This document shows positions 1-64,000 of a stretch of DNA of 64,000 nucleotides, piece by piece (within the stretch, counting starts at the first letter, position 1; every line of letters begins with the position of its first letter). Where the stretch lies: NCBI RefSeq assembly GCF_000813985.1, contig NZ_JWLJ01000001.1, forward strand, positions 794,453 through 858,452, given 5' to 3'. The translations under genes were made by a program, and so were the position numbers. Below the pieces are notes generated by a model. It saw only the letters and a program-made list of their open reading frames with translations, had not been told where the DNA came from and ran no database searches. This DNA comes from Ruegeria sp. ANG-R (lineage in GTDB: Bacteria; Pseudomonadota; Alphaproteobacteria; Rhodobacterales; Rhodobacteraceae).

Positions 1-159
1 TACGGTATCATGGCCGGAGGGGGCGATTTCTACGCGCATCGCCCGTTGCAGGCGATGGGGGTCGATCCAGATCAGGGCGTTCTGCGTCTCAGCTTTACGC
101 ACTACACAAGCCGACAGGAAATTGATCAGCTTTTGGAGGCGCTTGACCGCGTTTTGTGA
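1..159 (+). CDS. Class V aminotransferase, C-terminal end (partial)
   Basis: An open frame enters from the left edge and stops at TGA 157-159. The last 52 residues include MAGGGDFYAHR and LRLSFTHYTS, followed by a closing helix. This looks like the C-terminal small domain of a PLP-dependent class V aminotransferase of the cysteine-desulfurase-like type, where such a passage precedes the final helix. The PLP lysine lies outside the window, so neither substrate nor subfamily can be told. The stop codon overlaps the proposed -35 element of the downstream photolyase promoter. Confidence 0.6.
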   Translation, partial: YGIMAGGGDFYAHRPLQAMGVDPDQGVLRLSFTHYTSRQEIDQLLEALDRVL

Positions 160-185
160 TCCGGTTTCCGCGTCGCTTCGTAGTT
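157..185 (+). promoter_or_regulatory. RpoE (ECF)-type promoter for phrB-cfa-trgA
   Basis: TGATCC at 157-162 is followed after exactly 18 bases by TAGTT at 181-185. This closely resembles the singlet-oxygen RpoE/ChrR promoter of Rhodobacter (TGATCC, 18-base spacer, TAAGA), which is known to drive photolyase and cfa genes. The photolyase ATG lies 21 bases after the -10-like box. It is inferred from similarity of motif and gene content. Confidence 0.6.
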
Positions 186-206
186 CGAAGAAAACAAGAG
201 GCGGAT

Positions 207-1640
207 ATGGAACCCAATCGATCTCCGATCATTTTGTGGTTCAGGCGCGATTTGCGGCTGAGCGATCACCCGGCTCTCGGCGCGGCTTCGCGGACGGGCC
301 GTCCCATAGTGCCCGTGTTCATACTGGATGATCAGGTTCAGGCACTGGGCGCGGCGCCGAAATGGCGCCTTGGCTTGGGTCTTGAGGCGTTCGCTCAAAG
401 GCTTGAACAGATTGGCAGCAGGTTGATCCTGCGTAAGGGCGCAGCACTGGACGTGCTTGGTGACTTGGTGAAGGAAACCGGCGCCGTTGCCGTGTTCTGG
501 TCGCGGGCTTACGATCCCGAAGCGATCGGCAGGGACAAGAAGATCAAGGCGACATTACAGGGCCAGGGTATCAATGCCCGGTCATTTGCAGGTCACCTTC
601 TGTTCGAGCCATGGATGATCGCCACCAAAGCGGGGCAACCGTTTCGTGTGTTCACTCCGATGTGGCGATCGGTACAAGGGCGCGAGGTTCCGCCGCCCGA
701 GCCAGCCCATACGCGTCTTGTACCGCCGGAAACCTGGCCCGTATCCGATCGTCTGACCGACTGGGGCCTGGATCGGGGGATGGGGTGCGGGGCCTGCGTG
801 GTTCGCCCGTTTGTTCGCCCCGGAGAAGCCGCAGCGCTGGATCAGCTGGACACATTTCTGCAGCGCATCGACCGATATCCCGCGCAACGGGACAGGCTTG
901 ACGATGCCGGAACCTCGGATCTTTCGGAATACCTGTCGCTGGGCGAGATCGGACCGCGGGCGATCTGGCACAGGGTGCAAAACGCGGATCGGACGGGCGT
1001 GTCCGGCGGAGAGGCTTTTTTGCGTCAGCTTGTATGGCGCGAGTTCGCCTATCACCTGATGTACCACTGGCCGCATCTTCTGACGGATAACTGGAAGCCC
1101 GAATGGGATACGTTCCCCTGGAACACCGATCCCGACGCGCCAGACGCACGGGCCTGGCGGCAAGCGAGAACCGGTATTCCGGTCGTTGATGCCGGATTGA
1201 GGCAAATGTACGTGACCGGACGAATGCACAACCGGGCACGGATGATTGTCGCGAGCTACCTGACGAAACACCTGATGACGCATTGGAAAGTCGGCGCTGA
1301 CTGGTTTGCCGAGTGCCTCATCGATTGGGACCCGGCCGCAAATGCCATGGGCTGGCAATGGGTGGCGGGATCGGGACCTGACGCCGCCCCTTATTTCCGC
1401 ATCTTCAATCCACAGACCCAACGTGAGCGGTTTGATCCGAATTCGGACTATCTCCACCGCTGGGTTGCCGAAGGTCAGGCTGCCCCTTCGGCCACTGCAC
1501 TAAGCTATTTTGATGCCGTTCCGCGATCATGGACGCTGTCCCATAAAGACGCGTACCCCCAGCCCGTGGTGGGATTGAAAGAAGGTCGCGCACGCGCACT
1601 GCACCTTTATGAAAGCAGAAAAGAGCCGGTAAGGAACTGA
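207..1640 (+). CDS. phrB: Deoxyribodipyrimidine photolyase
   Basis: A 477-residue class I photolyase that repairs cyclobutane pyrimidine dimers with blue light and FAD. The N-terminal antenna domain opens with LWFRRDLRLSDHPAL. The C-terminal FAD-binding domain has the QLVWREFAYH region and the block GWQWVAGSGPDAAPYFRIFN, which are typical of the family. ATG 207 is chosen because AGAGGCGG lies just upstream and the family motif starts nine residues in; an upstream GTG in frame at 156 would add 17 atypical residues. It leads a run with cfa and a TrgA-like gene behind an RpoE-type promoter, suggesting induction by singlet oxygen or light stress. Cryptochrome-like photolyases cannot be fully excluded. 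Confidence 0.93.
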   Translation: MEPNRSPIILWFRRDLRLSDHPALGAASRTGRPIVPVFILDDQVQALGAAPKWRLGLGLEAFAQRLEQIGSRLILRKGAALDVLGDLVKETGAVAVFWSRAYDPEAIGRDKKIKATLQGQGINARSFAGHLLFEPWMIATKAGQPFRVFTPMWRSVQGREVPPPEPAHTRLVPPETWPVSDRLTDWGLDRGMGCGACVVRPFVRPGEAAALDQLDTFLQRIDRYPAQRDRLDDAGTSDLSEYLSLGEIGPRAIWHRVQNADRTGVSGGEAFLRQLVWREFAYHLMYHWPHLLTDNWKPEWDTFPWNTDPDAPDARAWRQARTGIPVVDAGLRQMYVTGRMHNRARMIVASYLTKHLMTHWKVGADWFAECLIDWDPAANAMGWQWVAGSGPDAAPYFRIFNPQTQRERFDPNSDYLHRWVAEGQAAPSATALSYFDAVPRSWTLSHKDAYPQPVVGLKEGRARALHLYESRKEPVRN

Positions 1641-1701
1641 AAACTTGCCATAAACCGAATCCCGGCCTAGCTTTATCGCGCAACCGCAGAGGGGAGAGCG
1701 G

Positions 1702-2910
1702 ATGTTCCTGACGAGCACCGATGGGCAGGAAAACCTGCCGAGATATTTTGCACAAGTCTTCAAGATGTTGAATCGGATGGAGCGCGGCCGACTTGACATC
1801 GCGCTGCCGGATGGCCGCGTTTTCCGCGCCGACGCGCCCAAGCCGGGACCAGTGGCGCATGTGGACATCCATGACCCCGACGTCTTTTCCCGGCTGGTGC
1901 GGGAAGGCGAGCTTGGATTTTCGGACGGGTATCTGGAGGGTGATTGGAGTACCCCCGATTTGCGCAGTTTCATGGACCTCGTGCATTTGGGGACTGAAAC
2001 GGTCTACGATGATTTCACGGGACAGTTTCTTGTCCGCGCCTATGAAAGGCTGAGGTTCTGGCTGCACCGCAACAATCGCACTCAAGCCAAGAAGAACATC
2101 TCGTATCACTATGATCTTGGTAATGATTTCTATGGTCTGTGGCTGGATGACACGATGACTTACTCCAGCGCCATTTTCGAAACCGGTCAGGAAAGCCTCG
2201 AGAATGCGCAGACGGCAAAATATGCCAGTCTGGTGGATGAAATGGGGGCCAAACCGGGGGACCATATCCTTGAGATCGGGTGTGGCTGGGGCGGGTTTGC
2301 CGAATATGCCGCCAAAGAGCGCGGGCTGCGCGTGACAGGTTTGACGATCAGTCAGGAGCAGTTGAATTTTGCCAAAGAGCGTATTGAAAAAGCAGGACTT
2401 TCTGATCTTGTAGAGTTCAAGCTGCAGGACTACCGCGACGAGCGGGGGCAATATGATGGAATTGCCTCGATCGAGATGTTCGAGGCGGTGGGTCAGAAAT
2501 ACTGGCCCGCGTATTTCAATACCGTACGTGATCGGTTGAAGCCTGGCGCTCATGCGACGTTGCAGATCATAACGGTGGCGGATCATCGTTGGGATATTTA
2601 TAAGAACGGCGTTGATTTCATTCAGAAATATATATTTCCCGGCGGTATGCTGCCCGCTCCGACAATCCTGAAAGATCAGATTGCTCAGGCGGGATTGACA
2701 GTCGTGCGATCAAAGGAGTTCGGCAAAAGCTACGATCTGACATTGCGCCGCTGGTACGAGACCTTCAATGCCAAGTGGGATCAGATATCCGAACTGGGTT
2801 TCGATGAGCGTTTTCGCCGCATGTGGAATTATTATTTGACCGCATGTGGCGCAGCCTTTGACACCGGTAATTGTGATGTGACACAGATCACAATAGCTAA
2901 ACCCAGTTGA
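1702..2910 (+). CDS. cfa: Cyclopropane-fatty-acyl-phospholipid synthase
   Basis: A 402-residue SAM-dependent enzyme that methylenates double bonds of membrane phospholipid acyl chains. It shows the family block YHYDLGNDFYGLWLDDTMTYSSA and the SAM-binding glycine motif LEIGCGWGGFAEYA, then IASIEMFEAVG and the C-terminal FPGGMLP region. GGGGAGAG precedes the ATG. It starts 61 bp after phrB, so it probably shares that promoter; in Rhodobacter sphaeroides a cfa homologue next to a photolyase belongs to the RpoE singlet-oxygen response. Activity on furan-fatty-acid precursors is possible but cannot be judged here. Confidence 0.92.
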   Translation: MFLTSTDGQENLPRYFAQVFKMLNRMERGRLDIALPDGRVFRADAPKPGPVAHVDIHDPDVFSRLVREGELGFSDGYLEGDWSTPDLRSFMDLVHLGTETVYDDFTGQFLVRAYERLRFWLHRNNRTQAKKNISYHYDLGNDFYGLWLDDTMTYSSAIFETGQESLENAQTAKYASLVDEMGAKPGDHILEIGCGWGGFAEYAAKERGLRVTGLTISQEQLNFAKERIEKAGLSDLVEFKLQDYRDERGQYDGIASIEMFEAVGQKYWPAYFNTVRDRLKPGAHATLQIITVADHRWDIYKNGVDFIQKYIFPGGMLPAPTILKDQIAQAGLTVVRSKEFGKSYDLTLRRWYETFNAKWDQISELGFDERFRRMWNYYLTACGAAFDTGNCDVTQITIAKPS

Positions 2911-2926
2911 AGAACGGAAAAATCTG

Positions 2927-3367
2927 ATGCCTACAGCCTCACGTCTTGTCGCCGCGTTGTGTCTGTTGGTGATAGCGTTCCTTGTTTCGGGCATGATCAT
3001 CGACAACGGGGAAGAGGGTAAGAACTATGGCTACTTCACCTATGTGAATATGATACTGGGGTGGGTCTGCGGATGGGTCATCATGGGTAAACGCGCCGGG
3101 CGTGGCTGGACGGCTGCGATTAACAACGGCCTGACCGGCGTGGCGGCATTGGTCTTCTGGGGGCTGTTCGTGCAGGGCACCTACGAGATGTTCAGCCAGG
3201 CGATGCGTCACAGATTTGGCGGCCCGTTCGAGGCGTTGCTCGCCATTTTCGAGATCGGGGTTGAGTATGGCGAGCAACTACTGGCATCAGAAATCCTGTT
3301 CACACTGGGTATCGGTGCGGTCCTCAGCGGCATACTGACCGAGATTGCCTTTCGCCGCTGGCGCTAA
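2927..3367 (+). CDS. TrgA family membrane protein
   Basis: A 146-residue integral membrane protein with four hydrophobic segments (about residues 6-24, 38-52, 68-84 and 122-138). It resembles TrgA, a Rhodobacter protein first linked to tellurite resistance, in its MPTASRLVAAL start, the GYFTYVNMILGWVCGW block and overall size. The biochemical role of TrgA is not established. It begins 16 bp after cfa and is likely the third gene of the stress run. The assignment rests on recalled family resemblance. Confidence 0.7.
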   Translation: MPTASRLVAALCLLVIAFLVSGMIIDNGEEGKNYGYFTYVNMILGWVCGWVIMGKRAGRGWTAAINNGLTGVAALVFWGLFVQGTYEMFSQAMRHRFGGPFEALLAIFEIGVEYGEQLLASEILFTLGIGAVLSGILTEIAFRRWR

Positions 3368-3396
3368 ATCTGACCTGCCAATTCGGGGCTCCTAAT

Positions 3397-4512
3397 TTGT
3401 CTGATCTGTTTTTCTATGGCACTTTGCGCCATTTGCCTTTGCTGGAACTTGTCATGGGTCGCAATGCGGACGATTTGTCGGCAACGCAGGCGGTGTTGCC
3501 CGATCACGCTGTATATTCGGTTCAGGATCAACCGTTTCCGATGATTGTCGCCGAACAGGGCGCAAGTGCAGAGGGCGTACTGGTACAGGGTCTGGGTGAT
3601 CCAGAGCGCGCCCGGTTGGCCTTTTACGAAGGCGGGTTCGAATATGACCTGCGCTTGCAAACCGTCACAACAGATGACGGCAAGAAGCATCAAGCGCTGG
3701 TGTTCTTTCCTGTTTCAAACGCGTGGAAGACCGATGCCCGGTGGGATCTTAAGGCGTGGAACAACGATTGGGGTGCGGTTTCAATGCTCGCCGCAGAAGA
3801 GGTGATGGCCCACTATGGAAGGGTCGACGCTACTGCAATTTCCCGCAGTTTTCCGGCCATACGAACGCGCGCGTGGGCAAGGTTGGCGGCAAGACAGCGC
3901 ACGACCGGAGATATCCGGAGCACTGAGGAAGACGTGGTCGTGCATCATCGAACACGTGCCTATGTCAACTATTTCGGGATGGATGAGATCGAATTGCAGC
4001 ATCGTCAGCACGATGGCTCGATGGGCCCGGTTTTACATCGCAGCGGGTTGATGCAGGGGGCCGCCGTGATCGTCCTGCCTTATGATCCGGTGCGCGACAC
4101 CGTTCTGCTGGTGGAGCAATTCCGGGCGCCTGTGTTTTTGATCGACGATCCCGAGCCGTGGATGTGGGAACCGGTGGCAGGCATGATCGACCCCGGCGAA
4201 AAGCCCGAGCAGGCAGCCCACCGCGAAGCCATGGAAGAGGCGCAGCTATCGCTCACCAGTCTTGAGTATGCCGGTGGTGCGTATTCGTCCAGCGGATCGT
4301 CAACCGAATACATCTACCTTTATGTCGGGCTGGGTGATTTGACCGATACCGTCGAAAGTGGCGGCCTGGATTCGGAAGGCGAAGATATCCGTAGTAAAAT
4401 TCTGCCGTTTGACGACTTTATGGCCAAGGTAGACGCTCATGTTTTCAAGGATCTGCCGCTGTTGTCGTTAGCCCATTGGCTGGCACGCAACCGTGAGCGC
4501 CTGCGCGCCTAG
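3397..4512 (+). CDS. Gamma-glutamylcyclotransferase-like / Nudix hydrolase fusion
   Basis: A 371-residue two-domain protein. The N-terminal half begins LFFYGTLRHLPLL, typical of the AIG2/GGCT fold that binds gamma-glutamyl compounds. The C-terminal half (about 190-371) is a Nudix domain with the complete box GMIDPGEKPEQAAHREAMEE and resembles ADP-ribose pyrophosphatases (NudF). Translation appears to start at TTG 3397, because the GGCT motif follows within five residues and no ATG fits. It is 29 bp after the TrgA gene and may be cotranscribed. Whether the GGCT half is catalytic is uncertain. The fusion itself is direct from the unbroken frame. Confidence 0.85.
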   Translation: MSDLFFYGTLRHLPLLELVMGRNADDLSATQAVLPDHAVYSVQDQPFPMIVAEQGASAEGVLVQGLGDPERARLAFYEGGFEYDLRLQTVTTDDGKKHQALVFFPVSNAWKTDARWDLKAWNNDWGAVSMLAAEEVMAHYGRVDATAISRSFPAIRTRAWARLAARQRTTGDIRSTEEDVVVHHRTRAYVNYFGMDEIELQHRQHDGSMGPVLHRSGLMQGAAVIVLPYDPVRDTVLLVEQFRAPVFLIDDPEPWMWEPVAGMIDPGEKPEQAAHREAMEEAQLSLTSLEYAGGAYSSSGSSTEYIYLYVGLGDLTDTVESGGLDSEGEDIRSKILPFDDFMAKVDAHVFKDLPLLSLAHWLARNRERLRA

Positions 4513-4581
4513 CTATCGCGCCTTGTGATCAAGACGGGGCACCTGTAAATCTTCTGCGATACCATATGACAAGAGGACGCC

Positions 4582-5616
4582 ATGCGCATTGCTCGAGACC
4601 TTGCCGACGCGGTCGGTAAAACACCTTTGATCCGGCTGCGTCGCGTCAGCGAAGAAACAGGCTGTGAAATTCTCGGCAAGGCCGAATTCATGAACCCGGG
4701 TCAATCCGTCAAGGACCGTGCCGCGCTGTTTATCATCCGCGACGCGATTGCCCGCGGTGATCTGAAGCCCGGTGGCACGATCGTTGAAGGCACGGCCGGT
4801 AACACCGGGATCGGTCTGGCACTGGTCGGGGCGTCCATGGGGTTCAAGACGGTAATCGTCATTCCCGAAACGCAATCCGAAGAAAAGAAGGACATGTTGC
4901 GCCTTGCCGGGGCGCAACTGGTGCAGGTGCCCGCAGCGCCCTACCGCAACCCAAATAACTTTGTCCATTATTCCCGCCGTTTGGCCGAACAGTTGGCTCA
5001 AACCGAGCCGAATGGTGCGATCTGGGCGAACCAGTTCGACAATGTCGCAAACCGTCAGGCCCACGTGGAAACCACCGGCCCGGAAATCTGGACGCAAACC
5101 GGCGGCAAGGTCGACGGCTTCATCTGTGCCGTTGGCTCTGGTGGAACTTTGGCTGGGGTGGCAGAGGCCTTGCAGCCCAAGGGCGTCAAGATCGGTCTGG
5201 CTGATCCGATGGGAGCCGGATTGTATTCCTACTATACCACGGGTGAGATCGCGATGGAGGGTGGCTCGATCGCAGAAGGTATCGGGCAGGTGAGGATTAC
5301 GAAGAACCTTGAAGGGTTCACGCCAGATCATTCGTGGCAGATCACCGACAACGAGGCGTTGCCCTATATCTTCGACCTGCTGCGCGAAGAGGGTTTGGTG
5401 ATGGGCGGATCGACCGCGATCAACATTGCCGGTGCGGTTCGCCTGGCAAAAGAGATGGGGCCGGGGCACACGATCGTAACCATTTTGTGCGACTATGGCA
5501 CCCGCTACCAATCCAAGCTGTTCAATCCCGATTTCCTGAGGGAAAAAGAGCTGCCCGTTCCGGACTGGATGACCGAGGCACCGCGCAGCATACCCGGTGT
5601 ATTTGAGGACGTGTGA
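4582..5616 (+). CDS. cysK: Cysteine synthase A (O-acetylserine sulfhydrylase)
   Basis: A 344-residue PLP fold-type II enzyme making L-cysteine from O-acetylserine and sulfide in the cytoplasm. It has the early VGKTPLIRLRR motif, the PLP lysine in GQSVKDRAA (Lys44), the GTAGNTGIGLA loop and the phosphate-binding GSGGTLAGV. The preceding AAGAGGACGCC supplies the ribosome site. It is slightly longer than typical CysK (about 310-320), mainly at the C terminus. The next gene overlaps its stop codon. A cystathionine beta-synthase role is less likely, as there is no CBS domain. Confidence 0.92.
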   Translation: MRIARDLADAVGKTPLIRLRRVSEETGCEILGKAEFMNPGQSVKDRAALFIIRDAIARGDLKPGGTIVEGTAGNTGIGLALVGASMGFKTVIVIPETQSEEKKDMLRLAGAQLVQVPAAPYRNPNNFVHYSRRLAEQLAQTEPNGAIWANQFDNVANRQAHVETTGPEIWTQTGGKVDGFICAVGSGGTLAGVAEALQPKGVKIGLADPMGAGLYSYYTTGEIAMEGGSIAEGIGQVRITKNLEGFTPDHSWQITDNEALPYIFDLLREEGLVMGGSTAINIAGAVRLAKEMGPGHTIVTILCDYGTRYQSKLFNPDFLREKELPVPDWMTEAPRSIPGVFEDV

Positions 5617-8057
5617 TGCTGCGACAGGTCCGCCTGTTTCTGGTTCTGACGGTATGCTGCCTGATCGGGCTGGCTGGGATCGCGTCTGCCCAGCTTACCG
5701 ACCGTCAGAGTGAATACTATCAGGGCTGGGTCAGCACGGCTGATCGGGCGGAAAGCGTGATCCGGACCAACCGTGCTTCGAATGCCGCGTTGGAGAATTT
5801 ACGCTCGGAAATCAATACCTACCGCGAGGACTTTAACAAGGCACGTGGCGCCAATACGGATCGTATTCAGACGTTGGAAAGTCAGCTCAAGGCGTTGGGG
5901 GCAAAGCCGGCGGAAGGCGAAACAGAGCCTGAGGACATCGCAAAGCTGCGTGCGCATCTGGAAAATCAGCTTAACAGTTTGCGCGTTCCGCGTATCATCT
6001 CGGAAGAAGCATTCAGCCGCGCGAATGGGCTGATCAGCGAAATTGACCGGATAATCCGCGATCGGCAAACAAAAGAGATGCTGGAACGCGGGCCTTCGCC
6101 GTTCAATCCCACCTATTGGGCCCCGGCGTGGGTAGATGTCAAAGAAGCGACGCGAAGCCTGATAAATGAGACGATCGAGAATCTGCAAACCGATGTGGTG
6201 CGCGAACAGATTCGCGCGCGTGGCCTCGGCATATTCGCCCTGCTGACAATCGCGGCGGTGCTGTTGCTGTACGGGCGCAGGTGGTCTGAGAAGGGCGGTG
6301 CGTATCTGCGGTCTTTTGGGGGGCAGGGCAGTGGCGTCTGGACCTTTGTAATCTCACTGCTACGAATTTTACTTCCGTGGTTGGGCGTTTTGGCCCTGGT
6401 CTCAGCCGTTATGCTGACTGGTGTGCTGGGCCTGCGCGGCACTTTGTTGTTCCAGCACATCCCCTATTGGGCTGCGATCATATTCTACTTTGATTGGATT
6501 GGTCGGCAGATTTACCTGATCGGCGCAGCCCAGAATTTCACGAGATTGTCGCGCGGCAAAATCAGAGAGCTGCGGGTCTATATCGATCTGCTCGCCGTCA
6601 TGCTTATCCTGCATGAACTGGCGATTTTGTTTGAGCAGATCGAGAACATCTCGGACGCGACACGCGCAGTCGTTGGCTTTCCGATCGTTCTGGTAACAGC
6701 GCTTTTGCTGCTGCGTGTGCGTCAGGTTCGGCAAACAGAACCGCAGCAGGAGCAGGCAAGTCAGGAAGCCAATCGGCGCGCTGCAGGGTTTAGCCAGCTG
6801 GTAGAGTTCCTGAGACGGGCTTTGTTCATGCTCGGGATAGCGACGCCGATTCTGGCGGCCTTTGGTTATATAAATGCCGCCGAGGCAATCGTTTTCCCAG
6901 CCGTGAAAACTCTGGTCCTCATCGCCGCCCTCGTAATCGTGCAGCGCTTTATCAGCACGGTTTATGGCTGGCTGTCCGGGCAGGGCGAGGCGGCGCGCGA
7001 CTCATTGTTCTCGGTTCTGGTCGGATTCGCGCTTGCGATTCTGGCGCTGCCAGTTCTGGCGCTTTACTGGGGCGCGCGCGAAACGGACTTGCTTGAGGCA
7101 TGGTCGCGGCTGCTGTTGGGGTTCGATATTGGCGGCGTCACGATTTCGCCCAGCAATTTCCTGACGTTCGTAGCTGTCTTTGCCATCGGCTATACGCTGA
7201 CCCGTCTTCTGCAAAGCGGGCTACGCAACTCGCTGCTGCCAAAGACAAGCATTGATCCCGGCGGCCAGAATGCCATCGTATCGGGCACCGGGTACGTTGG
7301 TATTTTTCTGGCAGCACTGGTTGCCATCATGGTTGCCGGGTTTGATCTGTCGTCGCTGGCGATTGTGGCAGGTGCCTTGTCGGTCGGTATCGGATTCGGA
7401 CTGCAAACCATCGTGTCGAACTTTGTTTCGGGGATCATCCTTTTGGTAGAGCGCCCGATTTCCAAGGGTGATTGGATCGATGTGAACGGAATGATGGGAT
7501 ATGTCCGGGATATCTCGGTCCGCTCCACGCGGATCGAAACCTTCGACAGGACAGATGTAATCGTTCCGAACTCGGACCTGATAAGCGGCGTGGTTACAAA
7601 CTACACGCGTGGCAATACGATTGGCCGGGTAATCGTACCCGTGGGCGTGGCGTACGGAACGGACACTCGCAAGGTCGAAACCATTTTGGGCGAGATCGCA
7701 AACGGACATCCGATGGTTCTGGCCAACCCGGCGCCCAGTGTTGTGTTCCAGGGGTTCGGTGCGGATTCGCTGGATTTTGAAATCCGCGCGATCCTGCGGG
7801 ATGTCAACTGGGTCCTGTCGGTCAAATCCGACATGAACCACGAGATCAACCGTCGTTTTGTCGATGAGGGAATCGAAATACCTTTCGCTCAACGCGACGT
7901 CTGGCTTCGGAATGCCGAGGTTCTGCGCGACGAAAGCGCAGCCGTACCCGCCCCAGCGGCAAAACCGTCAGTACCGGATACCGCTTCCGAGCAACGCTCG
8001 GGCCCTGTTGACCTGACCGAAGCAGATCTGGATTCGGGCGACGGAGATGAGTTGTAA
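5616..8057 (+). CDS. Large MscS-family mechanosensitive channel
   Basis: An 813-residue inner-membrane channel protein. A signal-like leader ending ASAQ is followed by a periplasmic coiled-coil-rich region (about 20-190), many membrane segments (about 205-570) and a C-terminal MscS core. The core is recognised by the pore helix region GALSVGIGFGLQTIVSNFVSG and the beta domain with VERPISKGDWI and VRSTRIETFDRTDVIVPNS. The size puts it with the MscK/DUF3772-type large members. It is expected to release solutes on osmotic downshock. ATG 5616 forms a TGATG overlap with the cysK stop; GTG 5613 is also possible. The last 50 residues are polar and low in complexity. Confidence 0.9.
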   Translation: MLRQVRLFLVLTVCCLIGLAGIASAQLTDRQSEYYQGWVSTADRAESVIRTNRASNAALENLRSEINTYREDFNKARGANTDRIQTLESQLKALGAKPAEGETEPEDIAKLRAHLENQLNSLRVPRIISEEAFSRANGLISEIDRIIRDRQTKEMLERGPSPFNPTYWAPAWVDVKEATRSLINETIENLQTDVVREQIRARGLGIFALLTIAAVLLLYGRRWSEKGGAYLRSFGGQGSGVWTFVISLLRILLPWLGVLALVSAVMLTGVLGLRGTLLFQHIPYWAAIIFYFDWIGRQIYLIGAAQNFTRLSRGKIRELRVYIDLLAVMLILHELAILFEQIENISDATRAVVGFPIVLVTALLLLRVRQVRQTEPQQEQASQEANRRAAGFSQLVEFLRRALFMLGIATPILAAFGYINAAEAIVFPAVKTLVLIAALVIVQRFISTVYGWLSGQGEAARDSLFSVLVGFALAILALPVLALYWGARETDLLEAWSRLLLGFDIGGVTISPSNFLTFVAVFAIGYTLTRLLQSGLRNSLLPKTSIDPGGQNAIVSGTGYVGIFLAALVAIMVAGFDLSSLAIVAGALSVGIGFGLQTIVSNFVSGIILLVERPISKGDWIDVNGMMGYVRDISVRSTRIETFDRTDVIVPNSDLISGVVTNYTRGNTIGRVIVPVGVAYGTDTRKVETILGEIANGHPMVLANPAPSVVFQGFGADSLDFEIRAILRDVNWVLSVKSDMNHEINRRFVDEGIEIPFAQRDVWLRNAEVLRDESAAVPAPAAKPSVPDTASEQRSGPVDLTEADLDSGDGDEL

Positions 8058-8114
8058 TTCCGCTGTAATCGGGCCTTGCAAATCCGGATGCTATGGTCCA
8101 AATAACGCCGGCAC

Positions 8115-8204
8115 GGAGAGGTGGCCGAGTGGTCGAAGGCGCACGCCTGGAAAGTGTGTAGGCGGGAAACCGTCTCCAGGGTTCGAATCCCTGTCTCTCC
8201 GCCA
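8115..8204 (+). tRNA. tRNA-Ser (GGA)
   Basis: The sequence folds as a class II tRNA with a long variable arm. The acceptor GGAGAGG (8115-8121) pairs with TCTCTCC (8194-8200), using one G-U pair. The D-arm has GGCCGAGTGG, the anticodon loop is CTGGAAA with anticodon GGA at 8149-8151, and the T-arm is GGGTTCGAATCCC. CCA is encoded at 8202-8204. It reads UCC and UCU serine codons. Confidence 0.97.
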
Positions 8205-9049
8205 CTACTCCTTTTGAATAGTAGAGTTGCCCCGATAAACCCTACACATCTTTTAATTTATCCCTCACTTATTCTTTCGAACCGTGAATTCATACGGCTC
8301 AAAGAATGAACTCGTGCCTTGTTGCTTCGATAGTGATTCATCCCGGTGGCAAATTGCCTAGCTTTGGCGAAGAAACCTTGCGGGAATTATCATCTCATCG
8401 GTCCCTGTGTTTCGTTTGAGAAGAAGATGGGTCCAATTTCAAGTGGACCTTTGTTCAAATGACGTTGCTCAGGATTGTTGCGGCGCTAAAGGGCGCATTC
8501 CCGCTTCACAAACGACTTTGTTATCGGACGCTGACTTTGATTAACTTGGCGCCTCATCGTATGCGCGTCGGTAAACCTACGAGGGAGCCTTGAATAACGA
8601 CGGAGCGCTCCTTCAACCTCGAACCTATAAGCCTGAAAAAAGGGAAATGGTGCGTGTTTTGTCGGACCAAGCAAGCAACCTCGTCCGTTCCAATTGCAGC
8701 CATTGTTGGTCAAATTCAACAAAGCGTTGATCGAAGCCTTACCCGTGTCTTGCTCTTGAAACCTACTGCGGACCGCGATCAGGTCGATTTCCCGAACATG
8801 ATTATTAGGCGGTATGTTACGGTAGCTACCCATCTGGCCGTAGGCGAAATCTCGTCTTTGTATTCAGCGACCAAACGGTACAATCAGGCTGCGCAGCGGT
8901 CCATTGGGCGACAAAAGCGTCGTGTACGCAGGTCAGCTGCATCGTTCCCAGCATCACTGCCGGATGGGACAATGTACCCGCAGCCTTTGTGTCCTTGGAA
9001 GAGGCGGGGCGAATTGTGATTTCCATTTTATAGTTTCCCAATATTCAAT
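8205..9049. other. Gene-poor stretch downstream of tRNA-Ser
   Basis: About 850 bp with lower GC than its surroundings and no frame that I can assign to a protein family; the longest frames (115-121 codons) have unconvincing composition. An imperfect inverted repeat lies at 8271-8307 (ATTCTTT... AAAGAAT arms with an inner CCGT/ACGG stem). One plus-strand frame at about 8855-9030 has a protein-like reading without a proper start. Being next to a tRNA, it could be a decayed insertion, but I see no integrase and no repeat of the tRNA 3' end. Confidence 0.4.
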
Positions 9050-9073
9050 GCGAACCGGGCGCGCCCGGTTCGC
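9050..9073. repeat. Perfect 24-bp GC-rich palindrome, possible terminator
   Basis: GCGAACCGGGCG and its exact reverse complement are directly adjacent. It lies 17 bp beyond the stop of the minus-strand homocysteine methyltransferase gene. No clear T run follows on either strand, so intrinsic termination would be weak. It could equally be an mRNA 3' stabilising structure. Confidence 0.5.
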
Positions 9074-9089
9074 CGCTTTGCCGGCGCAT

Positions 9090-10058
9090 TTACTGTGCGG
9101 CAACGGGATGAGCATGTTTGCAGGCCCGGCCCATCGCATCCACATGCCGATGATCGGTGCCGCAACAACCGCCCATGACGCGCAGGTTGGGCAAAAGCCC
9201 CATCAGTCTGCGGTAGTCTTCGCCCAACTCTGCGGGGTTGCCGTCATCCAGCACTTCGCTTTCGTCCAGTTCGGCATGAGACATGCGCGATGCATTGGCT
9301 CTCACGCCACCGATACGATACATCCAATCCCCTCCTGCGCGCAGTACGTGGTCGAAGTGGTCCGGATGGGCACAATTGACCATGTAGTAGATCGGGGACG
9401 CTCCGGTAGCTCCATCGACTTCGTGAATTGCATCGGCCAGAGTCTGCCCTGTCGGTAAAGCACCGTCCGTCTCGACCGTAAAGGCTATCACTACAGGCGC
9501 AGCCTGTGCTTTCGCGGCCAGCGCAATCCCTGTAGCTTCTGATGTATTATTCATCGTGATTGCAGTGACCATATCTGCCCCGGCCTTGCACATGGCGCCG
9601 ATCTGGGGCGCGTGATAGTCGCGGGCTTCGGTTGCGGTCATCAATTCTCCCGGTACATATCCATCGCCCCGAGGTCCGACGCAGCCGCTTATGACAAGCG
9701 GCGCAACCGTATCTGCGTGGAGATTGCGTAGCGTGCGCATGAGATAAATTGCTTCGGCATTGATCCGGTCGAGATCGCCGGGGCTGTAACCGAGCTTTTG
9801 CCCCCAGTCCCGACTTGATCGCCAAGTTGGGCTTTCCAGAATGAAGCCAAGCCGATGCGCGCGGGCGACGGCGATGTGGCGCTCGTAGTAGCTGGTCAGC
9901 GCACGCCGCCCATGCTCGGTTTCAAGCAAAACGAAAGCCGCGAACAAGGGCAGGTCGATTCCGTCCTGAAATATCAGCGTTGTTTCAATGCCGCCGTCTG
10001 ACAGGAAATATTCATCTCCGGCCAATGGCAGGTTTGGGTTCGTCGCAAAATCGGACAA
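9090..10058 (-). CDS. Homocysteine S-methyltransferase family protein
   Basis: A 322-residue single-domain zinc enzyme of the MmuM/BHMT family, which transfers a methyl group from donors such as S-methylmethionine, betaine or dimethylsulfonium compounds to homocysteine. The start LSDGGIETTLIFQDG is typical, and the zinc ligands are visible as the Cys in MVNCAHP and the paired cysteines in GGCCGTD. The donor cannot be deduced. It is transcribed away from a CadC-like regulator gene, with 150 bp between them. Confidence 0.85.
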   Translation of the reverse strand: MSDFATNPNLPLAGDEYFLSDGGIETTLIFQDGIDLPLFAAFVLLETEHGRRALTSYYERHIAVARAHRLGFILESPTWRSSRDWGQKLGYSPGDLDRINAEAIYLMRTLRNLHADTVAPLVISGCVGPRGDGYVPGELMTATEARDYHAPQIGAMCKAGADMVTAITMNNTSEATGIALAAKAQAAPVVIAFTVETDGALPTGQTLADAIHEVDGATGASPIYYMVNCAHPDHFDHVLRAGGDWMYRIGGVRANASRMSHAELDESEVLDDGNPAELGEDYRRLMGLLPNLRVMGGCCGTDHRHVDAMGRACKHAHPVAAQ

Positions 10059-10208
10059 TTGTGCCTCCCTGGGTCAGTTTCTGATCCGTCAGCATTAGGC
10101 CGGATTGTGGCGCGTCGCTGGGAGACAAGGTGGAGATTTCCGGGATATTGCAGGGATTCTCAATCACGGTATGCTTGAGGGACCAATTTTGAAACGTGGT
10201 TTGCCGTT

Positions 10209-11783
10209 GTGAAATATGCGTTCGAACCCTTTCTTCTGGATGGTGCGCGCCGAGAACTGCTGTGTGACGGGCGGCCGGTTCACCTGCAGCCGCAGGTCTT
10301 CGATCTTCTGTGTCTGCTGGTGGAAAATGCCCACCGTGTGGTCAGTCGGGACGAAATCGTCGAGAAAGTCTGGAGAGGGCGCATCGTTTCCGAAGATGCT
10401 ATTTCCAGCCGAATCCGAGACCTCCGACGTGTGCTGGTGGATACCAGTCAAGATCCGAACCTCATTCGTACAATACGCGGTCATGGCTTCCGGTTCATGG
10501 GAGAGGTCAGGTTGCGCGCGTCGGCTCAGTCAGAGCGCGTCGAGCAGGAGAAAAAATCTGGTGTTGAGCAAGCTCCGTTCGATCTACCCGTTAAGGAGCC
10601 GCCGCCGTCAATCGCTGTGCTGCCGTTTCAGCGAAACGGCGACATGGACAGATTTGAAGCTATAGAGGAGGCGATCCCGCGTGAATTGATCATGACCCTC
10701 GCAAGCCTGCGGTGGATCAAAGTGGTTTCGCACGGTTCGGCCTTCAGGTTTCGTGGCAGGCAGATTGACCTGACCGAAGTCAATCGCATCCTCGGGGCTC
10801 GGTACTGTCTGACCGGTGTGATCGATATGAATGGCAACCGGATCACGATTGATACAGAGCTTTCCGATACGCGCAGTTCAGAAGTCATTTGGGCGCTCCG
10901 CAAAAGTGCCAGTATGGACGATATACACGCCTTACGCGCCGAAATAGCGGCCAATGTGATTATGGTTGCTGAACTGGAGATCCCTCAACACGAGACATTA
11001 TCTATTGGTCCCGTCTCGGCTGAGAATCTGGACGCCTGGTCCTCGATGCATCTGGGGTTTCACTACATGAGCCAATTCAGCCAAAGCGGAAACGCGATTG
11101 CGGAGAAGATGCTGAGCCGGGCGCTTTCGCTTGACCCTCGACTAGCCCGCGCCTGTGCAGGGATGGCGTTCGTTCACTTCCAGAATGCGTTTATGCGCTA
11201 CCGTTCGGATTTCGCGGCCGAAGCTGAAACAGCTCGCAGATACGCTGAACAAAGTCTGACATTGCAACCCAGAGATCCGTTTGCAAGCTTTATCATGGGG
11301 CGTTGTCATTGGCTGGACCATGACCCTGAAGGCAGCAAGCAGTGGTTTGCGCAATCCGTTGCGTCGTGCCCTAATTATACATGGGGGTACTACGGCTCCA
11401 GTTGGGCAAATGTATTCACGGATGATTTTGAAACGGCTCTTGATCAGGCGAACCGTGCAATTGACCTAAGTCCGATCGACCCCTTCAAACCAGGCATGAC
11501 CGGAAACAAGATGTGGGTTCACATTGCACATGGTGACCTGAATTCCGCCGTCTATTGGGCCGAAACGGCGGCGCGAACGCCCTGGTCTCATGCGGGAATG
11601 GCCTTTTTTGCTGCGATGAGCAACTGGTTGAAGGGTGACAACAAAAAAGCAGACTGGTGGATCACTGAAGCGCGACGCAGAAATCCAGAGCTCAGCAAAG
11701 CGCACGTTTTGGCACTTGTGCCGGCTTCAAGCACGCGTTTCCGCAGTATTCTGGATGATGCTACCGTTGCCCTCAATCTCTGA
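10209..11783 (+). CDS. CadC/OmpR-type winged-helix regulator with TPR-like C-terminus
   Basis: A 524-residue protein. Residues 1-100 form an OmpR/PhoB-type winged helix with LQPQVFDLLCLLVENAHRVV, RDLRRVL and IRTIRGHGFRF. The middle has the SIAVLPF block seen before TPR regions in adenylate-cyclase-associated and CadC-like proteins. The C-terminal half is rich in paired helices resembling tetratricopeptide repeats (for example LARACAGMAFVHFQNAF). There is no receiver domain, and I see no membrane span. GTG 10209 is the likely start, placing the DNA-binding domain at the N terminus. Ligand and targets are unknown; the divergent methyltransferase is a candidate target by position only. Confidence 0.8.
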   Translation: MKYAFEPFLLDGARRELLCDGRPVHLQPQVFDLLCLLVENAHRVVSRDEIVEKVWRGRIVSEDAISSRIRDLRRVLVDTSQDPNLIRTIRGHGFRFMGEVRLRASAQSERVEQEKKSGVEQAPFDLPVKEPPPSIAVLPFQRNGDMDRFEAIEEAIPRELIMTLASLRWIKVVSHGSAFRFRGRQIDLTEVNRILGARYCLTGVIDMNGNRITIDTELSDTRSSEVIWALRKSASMDDIHALRAEIAANVIMVAELEIPQHETLSIGPVSAENLDAWSSMHLGFHYMSQFSQSGNAIAEKMLSRALSLDPRLARACAGMAFVHFQNAFMRYRSDFAAEAETARRYAEQSLTLQPRDPFASFIMGRCHWLDHDPEGSKQWFAQSVASCPNYTWGYYGSSWANVFTDDFETALDQANRAIDLSPIDPFKPGMTGNKMWVHIAHGDLNSAVYWAETAARTPWSHAGMAFFAAMSNWLKGDNKKADWWITEARRRNPELSKAHVLALVPASSTRFRSILDDATVALNL

Positions 11784-11850
11784 ATTGAAGAACCGGTTTG
11801 ATTACTCGGTTTTCTGACATTGGCAACGAGAAACGGTTTCGCGCTTTCAC

Positions 11851-12729
11851 TCATGCGGAAAGCAACGCGACAACCTGATCCGTCTCGGATCTTCGTCTTG
11901 ATTGCGCAGGCAATTGGATCACAAGAGAAAGACCTGTTGAACAGCTTTGCGGATGCGCAGTCGCTAGTGCCCCGGATTTCAGGGCCTCTTCGATCAGACA
12001 CAGGTGCCCCATCAGCACGCCAGCGCCAGCTTTGGCCTCTTCAACGGCAAGGCTATAAAGCGAGAACTGCGGGCCGCTCTTGTTATTGCGCAGGTCATAA
12101 CTAGCGTTCCGGGACCAGGTTGCCCAATCGTCCTTCCAAATCTGATCGTGCAGCGTTGGAATGCCCTGGAACCCGCCGGCTCTCTGCGTCTGATCCAGAA
12201 GAGTGGGCGCACACACCGGTACGATTACATCGCGGCAAACGGAAATTTGGTTTGGCGAACTGTCGGGTTTGGCAAAGAAAATTGAAAGGTCGAACATCTC
12301 ACGTGAGAGAGACGGTGCCGTTTCCATCGCAGTGACGGAGAAACTGATCTCCGGAAGCTGCTCTCTGATCCGACGCAACCGTTTGGGCAGCCAGAGCTGG
12401 GCGACGGCGGGTAGGGCGGCGATGTGAAAATCGGCGTTGGGTTTGATGTTGCGCAGCGCACGGGCCGCATCGGCCATGTAATCAAAAGCTGTGGTGAAGT
12501 CTGCAACAAGTGTCTGCCCCTCAGGCGTAAGCTCAACCCCTTGTGCGTTGCGACGAAAAAGCGGTGTGCCCGCCCAACCCTCCAGTGTCTTTATATGCTG
12601 TGAGATCGCCCCCGGCGAGACGTTCAATTCTTCAGCGGCGGCAACAAAGCTGATGTGTCGGGCCGCCGCCTCAAATGCCCGCATGGCATTTAGGGGGGGA
12701 CCCTTGGGACGTTTGGGCGCGACGCTCAT
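11851..12729 (-). CDS. LysR family transcriptional regulator (GcvA-like)
   Basis: A 292-residue regulator with an N-terminal winged HTH (PPLNAMRAFEAAARHISFVAAAEELNVSPGAISQHIKTLE) and a periplasmic-binding-like effector domain. The sequence is closest in style to GcvA regulators. ATG 12729 is chosen because the usual P-PLNALRAFEA start follows closely; an in-frame upstream ATG would add 60 atypical residues. It is divergent from the SHMT-like gene across 98 bp, the classic arrangement for a LysR protein controlling its neighbour. Confidence 0.9.
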   Translation of the reverse strand: MSVAPKRPKGPPLNAMRAFEAAARHISFVAAAEELNVSPGAISQHIKTLEGWAGTPLFRRNAQGVELTPEGQTLVADFTTAFDYMADAARALRNIKPNADFHIAALPAVAQLWLPKRLRRIREQLPEISFSVTAMETAPSLSREMFDLSIFFAKPDSSPNQISVCRDVIVPVCAPTLLDQTQRAGGFQGIPTLHDQIWKDDWATWSRNASYDLRNNKSGPQFSLYSLAVEEAKAGAGVLMGHLCLIEEALKSGALATAHPQSCSTGLSLVIQLPAQSRRRSETDQVVALLSA

Positions 12730-12756
12730 TATCTTAGCCTTAGTTTTTCTACCCCA

Positions 12757-12771
12757 AGAAATAGCAATTCT
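12757..12771. promoter_or_regulatory. Possible LysR operator between divergent genes
   Basis: AGAA-N7-TTCT (12757-12771) is an inverted repeat with the arm length and spacing expected of a LysR site, set midway between the lysR and SHMT-like starts. The match is short and could be chance. Confidence 0.3.
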
Positions 12772-12827
12772 GCTTTGCGATGTCACGCGGGTGCGGTCAG
12801 AGTGTAAAAAAAACAGGAGGACGTCAG

Positions 12828-14135
12828 ATGACACTTGCTCAAAGAGATTGGGTACCCGCTGCCAGCGAAACCTTGGTTCAGGATATTGCAACCAAGACTG
12901 CATCAGCATCGTCGGGCGATCTCCTGGCTCGGCTTGCGCGTCTGGCAGAGGAGAACCGCCGGATTCACGAGAATGAGTGCTTCAACCTCAATCCGGCAAC
13001 CAACGTTATGAACCCGAAGGCCGAGGCGCTTTTGTCTTCCGGCATCGGGTCCCGTCCCTCGCTGGGTTATCCCGGCGATAAATATGAAATGGGGCTGGAG
13101 GCGATTGAAGAGATCGAAATCATGGCCGCAGAACTTTGTGCCGAGGTTTTTGATGCCCGCTTTGCCGAGGTTCGGGTACCATCCGGCGCAATTGCCAACC
13201 TCTACGGTTTCATGGCGACCTGCAAGCCAGGCGACACAATCATCGCGCCGCCTGCGTCGATTGGCGGGCATGTGACACACCATTTGGCGGGGTGTGCGGG
13301 ATTATTTGGGCTGCGCACTATAGAAGCGCCCGTAGATGTTGACGGTTACACCGTTGATCTGGATCAGTTGAGGCAGCTGGCAAAGATCGAACAGCCCAAG
13401 CTGATCACCATTGGCGGTAGTCTGAACCTGTTTGAGCATCCCGTGGCAGAGGTGCGGGCCATTGCGGATGAGGTCGGTGCGAAGGTCATGTTCGACGCCG
13501 CCCACCAATGCGGTATCATCGCTGGACGTGCGTGGTCCAACCCTTTGAAAGAGGGTGCGCATTTCATGACAATGAGCACATACAAAAGCCTCGGTGGCCC
13601 GGCCGGAGGTCTGATCGTATCGAATGATGACGAGATTGCGAAAGCTCTGGATGCTATTGCCTTTCCGGGCATGACAGCCAACTTCGATGCCGCCAAGACT
13701 GCGGCGCTCGCGGTTACAATGCTGGATTGGAAAGATTTTGGCTCGGCCTACGCGACCGAGATGATCGCAATGTCGAAAGCTCTGGCCAACGCATTGGATG
13801 CGAAAGGAATTCCCGTCTTTGCCGGCTCGGCTGGTTTCACTGAATCCCACCAATTCGCAATTCTGGCAGCGCCGTATGGCGGCGGACAGACAGCATCCAA
13901 ACAGCTACGTAAATGCGGGTTCCTCGCCTGTGGGATCGGTTTGCCCATCGAACTGGTCGTGGGTGACTTGAATGGCCTTCGGATCGGTACACCAGAGTTG
14001 GTTCGCTGGGGGATGACTTCTGACGACGCCGAGCGTTTGGCCGATCTGATAAAGCGTGGCCTGGATGACGAACCTGTTCTATCAGAAGTCTCTGCGTGGC
14101 GCGGTGAGTTCAACGGGCTGCATTACGTGAATTGA
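12828..14135 (+). CDS. PLP enzyme related to serine hydroxymethyltransferase
   Basis: A 435-residue fold-type I PLP enzyme. It has the SHMT-type PSGAIANLYGFMA block, the FDAAHQCGIIAG region with the cofactor aspartate and histidine, and the PLP lysine in MSTYKSLGGPAGGLI (Lys253). True GlyA usually reads TTTHKSLRGPRGG there and keeps a strongly conserved folate site; the differences suggest a paralogue acting on a modified serine or threonine (for example an alpha-methylserine or beta-hydroxyamino-acid aldolase type). AACAGGAGGA at 12812-12821 fixes ATG 12828. The divergent LysR gene is the probable regulator. The exact substrate is unknown. Confidence 0.75.
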   Translation: MTLAQRDWVPAASETLVQDIATKTASASSGDLLARLARLAEENRRIHENECFNLNPATNVMNPKAEALLSSGIGSRPSLGYPGDKYEMGLEAIEEIEIMAAELCAEVFDARFAEVRVPSGAIANLYGFMATCKPGDTIIAPPASIGGHVTHHLAGCAGLFGLRTIEAPVDVDGYTVDLDQLRQLAKIEQPKLITIGGSLNLFEHPVAEVRAIADEVGAKVMFDAAHQCGIIAGRAWSNPLKEGAHFMTMSTYKSLGGPAGGLIVSNDDEIAKALDAIAFPGMTANFDAAKTAALAVTMLDWKDFGSAYATEMIAMSKALANALDAKGIPVFAGSAGFTESHQFAILAAPYGGGQTASKQLRKCGFLACGIGLPIELVVGDLNGLRIGTPELVRWGMTSDDAERLADLIKRGLDDEPVLSEVSAWRGEFNGLHYVN

Positions 14136-14329
14136 ACATAAAGTGTCCAGTTGGGCCATAGATACTTGTTGACTGTTCTACCTGCAAAAGCCGGCGCAGT
14201 ATCATTGGGTTAATCGGGGCTGGTTTGAAGTCGCACATCAGCCCCGGAGAATTTTAGCGACATTTGTGCTGAGAAGATGGCGAGAAAAAACATCCTACTT
14301 CAGCTGATCTGATAATCTTTCCTGGCGCT

Positions 14330-15001
14330 TCATCCACTGCCTACTTCCTTCAATCCCTCGATTTGCAGGTCAAACCCCTCTTGGATATGGCTGGTGAAGG
14401 TTTCCAGCGCTACGGTTACGTCGCCGGTTGCAATGGCGTCCACGAGAGAAAGATGGTTCCCCAGAGATTTGGAGATATCGACATTTTCGATTGCGGAAAA
14501 CAAGTGGAACGCCATCGCTTTTCCCCAGATCATATCGAACATGTCCAGAAGGAATTTGTTACCCGCTTCGATCATGAATGCCCGGTGAATGCGTCGATTA
14601 GCAATGAAATAGTCTCGGGTCGTAGGTTGGGTCAGGTCTTCTTCGCGGCGAATTAACTCGCGCAAACGATCAAGCACTTCTTGTTCCGCGTGGACCGCGA
14701 GTATTCGTGCGGCTTGACCTTCGATCGCAGCGCGGGCCTGGTATAATTGCCGTACCTCACTTTGATCCATACGGGCCAGCCGAAACCCGCCGCTGGCGGC
14801 AACTTCCAGCACGCCCTCGGTTTCCAGCCGCATGAGCGCTTCGCGCACAGGGGTCCGGCTTATGTTCAACTCGGCGGCCAGCTTTTCCTGCACTAGCCGA
14901 TCCTCGTCGGTGATATCGCGACTCATGATGGCTTCGACCAGTTGGTCATAGACCTCGTCCGCCAGACGCCTACGTTGTGTTTTGATCTGTTTCAGAGCCA
15001 C
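14330..15001 (-). CDS. GntR family (FCD) regulator of the BMC/amine island
   Basis: A 223-residue regulator: an N-terminal GntR winged helix (LADEVYDQLVEAIMSRDI, LNISRTPVREALMRLETEGVLEV) and an all-helical FCD ligand domain (about 85-215) with the metal or ligand histidines in the expected places (NRRIHRAF, NHLSLVDAI, FTSHIQEG). Translation starts at GTG 15001 with AGAGAGG upstream. It is divergent from the amidotransferase-led operon. Palindromes in the shared intergenic region and in front of the other modules are its likely operators, so it probably represses its own gene and the whole island until a ligand binds. Confidence 0.88.
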   Translation of the reverse strand: MALKQIKTQRRRLADEVYDQLVEAIMSRDITDEDRLVQEKLAAELNISRTPVREALMRLETEGVLEVAASGGFRLARMDQSEVRQLYQARAAIEGQAARILAVHAEQEVLDRLRELIRREEDLTQPTTRDYFIANRRIHRAFMIEAGNKFLLDMFDMIWGKAMAFHLFSAIENVDISKSLGNHLSLVDAIATGDVTVALETFTSHIQEGFDLQIEGLKEVGSG

Positions 15002-15026
15002 TCGGAGCCTCTCTTTCTGTTCTTTC

Positions 15027-15041
15027 TGAATTCTGTATTCA
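15027..15041. promoter_or_regulatory. Degenerate GntR operator near the gntR start
   Basis: TGAAT-TCTGT-ATTCA is an inverted repeat 26-40 bp upstream of the gntR GTG. It shares the GAATAC/GTATTC half-site seen in other operators of this island. It could give autoregulation. Confidence 0.45.
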
Positions 15042-15082
15042 AAAATGCAGCGGGTGCCAAGGCGAATGGGGTTGCTATTATC

Positions 15083-15104
15083 CGTGTACTGTATACAGTA
15101 TACA
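15083..15104. promoter_or_regulatory. GntR operator of the glutamate-synthase-like operon
   Basis: TGTATACAGTATACA at 15090-15104 is a perfect 7-1-7 palindrome. It overlaps a second, weaker copy (CGTGTACTGTATACA, 15083-15097). The pair sits 26 bp upstream of the proposed ATG at 15130. The same sequence, with at most two changes, precedes three other transcription units nearby. Confidence 0.8.
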
Positions 15105-15129
15105 GCAGTAAATGAACAGGGAGCGCTTC

Positions 15130-16074
15130 ATGTGTGGAATTGCTGGTAGAATTCTGGCCGCGCCCGGGAAGGTTGGGGCGGATCTGGTCGACCTGATGGA
15201 CGCGCAGGAACATCGGGGGGCAGACAGTACCGGATTTGCCGTTTACGGCTTGCCGCGGGGAACGGGATACGTCTTGCGCGGGATGGGGTTTGACAAGGCC
15301 CGGCAGGACGCCGATCTGTCTGAATTCGAGGCCATTTTGCGTGAACACGGAAGCAGTTTGCTGTCCGACCCCAAAATAGTCACCGACCACAGCCGCCACT
15401 ACTGCTTTCGGATGGAAATCTCGGACCCTTCCAATTTGCAGGCCTGGGTCGCGGATGCCGACGAGCTGACGGATCGCATTGAGGTGCAGTCCTGTGGTCG
15501 CAGCCTTGAGATCATCAAGGACATCGGTGGTGCCGAGGCCGTGGCTGAAAAGCACGGTGTGCGCGATATGGTCGGAACGCATGGGCTGGGACACGCGCGG
15601 TTGGCCACGGAAAGCTCGGTTCTGCCCAATGCATCGCATCCGTTCTGGGCGCGCCCGTTTTCGGACGTCGCTATTGTTCATAACGGGCAGATCACCGACT
15701 ATTTTACATGGCGCGATAAGCTGACCCGGATTGGCTATCGGTTCCTGACCGAAAATGACAGCGAGCTGATCGCAGTTTGGGTCAGCGATCAGATGAAGGC
15801 CGGCCTGACGATGGAACAGGCTTTGAAAAAGTCGATCACCTCGATCGACGGCGTGTTCACCTACATGATCGCCACACCCGGAGGGATCGGTTTTGCCAAA
15901 GATCGCTTTGCGATGAAGCCGCTGGTCGTCGTCAACCGCAATGGTGATCTTGCAGCCGCGACCGAGGAACAAGCGGTTCGCCGCGTGATGACCGAGGAAT
16001 GCGATGTGATCAACTATGATGGCCCGTCGCTTACCGGCATCTGGGGCGTCGGAAACCGGAGCCTGGCGGCATGA
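15130..16074 (+). CDS. Class II glutamine amidotransferase subunit (GlxB/MgsA-like)
   Basis: A 314-residue Ntn-type glutaminase domain. It is read from ATG 15130 so that the catalytic cysteine becomes residue 2 (MCGIAGRIL), as required after Met removal; ACAGGGAG lies just upstream. HRGADSTGFAVYG, GHARLATES and HNGQITDYFTWR are the usual GATase II blocks. With the next two genes it forms the split glutamate-synthase-like set known as GlxBCD, or as N-methylglutamate synthase MgsABC in methylamine users. Here it would release ammonia or an amine from glutamine or a gamma-glutamylamide and channel it to the FMN subunit. Which amide it takes is inference. Confidence 0.88.
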   Translation: MCGIAGRILAAPGKVGADLVDLMDAQEHRGADSTGFAVYGLPRGTGYVLRGMGFDKARQDADLSEFEAILREHGSSLLSDPKIVTDHSRHYCFRMEISDPSNLQAWVADADELTDRIEVQSCGRSLEIIKDIGGAEAVAEKHGVRDMVGTHGLGHARLATESSVLPNASHPFWARPFSDVAIVHNGQITDYFTWRDKLTRIGYRFLTENDSELIAVWVSDQMKAGLTMEQALKKSITSIDGVFTYMIATPGGIGFAKDRFAMKPLVVVNRNGDLAAATEEQAVRRVMTEECDVINYDGPSLTGIWGVGNRSLAA

Positions 16075-16784
16075 GCGAGGTGGCAGCAACAATGGATGAG
16101 ATCGTCATTGAAGTCGGCAAGCGGCATATCCGAGAAGTGAACCGCGAGATCATGGAGGCCTGCGCGACAGGTCGGCCGATCCGTGTGGTCGATACTCTGT
16201 CTCGCCATAATCTGGGTGTGGGTCTGCCGGACAATGTGGACATCACTTTCGAGGGATCGGTTGGGTACTACTGCGGTGGCCTCAATATCGGTGCGAACAT
16301 CTCGATTGAACGTAATTGCGGCTGGGCCGTGGGTGAAGGCATGGCCAAAGGGCACATCACCGTGGGTGGGTATGCCGGTATGTCCTGTGGCGCCGCAATG
16401 ATTGGCGGAACGATCCATGTCAAAGGCGATGCCGGACCTCGGGTTGGTGTTGCGATGAAAGGTGGAAACATCGTTGTCGAGGGCAAGATCGGGTATCAAT
16501 CTGGTTTCATGGCACATTCCGGGCGGATCATCGCGCTTGGCGGGGCAGGGGAATCCTGTGCCGATGCGCTTTGGGAAGGCGAGGTCTGGGTGGCTGGCGA
16601 GGTTGACAGCTTGGGCGTCGATGTCGACGTGATCGAACCGACAGCCGAAGAAGTGGCCGAGGTCGACGCAATCCTCGACCCGCTCGGGCTTGTCGACAGT
16701 TCGCGAAATTGGCGCAAAATGGTTTCGGGCCAGCGTCTTTGGTATTTTGAAAGCAGGGACGCAAGCGCATGGCTCATGATCTGA
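16071..16784 (+). CDS. Glutamate synthase domain-3-like subunit (GlxC/MgsB-like)
   Basis: A 237-residue protein made largely of GXXG repeats (IGANISIERNCGWAVGEGMAKG, GGYAGMSCGAAMIGGTIHVKG, GGNIVVEGKIGYQSG) that form the right-handed beta helix at the C terminus of glutamate synthase large subunits. It has no catalytic site of its own and serves as a structural subunit linking the amidotransferase and FMN domains. It overlaps the previous gene by ATGA and the next by 16 bp, showing tight translational coupling. Confidence 0.87.
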   Translation: MSEVAATMDEIVIEVGKRHIREVNREIMEACATGRPIRVVDTLSRHNLGVGLPDNVDITFEGSVGYYCGGLNIGANISIERNCGWAVGEGMAKGHITVGGYAGMSCGAAMIGGTIHVKGDAGPRVGVAMKGGNIVVEGKIGYQSGFMAHSGRIIALGGAGESCADALWEGEVWVAGEVDSLGVDVDVIEPTAEEVAEVDAILDPLGLVDSSRNWRKMVSGQRLWYFESRDASAWLMI

Positions 16785-18193
16785 GTAAACCTTACGAATA
16801 TCCGTTCGACGTCGCCTCGGAAGAGGAAATCAGATTTCGCGACGCCGGCGCCATCGAAGGCCGCCCGGCCGGTGTTCCCTCCTCTTACGATGAGGGCGGA
16901 TCGACACGCTGGACGCCCGAGGCGATCTCAGAGGTTCACGCGCTGGCGCAGCTTGGGCGGTATCAGGTGCGTGGGTACAACACGTTCAACAAGCAATTGC
17001 CGACATTCGACGATCTGACATTCGTTCCTGCGACGATGACCCGCCTGCCGCTCGAAGGCTATCGCGAGAGTTGCGATACGACGACTGTTCTGGGCGCAGG
17101 TCGTGGTCTTGTAGAGCGTCCGCTTGAATTGAAGATTCCGATTTACATCGCCTCAATGTCCTTTGGTGCCTTGTCGGCATCGGCGAAGGCATCGCTGGGG
17201 TATGGGGCCTCTAAAGTGGGAACCATGACCTGCACGGGCGAGGGTGGCATGTTGGAAGAGGAGCGCGAAGCCTCCCAGCGCCTGCTCTATCAGATGTCAC
17301 CCGCCCGGTATGGTGTGGATCTGGATCATTTGCGCCGCGCCGATGCTCTGGAACTTGTCGTCGGGCAAGGGGCGAAACCGGGAACAGGCGGTCTGCTGCT
17401 GGGTATGAAAGTTAGCCCGCGCGTCAGCCAGATGCGAACGTTGCCCGAGGGAGTGGACCAACGATCGACCATCCGTCACCCCGATTTCTTGGGGGCAGAC
17501 GATCTGTCAGTGAAGATCGAAGAGCTGCGCATTGCCACCAACTATCAGGTGCCGATCTTCATCAAGATGGGCGCGACGCGCCCTCGGTTTGACGTGGCAG
17601 TTGCCGCCAAGGCGGGCGCGGATGTTGTGGTTGTTGATGGCGCCGAGGGCGGCACCGGAGCCTCGCCGGAACTGTTGCTGAACCATACCGGCATTCCAAC
17701 CATGAGCGCTATTCGCGCTGCACGAGAGGCGCTGGACGAATGCGGAATGACCGGCAAAGTGTCACTCGTTGCGGCAGGTGGTATCCGGTCTGGTGTGGAT
17801 GCCGCCAAATGTCTGGCACTGGGCGCTGATGCGGTGATGATCGGTAACGCGGCTATGGTCGCGCTGGGATGCAACAGCCCAAGATATCTGGACGATTACG
17901 CAGCTTTGGGAACGTCCCCCGGTGCTTGCCATCATTGCCATACGGGCCGTTGCCCCGTCGGCATTGCGACACAGGATGAAAAGCTGGAGGCGCGCATGAA
18001 CCCCAACGCTGGCGCTGAACGCATTGCGCGCTATCTGACCGCGATGACCATGGAGATCACTGCATTGGCAAAGGCGTGTGGAAAATCCTCGGTCCACAAT
18101 CTGGAAACCGAAGACCTGCGCGCCCTCAGCTTCGAAGCATCAGCCTTTACAGGGGTAAAAATGGCTGGAATTGACAGGGCTTACGATTGGTGA
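16769..18193 (+). CDS. FMN-binding glutamate synthase subunit (GlxD/MgsC-like)
   Basis: A 474-residue TIM-barrel synthase domain of the GltB/GlxD family. Seen are the FMN and substrate region ASMSFGALSASAKASLGYGA, VVVDGAEGGTGASPE, VAAGGIRSGVDAAKCLALGADAV and the iron-sulfur cysteines in CHHCHTGRCPVGIATQ. In the N-methylglutamate pathway the equivalent subunit joins an amine and 2-oxoglutarate into an N-alkylglutamate. With the glutamine-synthetase-like and BMC genes under the same operators, a similar amine-glutamate condensation is my preferred role here; a plain glutamate synthase is the alternative. Confidence 0.88.
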   Translation: MAHDLSKPYEYPFDVASEEEIRFRDAGAIEGRPAGVPSSYDEGGSTRWTPEAISEVHALAQLGRYQVRGYNTFNKQLPTFDDLTFVPATMTRLPLEGYRESCDTTTVLGAGRGLVERPLELKIPIYIASMSFGALSASAKASLGYGASKVGTMTCTGEGGMLEEEREASQRLLYQMSPARYGVDLDHLRRADALELVVGQGAKPGTGGLLLGMKVSPRVSQMRTLPEGVDQRSTIRHPDFLGADDLSVKIEELRIATNYQVPIFIKMGATRPRFDVAVAAKAGADVVVVDGAEGGTGASPELLLNHTGIPTMSAIRAAREALDECGMTGKVSLVAAGGIRSGVDAAKCLALGADAVMIGNAAMVALGCNSPRYLDDYAALGTSPGACHHCHTGRCPVGIATQDEKLEARMNPNAGAERIARYLTAMTMEITALAKACGKSSVHNLETEDLRALSFEASAFTGVKMAGIDRAYDW

Positions 18194-18885
18194 GGATCGC
18201 GGTTCTCGAGCTGACAACCCACCCCTTGCCACTATTGGAGGGGATGCCGCGAACCGCGCAACAGATTCAGGAGTGGATCGCGCCGCACCTGCCTGAGGCC
18301 GAGTTTGTGGTGGCAGGGGTGGTCGACGGCGCGCCGCTTCCCGAACACAGAGACCTCGATGGGGTCATCGTCGGCGGATCGGAATTCGGTGTTTACGATG
18401 ATACGGAATGGATGCAGCCGCTGCGCGCGTTCCTCGACCGCTGTCGTGAGTTTCGCACACCGGTCTTTGGAATCTGTTTCGGGCACCAGATCATGGCTGA
18501 CGTCTATGGCGGACGCGCCGAGAAAGCCGAGGTTGGTAACGTCGTTGGTGCGCGTAGTTTTAACTATGACGATGACGAGGTTGACGCTTTTGTCTGGCAT
18601 CAGGATCAGGTGACGCAGGTTCCGGATTCCGCACGGGTGACGGGATCGGCACGTCACTGTCCGGTTGGGGCGCTGGACTACGACTTCCCCGCGCGGTCCG
18701 TGCAATTTCATCCCGAATACAAGGCGCATCACCTGCAGGAACTGTTCACAAGAGGGCGCGAAGTTCTTCTGTCACCGGGTGAAGCGGATACGGGCATGAC
18801 CTCGGTGAACGCCGCAGAGGTTCCGGATGATCTTGCTGCCTTGCAGGCCGTGGAACTGTTTCGGGGCACTTACAGTCCGCGATGA
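18190..18885 (+). CDS. Class I glutamine amidotransferase-like hydrolase
   Basis: A 231-residue GATase I domain with nucleophile Cys96 in FGICFGHQIM and the catalytic His174/Glu176 in QFHPEY. It stands alone, without a synthetase domain, like enzymes that hydrolyse gamma-glutamyl bonds (the PuuD role in putrescine catabolism) or unassigned GMP-synthase-like proteins. GTG 18190 gives a GTGA overlap with the preceding stop; TTG 18187 is an alternative. As last gene of the operon it may hydrolyse a gamma-glutamylated intermediate, which is inference from context. Confidence 0.8.
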   Translation: MRIAVLELTTHPLPLLEGMPRTAQQIQEWIAPHLPEAEFVVAGVVDGAPLPEHRDLDGVIVGGSEFGVYDDTEWMQPLRAFLDRCREFRTPVFGICFGHQIMADVYGGRAEKAEVGNVVGARSFNYDDDEVDAFVWHQDQVTQVPDSARVTGSARHCPVGALDYDFPARSVQFHPEYKAHHLQELFTRGREVLLSPGEADTGMTSVNAAEVPDDLAALQAVELFRGTYSPR

Positions 18886-18941
18886 CAAATCCGTAAGAGC
18901 TGAAGTTCTTGATCCTGATCAAGTTTGGTCAGGTTCCGCAG

Positions 18942-18956
18942 TGTATACTGTATACA
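18942..18956. promoter_or_regulatory. GntR operator upstream of the DUF6455 gene
   Basis: TGTATACTGTATACA is a perfect 7-1-7 palindrome, matching the operator at 15090 except for the central base. It lies only 22 bp before the ATG at 18979, compatible with repression. Confidence 0.78.
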
Positions 18957-18978
18957 TGGCGATATAAAGGGTTTCGGA

Positions 18979-19329
18979 ATGTCAGGATACAAGGATTTTT
19001 TTCAGCGAATAGCGCGGATCGTCAATGCTCCGCGCGATGAAAGCATCAGCGATCTTGAATTGTCTGATCTCGGACTTTCCCGGGCGGATCTGGCCATGTT
19101 GCGATCCGGTGCGCCCGACGCCCGAGCGCGCATCCTCTCGATGGCCAGTCAGTTTGGTCTGAGCGAAAACGATCTGAACGCGCATCCTGAGCTTAGTCTG
19201 GAGTTGGCGGAAAAATGCGGGCATTGCCGTCAGGCAAAAACATGCCGCGATGCCATTCGGTCAGGGGATCGCCTGCCGCAAGAGAAATGCCCGAACTCCG
19301 GATTGTATCAGGCTCTGTCCGAGGGTTAA
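18979..19329 (+). CDS. DUF6455-like cysteine-containing small protein
   Basis: A 116-residue cytoplasmic protein. An N-terminal helical region carries LELSDLGLSRADLAML, and a C-terminal cysteine cluster reads CGHCRQAKTCRDAI followed by KCPNSGLY. The arrangement fits the DUF6455 family common in Rhodobacterales, whose function is unknown; four cysteines could bind a metal. ATG 18979 is preferred because an upstream start would run through the operator. It has its own GntR operator and ends 4 bp inside the convergent FAD oxidoreductase gene. Its place in the island regulon is the only functional hint. Confidence 0.75.
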   Translation: MSGYKDFFQRIARIVNAPRDESISDLELSDLGLSRADLAMLRSGAPDARARILSMASQFGLSENDLNAHPELSLELAEKCGHCRQAKTCRDAIRSGDRLPQEKCPNSGLYQALSEG

Positions 19330-20465
19330 CGCCCGCTGGGGCTTTCCTTCGGGCTTAGTTTTCTGCGGCCGGTAATCTTGAAACGATCAGCCGTTCCGAA
19401 ATCCTTCATCCCAACACCTGCGGCAAACTCTGCGAAAACCGGCGCGTGTTTGAACAGATGTCCCGAGCAACCTCCGGCGAACAGCACGTTTTCGTGCTCG
19501 GGGTGCCAGTCGACAATAAAGTGCGTGTCGGGTGTCAGGATGATTTGATTGAATTTGGAATCCACGACCCTCTCGCCCTCAAGGCCTGGCAAGCGATGCC
19601 GGATGTAGCTGCGCGTTCGGCCCAGCGTTTCCTGCCGGATCAGCCTTTCGTCATTGTCCAGATCGATCTTGTCCGGAATGACGACCGCAGCTTTGACGCC
19701 AGAACCTTCGGATGAAGGCAAGCCAAAAGAGCCCTGACCGTGATCGATCCAGCAGGGCATCCGGCTCATGTCGAACTCCTCGGACCCGTCAGGCGTCGAT
19801 GTATAAAGGACGTTAACGCCAACCACCGTTGATATAGGTTTGATTGTTCTGGGGAACATGTCCGCCATCCATGGGCCGGTCGATACAACGATCAAATCCG
19901 CCTCGAGCGGTTTGCCATCTAGCATTGGGCGCTCTGATCCATCGGTGGTCACGCGACCGCGTTCTACCGTGCCGCCCGCGCGACGAAACAGGTCCAGCCC
20001 GGTCAGGACACAACGATGCGCCATCAGCATTCCGGCTTCGGGTTCGAACAGAGCGTATTCGATGTCAGGGACACGGAACTGGGGAAACCGTGATTCGATG
20101 TCCTGCCGCCCGAACTTGTAGTAGGGCACGCCAACACGGTCGAAAGTTTCTGCTGTGGCGTTCTCCCAATCACAATGACCGCCCGTTGCCAGAATCAGTG
20201 CGCCGCATTCGTACATCAGGTTCTGACCACTTTCCGCCTGAAGTTCCAGCCAGCGCAGGCGGCTCTCCCGCGCCCAACGTGTATAGAACTCGTCGCGCCC
20301 GGAAATGGCGCGGATAACCCGGTTGTAATCCGTTGAAGATGCACGAGAATGTCCCGGTTCCCAGCGATCAATCAGGGTCACGGATTCGCCACGCCTTTGC
20401 AGTGTAAGCGCCGTCATGACGCCGACGATGCCACCTCCGACAACGATGACCGAGCTCTTGGACAT
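19326..20465 (-). CDS. FAD-dependent amine oxidoreductase (sarcosine-oxidase-like)
   Basis: A 379-residue DAO-fold flavoprotein with the N-terminal FAD motif VIVVGGGIVGVMTALTLQRRG and the C-terminal block TPDTHFIVDWHPE then FAGGCSGHLFKHAPVFAE, as in monomeric sarcosine and N-methyltryptophan oxidases. The Cys that carries covalent flavin in monomeric sarcosine oxidase (a few residues before TPD) appears to be Asn here, so FAD may be noncovalent or the acceptor different. AAGGAAAA precedes the start. It is divergent from the glutamine-synthetase-like gene, and both share one operator region. A likely job is oxidation of an N-alkylglutamate or gamma-glutamylamine to an aldehyde. Confidence 0.85.
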   Translation of the reverse strand: MSKSSVIVVGGGIVGVMTALTLQRRGESVTLIDRWEPGHSRASSTDYNRVIRAISGRDEFYTRWARESRLRWLELQAESGQNLMYECGALILATGGHCDWENATAETFDRVGVPYYKFGRQDIESRFPQFRVPDIEYALFEPEAGMLMAHRCVLTGLDLFRRAGGTVERGRVTTDGSERPMLDGKPLEADLIVVSTGPWMADMFPRTIKPISTVVGVNVLYTSTPDGSEEFDMSRMPCWIDHGQGSFGLPSSEGSGVKAAVVIPDKIDLDNDERLIRQETLGRTRSYIRHRLPGLEGERVVDSKFNQIILTPDTHFIVDWHPEHENVLFAGGCSGHLFKHAPVFAEFAAGVGMKDFGTADRFKITGRRKLSPKESPSGR

Positions 20466-20499
20466 GGTGCAGATTTTCCTTGTTTATCGATTGGCTTTG

Positions 20500-20521
20500 T
20501 GAATACTGTATACAGAATACA
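20500..20521. promoter_or_regulatory. Double GntR operator between the oxidase and BMC operon
   Basis: Two overlapping 15-bp palindromes, TGAATACTGTATACA (20500-20514) and TGTATACAGAATACA (20507-20521), share the central half-site. They lie between the divergent starts at 20465 and 20558, so one complex could control both units. Confidence 0.78.
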
Positions 20522-20557
20522 GCATTTATAAAGCCAAAAAACAGGGAGAGCGCACCA

Positions 20558-21850
20558 ATGAGTTCGGGATTTGATCTGCCCGAAGGCACGCACACCGTCA
20601 TACTGGGGGTGGGTGACCTGAATGGCATCATGCGCGGCAAGCGCATTCCGGCCAGCCACTGGGACCACGTCTGCAAAAGCGGCAATGCGCTGTCGATTGC
20701 GTTGATGGCCATCGACATGACATGCGATGTCTGGGACACGCCTTATGTCAATTTCGACAACGGCTACCCGGATATGCACGTTTTTCCGATGACCAAACCC
20801 GTCTCTGTACCGTGGGAGCCGGGTGTGGCCGTATGTTTTGGCCGCGCAGAGGGGATGGATCACAAGCCAGTCCCGATCGATCCGCGTCAGGCGCTGCTGC
20901 GTCAGGTTGAGCGTGCCCGTGAGATGGGGTTCGAGGTCAATGTCGGCACCGAGCTGGAATTCTATCTTCTGGACCCGGAAACAGGCCAGCCGCGCGACAA
21001 CGGCATTCAGGTCTATGGTTTGGGGCGTGCCGCACGGATGGAGCACATTGTTGGTCCGATCCGTCAACAGATCAACGAATGTGGCATCCCCATCGAACAA
21101 TCGAACCCGGAATACGCCGCAGGCCAGATCGAGGTGAACATCCGCTACGGCGAGGCGCTGGCTGCGGCTGACCGTGTCGTCCTGTTCAAATCTCTTATCC
21201 GCCAGCTGGGGATTGCACACGGATATCTGGCGACCTTTATGCCAAAGCCCTTCTTCGATCAGTCGGGCAACGGGTTCCACACACATTATTCACTCTGGAA
21301 AGACGGCAGGAATGTCTTCGCCGACAACGGCAAGATCAACGAGACCGGAAAGTCCTTCATCGCCGGGTTGCAGCAACGCATGTGTGAAACGGCGATCTGC
21401 GGCAGCGGCACGGTCAATGGCTACCGGCGGCGCCAGCCCTATACGTTCTGCCCGATCAACGCGAGCTGGGGCTATGACAATCGCACCGTCGGTATTCGGG
21501 TCATCGAAGGGTCCGACAGTGCAGTTCGTGTTGAAAAACGCGATGCCGGTGCAGATGCGAATCCCTACCTCCTGCTTGCTGCCGAGATTGCGGCGGGGCT
21601 CGACGGGATCGAACAGGGTTTGTCCCCGTCAGAGCCGACAACCGGCAACGCTTACGAAGACGGGATCGGCGACCCCATTCCTACCGATTTGCCAACGGCT
21701 ATCGAACTGGCGCGGGGATCAGAGTGGTTGCGCGATGTTCTGGGCGAAATGCTGTGGGAACTGGTGTTGCAACAGGCCGAGCGCGAGCTCGAGTTCTTCA
21801 ACCAGCAGGTCACTCAGGTTGAGCTGGACCGTTACCTGAGGACGTTCTGA
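20558..21850 (+). CDS. Glutamine-synthetase-like gamma-glutamyl ligase
   Basis: A 430-residue glutamine synthetase fold enzyme. It has the N-terminal beta-grasp part, then VGTELEFYLLD (metal glutamates), QIEVNIRYG, GNGFHTHYSLWKDG (the ATP/glutamate loop) and NASWGYDNRTVGIRVI. It lacks the adenylylation tyrosine region of GlnA and resembles PuuA and gamma-glutamylmethylamide synthetase (GmaS) types, which join glutamate to an amine other than ammonia. ACAGGGAGAG sets ATG 20558. It is the first gene of the BMC operon and is followed by TGATG overlap with a shell gene. The amine substrate is unknown. Confidence 0.87.
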   Translation: MSSGFDLPEGTHTVILGVGDLNGIMRGKRIPASHWDHVCKSGNALSIALMAIDMTCDVWDTPYVNFDNGYPDMHVFPMTKPVSVPWEPGVAVCFGRAEGMDHKPVPIDPRQALLRQVERAREMGFEVNVGTELEFYLLDPETGQPRDNGIQVYGLGRAARMEHIVGPIRQQINECGIPIEQSNPEYAAGQIEVNIRYGEALAAADRVVLFKSLIRQLGIAHGYLATFMPKPFFDQSGNGFHTHYSLWKDGRNVFADNGKINETGKSFIAGLQQRMCETAICGSGTVNGYRRRQPYTFCPINASWGYDNRTVGIRVIEGSDSAVRVEKRDAGADANPYLLLAAEIAAGLDGIEQGLSPSEPTTGNAYEDGIGDPIPTDLPTAIELARGSEWLRDVLGEMLWELVLQQAERELEFFNQQVTQVELDRYLRTF

Positions 21851-22116
21851 TGCATCTGGGCAAGGTCGCCGGAACCGTCACCGCAACCGCCAAGGACGCC
21901 AAGCTGGTCGGTGCAAAGCTGCTGGTGACGGATCTGGTCGACAGCAAAGGCAAAGTGATCGATCCGGCACGGGTTGCTGTCGACACCTGCGGTGCCGGGG
22001 TCGGGGACACGGTTCTGGTGGTCGGCGGCTCTGCGGCGCGTATGGCGGGGGGACTGTCCACCGTACCGGTTGACCTTGCGATCATCGCAGTGGTCGACCG
22101 CGTGTCCACGGCCTGA
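21850..22116 (+). CDS. BMC-P pentameric shell protein (EutN/CcmL family)
   Basis: An 88-residue protein with the family pattern: MHLGKVAGTVTATAKDAKLVGAKLLVTDL at the N terminus, VAVDTCGAGVGDTVLVVGGSAAR in the middle and a closing AIIAVVDRV strand. Such pentamers cap the vertices of bacterial microcompartments. Length is usual for the family. Start and stop overlap with the ligase gene by TGATG. It is the only pentamer in this window. Confidence 0.95.
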   Translation: MHLGKVAGTVTATAKDAKLVGAKLLVTDLVDSKGKVIDPARVAVDTCGAGVGDTVLVVGGSAARMAGGLSTVPVDLAIIAVVDRVSTA

Positions 22117-22158
22117 ACCACGAACAGCAAACATCTACTTTATTTGGAGGAATGGAAA

Positions 22159-22467
22159 ATGGCGAAACCAGTGGCGGGGCAGATGGCCCTTGGCATGATT
22201 GAAACACGCGGGCTTGTCGGCGCGATCGAAGCAGCAGATGCGATGGTCAAGGCGGCCAGCGTTTCGATTGTGGGCCAGACCAAGGCGGGCGGCGGTCTGG
22301 TCACCACGCTTGTGCGCGGTGAAGTCGGTGCTGTGAAAGCTGCGACCGACGCGGGCGCAACGGCTGCAAATAAGGTGGGCGAAGTCGTGTCCGTACACGT
22401 GATCGCCCGCCCGCATGATGAGCTTGAGGCCATCATCGACGGGCTTGGTGCCGGCTCAACGGCGTGA
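22159..22467 (+). CDS. BMC-H hexameric shell protein
   Basis: A 102-residue single BMC domain: [27 protein letters not shown], then the pore-loop region [31 protein letters not shown], and a C-terminal [18 protein letters not shown] strand. These hexamers tile the facets of the microcompartment shell, and their central pores pass small substrates. The pore loop KAGGG differs from the common KIGSG. GGAGG at 22146-22150 fixes ATG 22159. A single hexamer gene in the operon implies a simple shell. Confidence 0.96.
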
Positions 22468-22490
22468 TCCGCCTGTTCTGAGGAGAAACC

Positions 22491-23675
22491 ATGTCAGCCG
22501 GATTCGAGGAATTCACGCGTGCCGCGACACGCGGTTCAACCGGGGGAGTGCCTGAACGACCCAGGCTCGACCGAATATCTGTTCTTGGTGGCGGACCGGA
22601 TGCACGCCTGTTGGCCGCGCTTGGTCTTGCCGAGGGGGCAGAGGTCACCCTGTTTTCGGCCTATGGGGTCGAGCTTTCGCTGCTGACCCAATCCTCGGGC
22701 ATCTCGCTGCAGGGTGATGGTCCGGTGGGCACCTATCAGGTCGATCGGGATGGGCCATCGGTACGTACCACCGCAGAGCTGGATGCGGCGGTGCGCGATG
22801 CCCAGGTGATTTTTCTGACCGGTCCGATTCACAAGCAACGCACATATGCCATGGTTCTGGCTGAACACCTTCGCGACGGGCAGATTTTGGTTCTCGCGCC
22901 GGGCCGGTCGATGGGGGCCGTCGAAACGGCATGGCTCTTGCGGATCGGGGGCTGTACCGCAGACGTCACGTTGGTCGAGGTTCAGGGCCTTCCCTATTGG
23001 TTCCGGGCCGAGGGCGCAGGTTTATCCCTTTCGCAGGCCGCTCCGATGGCCGCGGCGACGTTGCCGCGCGGTCGGGACGAGGTTCTCGGAGCACTGTCTG
23101 CCTACCTGCCGAATGTGCAGCCGGTTGAGTCTGTGCTGGCCTCCGGGTTCAACGATCTTTCGGCTGCGGTCGAGATACCGGCCTTGATCCTCGGCGGCGC
23201 CGCAATGGGCGCGGGCGGACCTGATGTACCGATGGGCGGAGTTCCGTTGGAGGCCAACCAGACCTTTGCATCTCTGATCGGAGCCGACCAGAACGAAGTG
23301 ATCCACGGGCTGGCAGATGAGCGACGGCGCGTTGCTGCTGCCTTTGGTGTTCGCAACCTGCCTGAGGCCGAAGAATGGATAAGCACTTTCGCGGGCGCTG
23401 AACGCGGATCGGGCGCGCGTCCGATCCCGGATCAGCAATCGTCGCGCGGGTTGATGCGTGACGGGGTGTTGGGCTCGCTTGTGCCTCTGGTGTCAGCCGC
23501 TGAGCTCGCGGGGATTCCCAGCCCGCTGACGACCAGCCTGATTGCGATGTCCGATCGAATTCTGGGCGCGGACGTAGCTGCTGCCGGACGACGACTGGAA
23601 ACCATTGGAGTTTCGGCCGGCGATGTCGATCAGGCGCGCCGTATCTTTGACACCATCGCCACCGGAGCTTCGTGA
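22491..23675 (+). CDS. Opine/octopine-dehydrogenase-like protein
   Basis: A 394-residue protein. A Rossmann-type NAD(P) fold with ISVLGGGPDARLLAALGLAEGAEVTLFS (about 30-57) is followed by LTGPIHKQRTYAMVLAEHLRDGQILVLAPGRSMGAVETA, and an all-helical C-terminal half contains the VPMGGVPLEANQTFASLIG region. This fits the NAD/NADP octopine/nopaline dehydrogenase family, whose members form or cleave N-(carboxyalkyl)amino acids. GAGGAG lies upstream of ATG. An N-substituted glutamate is chemically opine-like, so a role in cleaving such an intermediate fits the locus, but this is inference. About 25 extra N-terminal residues before the fold might target it to the shell. Confidence 0.72.
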   Translation: MSAGFEEFTRAATRGSTGGVPERPRLDRISVLGGGPDARLLAALGLAEGAEVTLFSAYGVELSLLTQSSGISLQGDGPVGTYQVDRDGPSVRTTAELDAAVRDAQVIFLTGPIHKQRTYAMVLAEHLRDGQILVLAPGRSMGAVETAWLLRIGGCTADVTLVEVQGLPYWFRAEGAGLSLSQAAPMAAATLPRGRDEVLGALSAYLPNVQPVESVLASGFNDLSAAVEIPALILGGAAMGAGGPDVPMGGVPLEANQTFASLIGADQNEVIHGLADERRRVAAAFGVRNLPEAEEWISTFAGAERGSGARPIPDQQSSRGLMRDGVLGSLVPLVSAAELAGIPSPLTTSLIAMSDRILGADVAAAGRRLETIGVSAGDVDQARRIFDTIATGAS

Positions 23676-25054
23676 TGGACGCAGATCTGAAATCGATTGC
23701 CGCCGCCAGACGCGCTGCAGACAGCGCTTTCGAGGCCTATCGTTCCTTTCTGGGTACAGACCCGGCGCAGGTGGATGCGATCGTCGATGCCATGGCCCGT
23801 GCAATTGAACCGGAAGCCGAGCGGCTGGGGCAGATGGCGGTTGAGGAAACCGGCTATGGAAATGTTCCGGACAAGCGGGTCAAGAACCTGTTCAATGCCC
23901 TTTCAGTCGCCGACTACCTAAGGGATGTGACGACACTGGGCCTGCTTTGGCGTGACGACGCGACAAAGATCGCCGCTTTTGGGGAACCGATGGGCGTCGT
24001 GGCGGCTCTGATCCCGGTGACGAACCCGACCTCGACCATCATCTACAAGGTGCTTTCAGCGGTGAAAGCAGGCAATGCCATCGTTTGTGCGCCGCACCCC
24101 CGCGGTGTGGTGTGCGGGATCGAAACAGTTCGCATCATGGCCCGTGTGGCCGAGCAGATGGGAGCGCCCAAGGGTCTTATCCAGTGCTTGGATTCAGTGA
24201 CGATTCAAGGAACGGCCGAGTTGATGAAACACCGCCGTACCTCGGTTGTGATGGCAACCGGTGGTCCGGCCATGGTCAAAGCGGCGTATTCCAGCGGCAA
24301 ACCCACGCTCGCGGTCGGTGCCGGTAACGTGCCGTGTTATGTGCATAAATCGAAAGCGCGCGATCTGGCGGAAGTCGCCGAGATGATCGTGACCTCGAAA
24401 AGCTTCGATTATGGAACGGCGTGCGTCAGTGAGCAGGCGGTCGTCGCTGACCCCGAGATCGCGCGCGACCTGCGTCACGAACTGAAGCTGAAAGGCGCTT
24501 ATTTCTGCACTCCGGCCGAGGCGGACCGTCTGGCCAGAGTGATCTTCAAAGGCGTTCAGGCAATGGACCCCGAAAGGGTGGGGCAAAGCCCTCAGGCGCT
24601 GGCAGATGCTGCCGGGTTTTCGATTCCACCCCGCACCCGGTGTCTTGTGTCAGAAGAGACCGAAGTCGGGTGGCAACGTCCGCTGTCTGCCGAAAAACTG
24701 AACCCCGTTCTGGCGTTTTATGAGGCGAAGTCCACCGACCATGGGATTCAGCTGGCGCAGTCCATCGCAAAATTCGAGGGCTGGGGCCATTCCTCGGTTA
24801 TTCATTCGGACGACCCCGAGGTTGTCGCCCGGTTCGCGACCGTGCCCACAGGGCGGGTTCTGGTGAATACGCCGGGCATCATGGGGGGCATGGGATATTC
24901 GACCGATCTTGAACCATCCTTCATGCTGGGCACCGGCACCTGGTCGGGTTCGATTACATCGGACAATGTGACGGCCCTGCATCTCATCAACATCAAACGG
25001 GTCGCCTATGAAAGCAGACCCTGGCGCGACATTTACGAGGAGTATGGCGCATGA
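23675..25054 (+). CDS. CoA-acylating aldehyde dehydrogenase of the BMC
   Basis: A 459-residue aldehyde dehydrogenase with no C-terminal alcohol dehydrogenase. It has the NAD fold, PVTNPTSTIIYKVLSAVKAGNAIV, and catalytic Cys250 in KSFDYGTACVSEQ. The style is that of acylating acetaldehyde, propionaldehyde and sulfoacetaldehyde dehydrogenases (EutE, PduP, SauS), which turn an aldehyde into an acyl-CoA. In BMCs this is the core luminal enzyme. The N-terminal LKSIAAARRAADSAFEAYRSF helix could act as an encapsulation segment. GGAG spaced 7 bases selects ATG 23675. No phosphotransacylase is encoded nearby, so the acyl-CoA may leave directly. Confidence 0.88.
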   Translation: MDADLKSIAAARRAADSAFEAYRSFLGTDPAQVDAIVDAMARAIEPEAERLGQMAVEETGYGNVPDKRVKNLFNALSVADYLRDVTTLGLLWRDDATKIAAFGEPMGVVAALIPVTNPTSTIIYKVLSAVKAGNAIVCAPHPRGVVCGIETVRIMARVAEQMGAPKGLIQCLDSVTIQGTAELMKHRRTSVVMATGGPAMVKAAYSSGKPTLAVGAGNVPCYVHKSKARDLAEVAEMIVTSKSFDYGTACVSEQAVVADPEIARDLRHELKLKGAYFCTPAEADRLARVIFKGVQAMDPERVGQSPQALADAAGFSIPPRTRCLVSEETEVGWQRPLSAEKLNPVLAFYEAKSTDHGIQLAQSIAKFEGWGHSSVIHSDDPEVVARFATVPTGRVLVNTPGIMGGMGYSTDLEPSFMLGTGTWSGSITSDNVTALHLINIKRVAYESRPWRDIYEEYGA

Positions 25055-25674
25055 GCGAGATTACGATCCGGGCGCTGATGCAGATCGACAACCTTCAGCC
25101 GAAATTCGCCGCCTATAACGGCGCGACGGTGCAGGGTTCGGTACCTTTGTCCGGCGACACAGTACTGATCGGTGAATTTGCACCGGGCAACGGGGTGTTT
25201 TCGCTGATCGACCGGGCGCTCAAGGCGTCCTCGGTCGAGGCGACGACACAGATGGTGGAACGCGAGTTTGGGTTCTTCATCCTGCGATCCCCATCAAATG
25301 CCGAAGTGTCAGCCGCGCGCGATGCGATGCTGGCCGAACTGGGCGCCACGATGTCCGACCGGTTGAAGCCTGCGATCAGTTCCACGCAGATCATCACCAG
25401 TGTCGAACCCTATCAGGCGCAATTGCTGAACAAATGGCGCAAGGGCGCCTTGATCGTTCCGGGCCAAACCCTGGGGATCGTGGAATGTGCCCCGGCCGCC
25501 TATATATCAATCGCCGCGAATGAGGCGGAGAAAGCCGCTGAAATAGACATTGTCGAAGTGCGTGCCGTGGGGCGGTTCGGTCGCCTGTTCATTTCGGGAT
25601 CGGAAAACTCGGTCAAGACCGCCGTCGACGCCGCAACCCGCGCCATCGAGGCGGTGGACGGGCAAGCCGGTTGA
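25051..25674 (+). CDS. BMC-T tandem-domain shell protein
   Basis: A 207-residue protein with two BMC-like domains. The first begins IRALMQIDNLQPKFAAYNGATVQGSVPLSGDTVLIGEF, and the second has PGQTLGIVECAPAAYISIAANEAEKAAEIDIVEVRAVGRFGRLFISG, followed by the usual NSVKTAVDAATRAIEAV helix. Trimers of such proteins form pseudohexamers, often with gated larger pores for cofactors or bulky substrates. ATGA overlap with the aldehyde dehydrogenase stop shows coupled translation. Confidence 0.92.
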   Translation: MSEITIRALMQIDNLQPKFAAYNGATVQGSVPLSGDTVLIGEFAPGNGVFSLIDRALKASSVEATTQMVEREFGFFILRSPSNAEVSAARDAMLAELGATMSDRLKPAISSTQIITSVEPYQAQLLNKWRKGALIVPGQTLGIVECAPAAYISIAANEAEKAAEIDIVEVRAVGRFGRLFISGSENSVKTAVDAATRAIEAVDGQAG

Positions 25675-26855
25675 TGGCAGCACCGCGTGTCATAGGTTCG
25701 GATGCGGTCGAAGATGCTCGCCGCCGGGGCCGGATCGTGTTTGAGGTTCTGCCCGGCGATATCGTGACAGCACTGGCCCGCGAAACGGCTGAGCGCGTTG
25801 GCATTAAGCTTGTCGACGGACCGCTGGAAAAACCGCAGCCGCCACGCACGGATGCGGCGGTCTCGATGCAGCGGGTGCTATATCGCCGTTCGCCCAAATG
25901 GGTCGCGCCCGTGCGGCTGAAACGCAAAGCCCGCAGGCTGGGCAAGCTCGCCTTGATCGGAGCCGGGGGGGTCGGAGGCAACGTGGCACATCTGGCGGCG
26001 ATGCAGGATATCGCGGATGAGATCGCTCTGATCGATATTGCTCCGGGAATGGCCGCTGCAACTGCGTTGGATCTGAACCACACATCCGGCATCACCGGAG
26101 CCAAGGTGCGATGTGTCGGCGGCGAGTCTCTGGATCTCGTGGCAGGGGCCGAGGTGGTCGTGGTAACCGCAGGCCGCGCCCGTCGTCCCGGCATGAGCCG
26201 CGCAGACCTGATCGACGTGAACGCGCGCGTGATCCGTCAGGCCGCCGAGGCGATCCGGTCTGCCGCGCCGGATGCCATCGTGATTGTCGTGACCAATCCG
26301 CTGGACGAAATGACGGTTGAAATGTTGCGGGCCTCCGGGTTCCCCCGCGAGAGGGTTCTGGGAATGGCGGGAACGCTGGACAGCAGCCGGTTTCGAAATG
26401 CGCTTGCCATGGCGGCTGGCGTCACACCCGCCGATGTCGAGGCGTTCACGCTTGGAAGTCACGGAGACGAAATGGCGCCCATCCCCAGCCGTGCGAGGAT
26501 CAAAGGCAGGGCATTGGATACATTTCTGTCGCCTGATCAGATTGCGGCCTGTGTGCAGGACGCAGTGACCGGCGGAGGGCAGGTCGTTGCCCTCAAAAAA
26601 TCCGGCTCGGCAACCATCGCGCCGGCACATGCGTCGATCGAATTGATTGACCATATTCGGGGTGCACGCACCGGGCCGGTTCCGGTGTCCGTTATGTTGC
26701 AGGGGGAATATAGCATTGATGGCGTGGTGCTTGGCGTTCCTGCCCATCTTGGCGCGGGCGGTTTGGTTGAGGTCGAGGAACTGAGGCTGACCGGGCAAGA
26801 ACAAACGGCGTTGCAAAAGGCAGCGGACGCCATTCGTTCGAGGTTGGGTCTGTGA
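25674..26855 (+). CDS. Malate/lactate-dehydrogenase-like protein with EutQ-like N-terminal extension
   Basis: A 393-residue protein. The dehydrogenase part starts only near residue 90: Rossmann loop IGAGGVGGNVAHL (from about 95), acidic IALIDIAP for NAD, the substrate loop RRPGMSRADLIDVN, VTNPLDEMTVEML and catalytic His263 in GSHGDEMAPIP. The first 85 residues contain VEDARRRGR...PGDIVTALARETAERVGIKLVDG (12-49), resembling the ITPEAREVA segment of EutQ and other BMC-associated proteins. MDHs lack this, so it may be a luminal targeting or docking domain. A role in recycling NADH made by the aldehyde dehydrogenase is likely. ATG 25674 gives TGATG overlap. Confidence 0.83.
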   Translation: MAAPRVIGSDAVEDARRRGRIVFEVLPGDIVTALARETAERVGIKLVDGPLEKPQPPRTDAAVSMQRVLYRRSPKWVAPVRLKRKARRLGKLALIGAGGVGGNVAHLAAMQDIADEIALIDIAPGMAAATALDLNHTSGITGAKVRCVGGESLDLVAGAEVVVVTAGRARRPGMSRADLIDVNARVIRQAAEAIRSAAPDAIVIVVTNPLDEMTVEMLRASGFPRERVLGMAGTLDSSRFRNALAMAAGVTPADVEAFTLGSHGDEMAPIPSRARIKGRALDTFLSPDQIAACVQDAVTGGGQVVALKKSGSATIAPAHASIELIDHIRGARTGPVPVSVMLQGEYSIDGVVLGVPAHLGAGGLVEVEELRLTGQEQTALQKAADAIRSRLGL

Positions 26856-27262
26856 CCCTCCGCACCTGGAAATCAGGCGGACGTTTCGAAGAGATCGCGT
26901 CTTATTCACGGGCCAAGCGCATCGGGCCTTTTGTCTGGGTTGCGGGGACAACCGCCATCGAACCCAGCGGGCGCATTCACGCGCCCGGCGATGTCGGCGC
27001 GCAGACAAGCTATATTCTGTCGCGCATCGAAGAGGCACTCAAAGCGGTCGGGGCCGAGCTGCACCATGTTGGCCGCGTTCGCGCATATCTGACCGATCTG
27101 TCACAGGCCGGTGAGTTTGCACGGGTTCACGGCAAGTTTTTTCATCGGGTCGATCCGGTTCTGACCGCCGTACAGGCTGGGCTGACCCAGCCCGGTTTGA
27201 TGGTGGAAATCGATGTTGACGCGGTAATTCACGACGAAAACGGCCAAATCGTCGGAATCTGA
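26852..27262 (+). CDS. Rid family (YjgF/YER057c/UK114) protein
   Basis: A 136-residue chorismate-mutase-like fold with RIGPFVWVAGTTAI, QTSYILSRIEEALKAVGA and VEIDVDAVI. RidA removes reactive enamines and imines from amine metabolism. However, the active-site Arg (PARSCVEV in RidA) appears replaced by Leu (DPVLTAVQA), as in Rid subfamilies without proven deaminase activity. GTG start with GTGA overlap. Last gene of the BMC operon; an imine formed during amine oxidation is the plausible ligand. Confidence 0.85.
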   Translation: MTLRTWKSGGRFEEIASYSRAKRIGPFVWVAGTTAIEPSGRIHAPGDVGAQTSYILSRIEEALKAVGAELHHVGRVRAYLTDLSQAGEFARVHGKFFHRVDPVLTAVQAGLTQPGLMVEIDVDAVIHDENGQIVGI

Positions 27263-27302
27263 ACATGACTCAATAAGAAAGGATTTGATCGAACAACCGT
27301 CT

Positions 27303-27324
27303 TGTGTACTGTATACAGAATACA
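27303..27324. promoter_or_regulatory. Double GntR operator upstream of the ABC transporter
   Basis: TGTGTACTGTATACA (27303-27317) overlaps TGTATACAGAATACA (27310-27324). The second is identical to the operator at 20507. It lies 35 bp before the substrate-binding-protein ATG, giving this downstream unit its own regulated promoter. Confidence 0.78.
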
Positions 27325-27358
27325 AGAAAGGCATAATGAGACACAGGGAGCTAATGTG

Positions 27359-28639
27359 ATGATCAAAACAGCGCTACTCAGCGGAACATGCATCGCGCTC
27401 ATGGCCTCGGCGGCCGGAGCGGAAATCAAGGTAGGGTTTATCGGATCTCTTTCGTCGGACACCGGTCTGTCGACGCTGCGCGGTGCCGAGATCGCGATTG
27501 AGGAACTCAATGCGAAGGGCGGGGTGATGGGGGAACAGATCACCCTGGTTTCCGCCGATACCGGGCAGGACCCGACCGAAGGCGTGCGGGCCTATGAGTA
27601 TCTGGCGGAAACCGAAGAGGTCGATTTCATCATTTCGGGCTCGATTGACGATGTGTCTTTGGGCTGGCTGCCGCGAATGCAGGAATACCGGATACCAACA
27701 CTGGACACCTGGACGTCCTATATCGGGATCATCGACATGGTGGTCGAAGACCCCGAGAGTATGACGCCGTATTTCATGAATATCGCCTCGGACGAGGCAC
27801 TGGCGACGCTCTACATCAATTTCGGCGCGGACGTTCTGAAGGATAAGATGGGCTGGGAATCCGTCGTCATCCTGGCCGAGGACACAGCATTCGGAGAAGC
27901 CATCACCGGCCTGGTAACCGAAGCGCTTGCTCCGGTTGCCGGGATCGAGGTCAAGGACATCATCACCTATGATGTGGCTACGGTCGACTTCGCGCCAATC
28001 TTCAGCCGGGCGCAGGACACCGGGGCGGACTTTATCTATCAGGTGTCATCCGTGAACTCGCAGGTTGTTTCGTCGCAATATGTGAAACTTCAGGTCCCGA
28101 TGGCGATGACGGGCGTGAATGTCTCGGCTCTGGGAATGGAATATTGGGAGGACACAGGCGGTGCCGGTGGCGGCATCTCGACCCTGTCGCCTGTCCCATC
28201 TGTGGGGTTCAAGCTGGACCCGGCCAGCCAGGAGTTTGTCGACACCTATCAGGCCAAGTATGACAGCCGCCCGCTGCTGCCTCACTTTAACGGGTTCAAT
28301 GCCTATCACGGTCTGAAACAGGCGATGGCCGCCGCGGAAGAGGCGGGGGGATTTGACAATGTAGAAGCCTGGGCCGAGGCGATGAAAAAGCAAGACCTTG
28401 TGCTGGACATGGATGGCGAGCTATGGCTGCGCTACGCATTCTGGGGTGATGACGAGGTAGAGCCGGTGACCGACCGAACCTATCCGCACAATGCCCGCTT
28501 TGATCTCTCGGAACCGTTCGATGATGCCCAGCCCTCTATGGTTGTGGTGCAATGGTATGAAGATGGCACCGCAGCGGTGGTTTACCCCGACAAATACGCG
28601 ACCGGTGAATTCACCTTGCCAAGCTGGGTCAGCGAGTAA
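27359..28639 (+). CDS. ABC transporter substrate-binding protein (LIV/amide type)
   Basis: A 426-residue periplasmic binding protein. The signal peptide MIKTALLSGTCIALMASAAGA is followed by EIKVGFIGSLSSDTGLSTLRGAEIAIEELNAKGG, a type 1 fold of the branched-chain amino acid / urea / amide family. AGGGAG at 27345-27350 sets ATG 27359. Long C-terminal lobes with many Asp/Glu and aromatic residues do not identify the ligand. As it shares the island operators, its ligand is probably the amine or amide broken down by the BMC pathway. Confidence 0.88.
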   Translation: MIKTALLSGTCIALMASAAGAEIKVGFIGSLSSDTGLSTLRGAEIAIEELNAKGGVMGEQITLVSADTGQDPTEGVRAYEYLAETEEVDFIISGSIDDVSLGWLPRMQEYRIPTLDTWTSYIGIIDMVVEDPESMTPYFMNIASDEALATLYINFGADVLKDKMGWESVVILAEDTAFGEAITGLVTEALAPVAGIEVKDIITYDVATVDFAPIFSRAQDTGADFIYQVSSVNSQVVSSQYVKLQVPMAMTGVNVSALGMEYWEDTGGAGGGISTLSPVPSVGFKLDPASQEFVDTYQAKYDSRPLLPHFNGFNAYHGLKQAMAAAEEAGGFDNVEAWAEAMKKQDLVLDMDGELWLRYAFWGDDEVEPVTDRTYPHNARFDLSEPFDDAQPSMVVVQWYEDGTAAVVYPDKYATGEFTLPSWVSE

Positions 28640-28664
28640 CCTGGCCTTAAACGTAGCTTGAAAC

Positions 28665-28686
28665 GGGCGCGCGGTGGCGCGCGCCT
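28665..28686 (+). promoter_or_regulatory. GC-rich mRNA hairpin between binding protein and permease
   Basis: GGCGCGCG (28666-28673) and CGCGCGCC (28678-28685) form an 8-bp stem around GTGG. No U run follows. Such structures after binding-protein genes protect the upstream mRNA, so the binding protein is made in excess over the membrane subunits. Confidence 0.6.
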
Positions 28687-28704
28687 GCAGCCAAGGATCC
28701 ATAC

Positions 28705-29556
28705 ATGTTGCAGATACTGATTCAGGGGCTTTTGCTCAGTGGTCTTTACGCGCTCATCGCGATGGGTTTCACGCTGATCTTCAGTATTGGCCGCGTTCTG
28801 AATCTCGCCTACGGCGCCTACCTGATGGTCGGCGGCTACATCTACTTCTGGGTATCCCAATCGCTAGGAATGCCCAAGCTGATCGGGGTCGCCGTGGCCG
28901 CAGCGTTAGGTGTGCTGATGGGGGTCCTGAAATACCGCCTGATCGTCAAGACGCTCAAAGGGGATCATGTGGCGGTTGAGATCTCGACGCTGATCCTGGC
29001 GGTGGTCATACAGGCGGGGATCGTGTTGGTCTTTGGCGACAGCAGCAAGATTCTGTTGCCGATTGTTCCCGGCGTGATCAACGTGGCCGGGGCGTCCGTC
29101 ACCTTTAACATTCTGATCGCGACCCTCATCAGTTGGGCTATTCTGTTGGGGCTCTACGCCTTTGTGCGGCTGACGCATACCGGGCGGGCGATGCAGGCGG
29201 TTTCGATGGATGCCAAAGGCGCTGCGATTTCCGGCATAGACCCCGATCGCATCAATCTGATCACATGGGGTATCTCCGGCGCGTTGGGCGCAATCGGCGG
29301 TGTCTTCTTCGCCAGCTATACTCAATTGTCGCCATCCATGTGGGTCGCTCCTCTTATCATCTCGGTCGCTGTGGTCATCGTGGGTGGAATCGGTTCGATC
29401 CTCGGCACGTTGGTGGTAGCCCATATCGTCGGGTTCCTCGAAGTTATCGTGGTGGCAACGCTTGCTCCGGAACTGCGTGGCGTCTTCACGATGCTGTTGA
29501 TCATTGGTGTGCTGATTACGCGGCCACAGGGGCTGTTCGGCCGTGAGGAGCTTTGA
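28705..29556 (+). CDS. Branched-chain amino acid/amide-type ABC permease (LivH-like)
   Basis: A 283-residue inner-membrane permease with about eight hydrophobic helices. It begins LIQGLLLSGLYALIAMGFTLIFSIGRVLNLAYG, the standard LivH opening, and has the cytoplasmic EAA-like stretch MQAVSMDAKGAAISGIDPDRINLITWGISGALGAIGG that contacts the ATPase. It pairs with the next permease, which begins just after its stop. Confidence 0.92.
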   Translation: MLQILIQGLLLSGLYALIAMGFTLIFSIGRVLNLAYGAYLMVGGYIYFWVSQSLGMPKLIGVAVAAALGVLMGVLKYRLIVKTLKGDHVAVEISTLILAVVIQAGIVLVFGDSSKILLPIVPGVINVAGASVTFNILIATLISWAILLGLYAFVRLTHTGRAMQAVSMDAKGAAISGIDPDRINLITWGISGALGAIGGVFFASYTQLSPSMWVAPLIISVAVVIVGGIGSILGTLVVAHIVGFLEVIVVATLAPELRGVFTMLLIIGVLITRPQGLFGREEL

Positions 29557-29558
29557 CG

Positions 29559-30506
29559 ATGGGCCTGCGTTGGTTTCACTTTGCACTCTGGGGTGGCTTG
29601 ATCGCCGGAATGTTCCTGTTGCCGCAAGTCGTCTCGAACGGAACATTGCGAACGATGATCTTCGCCAACTATCTGGCAATCTTTGCCATCAGTTGGGATG
29701 TGCTGTCGGGCCGAACCGGATATGTCAGCTTTGGCCACCCGTTCCTGATCGGTATCGGGGCCTACACCACCGCGATCCTGACTAAGCGCTTTGATATCCC
29801 GGTCGAAATCTCGATACCGGTGGCCGTTGTTTTCACCATGATTGCCGGTCTGCTGGTCTTGCTGCCGGCCCTACGCATCCGGGGTAGCTATTTCGCTCTG
29901 GTCACGCTGGCCTTCATGGAGTTGCTGTATCAGCTGGTTCAGGTCATCCGCCCGGATCTGACCGGAGGAACGCGCGGGATGTCTGGTATTCAAACGCTGA
30001 CACGCGGTGCCGCGAACGGCTACTACCTGTCCACGGCACTGATGCTGGCCATCGCTGTCAGCATGTGGTTGCTGATGAAGACACGCCTGGGCACTGCCTT
30101 GTCGGCCATCGGCATGAACGAGGAGAGTGTTCGCGGTTCGGGCCTCAGCACCACGCGCCTCAAGGCATTTGCCTTCCTGACAAGCGCGATGATCGCCGGA
30201 TTGGGTGGTGCGTTTTACGTTCACTATCTGGGATCGCTCGCACCCCGTGCCCTGTTTGATATCAATTTCCTGTTCACGATCATTGTCGCCGCGCTTCTGG
30301 GCGGAACCTCGACCATCATCGGGCCCATGATCGGCGCTTTCTTCATGACCTTCCTGTTGGAGTATCTGCGGCCGGTCCTTCCCGGGGCTGAACGCTACTT
30401 TGTCTATGGTGCCATTGCGTTGCTTCTCTACATGTATCAGCCCAAAGGCATTGTTGAGCTTGTGAAGCGCGGTTTCAAAAACCTGAGCAAGGGGCGGACG
30501 GCATGA
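29559..30506 (+). CDS. Branched-chain amino acid/amide-type ABC permease (LivM-like)
   Basis: A 315-residue permease with the LivM signature YLAIFAISWDVLSGRTGYVSFGHPFLIGIGAYTTAIL and the coupling region LGTALSAIGMNEESVRGSGLSTTRLKAFAFLTSAMIAGLGGAFY. GTGAGGAGC just upstream supports ATG 29559; TTG 29553 is an in-frame alternative. It overlaps the next ATPase gene by ATGA. Confidence 0.92.
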   Translation: MGLRWFHFALWGGLIAGMFLLPQVVSNGTLRTMIFANYLAIFAISWDVLSGRTGYVSFGHPFLIGIGAYTTAILTKRFDIPVEISIPVAVVFTMIAGLLVLLPALRIRGSYFALVTLAFMELLYQLVQVIRPDLTGGTRGMSGIQTLTRGAANGYYLSTALMLAIAVSMWLLMKTRLGTALSAIGMNEESVRGSGLSTTRLKAFAFLTSAMIAGLGGAFYVHYLGSLAPRALFDINFLFTIIVAALLGGTSTIIGPMIGAFFMTFLLEYLRPVLPGAERYFVYGAIALLLYMYQPKGIVELVKRGFKNLSKGRTA

Positions 30507-31234
30507 GCGCAGCGTTGCAGGTTTCGGGTCTGGTCAAACGTTTCGGCGGTTTGGTCGCAACGAATGATCTGTCTTTTTCGCTTAACGAGGGCGAGTCGTT
30601 GGGTTTGATCGGTCCCAACGGCGCGGGCAAGACAACCGTATTCAGCCAGATCATGGGCGAGCTGCGGCAGAATAGCGGGACAATTGAGTTGTTTGGAAAG
30701 GAAATCTCGGCCCTGTCCACGCCTCAACGCATCCGGGCGGGCGTCAGCCGAACCTATCAAATTCCGCGACCATTCGGTGACATGAGTGTCGCCGAGAACA
30801 TCCGGGTGGGTCTGATGCCTGACGATATCCGGCGCATGATCTTCTCGCCCCCGGACACAGAACGCGAGAGAGAACTTGCACTAAGCGTCGGGTTCTCAGA
30901 AGAGGACCTTGACCGCACGCCGACTGAACTGGCCATGGGCGATCTGCGCAAGCTTGAGATGGCGCGCACGATGGCGACTGCGCCGAAGGTGATGTTGCTA
31001 GACGAGGTGTTTGCCGGGCTCACCACCGGGGAGATCGCCCAAATTTCCGATCTCATTCAGTCGATGCGCAAGGACGGAATGACCTTCCTGATCGTCAGCC
31101 ACGACTTGCCGGCACTTGAGCCGCTGATTGACCGTGCGATCGCCATTGAACGGGGCACCATGATTGCCGAGGGTTCGTTCAGCGACGTGATGAACGACAA
31201 GGCTGTTCAGGCCTCGTACCTGGGGGGCGCGTGA
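30503..31234 (+). CDS. ABC transporter ATPase (LivG-like)
   Basis: A 243-residue ATPase with Walker A GPNGAGKTT, the LivG-type extended region after SRTYQIPRPFGDMSVAENI, a signature helix (TELAMGDLRKLEMARTMATAPKVMLLDEVFAGLT, where the canonical LSGGQ is degenerate as AMGDL) and the H-loop in IVSHDL. It energises the transporter together with the LivF-like subunit. Confidence 0.9.
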   Translation: MSAALQVSGLVKRFGGLVATNDLSFSLNEGESLGLIGPNGAGKTTVFSQIMGELRQNSGTIELFGKEISALSTPQRIRAGVSRTYQIPRPFGDMSVAENIRVGLMPDDIRRMIFSPPDTERERELALSVGFSEEDLDRTPTELAMGDLRKLEMARTMATAPKVMLLDEVFAGLTTGEIAQISDLIQSMRKDGMTFLIVSHDLPALEPLIDRAIAIERGTMIAEGSFSDVMNDKAVQASYLGGA

Positions 31235-31941
31235 TGTCGTATCTGGAAATCGAAAACCTGTCCGCATTTTATGGCAAGGCGCAAGCGCTGACCGATATCT
31301 CCATCACGGTCCAGCCCGGTGAGATTGTTGCTGTGGTCGGACCCAACGGGGCCGGTAAATCCACCTTGTTGGACAGCATCATGGGCCTTGTCAAAATCGA
31401 GGGCGACATCAAGCTACGGGGCCACAGCCTTGCCGGTCGGGCGCCGTCGGAAATTGTACGCCATGGTGTGGGTTACGCACCCGAGCGCTTCAACCTGTTC
31501 CCCTACATGTCGGTACGCGACAACCTCATGGTCGGCGCGTTCACGGCCCGCGAGGATATCCAAAGTAATCTGGAAATGGTGCACAAACTGTTCCCGCGCC
31601 TCGAAGAGCGGGAAGGGCAGGAGACCTCGACCCAGTCGGGAGGCGAGAGGCAGATGGTGTCTTTCGGTCGCGCACTGATGACCAGCCCCGAATTGCTGCT
31701 GGTCGACGAACCCACGATTGGTCTGGCCCCAAAAATCTGCCACGAAATCGCCGAGGTCGTACGGAAACTCAACAAGGACTATGGCCTGACCGTTGTGATC
31801 ACCGAACAGAACGCTAATTTCGCCTTGTCGCTCGCGAGCCGGATTTATGTACTCGAGTCCGGCCGAATGCAAACATCGGGAACCGCCGATGAATTGAGGA
31901 ATGATAAACGATTGCTTGAGGCCTACTTTGGCGGTCACTGA
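31234..31941 (+). CDS. ABC transporter ATPase (LivF-like)
   Basis: A 235-residue ATPase with Walker A GPNGAGKSTLL, the ABC signature QSGGERQMVSFGRALMTSPELLLVDEPTIGLAP, and VITEQNANFALSLASRIYVLESG, the LivF-type end in which Glu replaces the usual SH before N. ATG 31234 gives TGATG overlap with the LivG stop (GTG 31231 also possible). It ends the five-gene transporter and the co-regulated island. Confidence 0.9.
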   Translation: MSYLEIENLSAFYGKAQALTDISITVQPGEIVAVVGPNGAGKSTLLDSIMGLVKIEGDIKLRGHSLAGRAPSEIVRHGVGYAPERFNLFPYMSVRDNLMVGAFTAREDIQSNLEMVHKLFPRLEEREGQETSTQSGGERQMVSFGRALMTSPELLLVDEPTIGLAPKICHEIAEVVRKLNKDYGLTVVITEQNANFALSLASRIYVLESGRMQTSGTADELRNDKRLLEAYFGGH

Positions 31942-32180
31942 GTGCCACCCAAGACCGTTAAGTTGCCCCTAAAAGTGAACCGGATCGACCGAATTTGAAA
32001 TCGTTGCTGTCGGTAACTTGGTCAAATGAGATGTAGTGGTAGCCGCCATGGATCAGCCCGAGTTCGTTGACTGCATAGTCGGCAATAGGTGTTACGTCTC
32101 ACTACCGCTGCGGAAGCTGCCGCAATCAGAGAATTCAGTTCCTGACCATTTATCCCAGTAAGCGACGCGCGTTCAGTTAC
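31942..32180. other. Non-coding stretch after the ABC transporter
   Basis: About 240 bp in which I see no gene, no strong terminator and no repeat. Base composition is lower in GC than the flanking genes. It leads directly into an outer-membrane-protein-like remnant. Confidence 0.4.
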
Positions 32181-32459
32181 CTATGATCGGATCGGTCCGG
32201 TTTTCGTCGACGGTTGTTTGCGTACTGGGGCAATGCCGGGTTGTCGCTTGAATTCGGTTTCTGTGCAGTGCCAACTGAACCCGCCAATTAAATCCACATA
32301 CGCAGTTTGGTTCTCGTACACCCGATAACCGACAGAACCACTGAGATATTGAGTGGTGAATGATGTGTCCATGCCTGAACTTATCGAACTGGGCGTGTCG
32401 CTGCTGAAGCGACCGATTGATCCAAGTCGGTCCGCGCAACTCGGCGGCTCAAGATATCC
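32181..32459 (-). pseudogene. Remnant of an outer-membrane beta-barrel protein gene
   Basis: Reading the minus strand towards the TAG at 32181-32183 gives about 92 open codons. They contain alternating polar/hydrophobic strands such as MDTSFTTQYLSGSVGYRVYE and AYVDLIGGFSWHC, which look like consecutive transmembrane beta strands of a porin-like barrel. There is no signal peptide or room for a full barrel before the tetR gene ends at 32476. I infer a truncated relic; family identity is uncertain. Confidence 0.4.
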
Positions 32460-32475
32460 GGGGGGTGACTTTGTA

Positions 32476-33090
32476 CTACTCGTCCTGAGCGACCAGACCC
32501 AGGCCGCGCAGATAGATACCTATACCGCTCTCCAGAAGGTCTTCGGGCGGGAAGGGGGAGCTTGCACCGGTATTTCGTGCGTAAAGTTCGACAACCCCGT
32601 GACTCATCGCCCAGATGTGGGCACTGAACATCGACGCGGGTGGGCGTTTCTCCGGCGGAATATGCTGCGAAAGATCGCTGGCAGCCTTTTCAAGCACGTT
32701 CTTCGCACGGTTTGCCGCCAGTGCAAGCTCGGGCGTACGGTTGATCGAGATCCCGCTTTCGAACATCGCAATATAGTATCCGGGGTGTTTGCGCGCAAAC
32801 GCGAGATAGGCACGGCCTGTGGCCTCAAATGCCGCGAGCGCAGATGGCTGCCCTTTGTCGTAGGCGAACTGCATCAGGTCGGCGAACATCTCGAAACCCT
32901 GCCGTGCGGCCTCGGCAATCAGGTCTTCTCGCCCTTCGAAATGGCGATAGACGGCGGCCGGAGTGACGCCGGCTGTTTTCGCAGCTTCGGACAAGGTAAA
33001 ACCAGTCGGTCCCTTCGCTTCAATCAGGGACAGGGCAGCGTCCATCAGCGCTTGCTTCAGGTTTCCGTGGTGATATCCGCGTTTCGTCAT
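32476..33090 (-). CDS. TetR/AcrR family transcriptional regulator
   Basis: A 204-residue regulator. The N-terminal HTH begins KRGYHHGNLKQALMDAALSLIEAKGPTGFTLSEAAKTAGVTPAAVYRHFEGREDLIAEA. The helical C-terminal ligand domain ends with YARNTGASSPFPPEDLLESGIGIYLRGL. ATG 33090 is chosen because the GYHHGNL opening is standard for this subgroup; an upstream in-frame start adds 29 residues of poor quality. No obvious target gene adjoins it, since the next gene on the same strand encodes PPK2. Confidence 0.9.
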   Translation of the reverse strand: MTKRGYHHGNLKQALMDAALSLIEAKGPTGFTLSEAAKTAGVTPAAVYRHFEGREDLIAEAARQGFEMFADLMQFAYDKGQPSALAAFEATGRAYLAFARKHPGYYIAMFESGISINRTPELALAANRAKNVLEKAASDLSQHIPPEKRPPASMFSAHIWAMSHGVVELYARNTGASSPFPPEDLLESGIGIYLRGLGLVAQDE

Positions 33091-33173
33091 CCCGGCCTCA
33101 AGCGTGTTTGATTGTATATATGCAACCGCCGGGGCCCAATCCAGCGCGGGCGGGGCGTTGCCCTGCAATGAAC

Positions 33174-34043
33174 TCAAGCATCCCAGATTTCCGGTCCGCC
33201 ACTGATCTTTTTATCTGGCGTTCCGACCACGTCGGCATTTTTTCCTTCATAGTCCAGTTGACTTAAGACGGTACGAATAGCCGCCAACCGAGCGCGTTTC
33301 TTATCGTCTGAACGGATGATCGTCCACGGGCAAGTCGCGGAATGGGCTCGTGTCAGCGTCTCGGTGATTGACTGGCTGTACTCATCCCATTTGCGCAGCC
33401 CCGCGATGTCGATCGAGCTCAGCTTCCAATGTTTCAGCGGGTCGGTTTCCCGGGCGAGAAAGCGGTTCAACTGCTCGGCGCGTCCGACATTCAGCCAAAA
33501 CTTCACAATGTGAATGCCATCATTCTGAAAGCCGGTTTCCAATGGGAGAACCTGCCTGAAAAACCGCTCACGTTCTTCGGTAGTGCAGAAGCCAAAGACA
33601 TTTTCGACGACGCCGCGATTGTACCAGCTGCGATCAAAAAACACGATCTCGCCAGCCGAGGGCAGATGAGCGATATAGCGTTGAAAATACCATTGGCTGC
33701 GTTCCGCGTCCGATGGTTTGCTGAGCGCCACGTTGCGCGCCCCCCGAGGGTTCAGATTCTCGCGGAATCGTTTGATTGTCCCGCCTTTGCCAGCTGCATC
33801 GCGGCCTTCGAACAGAATGGCGACACGTTGACCTGTTTTTTTGACCCACGACTGCATCTTGACCAATTCGATCTGCAGCGCGTCCATCTGCCGATCATAG
33901 TCCTTGCCCTTCATCTTCTCGGTATAAGGATATGACGGGTTAAGGATTTCGCCCTTCTTGGCCTCTTCAATCGCTGTTCGAACCGGTGTTGGCGCGTGAT
34001 TGCGAAAATAGCTCTCGATAGTGTCCTGTTCCGGTCGGGTCAT
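33174..34043 (-). CDS. ppk2: Polyphosphate kinase 2
   Basis: A 289-residue PPK2-family kinase that uses polyphosphate to phosphorylate nucleoside diphosphates or monophosphates. It shows Walker A FEGRDAAGKGGTIKRF, the family block EIVFFDRSWYNRGVVENVFGFC and KFWLNVGRAEQLNRFLAR. It is a single-domain (class I-type) PPK2. Three in-frame ATGs lie at 34067, 34058 and 34043; the last has GCGAGG upstream and is preferred. GDP versus ADP preference cannot be read from sequence alone. Confidence 0.9.
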   Translation of the reverse strand: MTRPEQDTIESYFRNHAPTPVRTAIEEAKKGEILNPSYPYTEKMKGKDYDRQMDALQIELVKMQSWVKKTGQRVAILFEGRDAAGKGGTIKRFRENLNPRGARNVALSKPSDAERSQWYFQRYIAHLPSAGEIVFFDRSWYNRGVVENVFGFCTTEERERFFRQVLPLETGFQNDGIHIVKFWLNVGRAEQLNRFLARETDPLKHWKLSSIDIAGLRKWDEYSQSITETLTRAHSATCPWTIIRSDDKKRARLAAIRTVLSQLDYEGKNADVVGTPDKKISGGPEIWDA

Positions 34044-34092
34044 GTGCGGCCTCGCCATAAAATCCATATCTTACTATGGATTACGGATGGGT

Positions 34093-35046
34093 TTAACGCA
34101 AACCCGCGCGCACGGCTGCGCGGTCGATAGCGGCGGCAACTTCCGGTGCTGCAACAACCTGTGGCATGTGCCCGATTCCATCAAGCTCGATCAGCTCGGC
34201 GCCGGGTATCTGCTCAATCAGTCGTTCGGAATGCCAGCCCAGCCCGACAGTGGTATCTGCTGTACCGTGAACGATCTCGGTCGGCACGGAAATCTCACCA
34301 TAACGGGGCTGAAGCTGGATCACTTCATCCAGCAGATTTGCGCGCTGTTTGGCATTTGCGTGCATCGAAGACCGACGCATGGTCAGCCCCGGCCCGAAAT
34401 GCTCGGCATATCCTTCCGGCGCTTTCTGAGGAGCAAATACCTGATCCAGTGCCTGTGAGACATACCAGTCCGGAACAAAAGCGCTGACCAGTGGCAAGGC
34501 AAGCGCGTTGCCGGCGGTTGTCGCGCCAATCGTGTTGAACGCGTCCAGAGGTGTCTCCCACGGTATTGCTGCAGGAGCGATAAGAACGAGGGCCGAGATA
34601 TTCTCGGGCCGCGTCACCGCCCATGCCAGCGAAACCGATCCGCCATAGCTTTGCCCGGCAACGATGGGTTTGTCGGCGCCAAGCTTTGATGCTGCCGATT
34701 GCAGGATTTCTGCCTGTTCTACAATAGTTTCGCCGTCGGGGTTAAAGCTATCTGAATAGCCAAGGCCCGGGCGGTCGAATACGATGACGCGAAAATTCTC
34801 TGCCAGGATCGGCGCCAGCGCAAAGGTCATGTCGCGCGTATTCCCGCTTGATCCGTGGATCAGCACCACATCCGGGCCTTCTCCCATAACAACAGCATGT
34901 ACCGCAATACCGTCGACGTCCACAATCTGCCCCTCCGGGGGAAAGGAAGCCTCGGCACGGCTTTCGCGCTGTGCGCTTCGCCATGCGGCGGCGATGGCGA
35001 TGACCGCAAATGCTATAGCGAGTGATATCAAGAGTTTACTGGCCAA
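34093..35046 (-). CDS. Alpha/beta hydrolase, membrane-anchored or secreted
   Basis: A 317-residue alpha/beta hydrolase. An N-terminal hydrophobic segment ([18 protein letters not shown]) is followed by the fold: oxyanion HGSSGNT, nucleophile elbow [13 protein letters not shown], the acid in [10 protein letters not shown] and the His in DGIGHMPQ. Substrate unknown. Its start overlaps the end of metA by 11 bp on the same strand, suggesting cotranscription. Confidence 0.87.
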
Positions 35047-35953
35047 TTTTGCTCATATCGAACGGGGTTGTCTGATAAATGGCGTTGATCCAGTTGCCAT
35101 AGAGAAGATGAGCGTGACTGCGCCAGCGATTCTGGGGAATCTGGCTTGGATCATCGTCCGGGTAGTAGTTTATCGGTACATTAATCGGCGTGTCGTTCGC
35201 GACATCCCGGTCGTATTCCTGCTTGAGCGTGTCGCTGTCATACTCGAAGTGATTAAAGATATAGAGCGCCCGATGCGCCGGGTCTTCGATCAGGCAGGGA
35301 CCCACATCATCGCTGCCAAGCAGCGTAATCAGATCGGGAACCGAGTCGATCTCGTATTGCCGCATCTCCGTCCAGCGGCTGACCGGGATAACGCAATCGT
35401 CTGAAAAACCACGTAAAAATGGCGACGCAGGCGCAAGGTTTCTGTGTCGGAAGCAACCGAATGCTTTAGCCTCGAGCATGTGCTTTTTGACATCGTGGAA
35501 ATGGTTGATCATCGCCATTCCACCCCAGCAGACGCCAAAGGTGGAATGCACATTGGTCTGGGTCCATTCGAACACCTCACGGATCTCGTCCCAATAGGTG
35601 ACATCGGTGAATTCCAGATGTTCGATTGGTGCACCGGTAATGATCAGCCCGTCGAATTTCTGGTCCTTCACCTCCTGAAAAGGATGGTAGAACTCGGCCA
35701 TATGCTCGGCGGCAGTATTCTTGGTCTGGTGTTCGGTCATGCGGATCAGCGACAGTTCGATCTGCAAGGGCGTTGCGCCGATCAGACGTGCGAATTGGTT
35801 TTCGGTCTGAATCTTCTTGGGCATCAGATTCAACAATCCGATCCGGAGGGGTCGGATATCCTGCCGCGCGGCCTGATCTTCGGCCATGACCATGACGCCC
35901 TCATTGGTCAGAACGTCAAAGGCGGGCAGGTCGGAGGGGATTTTGATCGGCAT
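35036..35953 (-). CDS. metA: Homoserine O-acyltransferase MetA, probably acetyl-CoA specific
   Basis: A 305-residue member of the MetA (HTS) family that acylates homoserine for methionine synthesis. Numbering matches the studied enzymes: nucleophile Cys142 in FGVCWGGMA, and His235/Glu237 in NHFEY. Position 111, in GAPIEHLEF, is Glu. In this family Glu111 marks acetyl-CoA use and Gly111 succinyl-CoA use, so the product is predicted to be O-acetylhomoserine despite the usual succinyltransferase label. The upstream gene ends 38 bp before the start; I see no SAM riboswitch there. Confidence 0.93.
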
Positions 35954-35991
35954 TTGGTCACGCTGTTGAAACTGCGGAAGAAGTCTGGAAC

Positions 35992-36864
35992 TTAGGCGGG
36001 GTTGGGGCGGGTCTCAAGGGTGCGTTCGATCAACTCATCGAAATCGCCACTATCCCGCACTTTGGCGATATCATCAGCCGCGATTGTAACACCCCAGTTT
36101 CTGGCCATCGCCTCGTACCTTGGCTGGCGGTGCGCCAGCGCTTGCGCATATGTCCAGCGGATGAAGGCATCCGGGTCAACCTCGGCCCCGGAACAGTCGT
36201 TGAGGGTAAGGTATTCGGCCCAGACCCGTTGCAGAAAGTCAGCCTGATAGGACATCGGCTTTGGCGCCTTGTCAAAGCGCTTGATCAGTTCTTCGGTATG
36301 CGCCTCGTCGCCCTTGATCCAGATCATCAGTGTCTGGCGGGACAGCTCGGTCAGAATTTGGTCGTTTCGGTCTTCCGGCTCGAGCCATTCGCAGATCGAG
36401 CCGCCCGTATCGCAGATAAAATGCGGATAGCTGTAGAGGCGCTTGGCGCGATCTATGAAATACTTGGTATCCAGCAGAGCATGTATTTCAGCGAGCCGGA
36501 ACTGTTCCTGCCGCTGCTGATATTCCGAGATTTCGAGACCGCCCAGTTCGGGGTTGCCGGGCTTGCCGAGATACGCCGAGACCGGGGTCAGGTTTTCGAA
36601 CGTGATGTTCGACCCGATGTAGATCGAATCCGACAGCAGAAGCTCGCGCAGAAAGGGTACTTTCATAGCCTCGGCCTTGGCATTGTCGGTGATGTACTCT
36701 CCCATGTAGCGGGTCCCGATCCGGTAATCGATTGAGTAGTGGAACCAATCTCCGGCATCTCGCAGCGTGTTCGAGACATAGGATTTACCCAGTCCGGACA
36801 TGCCGAAGAACAACACCTTCTTTCGCGCAGCCTCACGCCAGTCCGTTGCCGAGTTGTAGATCAT
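35992..36864 (-). CDS. Conserved P-loop ATPase-like protein of unknown function
   Basis: A 290-residue protein with a Walker A motif [13 protein letters not shown] near the N terminus (about 20-32) and [21 protein letters not shown] in the middle, possibly the Walker B region. I do not recognise a named family; it looks like a kinase-like or chaperone-like NTPase. It ends 38 bp upstream of metA on the same strand and may be cotranscribed with it, which suggests a role linked to methionine metabolism or simple housekeeping. No signal peptide or membrane segment. Confidence 0.75.
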
Positions 36865-36913
36865 GTTCCGCCATTCCTTGTTTTGCCCTAGCTAAAACGG
36901 GCGGTTGGCGGCG

Positions 36914-37810
36914 TCAATCGCGGTTGCGGGACCGGCTGAGGATGAGCAACCCCAATGCAAGTACGGCAAAGCCAACAAAAGCCCGTGGCGGCAACGCTTC
37001 ATCACGTACGACGGCGCCCAGAAGGATCGCGATTGGTGGGATGATCAGCGTGACGAGAAGAACATTGCCGCTGCCAGCCCGTTGAAGCACGCGGTAATAC
37101 AGCAGATAGGCTCCGGCGGTTGCCAGCAGAGCGTAATAGGCGATGGCCGACCATGTCTCCAAAGGCAGGGCGAAGGTTGGCACCCCGTCCACGACCAACA
37201 TGATCGGTGCCATCAGTATTGCCGATCCTGTCAACATCCCCGCCGCAGCGATTTGCGGGGGCAGGGCGCTCATGTAAGCCCGAGCCCAGATTGCGGCAAA
37301 TGCATAGGATAGCGTGCCAGTCAGAATCGCGACCTGACCCAGATTACTTGGATTGAGACTGCCGAACTGTTTGAGGCCAATGGTGATGGAGACACCGAGA
37401 AAGCCCAACCCGACACCCAGGGCGCGCGTTTTGGTCAGCCTCTCGTCCCGAAAAAACAGAGCCGCCAGAAGAACGCCGAAAATTGCGGTGGCCGCATTCA
37501 GGATCGATGTCAGTCCCGTTTCGACATAAAGCTGCCCCCAGGCCATAAGCGAGAAGGGCAGGACATTGTTCAAAAGTCCCATAACCAGAAAAACGCCCCA
37601 GATGTGCAGATCGCGCGGGATCGGCAGGCGTTGAAAGCCGATGACTAGCCACAACGCAAGCGCAGCCCAGAAAACTCTGTGAAACACCGATGTTATCACG
37701 GGCACTGTATCAAGTGCGATGCGGATAGCCAGGAATGACATGCCCCAGATGACACCAAGCAGTATCAACTCGGACCAGGTGCGCGGGGTGAGATTTTTTT
37801 GAGAGGTCAT
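36914..37810 (-). CDS. EamA family (DMT superfamily) transporter
   Basis: A 298-residue protein with ten predicted membrane helices in two EamA repeats (ILLGVIWGMSFLAIRIALDTVPVI in the first, GQVAILTGTLSYAFAAIWARAYM in the second). Such permeases export small metabolites or amino acids. ATG 37810 places the first repeat at the N terminus; longer readings run through the terminator of the upstream porin gene. Substrate unknown. Confidence 0.88.
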   Translation of the reverse strand: MTSQKNLTPRTWSELILLGVIWGMSFLAIRIALDTVPVITSVFHRVFWAALALWLVIGFQRLPIPRDLHIWGVFLVMGLLNNVLPFSLMAWGQLYVETGLTSILNAATAIFGVLLAALFFRDERLTKTRALGVGLGFLGVSITIGLKQFGSLNPSNLGQVAILTGTLSYAFAAIWARAYMSALPPQIAAAGMLTGSAILMAPIMLVVDGVPTFALPLETWSAIAYYALLATAGAYLLYYRVLQRAGSGNVLLVTLIIPPIAILLGAVVRDEALPPRAFVGFAVLALGLLILSRSRNRD

Positions 37811-37856
37811 GGCTTGTTCTGGCATCTCAGCCAAGGCAGATCGACCCGGAACATGC

Positions 37857-37885
37857 GAAAAAGCCCCGCCGAAATGGCGGGGCTT
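37857..37885 (-). terminator. Rho-independent terminator of the fadL-like gene
   Basis: AAGCCCCGCC (37861-37870) pairs with GGCGGGGCTT (37876-37885) around a 5-base loop. On the minus strand the stem is followed by a T run (complement of 37857-37862). It lies 22 bp beyond the minus-strand stop at 37908. Confidence 0.88.
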
Positions 37886-37907
37886 CGCATAAGTAATGAT
37901 GCCTGGA

Positions 37908-39131
37908 TCAATCCAGCGCGTAGGTAATCTGGATGCCAACGCTCCACGCGCTGTTTCCGGTAAAGGTGGCGCGGTTGTCCGGGCCGGTCCCGTTTGCGGT
38001 GGCATCACCGATATCGGTATAGCGCACACCGCCGGAAATCTTCGCTTTTTCCAGCGAATATGTACCGCCCAGGCCGATGCTCCAGAACCCGTCCGTTGGG
38101 CCGAGGTTCGAAACGGAATTGCCCTGAGAGCTTTCATAGCCCAATGTTACAGCACCCGAGAATTCCTCTGAGAACTGGTACCCCAGACCAAGAGAGTAGG
38201 TCCACGTAGCCTTCTCATAGTCGACGAGATTGATGCCGGTCAGACCGGTGTAAACTGGCGGAGCGTATACGGTTTGCGGCCAGTCAACCCAGCGGACCGA
38301 TCCGAACAAAAGCGTCTTCGGCGCCACGCCCGTTTGGAAATCGAGGTTCACGGATTGCGGTGTTACAACCTCGGTCGTTGAGTCCGCGCTGGACCGTGCT
38401 ATCTCCGGGAATGGTGTGAAGGCCAACGAGTCATTCGCCTCTGTTTGCGACAACTCGTGTTTGATCTTCGAGTTATATGTCAACGCGACGCGAGCCGCGA
38501 TATCAGGCCGCTCCCATGCGACGCCAACAACATAGCCAAAGTCGATCTCAGCGTCTGTTTCAACGCGGTATCCACCTGACGGAAATGGAGTTAAGCTGCC
38601 ACCAGCGATTGGAACCGATACGCTTGCTTTCAACCGTTGCGCCCGGACGCCGCCAATTACGCTAAAACCGTTGTCCAGTTTGTAACGAAGCAGCGCCGTA
38701 ATTGCGTCAGTGTCTGCTTTGGCCCTCAGGACATCCTGATTTGCGCCTTCAGGAAACGGCGGGGAAAAACCTAACACATTCTGCGATAACGGGTAGTCCG
38801 AAGAATAGTCGATGTCCGCGCCAAATGGTTGGTCATAGACAAGGGCGAAATCAAGCTTCTCAGTCAACGAAGTTTTATATGCCAGATGCGGCGTGAAAAA
38901 ACTGTTGGTTACATTGCCCGATTCAATCGTCTCCCCGAAAGTGGGGCTCAACGGGATCTGGTCCTCCATTGATCCGCTGACATCCGGCTTGGTATACCCC
39001 AGCCGAAACTGCACGACAGATCCTTCTTCGAACAGGATGTTGACACCCTGACCACTTCGGTCGAGACCGCCTGCGTGCACCGTGGTTGCCCCGATGCACA
39101 ACGCGCACGCGTGAAACAGCGTTCGTTTCAT
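37908..39131 (-). CDS. FadL/OmpP1/TodX-type outer-membrane transporter
   Basis: A 407-residue outer-membrane barrel. The signal peptide MKRTLFHACALCIGATTVHA is followed by GGLDRSGQGVNILFEEGS, an opening close to FadL/OmpP1 proteins, then repeated amphipathic strands ending WSVGIQITYALD without a C-terminal Phe. It carries hydrophobic compounds such as long-chain fatty acids or aromatics across the outer membrane. A clear terminator follows it. Confidence 0.82.
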   Translation of the reverse strand: MKRTLFHACALCIGATTVHAGGLDRSGQGVNILFEEGSVVQFRLGYTKPDVSGSMEDQIPLSPTFGETIESGNVTNSFFTPHLAYKTSLTEKLDFALVYDQPFGADIDYSSDYPLSQNVLGFSPPFPEGANQDVLRAKADTDAITALLRYKLDNGFSVIGGVRAQRLKASVSVPIAGGSLTPFPSGGYRVETDAEIDFGYVVGVAWERPDIAARVALTYNSKIKHELSQTEANDSLAFTPFPEIARSSADSTTEVVTPQSVNLDFQTGVAPKTLLFGSVRWVDWPQTVYAPPVYTGLTGINLVDYEKATWTYSLGLGYQFSEEFSGAVTLGYESSQGNSVSNLGPTDGFWSIGLGGTYSLEKAKISGGVRYTDIGDATANGTGPDNRATFTGNSAWSVGIQITYALD

Positions 39132-39249
39132 TCATTCCTCCCTACACTGTCCAATTGCCTGTAATACGCATCCTCATCATACGCACCCGGCTTTGTTACC
39201 GGTTGTTACTCTCTTAAACTTTAAAATATGGTCAACTGGTGACGGAGCG

Positions 39250-40155
39250 TTACTCGGTACCAGCACTTTGTGTGGGTGTTGCGGAATTGTTACGATTTTC
39301 GGACCATACGTTCAGGAAAATCCCGGAAAAGATCACGACTGCGCCCAACAGCGTCCAGTGATCCAGCGGTTCGTGATAAAGGATCATCCCTACGATGGCG
39401 ATGGTCGGGAGGCGAGCGAAATCAAAGGGGACGACGACCGTGGCCGGCGCAATGGCCAGCGCGTTGGTGATGCAGTAATGGGCCAGAAGGCCCGCCATTC
39501 CAACAAGCAACAGGAACGGGGCGGTGTCTATTGTGGGCAGGGTGATCTGCCCATCCACGCCCGACGCAGCCAGCCCCAACGCGGCCTGCATCAAAGTCAG
39601 CCAGAACATAATGCATCCGATACTGGCGATACGGGTCAAAGACTTTGTTGAAACTGTTGTTAACGCAAAGAAAATCGCAGAGGCTGCGGCCGCGGCGACT
39701 CCGGGGCCCAGCGTGGCGGCGCCCGGACGTGCCACGATGAGAATGCCAGCGAACCCGATCAGGGCCGAGGTCAGGCGCAACGCGGTCAACCGCTCGTGCA
39801 AGAGCAGCGGGGACAGCAGGATTACCCAGATGGGTTGAGTGAACTCGAGGGCGAAAACCTGAGCCAGCGGGATGACGGTCACCGCATAGAACCACAGGTT
39901 TTGCCCGGTGAAGTGCATCACATTTCGGATACCGTGCAGGTCCAATCGCCTCGTGGTGACCTGATGCCATTTACGCGAGGCTGTCAGGATCAGGGCAACG
40001 ATGCAGATGCCAACAAGGCTGCGATAGAACATGATCTCGAAGGTGTCATGCGTCACGCTCAGCTCTCGCCCGGCAACGGCCATCGAAGAGAACGAGGCTA
40101 TGGCCCCGGTCATCCAAAGCGCGGCCTTGCCGATCTGCATTTTACTGCTGTCCAT
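39250..40155 (-). CDS. EamA family (DMT superfamily) transporter
   Basis: A 301-residue inner-membrane permease with about ten helices and two EamA repeats (GKAALWMTGAIASFSSMAVAGREL at the start; GPGVAAAAASAIFFALTTVSTKSL for the second). ATG 40155 is preferred because the first helix follows within ten residues. It is a different subgroup from the EamA protein at 36914. A CtrA-like box lies about 135 bp upstream. Confidence 0.88.
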   Translation of the reverse strand: MDSSKMQIGKAALWMTGAIASFSSMAVAGRELSVTHDTFEIMFYRSLVGICIVALILTASRKWHQVTTRRLDLHGIRNVMHFTGQNLWFYAVTVIPLAQVFALEFTQPIWVILLSPLLLHERLTALRLTSALIGFAGILIVARPGAATLGPGVAAAAASAIFFALTTVSTKSLTRIASIGCIMFWLTLMQAALGLAASGVDGQITLPTIDTAPFLLLVGMAGLLAHYCITNALAIAPATVVVPFDFARLPTIAIVGMILYHEPLDHWTLLGAVVIFSGIFLNVWSENRNNSATPTQSAGTE

Positions 40156-40289
40156 GAGATCTCTTACATGTGCAGGGGGCAACGGACTGAATAGATTGTG
40201 TTTTATCGGATGAGGCAAGATCAAAAGTGAACAGCCATGCCTCCTGATGCCAAGGCCGACAGGCTAGAACACCACACGTGATTCGCGTC

Positions 40290-40305
40290 TTAACTTGTTG
40301 TTAAC
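40290..40305. promoter_or_regulatory. CtrA-like binding box
   Basis: TTAA-CTTGTTG-TTAAC matches the full alphaproteobacterial CtrA consensus (TTAA-N7-TTAAC). It lies in the 207-bp gap between the EamA gene and the acetyltransferase gene, upstream of the former. Occupancy is unproven. Confidence 0.5.
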
Positions 40306-40362
40306 GCAACTGGATATCGTACGTATTACACTTGAATTGCGCGGCTTTTTGATATGACAGGG

Positions 40363-40953
40363 TTAGGTGCCGGACCGATCTTTACTTAGTGAATCTCCGC
40401 TAAGCACGTACCGATCACTTGTATGAGGGCAGATTACCTCACAGTTCCCTGTGAGGGGGAGATCAAGCTGTTCGCCAAATTCACTCATCCAACCAATCTG
40501 CTTCGCGGGGACACCCACCATCAACGCGTATGGCTTTATGTCTGCGTTCACTACCGCTCCGGCTCCGATAAACGCGTATTCACCGATAGTGACGCCGCAA
40601 ACGATGGTTGAATTGGCCCCCAGAGTTGCGCCTTTCCTGACCAGAGTGTTGCGGTATTCGGCCTTTCTTTCGATCAATGAGCGGGGGTTGTAAACGTTTG
40701 TGAACACCATGCTCGGGCCACAGAATACGCCTTCCTCTAACGTGATGTTGTCATAGATCGAGACGTTGTTCTGCACCTTGCAGTTGTCACCTACAACGAC
40801 CTTATTCCCGACAAATACATTCTGCCCAAGCGAGACATTCGATCCTATTCTGGCGCCGCCGCAAACATGCACCCAGTGCCATATTCTGCAGCCATCCCCG
40901 ATCTGTGCGCCTTTATCGATAATTGCGGTTTCGTGCACCGAATAGTTGCTCAT
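40363..40953 (-). CDS. Left-handed beta-helix N-acetyltransferase (WbpD/WlbB-like)
   Basis: A 196-residue hexapeptide-repeat acyltransferase. The repeats run from [40 protein letters not shown] through [25 protein letters not shown] to [16 protein letters not shown]. The sequence is close to enzymes that acetylate the 3-amino group of UDP-sugars in O-antigen synthesis. ATG 40953 matches the usual start. No other polysaccharide genes are nearby, so it is an orphan and its sugar is unknown. It is followed upstream by guaA on the same strand. Confidence 0.85.
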
Positions 40954-40999
40954 CGATTTGTCCTTCGTCCGCCAAACACAACGCCCAAAATACGAGCGA

Positions 41000-42559
41000 T
41001 TATTCCCACTCAATCGTTCCGGGCGGTTTTGAGGTGATGTCATAGGTGCAGCGGTTGATGCCTTTGACTTCGTTGATGATGCGCGTTGCGGTTTCGCCCA
41101 GGAATTCATGACTGAACGGGTAGTAATCCGCGGTCATTCCGTCGACGGAGGTCACGGCACGCAATGCACATGCATAGTCATACGTCCGGCCATCACCCAT
41201 CACGCCCACCGTACGGACGGGGAGAATGGCCACGAAAGCCTGCCAGATATCGTCGTAAAGGCCATGTTTGCGAATCTGATCGATGTAGATCGCATCGGCT
41301 TCGCGCAGGATCTCCAGCTTCTCGCGGGTGATTTCGCCGGGGCAGCGGATGGCAAGGCCAGGGCCGGGGAAGGGGTGACGGCCGATGAAGTTGGCAGGCA
41401 GACCAAGTTCTCGGCCCAGGGCGCGAACCTCGTCCTTGAACAACTCGCGCAGGGGTTCGACCAGCTTGAGGCCCATCTTTTCGGGCAGACCGCCCACATT
41501 ATGGTGAGACTTGATGGTAACCGACGGACCGCCCGAGAACGAGACGGACTCGATCACATCGGGATACAGGGTGCCCTGTGCCAGAAACTCGGCGCCGTCG
41601 ATGGTATCCGCGTTTTTCTGGAACACGTCGATGAACAGTTTGCCGATGATCTTGCGTTTGGTTTCCGGGTCGCTTTGCCCGTCCAGCTCGCCCAGAAACA
41701 GTTCGCTCTCATCCGCGTGGATCAGTTGAATGTTGTAGTTGTCGCGGAACATGCCGACGACTTCGGCCGCCTCGTTTTTGCGCAACAAGCCGTGGTCGAC
41801 GAATACACAGGTCAATTGATCGCCGATCGCTTCGTGGATCAGGATGGCCGCGACCGAGCTGTCGACACCGCCCGACAGGCCGCAAATGACCTTCTTGTCC
41901 CCGACCTGTTCACGGATCTTCGCGATCATTTGTTCGCGATAGGCCCCCATGGTCCAGTCGCCCGAGAAACCGGCCAGCTTGACGAAATTCTCATAAAGTT
42001 TTGCGCCTTTGGGCGTGTGATGCACCTCGGGGTGGAACTGCACGGCATAGAAATGGCGCGAAGGATCGGCTGTAATCGCGAACGGGGCGTTGGGCGACGT
42101 GCCGAAGACTTCGAACCCGGGGGCAATCTGGCTGACGTGGTCGCCGTGGCTCATCCAGACCTGCTCATCCCCATCCGTAAACCAGCCGTCCAGAATGTCG
42201 AGCTTGGCCTTGGGGGTGACGAAAGCACGTCCGAACTCGGCGGTGCCGTGGCCGCTTTCGACTTTGCCGCCCAGTTGATGCATCATCACCTGCTGGCCGT
42301 AACAGATGCCCAATATCGGAATGCCGCAGCTGAAGATTTCCTGAGGAACGCGAGGCGAGCCTTCGCGCGTGACACTGTCTGGCCCGCCCGAGAAGATCAC
42401 GGCGCGGGGCGCCATATCGCGCACGAATTCCATCGTGACATTCTGGTAGGGGTGAATTTCGCAATAGACGTTCAGTTCACGCAGGCGGCGGGCGATAAGC
42501 TGCGTCACCTGGCTGCCGAAGTCGATGATCAGAAGGCGGTCATGGGTGTCTTGTGTCAT
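41000..42559 (-). CDS. guaA: GMP synthase (glutamine-hydrolysing)
   Basis: A 519-residue enzyme converting XMP to GMP. The N-terminal class I amidotransferase domain has the nucleophile in [10 protein letters not shown] and [12 protein letters not shown]. The ATP-pyrophosphatase domain has [12 protein letters not shown], and the C-terminal dimerisation domain ends GTIEWE, the canonical GuaA terminus. Length and domain order are normal. The divergent neighbour is a broken GNAT gene. Confidence 0.97.
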
Positions 42560-42649
42560 GACTGGCTATTAGGTCGCAAGCCTTGCTTGTGCAAGCATAA
42601 TGACGTCAATTGAGCCCTCAGTGTTGGTTTCCCTGAAAGGACGCATTGG

Positions 42650-43096
42650 ATGGAGAGAATCAGCCTCAGGTCGGCCACATCCGATGACGTCGGTGCAATA
42701 CAGGAGTGTCTCGTCGCTGCCTACGCAGATGCAAAACGCGATATTGATGATTTGCCGGATGTGGCTGGTGGGATTTCTGATGACATTAAAGAACGGCAGG
42801 TCCTCATTGCCGAAGACGCCTGACATGCATTGGGCGTTATTATATTCGGTGAAAAATCGGGTGCGATGATGATCTTCAACCTCGGCGTATCGCCTGACGC
42901 ACAGGGTTGTGGTATTGCCCGTCAGCTTTTGGATGCCGCTGAAACTTTTGCAAAGTCAGGCGGCCTGCATACGCTGCGCCTGCGCACTCACCGGTTGATG
43001 TCGGGCACCCGCGCGATGTACCGCCATTTGGGCTGGCAAGAAGTCGAGACTGGCGGCAATGCTGTTGTGATGGAGAAGCAGGTGACCTGCGCATGA
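42650..43096 (+). pseudogene. GNAT acetyltransferase with in-frame TGA
   Basis: From ATG 42650 the frame encodes MERISLRSATSDDVGAIQEC and on to VLIAEDA, then meets TGA at 42821-42823. It continues without a shift as HALGVIIFGEKSG, the acetyl-CoA-binding LGVSPDAQGCGIARQLLDAA and LYRHLGW-like end (MYRHLGWQEVE), stopping at 43096. The two halves make one normal GNAT domain of about 148 residues, so a single nonsense mutation has split it. A TTG at 42830 could restart the second half, which holds the CoA-binding motif. Confidence 0.82.
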
Positions 43097-43224
43097 ATAT
43101 GACAATCGCGGCGCAATCCGGGGTTCATGTCGCTTTTACCCCTATAGCGCCGTAAACTATCTCTGGCGTCGTTGGTCGTTGATGTAACACACTTGTCGAA
43201 CCAACCAATCAACGGGATTTTCTC

Positions 43225-44769
43225 ATGGCAGAGGCAAACACCCGGCGCAGAGCACGAGGTGGCGGTGGCGCCGCCCGCCGGGCCGAGCGCACGGCGGTCA
43301 AGATCGAAACCGCAAAATATATCGAACGCAACATTCCCAATTTCGAAGTTCTCAACGACGAAGCGTTGGAAATCATCGAAACCAACGCGGAAACCGTACT
43401 GGCAGAAGTGGGGGTCAATTTCGTTGACAACCCCGCCGCGCTGGAACGCTGGCGCGATGCTGGTGCTGATGTCGATGGCGAACGTGTGCGTCTGCCGCGC
43501 GGTCTTGCGCGAGAACTGATCAAGACCGCTCCAAGCGAATTTACCCAGCACGCCCGCAATCCCGAGAAATCGGTGGTGATCGGCGGACGCAACATGGTTC
43601 TGGCTCCGGTCTATGGGCCTCCGTTCGTGCGGGATGCACACGGTGGCCGCCGCTACGCCACGATGGATGATTTCAACAAATTCGTGAAGCTGGCCTATAT
43701 GTCCAAGTGGTTGCACCACTCGGGGGGAACAGTTTGCGAGCCCACGGATATCCCGGTGAACAAGCGTCACCTGGATATGCTGATGGCGCATATGACATTG
43801 TCGGACAAGCCGTTCATGGGATCGGTGACAGACCCCAGCCGGGCGCAGGATTCGGTTGAAATGTGCGAGATTCTGTTCGGCAAGGAGTTCGTTCAGAACA
43901 ATACCGTCATGACCTCGCTGACCAACATCAACTCGCCGATGACATTCGACGACGTAATGATGGGCGCGCTTGAGGTTTATGCACGCAACAATCAGGCTTG
44001 CATCATTTCGCCCTTTATCGTGGGCGGAGCGATGGCCCCGGTTTCGGTTGCCGGTACGCTGACGCAGGTTCTGGCCGAGGTCATGGCGGGCGTGGCGTAT
44101 AGCCAGATCATCCGCCCGGGTGCTCCGGCGATCTTTGGTGCTTTCGTATCGTCCATCGACATGAACTCTGGTGCGCCTACCTTTGGCACCCCGGAGGCAT
44201 CGAATGTAACCTATGGCGCGGGCCAGTTGGCGCGTCGTCTGGGGCTGCCGTTCCGCTCGGCCGGGTCTTTCTGCGGCTCGAAGCTGCCCGACGCGCAGGC
44301 GGCCTACGAAACCGCGAACTCGCTGAACATGGGTCTTATGTCGGGCGTGAACTTCATGCTGCACTCGTGCGGCTGGCTCGAAGGTGGTCTGGTCGCGGAC
44401 TTCGAGAAATTCGTCATGGATGCCGACCAGTTGGGTGTATTGCACGGTCTGGCGAAAGGTGTCGCCTACGACGAGAACGCTCAGGCGATGGACGCCATCC
44501 GCGAGGTCGGCCCCGGTGGTCACTATCTGGGCTGCGCCCATACGCAGGCGAACTTCAAGGATGCGTTCTGGAAGTCTGAACTGCTGGATTACAAGCCGTT
44601 TGAAACCTGGGAAGAAGAGGGCGCCCGCGATACACGGACGCTGGCCTCGGCGCGGGTCGAGCATCTGTTGGCCAATTATCAGCAGCCGCAGCTTGACCCG
44701 GATGTGAAGGCGGCATTGGACGCGTATGTCGCCGACAAGAAAGCATCCATGCCGGATGCCTTTACCTGA
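43225..44769 (+). CDS. MttB-family (trimethylamine methyltransferase-like) protein without pyrrolysine
   Basis: A 514-residue member of the MttB superfamily TIM-barrel methyltransferases (FRSAGSFCGSKLPDAQAAYETANSL, GVNFMLHSCGWLEGGLVADFEKFVMDADQL). Methanogen MttB has an in-frame amber codon for pyrrolysine; this reading frame has none, so it belongs to the non-Pyl branch that includes glycine betaine-type corrinoid methyltransferases. Its first 20 residues are Arg/Gly-rich. No corrinoid protein or reductive activase lies nearby. Its methyl donor is unknown, and Rhodobacterales carry many such paralogues. Confidence 0.85.
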   Translation: MAEANTRRRARGGGGAARRAERTAVKIETAKYIERNIPNFEVLNDEALEIIETNAETVLAEVGVNFVDNPAALERWRDAGADVDGERVRLPRGLARELIKTAPSEFTQHARNPEKSVVIGGRNMVLAPVYGPPFVRDAHGGRRYATMDDFNKFVKLAYMSKWLHHSGGTVCEPTDIPVNKRHLDMLMAHMTLSDKPFMGSVTDPSRAQDSVEMCEILFGKEFVQNNTVMTSLTNINSPMTFDDVMMGALEVYARNNQACIISPFIVGGAMAPVSVAGTLTQVLAEVMAGVAYSQIIRPGAPAIFGAFVSSIDMNSGAPTFGTPEASNVTYGAGQLARRLGLPFRSAGSFCGSKLPDAQAAYETANSLNMGLMSGVNFMLHSCGWLEGGLVADFEKFVMDADQLGVLHGLAKGVAYDENAQAMDAIREVGPGGHYLGCAHTQANFKDAFWKSELLDYKPFETWEEEGARDTRTLASARVEHLLANYQQPQLDPDVKAALDAYVADKKASMPDAFT

Positions 44770-45069
44770 TCACTGATAGTGCGCGGCGCGGCTGGCCTGA
44801 TACAGCTGCGCCTCGCCATTCAACGCGATCAGCAGATCCAGATGGCGCACCAGAGAATAGGCTGCGTCCTCTTCTATGCGTTGCGCGTTAATTTCCCGTT
44901 CCAGCTCCATCAAACGGACCAGCGCGGCGCCGGACCCTGGGATTGCCCCATATCCCAGAAGGCGTTGCAGGTGGCGGTCTCGGTTATAATCCTGTGCCCC
45001 GATCTTGGCGGCTCGGGCCAGCAGTCGCGGACGGCGGAGAGTGGTGATCATGGTCATCAGGTCCTGCAC
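44770..45069 (-). CDS. DUF6477-like small protein
   Basis: A 99-residue soluble helical protein (TLRRPRLLARAAKIGAQDYNRDRHLQRLLGYG, then a long amphipathic helix to VRLMELEREINAQRIEEDAAYSLVRHLDLLIAL). It matches my recollection of DUF6477, restricted to Rhodobacterales and of unknown function. GTG 45069 has AAGGAT upstream; ATG 45057 is an alternative. It is tail to tail with the mttB-like gene, with no gap. Confidence 0.72.
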   Translation of the reverse strand: MQDLMTMITTLRRPRLLARAAKIGAQDYNRDRHLQRLLGYGAIPGSGAALVRLMELEREINAQRIEEDAAYSLVRHLDLLIALNGEAQLYQASRAAHYQ

Positions 45070-45210
45070 GGCAGCTATCCTTCTGTTTCAGTTCCGACGT
45101 CAGGAAGCTTGCACAACTTAAGCGGGTGTTGCCTTGTTGATGCTCACCCCGAACGATGGTTTCACCACTGTTTATCTTTTTGAATCAATTCTGCTCTGAG
45201 CTGTCTGTGG

Positions 45211-45255
45211 TTAACGAACGAGTAACGAAAGCAACTCTAGTTAGATTTGGTTAAC
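45211..45255. promoter_or_regulatory. Two degenerate CtrA-like boxes
   Basis: TTAA-CGAACGA-GTAAC (45211-45226) and TTAG-ATTTGG-TTAAC (45241-45255) each differ by one base or spacing from TTAA-N7-TTAAC. They lie 56-100 bp upstream of the DUF6456-type gene start and share the TTAAC half. Suggestive only. Confidence 0.35.
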
Positions 45256-45310
45256 TAAGAATCCGACGGCTAAAACTGTCAGTTTGTTTTGTCGACGAGG
45301 GCGAAGAAAT

Positions 45311-46408
45311 ATGGAAAACAGCGTGGCATACACAGTTCCGACATGGGTTCCCGAAGGAGCCCAACGATATCTGGACCACACAGAGTCGGGGCGGTCCATA
45401 CGGGATATCGCACGGTCGGCCGGGTGCCATGCTTCGACAATTTTACGGCAGATCCGCCGGGTAGAGATGCGCCGCGATGATCCGTTGGTTGATGCGGCGC
45501 TGCAATCGCTTGCCCGGTCACATTTCGCGACCGGGACGCATCAGGCTCCGAGCTTTGCATCTGGCACGTCGAATACAGACCAGCCCGGAACTCATGCTGA
45601 TAAATTCGAGGCCGAGGCGCTGCGCGTCCTGCGGCGGTTGTGCGAATCCGGGGCAGTCCTTGCGGTGGCCGAGGATATGGACAAGGCGGTGGTCGTCCGG
45701 GACAACGGAGAAGGCGGTACCACCAAAACGGCGGTTGTTGAAAGCGGGATCGCGCAGGCTCTGGCGCTTAATGACTGGATCACATGCGACAATCCCGGGC
45801 GGATTTCCCGATATCGGATTTCGACGTCGGGCCGGACGGCTCTGAGCCATTTGATTGCCGAAGCGGAAAACCGGGCGCGCACGCACAATGAGTTCGGCAT
45901 GGCGGAATCTCAGGCTTCATTCAAGCCTGCGACGGTTGGCTCGGGCATACCTAACCAACCTCGGGTTCGCTACAGCGCCGTAGAAAGCCCTTTGGTCGCG
46001 TTGGCGCGTCGTCGCGACCGTGACGGTAAACCGTTTCTGGACGAGACGCTGGTTGGCGCAGGGGAGCGCTTGCGCGAGGATTTTGAGCTGGCCCAGATCG
46101 GGCCTCAGGTGGCACAGAACTGGGATCGTTTTTTGACCGGAGGTGGCCGTGGGGACTTTGTTTCGGACGCCTATGCCGGGCAGGGGTCATCTGGCGCACG
46201 GGATCGTGTGGCACGAGCATTGTCTGATCTGGGGCCGGGGTTGAGCGATGTCGCACTGCGCTGTTGTTGCTATCTCGAGGGGCTGGAACTGGCCGAGAAG
46301 CGCATGGGGTGGTCCGCGCGATCAGGCAAGATCGTTCTCCGGATCGCATTGCAAAGATTGAAACGACATTACGATGATCAGACTGAGCGGGATAGAATGA
46401 TCGGCTGA
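45311..46408 (+). CDS. DUF6456-like protein with N-terminal HTH
   Basis: A 365-residue protein. The N-terminal part (GAQRYLDHTESGRSIRDIARSAGCHASTILRQIRRVE) is a helix-turn-helix of the resolvase/AraC-like type. The C-terminal part (from about 200: VRYSAVESPLVALARRRDRDGKPFLDETLVGAGERLREDFELAQIGP to LQRLKRHYDDQ) is the DUF6456 type known from alphaproteobacteria. Function unknown; a DNA-binding regulatory role is plausible. ATG 45311 follows a purine-rich GAGGGCGAAGAA. Possible CtrA-like boxes are upstream. Confidence 0.75.
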   Translation: MENSVAYTVPTWVPEGAQRYLDHTESGRSIRDIARSAGCHASTILRQIRRVEMRRDDPLVDAALQSLARSHFATGTHQAPSFASGTSNTDQPGTHADKFEAEALRVLRRLCESGAVLAVAEDMDKAVVVRDNGEGGTTKTAVVESGIAQALALNDWITCDNPGRISRYRISTSGRTALSHLIAEAENRARTHNEFGMAESQASFKPATVGSGIPNQPRVRYSAVESPLVALARRRDRDGKPFLDETLVGAGERLREDFELAQIGPQVAQNWDRFLTGGGRGDFVSDAYAGQGSSGARDRVARALSDLGPGLSDVALRCCCYLEGLELAEKRMGWSARSGKIVLRIALQRLKRHYDDQTERDRMIG

Positions 46409-46468
46409 CTAACCGATGGCGTCATAGGCTGGTCTTGCGGATTTGGCGGCAGGTGATAGTCAGAGGCT

Positions 46469-47392
46469 ATGAATTTCACCTTCCGACAATTGCAGTATTT
46501 CCGGGCGGTCGCCGAGCAGCGGAACTTTGGCCGCGCGGCGCAGGTTTGTCATATCTCACAGCCCGCGCTTTCAGTTCAGATCAAGGCACTGGAAGATTCC
46601 ATCGGCGGGCCGCTGTTCGAACGGCAGGCCCGCGACATCCTGCTGACCCCGCTTGGACGAGATGTGCTGGAGTACGCTCATCAGGTTCTGAATGCGGCGG
46701 AACGGTTGGACAGATTTGCACGCGATCATTCCGGCGGACACAGATCCCTGTCGATCGGCATCATTCCAACCGTCGCACCCTACCTACTGCCCGGGGTGCT
46801 GGCCGGGCTGCGCGCAGCGGATGTCTCGCTGCGGGTTCAAATCCGTGAAGCCCGGACCGAGCGGCTGCTGTCCATGTTGCGCTCGGGCGAGATTGATGCC
46901 GCGGTACTGGCGCTGCCTTCCGGCGGCGGTACATTTCATGAAGAACCGTTATTCGAAGACCGCTTTCTGCTGGCTGGTAGTCAGAGCCGCCTGAGCCGAC
47001 TGACCATCAGCCCCGATGCACTGCGGCCTGTGGACCTGAAGACCGCGCAGCTGATGCTGCTGGAAGATGGGCACTGCCTGACAGATCAGGCGCTTGAGGT
47101 ATGCGGACAGGATCGCACCAGCGGGCAGATCAACATGGGCGCATCTTCCTTGGCGACGCTGTCGCGTTTGGTCGCAGAAGGATTTGGTTTGACCTTAATG
47201 CCCGAATTGGCGGCGCAGGCCGAGATTGATGCGGTGCCCGGGCTGCAATTGGTGCGCTTCGGCGCTCCTCAACCGGCGCGGACCATTGGTTTGGTGCGCC
47301 GTGCCTCGACGGTAGGCGAAGAATGGTTTGACCGGCTGGGGCAAGTGATCCGGCAGGTCGGGGAAGAAGTAGTGGCGAAAACGCGCACCTGA
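46469..47392 (+). CDS. oxyR: OxyR-type LysR regulator
   Basis: A 307-residue LysR regulator. The winged HTH starts FTFRQLQYFRAVAEQRNFGRAAQVCHISQPALSVQIKALED. The effector domain has LEDGHCLTDQALEVC, with Cys203 and Cys212 nine residues apart, matching the redox pair Cys199/Cys208 of Escherichia coli OxyR that forms a disulfide with peroxide. It is convergent with a peroxiredoxin gene, a likely member of its regulon. Length and motif make the OxyR assignment firm. Confidence 0.9.
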   Translation: MNFTFRQLQYFRAVAEQRNFGRAAQVCHISQPALSVQIKALEDSIGGPLFERQARDILLTPLGRDVLEYAHQVLNAAERLDRFARDHSGGHRSLSIGIIPTVAPYLLPGVLAGLRAADVSLRVQIREARTERLLSMLRSGEIDAAVLALPSGGGTFHEEPLFEDRFLLAGSQSRLSRLTISPDALRPVDLKTAQLMLLEDGHCLTDQALEVCGQDRTSGQINMGASSLATLSRLVAEGFGLTLMPELAAQAEIDAVPGLQLVRFGAPQPARTIGLVRRASTVGEEWFDRLGQVIRQVGEEVVAKTRT

Positions 47393-47394
47393 CG

Positions 47395-47420
47395 AAAAAG
47401 GCCCGCCGATCTGGCGAGCC
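47395..47420 (-). terminator. Rho-independent terminator of the peroxiredoxin gene
   Basis: On the minus strand GGCTCGCC pairs with GGCGGGCC (one G-U) around AGATC, followed by TTTTT (complement of 47395-47399). It lies between the convergent oxyR and peroxiredoxin genes. Confidence 0.82.
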
Positions 47421-47443
47421 CTGCAGTGGTTATGAGGATTGGC

Positions 47444-47995
47444 TTAAGCCAGCGCAGGTTCGCGGGCCTCGTCCAGATGCTTCATCAGGCTTTCCGGCGA
47501 CGAGACGCCATAAGGATCATCCGGGCAATTATCCATCAGGCCGGGTTCTTCGAACCACGCTTCAACCACGCCGTCTTTGACGATGGCCGCATAGCGCCAG
47601 GACCGCATACCGAAACCCAGATTGTCCTTGTCGACCAGCATTCCCATCTTGCGGGTGAACTCACCTGAACCGTCGGGGATGACCTTGACGTTTTCCAGCC
47701 CCTGATCTGCGGCCCACTTGTTCATGACAAAGCTGTCGTTGACGGACATGCAGTAAATTGCGTCGATGCCCTTGGCGGCGAAATCGGCGTGGCCGTTCTC
47801 AAAACCGGGCAATTGATAGGTCGAACAGGTCGGGGTGAACGCACCGGGCAGCGAGAACAAAATGACCCGTTTGCCTGCAAAGTAATCGGCGGTTGTCTTG
47901 TCTTCCCAACGGAACGGGTTGGGGCCTTCGATTGCTTCGTCGCGGACGCGGGTGTGGAAGGTTACGTCAGGCAGTTTTGCACCGGTTTTCATCAT
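47444..47995 (-). CDS. Peroxiredoxin of the Prx5 family
   Basis: A 183-residue peroxiredoxin reducing peroxides. The peroxidatic Cys is in FSLPGAFTPTCSTYQLPGF, the Prx5 signature, with the Arg in SWRYAAIVKDG. A later Cys in LMDNCPDDPYG could be resolving. ATG 47995 has AGGAG seven bases upstream; ATG 47992 directly follows. Convergent with oxyR, consistent with a peroxide-stress pair. Confidence 0.9.
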   Translation of the reverse strand: MMKTGAKLPDVTFHTRVRDEAIEGPNPFRWEDKTTADYFAGKRVILFSLPGAFTPTCSTYQLPGFENGHADFAAKGIDAIYCMSVNDSFVMNKWAADQGLENVKVIPDGSGEFTRKMGMLVDKDNLGFGMRSWRYAAIVKDGVVEAWFEEPGLMDNCPDDPYGVSSPESLMKHLDEAREPALA

Positions 47996-48254
47996 CAAAC
48001 TCCTGTGATTCACATGTGTTTGATGCGAGGGTTAAAATGATTCTAAGTCTGCTTCAACATCATATACGCTGCGGGCGCATAATAACTAGAAGGGAGGTAA
48101 CTATATTGAAAATATTATGTAAATAAATTCCGTGGAAAGTTATTCTGCATGTGCGCAGATGCATCGCATAGCGGCTATGCGCCGCTGGCGTAACCAATGA
48201 AGTCGGTTTATGTTATGGCCAAAGCGAATTGACCCAAAGTCAGGAAAGCCAGCC

Positions 48255-49205
48255 GTGCGTGATCTGAAAATACCCGAGCAAAGACACCCCGAAAAGGCGC
48301 ATCGACCTGACAATGCTGCCCCGCGCAAGCCTAAGTGGATTCGCGTCAAAGCGCCCGGTGGCGAGGGATATGCCGAGACCCACAAGATCATGCGCGACAA
48401 CAATCTGGTCACTGTCTGCGAAGAGGCCGGATGCCCGAACGTGGGTGAGTGCTGGAGCCAGGGTCACGCAACCATGATGATCATGGGGGAAATCTGCACG
48501 CGCGGCTGTACCTTCTGCAACATCGCGACAGGCAAACCCGATACGTTGGACACGTTTGAACCGGGGCGCGTGGCTCATGCGGTACAGAAGCTGGGGTTGA
48601 ACCATGTGGTCATCACATCGGTTGACCGGGACGATTTGCTGGACGGTGGGGCCGAGCATTTCGCGCAGACCATTCGCGCGGTGCGGCACCGGTCGCCCAA
48701 GACAACGATCGAGATTCTGACGCCGGATTTCCTGAAATGCGATCCGTCGGTGCTTGAAGTCGTCGTCGAAGCCAAGCCGGATGTGTTCAATCACAATCTG
48801 GAAACGGTGCCTGGCCTTTACCCTCAGGTTCGTCCCGGTGCGCGATATTTCCATTCGTTGCGTCTGCTGCAGCGGGTGAAAGAGATGGACCCGTCCATCT
48901 TCACCAAATCGGGCATCATGGTCGGGTTGGGAGAGGACGAGCAGCAGGTTCGCCAGGTGATGGACGACATGCGCGCAGCTGATATCGATTTTCTGACCAT
49001 CGGCCAGTATCTTCAGCCAACGCCCAAGCATCACGGCATCGACCGTTTCGTCACGCCTGAAGAGTTCGCCGCCTATGAAAAAGCCGCTTTCGGCAAGGGC
49101 TTCCTCATGGTCTCGGCGACGCCTCTGACCCGGTCATCGTATCACGCAGGTGATGACTTTGCCCGCCTGCGCGAGGCCCGGCAGAAGAAATTGGGTCAGG
49201 GGTGA
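48255..49205 (+). CDS. lipA: Lipoyl synthase
   Basis: A 316-residue radical-SAM enzyme that inserts two sulfurs into octanoyl-protein to make lipoate. It has the auxiliary cluster [13 protein letters not shown], the radical SAM motif [11 protein letters not shown] and a C-terminal SSYHAGDD region with the serine ligand. GTG 48255 is chosen because AGGAAAG lies just upstream and [19 protein letters not shown] matches the family start; an ATG at 48210 would add 15 residues. The next gene overlaps it by GTGA. The 180 bp upstream are unusually AT-rich. Confidence 0.95.
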
Positions 49206-50347
49206 AACCCGAGCTTCAATCCTGGCTGACCGAAAAGCGCCACGAGTTGCATCAGGTGCCTGAGCTCTCGGGCGAGGAACGCGGCACGGCAGCAAGCATA
49301 TCCAACCTTTTGCAAGTCTGTGGACCCGACGCCGTTCTGACCGGTATCGGCGGCCATGGCGTTGCCGCGATCTACGACAGCGGACATCCCGGACCAACCA
49401 TCGGAATCCGATGCGAGCTGGACGGTTTGCCGATTCAGGAAATCTCAAGTGCCAGATATGCTTCGCAATACCCTGGTAGGGGGCATCTGTGCGGGCACGA
49501 TGGGCATATGGCGATGGTGTTGGGCGTGGCCTTCGTGCTTGGAGATAAACGCCCGACAAAGGGGCGGGTCGTTTTGATCTTTCAGCCCGCAGAAGAAACA
49601 GGGCAGGGTGCGACGGCCTATCGGGCTGATCCCAAATTCGCGGATATAGCGCCTGACTATGTGTTTTCTCTGCACAACCTGCCAGGGCTGGAACTGGGGG
49701 CGGTTGAACTATGCTCGGGTCCGGCCAACTGCGCCTCACGCGGGATGCGCGTCGTACTGACGGGCAAAACCTCGCACGCGGCGGCCCCGCAGGATGGGCT
49801 GTCACCGGCCGGAGCGCTGGCAGAGCTGATGCCTGCTTTGGCCGGTTTAGGGCAGGGTGGTGCGCTGGACGCAGATTACGCGCTGACAACTGTAACCCAC
49901 GCACGTCTGGGCGAGGCCACGTTCGGCGTCGCGCCAGGCATGGCCGAGCTTTGGGTGACATTACGCACTGTCTCGGATTCGCGCATGGCCGATTTGGTCC
50001 GCGAGGCTGAGCATCTCGTCAATGCACGTGCGCAAGCGCAGGGATTGACTGCTGAAATCACCTATGCCGACATATTCGAGGCCTGCAGCAATTCCGACGA
50101 AGCCGTGCAGATTCTTAGTGATGCCTGTCGTACCCGCGACGTGCCGTGCAGGTTGGTGCCAACTCCACAGAGGTTCTCGGAAGATTTCGGGCAGTTCGGC
50201 AAAGGTGCAAAGACCGCTATGTTCTGGCTGGGCGCCGGGCGTGATCACCCGCAACTGCACAACCCCGACTATGATTTTCCCGATGCCCTGATCCCGATCG
50301 GGACCGATATATTTCTGGCAGCCATCGAGCAGACGCTTACGGCCTGA
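49202..50347 (+). CDS. M20 family amidohydrolase/carboxypeptidase
   Basis: A 381-residue metallohydrolase of the M20D (hippurate hydrolase/IAA-amino acid hydrolase) type. Metal ligands appear in [26 protein letters not shown] and LHNLPG, and the final His in [14 protein letters not shown]. The dimerisation lid domain is around 180-290. These enzymes hydrolyse N-acylamino acids or amidated amino acids. The GTG start overlaps the lipA stop (GTGA), so it is probably cotranscribed with lipA. Substrate unknown. Confidence 0.88.
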
Positions 50348-50510
50348 GCTTTCTGGGCTGGCTTTGCGCCCAGTCGGGCCACCAACCCATATATTCAACT
50401 CCGGCTATCGCCAGACAGATAAGGATTGCGCCGAAAACCAGCTTCACCCGCCGTTCCGAGGGCGGGTTTCGCCCCCATTGAGACATGCGGAGAAAGTGGC
50501 GCAGATTCAT
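50337..50510 (-). CDS. 57-residue single-span membrane protein
   Basis: [20 protein letters not shown] is followed by a hydrophobic stretch [20 protein letters not shown] (23-42) and a Trp-rich tail [16 protein letters not shown]. Its ATG overlaps the stop of hpt by ATGA on the same strand, which supports translation; its stop lies within the tail of the convergent M20 gene. Positively charged N-terminal side suggests an N-in topology. I recall similar small proteins next to hpt in Rhodobacteraceae, but no function is known. Confidence 0.8.
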
Positions 50511-51058
50511 CCGTCCTGTTCTTCGACAAATCGGACATTGCCAATAAATGGCAGGTTGCGGTTGCGTTGCGCATAGTCGATGCCATACCCCACGACAAAT
50601 TCATCGGGAATTTCAAATCCGATCCAGTCCGAGCGAAAGTTGACCTCGCGCCGGCTGGGCTTGTCCAGAAGCGCGATGGATTTCAACCGGTGTGGCTTGC
50701 GGCTCTGCAGCAGCTTGGTGACATGGTTCAGGGTATGACCGGTGTCCACGATATCTTCGACCACCAGCACGTCGCGCCCTTCAATTGCGCCGCGCAAGTC
50801 TTTGAGAATACGCACTTCGCGGCTGCTTTCCATCGCGTCGCCATAGGATGAGGCTTCAAGAAAATCGACCTCGATAGGTAGATCAAGCTCGCGCACCAGA
50901 TCGGCGATGAAGACGAAGCTGCCCCGCAGCAGGCCGACGACGACCAGCTTGTCGGTGCCGCCGAACTCGGTCGTGATTTCGCGGCAAAGTTCCTCGATCC
51001 GTGCGGCAATTGCCTTGGCCGAGATCATCTCATCTATCACATATGCGCGCTGGCTCAT
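50507..51058 (-). CDS. hpt: Hypoxanthine phosphoribosyltransferase
   Basis: A 183-residue type I phosphoribosyltransferase salvaging hypoxanthine (and guanine) to nucleotides. It has the PRPP loop [16 protein letters not shown], the flexible-loop region [10 protein letters not shown] and the base-binding [23 protein letters not shown] 51058 has AAGGGGGCAGCG upstream; an earlier in-frame ATG at 51112 adds 18 residues not seen in the family. It overlaps the 57-residue membrane protein gene by ATGA. Confidence 0.93.
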
Positions 51059-51130
51059 CGCTGCCCCCTTGATCTTTGGCGCGCAACATACGAAATCACG
51101 CGCCATTGTCACCAGTTAATCCCGGATATC

Positions 51131-51574
51131 ATGCCAACCCATTCCGAGACCCGCCCGCTGCCTTACACCGCTCAGCAGATGTATGATCTGGTCGCGGATG
51201 TGGCGAAATACCCAGAATTTCTGCCCTGGTGTGCCGCTGCCCGTATTCGCCGCAGCTATGCTGCAGGCGAAGGACAGGTGATGGAGGCTGATCTGGTGAT
51301 TTCGTTCAAAGTCTTTCGGGAACGGTTTGGCAGTCGCGTGACCTTGTTTGATGCGCATAAACGGATCGATACCGAATATCTGGACGGACCATTCAAATAC
51401 ATGCGCTCGGATTGGGAGTTCGAGGATACGGATGATGGCTGCAACGTCTCGTTTCACGTCGATTTCGAGTTCAAGAATGCAGTTCTGCAGGGAATCATTG
51501 GTGTGGTGTTCAACGAAGCCATGCATCGTATTGTCCGCGCGTTCGAACAGCGCGCCGAGGCCCTTTACGGCTGA
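51131..51574 (+). CDS. RatA/COQ10-type START domain protein
   Basis: A 147-residue SRPBCC (START-like) protein: THSETRPLPYTAQQMYDLVADVAKYPEFLPWCAAARI, then VEYLDGPFKYMRSDWEF-like centre and FEFKNAVLQGIIGVVFNEAMHRIVRAFEQRAEALYG. The E. coli homologue is called RatA, and the mitochondrial one (Coq10) binds coenzyme Q and helps electron transport. The quinone-chaperone role is the better guess here. It stands alone, divergent from hpt. Confidence 0.9.
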   Translation: MPTHSETRPLPYTAQQMYDLVADVAKYPEFLPWCAAARIRRSYAAGEGQVMEADLVISFKVFRERFGSRVTLFDAHKRIDTEYLDGPFKYMRSDWEFEDTDDGCNVSFHVDFEFKNAVLQGIIGVVFNEAMHRIVRAFEQRAEALYG

Positions 51575-51612
51575 GGCTTTACGCCCGGGCGGCGCACGCT
51601 AGACTGCGCCCC

Positions 51613-52908
51613 ATGACCGATTTGACCTCCGCCCTTGCCGCGTTCGCCTCGGGTCCTGTGTCGACAACGTCGCAGGCCCGTATCGTGACCTCTCTTTCCG
51701 CGCTGGATTGGCTCGCCGTGGGGCGTGCCGGGGCAGATGAGCCGGTTTCCCGCATCATCCGCCAGATGATTCTGGCCGAGAGCGGTGCAGCGCAGGCGCG
51801 TCTTTTTGGAGGTGGTGATGCACCGCTACGCGCTGCGGCTTTGGTAAACGGTACCGTTTCCCACGCGCTTGACTATGACGATACCCATTTTGCCCATATC
51901 GGTCATCCATCGGTTGCCGTGTTCCCTGCCGCCCTCGCGCTTGCCGCGTGGGAGGATCGGCCGCTGGTCGATTTGCTTGAAGCAGCGCTTGTCGGGATGG
52001 AACTTTCGATCCGCGTCGGATTGTGGCTAGGCCGCGATCACTATCAGGGGGGCTTCCACCAGACCGCCACGGCGGGCGCGTTTGGGGCTGCCGTAGCTGC
52101 TGGGCGCATTATGTCCTTCGATGCCAAGCAGATGCGTGATCTGTTGGGGCTGACCGCAACAAGAGCATCCGGACAGAAGTCGCAGTTCGGGACCATGGGC
52201 AAGCCCTACAACGCGGGGCTGGCCGCTTCAAACGGTGTCGAGGCGGCCCAGCTGATCCGCAACGGATTCCAACCCGGTTCCCATGCTTTGGAGGGACCGT
52301 TCGGTTTTGGGGCGACTCATTTGGGGGCGGACGATACGTCCGCCGCGCTTAATGGGCTTGGGGATGAGTGGCTGTTCGAAAGCGTCAGTCACAAGTTTCA
52401 TGCCTGTTGCCACGGTCTGCACGCGGCGCTTGAGGCTGCACGTGATCTTGATATCGCCGAACCCGAGGTGGCTGAAATCAAGGTGAGAACTCATCCCCGC
52501 TGGATGAGCGTTTGCAATCAGCCCCAGCCAACCAGCGGTTTGGGAGCAAAGTTTTCGTACCGCACAGTGATCGCGATGCAAGCGATGGGTTATGATACGG
52601 CGTTACCGGGCAGCTATTCCGACAAAATTTGCGCTGATCCAAGGCTGCAATCGCTGCGAGATCGGATCACGGTCGAGGCAGATGAAAGCCAGTCGGAAAC
52701 TCAGGCCCACCTGTCCCTGTTACGCCGCGATGGCGTGCGTCGTGAGGCCAGCCATGATCTGCTGGCCCCGATGTCGCTGCCTGATCGCGAAGATCGGGTC
52801 AGGGATAAAGCGTCGAAGCTGATCGGCGGCGATGAGGCGGACGCCATCTGGTTGATGCTGCGCACGGGTGGGCGCGCAGCAGATCTGGCGAACAGGCTGA
52901 CCGATTAA
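51613..52908 (+). CDS. MmgE/PrpD family protein
   Basis: A 431-residue protein of the 2-methylcitrate dehydratase / aconitate decarboxylase-like fold. Family motifs seen are [49 protein letters not shown] and [16 protein letters not shown]. No prpBC genes are nearby, so propionate use is not indicated, and the substrate is unknown. The stop overlaps the convergent pyrC gene by 4 bp. Confidence 0.87.
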
Positions 52909-53942
52909 TCCACCCGCCAATGCAGCGGGAAGCCGGGGGCGAACACTGTGACTGGACCGTCTGCGCTTTCGATTTTGGCGGGATAGACAACCTCATCGCC
53001 TTTGGTCAGCGTTATGGTGTCGTCGTTCACCGGCAGGCGATAGAAGGCGGGGCCGTTGAGCGAAGCAAACGCCTCGAGTTTGTCCAGCGCCTCCGCGCGC
53101 TCGAACATTTCGGCAAGCAGTGACATCGTGTTCGTCGCGGTGAAGCAGCCTGCACAGCCACAGGCCATTTCCTTGTTGGCGTCCGTGTGCGGCGCGCTGT
53201 CTGTGCCAAGGAAGAAGCGCGCATCACCCGAAGTCGCTGCGGTCAGCAAGGCAAGGCGATGCTCTTCGCGCTTCGCGACCGGCAGGCAGTAGTAATGCGG
53301 CTTGATGCCACCCACAAGAATGTGGTTGCGGTTGATGATCAGGTGATGCGTCGTAATGGTCGCGCCCAGATCCGTCTCATTCGACTTTACGTAGTCCACA
53401 CCGTTTGACGTCGTGATGTGCTCCATCACCACGCGCAGCCCGGGCGTTGTCCTGCGGATCGGATCGAGAACGCGGTCGATGAACACGGCCTCACGATCAA
53501 AGATATCGATCTCGGCATCCGTGACTTCGCCGTGCACGCACAGCGGCAGACCGATCTCGGCCATCTTCTCCAGCACCGGGCGCACCTTGTCGAAATCGCG
53601 AACACCCGAAGAGGAATTGGTCGTTGCACCGGCTGGGTACAGCTTAACCGCTTTGACCAACCCGCTGGCATGTGCTGCGGCCACATCACCGGGGTCCGTG
53701 TCCTCGGTCAGGTAAAGCGTCATCAGCGGCTCGAACGCCATATCTTCCGGCAGGGCAGCCAGAATACGCTCGCGATAAGCTGCGGCGTGATCGCCCGTCA
53801 CGACAGGCGGAACCAGATTCGGCATTATGATGGCACGGCCAAAATGGCGAGCGGTTTCAGGCAGGACGGCTTTCAGCATCGCGCCATCGCGCAGATGCAG
53901 GTGCCAGTCATCGGGGCGGCGGATCGTCAGGGAATGGGTCAT
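52905..53942 (-). CDS. pyrC: Dihydroorotase (class II)
   Basis: A 345-residue zinc amidohydrolase for the third step of pyrimidine synthesis. It has metal ligands in [13 protein letters not shown], the carboxylated lysine in [18 protein letters not shown], the [11 protein letters not shown] strand and the catalytic Asp in [10 protein letters not shown]. Length fits the shorter E. coli-type PyrC. The start is at ATG 53942, and the end overlaps the MmgE/PrpD gene. Confidence 0.95.
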
Positions 53943-54088
53943 GGCCCCGGGCTAGCACAGCCGCTTGGGTGGTGAAAGACCCTCTGACCCTTGCCGATGA
54001 GACGGATCGTCGTAAGTCACTGACGGACGGCGGTCTTGACCTCTGGTGGTGGTCATGACCTGTTGGGGCGGAGAAAAAAGGGAACCTC

Positions 54089-54997
54089 ATGACACAACCA
54101 AACTCCATCGATGCCGTGCAGGACCTTTTGGGCTCGGAGGGTTACGTCTGTGGCCGGGCTTTGGCGACGGTTGTGTTTCTTTCGCTGAAACTTGGTCGGC
54201 CGCTGTTTCTGGAGGGCGAGGCGGGCGTTGGTAAGACCGAAATTGCCAAGGCGCTGGCCGCGGGGCTTGGGCGCCGCTTGATCCGTTTGCAGTGTTACGA
54301 AGGGCTTGATGCGTCCTCGGCAGTTTACGAGTGGAACTTTCCCGCGCAGATGGTCGCCATTCGAACCGCCGAAGCCTCGGGCGGCGCGGATCGGGGCGTA
54401 TTGCAGTCCGAACTGTTCTCGGATGACTACCTGATTGAGCGCCCTTTGCTGCAGGCGATGCGCCCCGAGTCGGGTGGTGCGCCCGTTTTACTGATAGATG
54501 AGTTGGATCGAACCGATGAGCCCTTTGAGGCTTTTCTGCTGGAAGCGCTCAGCGACTTTCAGGTCACGATCCCCGAACTTGGCACCATTAAAGCGCCCGA
54601 ACCGCCCATCGTGATCGTCACCTCGAACCGCACGCGCGAGGTCCATGATGCGTTGAAACGCCGCTGCCTTTATCACTGGGTCGACTACCCGGACTTTGCC
54701 CGCGAAATCGAAATCCTGCACGCCCGCGCGCCCGAAGCGGCAGAAGCGCTGAGCCGCGAGGTTGTGGCCTTTGTTCAGCGTCTGCGCACCGAGGACCTGT
54801 TCAAGAAACCCGGCGTCGCCGAAACCATCGACTGGGCCAAATGCCTGCTGGCGCTTGATGTCATCAACCTCAGCCCCGAAGTCATCGGCGACACGTTGGG
54901 GGCCATCCTGAAATACCAGGACGACATCCAAAAGCTGCAAGGGTCCGAAGCCAAGCGTATTCTCGATCAGGCGAAAGCTGATCTCGAACCGGCCTGA
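54089..54997 (+). CDS. MoxR-type AAA ATPase (CoxD-like)
   Basis: A 302-residue AAA+ ATPase: Walker A LEGEAGVGKTEIAKALA, Walker B LLIDELDRTDEPFEAFLLEAL, sensor 1 IVTSNRTRE. In aerobic CO dehydrogenase clusters the CoxD ATPase works with the VWA protein CoxE to mature the molybdenum-copper or molybdenum site. The next gene is CoxE-like and molybdenum hydroxylase genes follow, supporting that role. A purine-rich GGGAAC site precedes ATG 54089. Confidence 0.88.
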   Translation: MTQPNSIDAVQDLLGSEGYVCGRALATVVFLSLKLGRPLFLEGEAGVGKTEIAKALAAGLGRRLIRLQCYEGLDASSAVYEWNFPAQMVAIRTAEASGGADRGVLQSELFSDDYLIERPLLQAMRPESGGAPVLLIDELDRTDEPFEAFLLEALSDFQVTIPELGTIKAPEPPIVIVTSNRTREVHDALKRRCLYHWVDYPDFAREIEILHARAPEAAEALSREVVAFVQRLRTEDLFKKPGVAETIDWAKCLLALDVINLSPEVIGDTLGAILKYQDDIQKLQGSEAKRILDQAKADLEPA

Positions 54998-55031
54998 TGC
55001 GTCATCCGGTTGTAGATATTTCGAGGGTTTG

Positions 55032-56288
55032 ATGGCCGAACAACTCACGCTTGATATTCCAGACAACCCCAAGCTGGCACAAAACATCACGCATTTCGCT
55101 CGCGCCTTGCGTAAAGCAGGCTTGCCGATCGGAACCGGGCGGGTGATCGATGCGATCCGTGCGGTGCAGGCTGCGGGGTTCACCGAGAAACGAGATTTCT
55201 ACTGGACGCTACACGCGTGTTTCGTGAACCGGCCAGAACACCGGACCGTCTTCGCACAGGTCTTTCGATTGTACTGGCGCGACCCGCGCTATCTTGAACA
55301 CATGATGTCGATGATGCTGCCTGCCATTCGGGGCGTGCAAGAGGAACGCAAAGCGGATGCGGCGGAAAAACGCGCGGCTGAGGCGCTCTTGGATGGCGTC
55401 GAACGCGACTCGCCCGAAACGACCGAACAGGAAGCGGAAAGCGAGATTGAAATTGACGCGACCCAGACCGCGTCATCCGAAGAACGCTTGCGCAACCTCG
55501 ATTTCGAGCAGATGAGTACATCCGAGATTGCGCAGGCCAAACGCCTCCTTTCGCGGCTGACCTTGCCGGTCAAACCCATCGAGTCGCGACGTGGGCAAGC
55601 CAATCATCTCGGTAACCGCATCGACCGCGCCCGAACCCTCAGATCCGCCATGCGGCAGGGCGGCGAACTACACGACATCGCGCGCCTGCACCCCAAACCG
55701 CGCTGGCCCAATTTGGTGGCGCTGTGCGATATCTCCGGTTCGATGAGCCAGTACAGCCGCATCATCCTGCATTTCCTGCACTCGGTTTCGAACGCAAAGG
55801 GCGCAGGCTGGGCCAAGGTGCACGCGTTTACATTCGGGACCCGGCTCACCAACATCACCCGTCACCTGCACCAGCGCGACGTTGACGCGGCGCTGGCCGC
55901 TGCCGGGGCCGAGGCACAGGATTGGGAGGGCGGAACCCGGATCGGAGAGTGCCTGCACCAGTTTAACCGCGACTGGTCGCGGCGTGTTATGGGACAGGGG
56001 GCGGTGGTGTTGCTGATCACCGATGGGCTCGAGCGGGGCGACCCGGATTTGCTGAAAAAAGAAATTGAACGCCTGCATCTGTCGTCGCGGCGTTTGATCT
56101 GGCTGAACCCGCTGCTGCGTTGGGACGGGTTCGCACCGAAAGCGCAAGGGGTGGTGACGATGCTCCCGCATGTCGATAGCTTCCGCGCCGGGCATTCGAT
56201 TGCGTCGCTGGAAGATTTGGCCTCCGTGATCTCGCAGCCCGATGATCAGGGGCAGAAAGCGCGGCTGATGGCCGCGCTCTCCGATTAG
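55032..56288 (+). CDS. VWA-domain protein (CoxE-like)
   Basis: A 418-residue cytoplasmic protein. The C-terminal VWA domain has the MIDAS motif CDISGSMSQYS (about 240) and ITDGLERGDPDLL. The middle carries a long acidic stretch (about 100-155). Together with the preceding MoxR ATPase it forms a CoxD/CoxE pair that helps mature molybdenum hydroxylases. ATG 55032 with GAGGG upstream; the preceding TTG is also in frame. Confidence 0.88.
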   Translation: MAEQLTLDIPDNPKLAQNITHFARALRKAGLPIGTGRVIDAIRAVQAAGFTEKRDFYWTLHACFVNRPEHRTVFAQVFRLYWRDPRYLEHMMSMMLPAIRGVQEERKADAAEKRAAEALLDGVERDSPETTEQEAESEIEIDATQTASSEERLRNLDFEQMSTSEIAQAKRLLSRLTLPVKPIESRRGQANHLGNRIDRARTLRSAMRQGGELHDIARLHPKPRWPNLVALCDISGSMSQYSRIILHFLHSVSNAKGAGWAKVHAFTFGTRLTNITRHLHQRDVDAALAAAGAEAQDWEGGTRIGECLHQFNRDWSRRVMGQGAVVLLITDGLERGDPDLLKKEIERLHLSSRRLIWLNPLLRWDGFAPKAQGVVTMLPHVDSFRAGHSIASLEDLASVISQPDDQGQKARLMAALSD

Positions 56289-56291
56289 CCG

Positions 56292-56792
56292 TTACGACAG
56301 CTGTTCTTCATTGCATTTACGGGCCATTTCCATGGCTTTGTAGGTGCCGGTCAGATCGACGGTGAAGGCGAACTCTTTTTCCGGGAATACGATCATCACC
56401 TCTTTCTTGGCCAGATCTTCGGCGAATTGCGGATCATCGGACAGAACGTATCCGCCTGAATAGCCCTTGGTGATGTTTCCTTTCATGCCGGTGGCCTCAC
56501 CGACATAGAGGTCGTCACCCAGAAGGATGGCGACAGCCTCTTTCTCGCCTTTCTTGATGTTGGTTTTGGCTTTGGTGAAAACGCCCACATAGCCAACGCC
56601 GCGATCTTCAGTCAGGCCCATCTGTACAACGTTTTCCGCGTCATCGACCGCTTCGATCAGGCAGGATTTCTTGTCCTGATCGATGAAGACCTTCCAGCCC
56701 TCAACTTCACCGTACTTCAGAAATGTGTCAGCCCAACCGGCGCTGGCAGCCATCATGCCAATCGCCGTTCCCAGTGTAAGAATGCGTTTCAA
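56292..56792 (-). CDS. Secreted protein of unknown function
   Basis: A 166-residue protein with a signal peptide (KRILTLGTAIGMMAASAGWA) and a soluble domain starting DTFLKYGEVEGWKVFID. Two cysteines (CLIEAV and RKCNEEQ) could form a disulfide. I do not recognise a family; the style is of the Invasion-associated locus B-like or general Rhodobacteraceae periplasmic hypotheticals. It most likely starts at TTG 56792, since GGAGA lies eight bases upstream; longer readings bury the signal peptide. It runs against the cox-like genes, so it is probably unrelated. Confidence 0.7.
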   Translation of the reverse strand: MKRILTLGTAIGMMAASAGWADTFLKYGEVEGWKVFIDQDKKSCLIEAVDDAENVVQMGLTEDRGVGYVGVFTKAKTNIKKGEKEAVAILLGDDLYVGEATGMKGNITKGYSGGYVLSDDPQFAEDLAKKEVMIVFPEKEFAFTVDLTGTYKAMEMARKCNEEQLS

Positions 56793-56998
56793 CTGTTTGT
56801 CTCCGCTTTGAAATATGTAGGGGTGATTCCAAGCATGGCCCGGAATTGTCCGAAGGCTAGGATGCGGCCCCACAACAATCAATGCTTTGTGAATGTGAAA
56901 TCAAAATCGGCTTGTTAGCGCCGGAAATCCCGCCCTATGACCGCTTTTCATTGCGATAAACCTAACTATGTTGAACCGAAGCACGGTCGGAGGTCTCA

Positions 56999-57967
56999 AT
57001 GGAACGATTCGACAACAGCCCGGAAACCGCATTGAAATGGTATCGCGCCGACAAAGGGGCGGCTTTGGCCACCGTGGTCGAAACCTGGGGCAGCGCGCCG
57101 CGTCGAGTTGGCGCGCAGCTGGTTATCGCCGGTGACGGTCGGATTGAGGGATCGGTCTCGGGCGGATGCGTCGAGGGGGCTGTGATTGTCGAGGCATTGG
57201 AAGCCATCGAGGAAGGTGAGGCGCGGCTGCTGGAATTTGGGGTAAGCGATGAAGATGCATTTGCGGTTGGATTGGCCTGCGGAGGGACGATCCGCGTCCT
57301 CGTTGAGCCGATCGGCAGCGTCATGCCCGAACCGATGTTGGCCGAACTGGTAGCGGCGCGGGCGCGGCGGGACCCTCTGGCTTATGAAGTCAATGTTGAA
57401 ACCGGCCATCGCGCACTTCGCCGCAACGCCTATGCCGAGCGCTTGCGCATGGACAGGTCCGGGTTCGAGGAGGATGGCCAAACCTTTGTCGCAGTCCACA
57501 ATCCTCCGCTTCGGTTGATCGTGGTCGGAGCTGTGCACATCGCGCAGGCGCTGGTGCCGATGGCACGGATCGCAGGATATGACCCGGCGATTGTCGACCC
57601 GCGCGAGGCATTTGCCTCGGATACACGCTTCCCCGGAGAAACCGTCCTGACGGATTGGCCGGATGAGGCTGTGTCCAAGCTGGGTCTCGACGCGCGAACA
57701 GCGCTCGTTCTGTTAACCCATGATCCCAAATTGGACGACCCCGCGCTTCAGGCCGCTTTGTCGGCCAACGTGTTTTATATCGGCGCTCTTGGCTCCAAAC
57801 GCACACATTCCAAACGTATCGACCGGATGAAACAGGCGGGTTTCACGGACGAACAGATTGCGCGGATTCACGGGCCGGTCGGTCTGGGTATCGGCGCGGC
57901 CAGCCCGTCCGAGATCGCAGTGGCCGTTCTTGCGCAAATGACTGCGGTTCTGCGGGGCAAAGCGTGA
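56999..57967 (+). CDS. XdhC/CoxF-type molybdenum-cofactor insertion protein
   Basis: A 322-residue XdhC family protein. The N-terminal part has ALATVVETWGSAPRRVGAQLVIAGDG and GSVSGGCVEGAVIVEA with the conserved cysteine, then LACGGTIRVLVEP. The C-terminal Rossmann domain has LIVVGAVHIAQALVPMA and YIGALGSKRTHSKRIDRM. XdhC proteins bind sulfurated molybdenum cofactor and hand it to the target hydroxylase. It is followed by a MoeA-like gene (GTGA overlap) and coxSLM, its likely client. Confidence 0.9.
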   Translation: MERFDNSPETALKWYRADKGAALATVVETWGSAPRRVGAQLVIAGDGRIEGSVSGGCVEGAVIVEALEAIEEGEARLLEFGVSDEDAFAVGLACGGTIRVLVEPIGSVMPEPMLAELVAARARRDPLAYEVNVETGHRALRRNAYAERLRMDRSGFEEDGQTFVAVHNPPLRLIVVGAVHIAQALVPMARIAGYDPAIVDPREAFASDTRFPGETVLTDWPDEAVSKLGLDARTALVLLTHDPKLDDPALQAALSANVFYIGALGSKRTHSKRIDRMKQAGFTDEQIARIHGPVGLGIGAASPSEIAVAVLAQMTAVLRGKA

Positions 57968-58965
57968 AGTTTGGGTCAGTTCCTTTGTCCGACGCTTATG
58001 GCGCCATTCTGGCCCATTCGGTCAAAGTGGGTGATCGCAAGTTGCGAAAAGGTGTGACGCTGTCGCCCGGACATATTGCCGATCTTCAGCAAGCCGGTCT
58101 GGCAGAGGTAACTGTCGCCCGGATGGAACCCGGCGATTGCCACGAGGATGAGGCGGCGGCAATGCTGGCGGCGGCCCTTGTCCCGAATCCGGTCGGGGCC
58201 AATCTACGCGTCACCGAAGCGTTTACCGGACGGGTCAACCTGTTGGCCGACGGGCCGGGCGTGGCGGTCCTGGATACCGATGCCTTGCAACGTTTCAATC
58301 AGGTCAATCCGATGATCACAGTCGCGACGGTGCCGCAATATCAGCAGATGACAACAGGTGGCATGGTGGCGACGATCAAGGTGATTTCCTATGCCGTGCC
58401 TGAATCCGACGTGCAAAGCGCGGTACAACAAGCGCAGGATACTATCCGACTAGAAACTCCCAAGCACAAGAGTGCTGGCCTGATCGTGACAGAAATTGCT
58501 GGCGGGCCGTCCAATGAAAAAGGTATCGCCGCCATCCGTGGTCGGGTTGAGGCATTGGGCATGGACCTGTCCGACGTTCAGGTCGTGCCGCATCGGATGG
58601 GCGATCTCGCAGCGTCGCTTTCTTGCATCCGCGGCGAGATTGTCATGATTTTAACTGGGTCGGCAACATCGGATGAAAACGATGTGGCGCCAGCCTCTGT
58701 ACGGGCCGCAGGTGGTGCCATTGACCGGTTCGGGATGCCCGTAGATCCCGGGAACCTTCTGTTTCTGGGTTTTTTGCGCGACCGCCCGGTTATCGGTTTG
58801 CCCGGATGCGCCCGCTCACCCGCGTTGAACGGGGCGGATTGGGTGTTGTCTCGCGTCGCTTGCGGGGTCGAGACGACGGGCGCTGACATAGCCGCGATGG
58901 GGGTCGGCGGGCTGTTGAAGGAAATTCCGACCCGGCCACAGCCACGCGCCGCCAGAGAAAAGTGA
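57964..58965 (+). CDS. Molybdopterin-binding (MoeA/MogA-like) protein
   Basis: A 333-residue protein with a MoeA-like N-terminal half (GAILAHSVKVGDRKLRKGVTLSPGHIADLQQAGLAEVTVARM) and a C-terminal MPT-binding domain (VILTGSATSDENDVAPASVRAAGG). It resembles the molybdopterin-binding part that is often fused to a MobA-type nucleotidyltransferase (CTP:Mo-cofactor), here without that fusion. It probably delivers Mo cofactor to the neighbouring hydroxylase. GTG start, overlapping the XdhC gene. Confidence 0.82.
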   Translation: MKFGSVPLSDAYGAILAHSVKVGDRKLRKGVTLSPGHIADLQQAGLAEVTVARMEPGDCHEDEAAAMLAAALVPNPVGANLRVTEAFTGRVNLLADGPGVAVLDTDALQRFNQVNPMITVATVPQYQQMTTGGMVATIKVISYAVPESDVQSAVQQAQDTIRLETPKHKSAGLIVTEIAGGPSNEKGIAAIRGRVEALGMDLSDVQVVPHRMGDLAASLSCIRGEIVMILTGSATSDENDVAPASVRAAGGAIDRFGMPVDPGNLLFLGFLRDRPVIGLPGCARSPALNGADWVLSRVACGVETTGADIAAMGVGGLLKEIPTRPQPRAAREK

Positions 58966-58968
58966 CGT

Positions 58969-58986
58969 AAGGGCATTTTTGCCCTT
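58969..58986 (+). repeat. Small hairpin after the MoeA-like gene
   Basis: AAGGGCA (58969-58975) pairs with TGCCCTT (58980-58986) around TTTT, three bases after the stop codon. It is followed by a pyrimidine-rich stretch but no long T run. It could partly terminate transcription before coxS. Confidence 0.45.
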
Positions 58987-59120
58987 CCCTTCGCTTATGC
59001 CATCATCAGAAGGCTGAGTAGAGAAGTTGTGGAAAAAACGGGCAAATATTTTTGTTCTCAAACAAAATTTCCCGTGTTTAACTCGGGGCCAAGGGAAAAA
59101 CACTAAATTGGGAGGATTTC

Positions 59121-59606
59121 ATGACACAGGTCTCGATGACCGTGAACGGTAAAGCCGTTAGCGGTGACGTTGAAGGCCGGACGCTATTGTCCAGCTTTTT
59201 GCGTGATCATCTGTCACTGACCGGGACGCATGTCGGATGCGATACGGCGCAATGCGGCGCCTGCGTGGTGCATGTGAATGGCGAGGCGATCAAATCCTGC
59301 AACATGCTGGCGCTCGAAGCTGACGGTGCGGATGTGGGCACGATTGAGGGGCAGGCTGCAGAAGATGGCGCGCTGAATGTCATTCAGCAGGCCTTCCAGG
59401 ATCATCACGGGTTGCAATGCGGATTCTGTACGCCGGGCATGGTGATGAGCGCTGCTGCACTGCTCAAGGAAAATCCGCGCCCGACCGAAGGCGAAATTCG
59501 CAAATACCTTGAGGGCAATCTGTGCCGGTGCACGGGCTATCACAACATCGTCAAGGCGATCATGGCTGCATCTGGCCAGGACGTTTCCAGCATCGCCGCC
59601 GAGTGA
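59121..59606 (+). CDS. coxS: Aerobic CO-dehydrogenase-like small [2Fe-2S] subunit
   Basis: A 161-residue iron-sulfur subunit. The plant ferredoxin-type cluster is bound by [15 protein letters not shown] and a following Cys, and the second cluster by [11 protein letters not shown] and [10 protein letters not shown]. It passes electrons from the molybdenum site to FAD. GGGAGGA lies before ATG. Gene order S-L-M is that of form II enzymes; form I (true CODH) is M-S-L. Confidence 0.93.
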
Positions 59607-59613
59607 GGCGGGT

Positions 59614-59636
59614 AAGAATTTTCGACGAAAATTCTT
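59614..59636. repeat. Perfect palindrome between coxS and coxL
   Basis: AAGAATTTTCG and its exact reverse complement flank a single A. It lies 7 bp after the coxS stop and 21 bp before the coxL start. It resembles a repetitive extragenic palindrome I associate with Rhodobacteraceae. It would form a stable mRNA hairpin, perhaps changing the ratio of subunits made. Confidence 0.65.
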
Positions 59637-59657
59637 TTCCAGGGAGGAGAACAAGCA

Positions 59658-62018
59658 ATGCCCAAAGACAGTGGCATCGGAGCCAGTTCCAAGCGGCGCG
59701 AGGACGTACGCTTTCTGACCGGAGCAGGCAATTACACCGACGACATCAACGTACATGGCCAGGCCTATGTGCATTTTCTGCGGTCCGACATCGCACATGG
59801 CCGGATCACCAATATCGACACCTCCGCGGCCGAGGGTATGCCGGGGGTGGTGAAGGTGTTCACCGGCAAGGACTTTGAGGGCGTGGGCGGAATGCCCTGC
59901 GGCTGGGAAGTCACCGACCGACACGGTGCTCCAATGCAGGAACCACCGCATCCCATTCTGGCGCAAGGCAAGGTCCGCCATGTAGGCGATCCCATTGCCG
60001 CTGTTGTGGCAGACAGTCTTGAACAAGCCCGCGATGCCGCCGAAGCGATTGAGGTGGATATCGAAGAACTGTCGGCCGTTCTGGATATGAAAGCCGCAGC
60101 GCAGGAGGGCGCGACGCTTATCCATGAGGATCTGAAGAACAACATCTGCTATGACTGGCATCTGGGCGAAGAAGACAACAACAAGGTCAACGAGGTCTTT
60201 GCCAACGCGGCCCATGTCACCACTCTGGATCTGATCAACAACCGCCTGGTCGCAAACCCGATGGAGCCGCGCGTGGCCGTGGCCGAGTACAGCCGGGGTA
60301 CAGATGAGTACACGCTCTACACCACCTCGCAGAACCCGCATGTGATCCGGCTGCTGATGTGCGCCTTTGTTCTGGGCTTGCCTGAGCACAAGGTGCGGGT
60401 GGTCGCTCCGGACGTGGGCGGTGGCTTTGGCACCAAGATTTTCCACTATGCGGAAGAGGCATTCTGTACCTTCGCCGCCAAGGCCTGCAACCGCCCGGTA
60501 AAATGGACCGCCAGCCGGTCCGAGGCGTTTATGTCGGATGCGCAAGGTCGTGATCACGTCAGTACAATTGAGCTCGCGTTGGATGCGGATAACAATTTCA
60601 CAGGTCTGCGCACCAATACCTATGCGAATCTGGGAGCGTATTTGTCGACCTTCTCGAGCTCGGTTCCTACCTGGCTGCATGGCACTTTGATGGCGGGCAA
60701 CTACAAGACGCCGGTCATTCAGGTGAATGTGAAGGCAATGTTCACCAACACGGTGCCAGTCGATGCCTATCGCGGTGCGGGTCGGCCAGAGGCGACCTAT
60801 CAGTTGGAGCGCGTCATCGACAAAGCAGCTCGTGAGTTGGGCGTTGATCCGATTGCTCTGCGTCGCCAGAATTTCATCACCCAATTCCCCTATGACACGC
60901 CGGTCGCGCTGACCTATGACACCGGGGATTACAACGGGACGATGGACAAGCTTGAGGCCGCAGCCGATCTGGCTGGCTTTGCCGCACGACGTGCACAGAG
61001 TGAGGCCAATGGCAAGCTGCGCGGTCTCGGCGTCAATTGCTATATCGAGGCCTGCGGCATCGCGCCATCGAACATCGTTGGTATGCTGGGGGCCCGTGCG
61101 GGTCTCTATGATGCGGCGACGGTGCGGGTAAACGCCACCGGTTCGATCAGCGTCATGGTTGGCGCTCACAGCCACGGGCAGGGGCATGAGACCGCCTTTC
61201 CGCAGGTTGTGGCGGACATGATCGGCATCGATGAGTCGATGGTCGAGATTGTACATGGCGACACCTCGAAGATCCCGTTCGGCATGGGCACCTATGGCTC
61301 ACGCTCGCTGGCGGTTTGTGGTTCGGCCATGGTCAAGGCGACTGAAAAGGTAATCGACAAGGCCAAGAAGATCGCGGCTCATCTGCTCGAGGCTTCCGAG
61401 ACCGATATCGAACTGAAGGATGGTCAGTTCAGCGTCGCGGGTACCGACAAGTCTGTGGCCTGGGGTGATGTGACACTGACGGCCTATGTACCGCACAACT
61501 TCCCATTGGAGGTTGAGCCGGGGCTGGAGGAAACCGCGTTCTACGACCCGGCCAACTTTACCTTTCCGGCTGGTGCCTATGCCTGCGAGGTCGAAGTAGA
61601 CCCCGAGACCGGTCAGGTCAGCATCGAGAAGTTCACCGCCGCGGATGACTTTGGCAACATCGTCAATCCGATGATCGTGGACGGTCAGGTGCATGGCGGA
61701 ATTGGTCAGGGTATCGGTCAGGCGCTGCTGGAGAACTGCGCCTATGACGAGAACGGCCAACTGCTGAGCGCGTCCTTCATGGACTACGCCATGCCGCGCG
61801 CTGATGATCTGCCGTTCTATGCGGTCGATCATTCCAGTCAGACGCCTTGTACGCACAACCCGCTGGGTGTGAAGGGCTGCGGTGAGGCCGGAGCCATCGG
61901 TTCGCCGCCTGCCGTTGTCAACGCGGTCCTGGATGCGCTGAATTCGGGTGGCAGGGCGGTCGATCATATCGATATGCCGATGAGTCCATCGCGTGTCTGG
62001 ACGGCGATGCACGGTTGA
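59658..62018 (+). CDS. coxL: Form II CO-dehydrogenase-like molybdenum hydroxylase, large subunit
   Basis: A 786-residue xanthine-oxidase-family catalytic subunit binding the molybdopterin-cytosine cofactor. The active-site loop is AYRGAGR (370-376), the form II signature, and not the AYXCSFR of form I CO dehydrogenase. So the Mo-Cu cysteine is absent and CO may not be the substrate. Other motifs are [28 protein letters not shown] and the catalytic Glu in [22 protein letters not shown] precedes ATG. Substrates of form II enzymes are largely unproven. Confidence 0.9.
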
Positions 62019-62029
62019 GAGGTTGGGGT

Positions 62030-62049
62030 GCGAGGGGTCAGCCCCTCGC
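62030..62049 (+). repeat. Hairpin between coxL and coxM
   Basis: GCGAGGGG and CCCCTCGC enclose a 4-base loop, 11 bp after the coxL stop. The following text, CCCCGGGATATTTATAGCCAGATG, looks like a dispersed intergenic element of Rhodobacteraceae. It may stabilise or attenuate the mRNA before coxM. Confidence 0.55.
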
Positions 62050-62113
62050 GCTCCCCGGGATATTTATAGCCAGATGAAGAGCGGGTTTGCGTTCTTCGGA
62101 AAGGAAAAGCGAA

Positions 62114-62905
62114 ATGTACAATTTCGAGTTTGAAAAGCCCTCGACCATCGCTGACGCGGTCGCCGCGTTGGGGGGTGAGGATGCGCAGGCGTTGGGGGGT
62201 GGGCAGACTCTGATCCCCACGTTGAAGCAACGGTTGGCAGCACCCTCAAAGCTGGTTTCGGTCAGTGGGATTGCCGAGATGCAGGGTGTCTGCGTTGAGG
62301 ATGATGGTTCGGTGGCCGTTGGTGGGGCCACGACCCACGCGCGTGTCGCAGCAGACGCGGCGCGCAGCTATCCGGCGTTGGCTGCGTTGGCTGGTCAGAT
62401 CGGTGATCCGGCAGTGCGCAATCGTGGCACCATCGGCGGTTCGGTTGCCAATAATGACCCGGCGGCCTGCTATCCGGCAGGCGTCCTGGGCTCGGGGGCG
62501 ACGATCGTGACCAATACGCGCCAGATGGCGGCGGATGACTTCTTTCAGGGCATGTTCACCACGGCTCTGGATGAAGGAGAGATTATCACTTCGATCCGCT
62601 TCCCGGTGCCGCAGGCCGCGAGTTATCAGAAGTTTTTGCAGCCGGCGTCCCGTTTCGCGCTGGTTGGGGTATACCTTGCCCGGTTCGCCGGCGGCGTGCG
62701 GGTTGCTGTGACCGGTGCGAGCGAAGACGGCGTATTCCGGTGGTCTGAAGCCGAGGAAGCTCTGAACAAGGACTTTCGCACTGATGCCCTGATGGGGTTG
62801 CGGATTAATCCGATGAACATGATCGGAGATTTGCATGGGAGCAAAGAGTACCGTGCACATCTGGTCAGCGTAATGACGAAACGCGCCGTCGAATCCTGCG
62901 CCTAA
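62114..62905 (+). CDS. coxM: Aerobic CO-dehydrogenase-like medium FAD subunit
   Basis: A 263-residue FAD-binding subunit. The N-terminal MYNFEFEKPSTIADAVAALGG, ALGGGQTLIPTLKQRLAAPS and the second FAD loop GTIGGSVANNDPAACYP are typical of CoxM. It accepts electrons from the small subunit and passes them on. AAGGAAAAG precedes ATG 62114. It closes the S-L-M set, and a terminator follows. Confidence 0.92.
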   Translation: MYNFEFEKPSTIADAVAALGGEDAQALGGGQTLIPTLKQRLAAPSKLVSVSGIAEMQGVCVEDDGSVAVGGATTHARVAADAARSYPALAALAGQIGDPAVRNRGTIGGSVANNDPAACYPAGVLGSGATIVTNTRQMAADDFFQGMFTTALDEGEIITSIRFPVPQAASYQKFLQPASRFALVGVYLARFAGGVRVAVTGASEDGVFRWSEAEEALNKDFRTDALMGLRINPMNMIGDLHGSKEYRAHLVSVMTKRAVESCA

Positions 62906-62922
62906 GCTGGTCTCCCGGCGTT

Positions 62923-62963
62923 TTAGGAGCCCCGGCGGATGCCCGGGGCTTCTAACGTTTTCT
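62923..62963 (+). terminator. Rho-independent terminator after coxM
   Basis: AGCCCCGG (62928-62935) and CCGGGGCT (62943-62950) form a stem that extends outward with TTAGG/TCTAA pairing, followed by GTTTTCTT. It overlaps the end of the convergent rpiR-like gene and may serve both strands. Confidence 0.8.
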
Positions 62964-63851
62964 TACTCTGGGCGGTTTTGCGGGCCGCCAATATGCCCCG
63001 GTATCTTCTCGGGCAGTCTGATAGCGGTCTACGCGGTCGCGCGCAGCCGAGCCACCTGCGACAAAGAGGTGGCCAAGCAGGCATTCGAGTACAGCCATAG
63101 CCCCGGAGAAGCTGGAGAAGTGATGCTGTGTCCGGATGCTGACGGGCAGCACGACGTCCGGGTCCACGCCGGGGGCAATGATTTCGCTATCCGACAACAG
63201 CACGATGCGCATACCGCGTTTGCGCGCAAAGCGCATGGATTGGATGGTGTCCGAAGAGTAGGGATGAACAGTAATCGCAAACAGGCAGTCTGCTGTGTCG
63301 GCCTCGAGCAAGTCGTCAACGGCTGAACCCATATGTCGAGGGATCAGCTGAAACCCGGGATGCGCCATCCGGCCCGCATAGTGAAAATAGTAGGCCAATG
63401 CATAGCTGGCCCGGGTCGCCGTGATAAAACAGCGTTTTGCTGAAATCATGTGATCCGTGATCTGTTGTATCAGTGCCGGGTCTGCAAGGCGAAGGGAGCG
63501 GGTCACCACGTTCAACTCATTTTGCGCAAGCCCGGCCTGTGTCGCGCTGAAATCGTCACCCGATCTCATGCGACTGAGCCAGTCCTGGCCAAGCCGGTCC
63601 TCACGGTCGGTGACAAGGGTCTGGCGAAACGGCTTTCGGAACGCCTCGAAACTGTCGAAACCCAGACGATACGCGAGGCGCACGAGTACATTGGAACTTA
63701 TGCCGGTTTTTTGGGCCGTAACCCGAACCGGGTCGAGCCCAAAGTCACCGGGATGGTCAATGATGTATTTTGCGGCAACCTGCATCTGTCGGGGCAGGGC
63801 ATCGATATTTTGGCGCAGTTGCTCTGTCAGTTGGGTTGGTGTGTGTTGCAT
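62952..63851 (-). CDS. RpiR/MurR family transcriptional regulator
   Basis: A 299-residue regulator. The N-terminal HTH_6 domain reads LPRQMQVAAKYIIDHPGDFGLDPVRVTAQKTGISSNVLVRLAYRLGFDSFEAFR. The C-terminal SIS domain (about 125-270) has CFITATRASYALAYYFHYAGRMA and CLFAITVHPYSSDTIQSMRFARKRGMRIVLLSDSE. SIS domains bind phosphosugars, but related regulators control amino acid and nucleobase use. It is convergent with coxM and divergent from the gene starting at 63940, its probable target. Confidence 0.9.
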   Translation of the reverse strand: MQHTPTQLTEQLRQNIDALPRQMQVAAKYIIDHPGDFGLDPVRVTAQKTGISSNVLVRLAYRLGFDSFEAFRKPFRQTLVTDREDRLGQDWLSRMRSGDDFSATQAGLAQNELNVVTRSLRLADPALIQQITDHMISAKRCFITATRASYALAYYFHYAGRMAHPGFQLIPRHMGSAVDDLLEADTADCLFAITVHPYSSDTIQSMRFARKRGMRIVLLSDSEIIAPGVDPDVVLPVSIRTQHHFSSFSGAMAVLECLLGHLFVAGGSAARDRVDRYQTAREDTGAYWRPAKPPRVRKR

Positions 63852-63939
63852 GAGGTAAGAAAAACAAATGTTATGAAGAATGCAAATTGAAAACGCAATC
63901 GCAGTGTATAATTCGAGATCAGACTAAACAGGTTGCACG

Positions 63940-64000
63940 ATGTCAGAAGCTGGTTCCGGGATAGCGGGGGGCGAAACCCTGCCATATATATTGGTGGCGC
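63940..64000 (+). CDS. Start of a gene running off the right edge
   Basis: ATG 63940 opens a frame without a stop to the edge (20 codons, MSEAGSGIAGGETLPYILVA). It is divergent from the rpiR-like gene across 88 bp. The ribosome site is weak (ACAGG, nine bases upstream). Too short to identify. Confidence 0.4.
   Translation, partial: MSEAGSGIAGGETLPYILVA

Follow-up and report, generated by a model that had tools for sequence, protein, structure and literature searches.

Gene content of the locus

The window, a 64,000-nucleotide stretch of the Ruegeria sp. ANG-R genome, contains on its plus strand a bacterial microcompartment (BMC) operon of eight genes (20558-27262), whose open reading frames were all found as the preliminary description had given them, touching or nearly touching and with the right coordinates. 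It belongs to a wider regulon-like set, whose other members are GntR-GlxBCD, the flavoenzyme DAO and an ABC transporter. The features are given below, with fractions for the loci in which a gene was found among those with room, i.e., related loci whose contig reaches the expected position of the gene.

14330..15001, minus strand: GntR/FCD-family regulator, presumed for the whole set (PF00392 and PF07729)
15085..15102: operator-like palindrome TGTACTGTATACAGTATA, between GntR and GlxB
15130..16074, plus strand: GlxB/MgsA-like class II glutamine amidotransferase (PF13522/PF13537), N-terminal Met-Cys
16071..16784, plus strand: GlxC/MgsB-like GXGXG subunit (PF01493)
16769..18193, plus strand: GlxD/MgsC-like FMN glutamate-synthase subunit (PF01645, 327 bits), co-occurring with the BMC
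18187..18885, plus strand: accessory class I glutamine amidotransferase (PF00117)
18979..19329, plus strand: small protein without a family match, found in 15/37 GlxD-holding loci
19326..20465, minus strand: DAO, monomeric-sarcosine-oxidase-type FAD enzyme (PF01266; 62/62)
20502..20519: operator-like palindrome AATACTGTATACAGAATA, between DAO and GS
20558..21850, plus strand: GS, glutamine-synthetase-like gamma-glutamyl ligase (PF00120, Gln-synt_C, 296 bits; 63/63)
21850..22116, plus strand: BMC-P, vertex pentamer (PF03319, EutN_CcmL, 86 bits; 64/64)
22159..22467, plus strand: BMC-H, facet hexamer (PF00936, 91 bits; 66/66)
22491..23675, plus strand: ODH, opine-dehydrogenase-fold protein by fold comparison, peptide-like N-terminus
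23672..25054 (start likely 23675), plus strand: ALDH, CoA-acylating aldehyde dehydrogenase (Aldedh, 90 bits)
25051..25674, plus strand: BMC-T, tandem-domain shell protein of CcmP type (Pfam BMC, 44 bits; 60/60)
25671..26855 (start likely 25674), plus strand: MDH, malate-dehydrogenase-like enzyme (Ldh_1_N/C, 124/78 bits; 58/58)
26852..27262, plus strand: Rid-family protein (PF01042, Ribonuc_L-PSP, 77 bits; 57/57)
27305..27322: operator-like palindrome TGTACTGTATACAGAATA, 5' of the transporter
27359..31941, plus strand: Liv/Urt-type ABC importer by profile matches, with SBP (27359-28639; 47/55), permeases (28705-29556 and 29565-30506) and ATPases (30503-31234 and 31231-31941)

The preliminary description covered half of this system, GntR-GlxBCD, DAO and the transporter lying outside its scope. 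A broken operon or pseudo-shell was ruled out, the reading frames being open and conserved.

The claimed shell of one pentamer, one hexamer and one tandem protein was borne out by the profile scores, and this was the sole BMC locus found in the genome, with both PF00936 matches and the one PF03319 match inside the operon. The top NCBIfam match of BMC-T was CcmP (205 bits, cut-off 340), and its best PDB matches were CcmP, the HO-BMC trimer and CsoS1D. As in metabolosomes, BMC-H and BMC-P, both over their cut-offs, stood together wherever the loci reached both, and a PF00171 aldehyde dehydrogenase was present at 63 of the 63 loci with room. None of the 18 proteins scanned between 14.3 and 30.5 kb is a B12 or glycyl-radical enzyme, in agreement with the earlier claim, and neither phosphotransacylase nor alcohol dehydrogenase, which make up a complete core, is among them; MDH may stand in place of alcohol dehydrogenase. 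BMCs are uncommon in Rhodobacteraceae, as the preliminary description had also held, with BMC-P in 22 of 394 genomes; a BMC survey reports shell matches in 20% of the genomes surveyed (PMC8217296).

Conservation, shared palindrome and co-inheritance

The proposed co-occurrence check, once run, found the shell genes and enzymes side by side in 68 related alpha- and gammaproteobacterial loci, where the order DAO (minus strand), GS-BMC-P-BMC-H-ODH-ALDH-BMC-T-MDH-Rid was kept without exception and every gene of the conserved unit was found wherever the contig extended far enough. Outside this unit, no flanking gene recurred in more than a few loci (SDR-family genes in seven, other groups in at most three), and the SDR genes of three loci (L038, L042 and L043) gave no hint of a substrate; flanking genes were called by a codon-usage score, as greedy calling returned mostly antisense reading frames. 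A search with ODH among 385 Alphaproteobacteria (E 1e-20) matched only the Ruegeria sp. ANG-R genome, which makes this a rare system among the genomes sampled. Among the best 120 of 7017 ALDH matches, which contained no named outgroup for placing the homologues, proteins 89-90% identical to ALDH were named Planktomarina temperata.

The palindrome occurs at just three places in the 4.7-Mb genome and is common to the GlxBCD, BMC operon/DAO and importer units; the genome scan gave seven overlapping matches versus one for a reversed control pattern. At least 14 of its 18 bases were matched in 59 of 62 DAO-GS gaps and 26 of 28 GntR-GlxB gaps (a good match being absent from the other three and two), as against 26 of 2000 random stretches. 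Thirteen of 14 relatives had such sites, and each of the 30 stretches retrieved around them contains GntR/GlxB, DAO/GS, SBP or Rid. One BMC-bearing genome, G014, had no palindrome at one mismatch, nor at three around its GlxBCD (L143); the palindrome search beside remote GlxBCD gave nothing in L100-L119, and L097-L119 lacked a good match, but these short stretches are uninformative, as none extends to the GlxB start. GntR, which presumably acts on this candidate operator, is found in 30 of the 37 GlxD-holding loci and also adjoins the remote GlxBCD in L144 and L145.

GlxD lies within 37 of the 68 BMC loci. For the remaining 31, 24 genomes were searched, of which 23 encode a GlxD of 82-93% identity elsewhere (next paralog at most 58%) and one, that of L045, yielded none, the other seven being outside the search. 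Across the 394 Rhodobacteraceae genomes, a close GlxD (E at most 1e-200) was present in 12/12 with this BMC versus 3/382 without it (Fisher p 1.8e-20, kinship not corrected). The three exceptions carry shell-free clusters (L140-L142), of which L140 holds GS, GlxBCD and Rid together with an ordinary ALDH, two AMP-forming acyl-CoA ligases and another FAD amine oxidase, in a genome that also encodes SBP at 86%; a close GS was looked for and not found in shell-free G087. These clusters may provide a natural with- and without-shell comparison of possibly one pathway. A GS tree, with an incorrect reading frame in outgroup row L128 and very long paralog branches, was unresolved at its base and does not order shell loss against shell-free clusters preceding the shell.

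A candidate route from amine to acyl-CoA

We suggest, with a probability of roughly 0.57, that the conserved metabolosome set degrades a short-chain primary amine via N-alkylglutamate and converts the probable aldehyde product to acyl-CoA in the shell. A small primary amine would be imported from outside by the ABC importer and ligated by GS with ATP to give a gamma-glutamyl amide, and GlxBCD would bring the alkylamino group onto 2-oxoglutarate to form N-alkylglutamate, as GmaS and MgsABC do with methylamine. DAO would then oxidize the N-alkyl bond, and the imine would be hydrolysed, perhaps with Rid, to aldehyde and glutamate. The aldehyde would be converted by ALDH to acyl-CoA and NADH, and MDH would re-oxidize NADH with oxaloacetate, so that reducing power would exit as malate, not as alcohol. 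Ethylamine or another C2-C4 amine is our guess for the substrate; the structure matches of SBP were distant Liv-type structures only. As a precedent, GmaS/NMGS is an analogue of GS/GOGAT (PMC6237917; PMC3160333), and one GmaS takes ethylamine with a Km of 58 uM (PMC7948447).

The top PDB match of DAO was monomeric sarcosine oxidase, and its Arg, Lys and Lys aligned with Arg52, Lys265 and Lys348 of that enzyme are kept in 52, 53 and 53 of 53 rows. Such residues presumably fit an amino acid substrate carrying a secondary amine and not an amide, and DAO is likely, as predicted from sequence, an N-alkylglutamate oxidase. MDH kept in 46/46 rows the Arg and His that we take to be the malate-type and catalytic residues; PDB sequence searches found no convincing match for its N-terminal extension of about 90 residues, which forms a small fold in the AlphaFold model. 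The N-terminal Cys of GlxB was kept in 33/33 aligned rows. In Rid, none of the 56 rows has Arg at what we take to be the position of the canonical RidA Arg, so imine hydrolysis by Rid is uncertain.

Several observations count against the main reading. GS scored under every NCBIfam equivalog cut-off, so that its family does not fix the amine; ALDH is without the C-terminal extension typical of type I BMC ALDHs and of the TIGR02518 model; the absence of phosphotransacylase leaves CoA recycling unexplained; and DAO has no recognised encapsulation peptide in its sequence, which leaves the purpose of a shell for an externally produced aldehyde in question. ODH is also without a settled role in this reading.

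The preliminary description had read the operon as containing an aldehyde from a glutamylated amine, which is partly supported. The reading closest to it, a Puu-like route, is quite unlikely. In such a route DAO would act on a diamine or amino alcohol bearing a gamma-glutamyl group, the aldehyde would remain glutamylated, and glutamate would be removed last, by the class I amidotransferase. The Puu pathway employs a GS, a DAO-family oxidase, an ALDH and a class I amidotransferase, all of which are present here, the last matched, in some cases weakly, in 29 of the 37 GlxD-holding loci. However, this route has no place for GlxBCD, despite the palindrome and the inheritance that link it to the BMC; DAO belongs to the sarcosine-oxidase type, and ALDH scored 504 bits with the acetylating acetaldehyde dehydrogenase family (TIGR02518, its top NCBIfam match, cut-off 620) versus 37 bits with PuuC. 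Gamma-glutamylation of ethanolamine and polyamines, which would favour the Puu-like route, is known (PMC9397018).

It is very unlikely that GS and GlxBCD merely form a private GS/GOGAT pair re-assimilating ammonia, with the aldehyde coming from elsewhere, for example from DAO acting on an imported N-substituted amino acid. In its favour are the glutamate-synthase family membership of GlxD and the amino-acid/amide type of the importer; against this, the host already holds other GS genes and a second GlxBCD-GS set, to whose GlxD the present one is only 54% identical, and GmaS-MgsABC offers a precedent for the N-alkylglutamate route.

ODH combines the Rossmann and helical domains of the opine dehydrogenase fold (CENDH/OcDH), scoring 24.1 bits with Pfam Octopine_DH, under the 30-bit cut-off. 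It differs from CENDH (1bg6) and octopine dehydrogenase by an added N-terminal helix and linker, and the His of the His-Asp dyad, which we take to be His202 of 1bg6, is replaced by Glu in 63 and Asp in 3 of 66 sequences. Its N-terminus appears encapsulation-peptide-like, and no such peptide was seen on ALDH. Tentatively, and well short of an even chance, N-alkylglutamate could be an opine-like carrier to the shell, with the Glu-for-His ODH releasing aldehyde inside and malate exporting electrons, which, if true, would give the BMCs of marine roseobacters and relatives an entry chemistry and a redox valve that are both new to BMCs. In a more explicit and unlikely version, N-alkylglutamate would enter via the BMC-T pore, ODH would oxidize its alkyl side with NAD+ and free the aldehyde in the lumen for ALDH, MDH would recycle both NADH, and DAO would be an auxiliary or overflow oxidase. 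The replaced catalytic His argues against this version, as does the strict retention of DAO (62/62); moreover, opine dehydrogenases cleave on the keto-acid side, which would return amine, not aldehyde.

Comparison with known systems

Under the main reading, the set resembles the N-methylglutamate pathway (GmaS, MgsABC, MgdABCD) in its GS-like ligase, its three-gene split GOGAT-like synthase and a sarcosine-oxidase-related flavoenzyme after the synthase, and here the GS and GlxBCD units are both preceded by the same palindrome. It differs in having a single-subunit, monomeric-SOX-type DAO at the locus instead of the heterotetrameric MgdABCD, and since the aldehyde would meet a CoA-acylating ALDH and a shell, formaldehyde is unlikely. 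With EUT and type I ALDH metabolosomes it shares the TIGR02518 family of ALDH, but not ethanolamine ammonia-lyase, EutD, EutG or the C-terminal encapsulation extension. RMM amino-alcohol BMCs likewise handle an amine-derived aldehyde and have a related BMC-T (5l39, a PDB match of BMC-T here, is presumably of RMM type), but they use an aminotransferase and a kinase, whereas glutamylation is predicted here. Among the titles and abstracts listed in literature searches, none described this locus or the predicted glutamate-loaded amine entry into BMCs.

Judged by published text, the locus probably falls within the incomplete-core (MIC) types, which have an ALDH without phosphotransacylase, alcohol dehydrogenase or an obvious signature enzyme. 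The type is perhaps MIC3, compared here by its published text, which lists for MIC3 a CcmP-like BMC-T, as found here, and an ALDH phylogenetically similar only to ACI (PMC8217296). The same text names many ALDH-bearing BMC loci without an obvious aldehyde-making enzyme (ACI, FRAG1-7, HO, MIC2-7 and MUF2-3; PMC8217296). For the present locus, the upstream enzymes that such loci lack are named by a conserved palindrome and by co-inheritance; most of them are encoded elsewhere than in the operon, and they offer a substrate class and a growth test open to experiment. If the main reading is true, BMCs would take part in marine amine turnover by roseobacters.

Gene order and conservation of the locus

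The eight genes that the preliminary description placed at 20558-27262 are confirmed in position and touch or nearly touch their neighbours, and a whole-genome profile search found this operon to be the single BMC locus of the host genome. The eight-gene operon stands as described, but the system does not end there, being flanked by further genes:

14330-19329: GntR, then GlxB-GlxC-GlxD, class I GATase and a small protein, beyond DAO
19326-20465, minus strand: DAO, a monomeric-sarcosine-oxidase-type FAD enzyme, directly upstream of the BMC operon and divergent from it
20558-27262: GS-like ligase, BMC-P, BMC-H, opine-dehydrogenase-like protein (ODH), CoA-acylating ALDH, BMC-T, MDH-like protein and Rid
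27359-31941: Liv/Urt-type ABC importer, downstream of the BMC operon

Scanning one genome per species with the ODH alignment yielded 68 loci; the scan relied on two peptide patterns of ODH and would miss more distant relatives. According to record titles, the loci belong to Rhodobacterales, Hyphomicrobiales/Rhizobiaceae and Geminicoccaceae (Alphaproteobacteria), and to Granulosicoccaceae, Arenicellales, Chromatiales and Thiotrichaceae (Gammaproteobacteria). The shell genes stay beside the same enzymes throughout, with zero departures in order or strand from DAO(-), GS, BMC-P, BMC-H, ODH, ALDH, BMC-T, MDH, Rid. Wherever the contig extends far enough, each gene is present (DAO 62/62, GS 63/63, BMC-P 64/64, BMC-H 66/66, ALDH 63/63, BMC-T 60/60, MDH 58/58, Rid 57/57), and the importer solute-binding gene (SBP) lies nearby in 47 of 55 loci. 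In mean identity to the window's proteins, BMC-T (88%), BMC-H (87%) and ALDH (84%) rank first, and BMC-P (59%) and ODH (61%) last. DAO ends in SPSGR in 51/53 rows, outside the aligned sarcosine-oxidase core.

Co-inheritance with GlxBCD and a shared palindrome

GlxD lies inside the fetched stretch in 37 of the 68 loci. For the other 31, 24 genomes were searched, and 23 encode GlxD elsewhere at 82-93% identity, the exception being the genome of L045; the next paralogs in these genomes reach at most 58%, far below those copies. Among 394 Rhodobacteraceae genomes, 22 carry BMC-P (12 with the present type, as judged from neighbouring genes, 8 with another type only, 2 with tandem BMC-P), and a close GlxD (E <=1e-200) occurs in 12/12 genomes with the present type versus 3/382 of the remainder (Fisher p 1.8e-20, uncorrected for kinship). 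We infer that the upstream enzymes absent from the operon view would be the GlxBCD set.

The palindrome AATACTGTATACAGAATA occurs before GlxB, between DAO and GS, and before SBP. A search of the 4.68-Mb genome with its 17-base pattern, allowing up to 2 mismatches, finds it nowhere else (7 overlapping matches in all, against 1 for the reversed control). Scored with a consensus taken from the window itself, at least 14/18 bases match in 59/62 DAO-GS gaps and 26/28 GntR-GlxB gaps, versus 26 of 2000 random 110-base pieces of the same loci. Thirteen of 14 relatives searched have sites, with 1 reversed-control match over all 14; G014, which has the BMC, showed none at one mismatch. Thirty of 34 listed sites were fetched, and 30/30 hold GntR/GlxB, DAO/GS, SBP or Rid; three of the other four lie <=5 bases from fetched ones, and the fourth, in G328, is outside the count. 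In G328, G109, G213 and G227, whose GlxBCD genes are separate from the BMC operon, the palindrome accompanies GlxBCD, but none was found with the remote GlxBCD of G014 (L143). This distribution suggests that GlxBCD, the divergent DAO and BMC operon, and the importer could form one regulon through a putative operator. A weaker copy, ATACTGTATACATGGC (2 mismatches, window 18944-18961), precedes the small protein at 18979.

Shell-free clusters and the proposed route

Three genomes (G019, G064, G087) have a close GlxD without the present BMC; PF03319 gave no match in them, nor did ODH, apart from a marginal match of 56 residues in G087. Their GlxBCD clusters carry a related GntR, Rid and the palindrome at <=3 mismatches. 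The G064 cluster (L140) combines GS, GlxBCD and Rid with an ordinary ALDH, an AMP-forming ligase and an MbcS-like acyl-CoA synthetase; it also encodes a FAD amine oxidase of another kind and a permease that shares 79% identity with one from BMC loci. This genome has a second GS (74%), adjoining an SBP that shares 86% identity with that of the window. The G087 cluster (L141) has GlxBCD, ALDH, FAD oxidase and Rid, with no close GS found in the genome; that of G019 (L142) comprises Rid, GlxBCD, GS and a Liv-type transporter of lower similarity, and at the contig end what looks by eye like part of a FAD oxidase. Therefore, taking L140 as the case, ALDH and acyl-CoA ligase seem to be replaced in BMC loci by the shell with CoA-acylating ALDH, ODH and MDH. 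Also in G064, some 0.6 kb separates the orthologs of GS and SBP, an interval that contains the palindrome and no shell genes (L184, G064:C306); this arrangement may reflect loss of the BMC operon or a state preceding its gain.

The predicted loading of an amine on glutamate by GS and GlxBCD, with the freed aldehyde passed to a presumably encapsulated ALDH, leaves CoA recycling unaccounted for, and no targeting peptide was recognised on DAO or ALDH. Rid (26852-27262) also counts against this reading: it carries PVLTAV at the site of the substrate-binding Arg of canonical RidA, with Arg in 0/56 rows, and may act on a different substrate. Matches to the class I GATase occur in 29 of the 37 GlxD-holding loci, and this enzyme would also suit a Puu-like route, in which DAO oxidises a gamma-glutamylated diamine or amino alcohol and the GATase finally removes glutamate. 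For the glutamate-loading route, the choice of substrate amine is guesswork, guided by the family of the ALDH and by a GmaS reported in PMC7948447 to accept ethylamine.

Relation to other microcompartments and GlxBCD sets

A second BMC type occurs in 10/394 Rhodobacteraceae genomes (L017-L024, L027, L028; L189, L190), and G014 and G227 have both types. Judged by eye, L189 and L190, the two examined, contain a DeoR-like regulator, class III aminotransferase, ALDH and BMC-T/H genes, with an additional APH-kinase-like gene in L190; this looks like an RMM-type amino-alcohol BMC. Tandem BMC-P adjoins BMC-H in G177 and G181 (L012, L013, L025, L026), perhaps as carboxysome-like loci. The host's second GlxBCD-GS set (G000:C41:55756-58269; L131, L135; GlxD 54%, GS 37% identical) is perhaps an ordinary methylamine or glnT set.

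None of the literature matches listed deals with this locus, and relative to the literature found, the predicted pathway assignment appears to be new. BMC membership of the locus is clear. PMC8217296 names MIC3 as having a CcmP-like BMC-T and describes MIC2-7 as lacking an obvious aldehyde-making enzyme; the present locus is probably a member of one of the MIC2-7 types.
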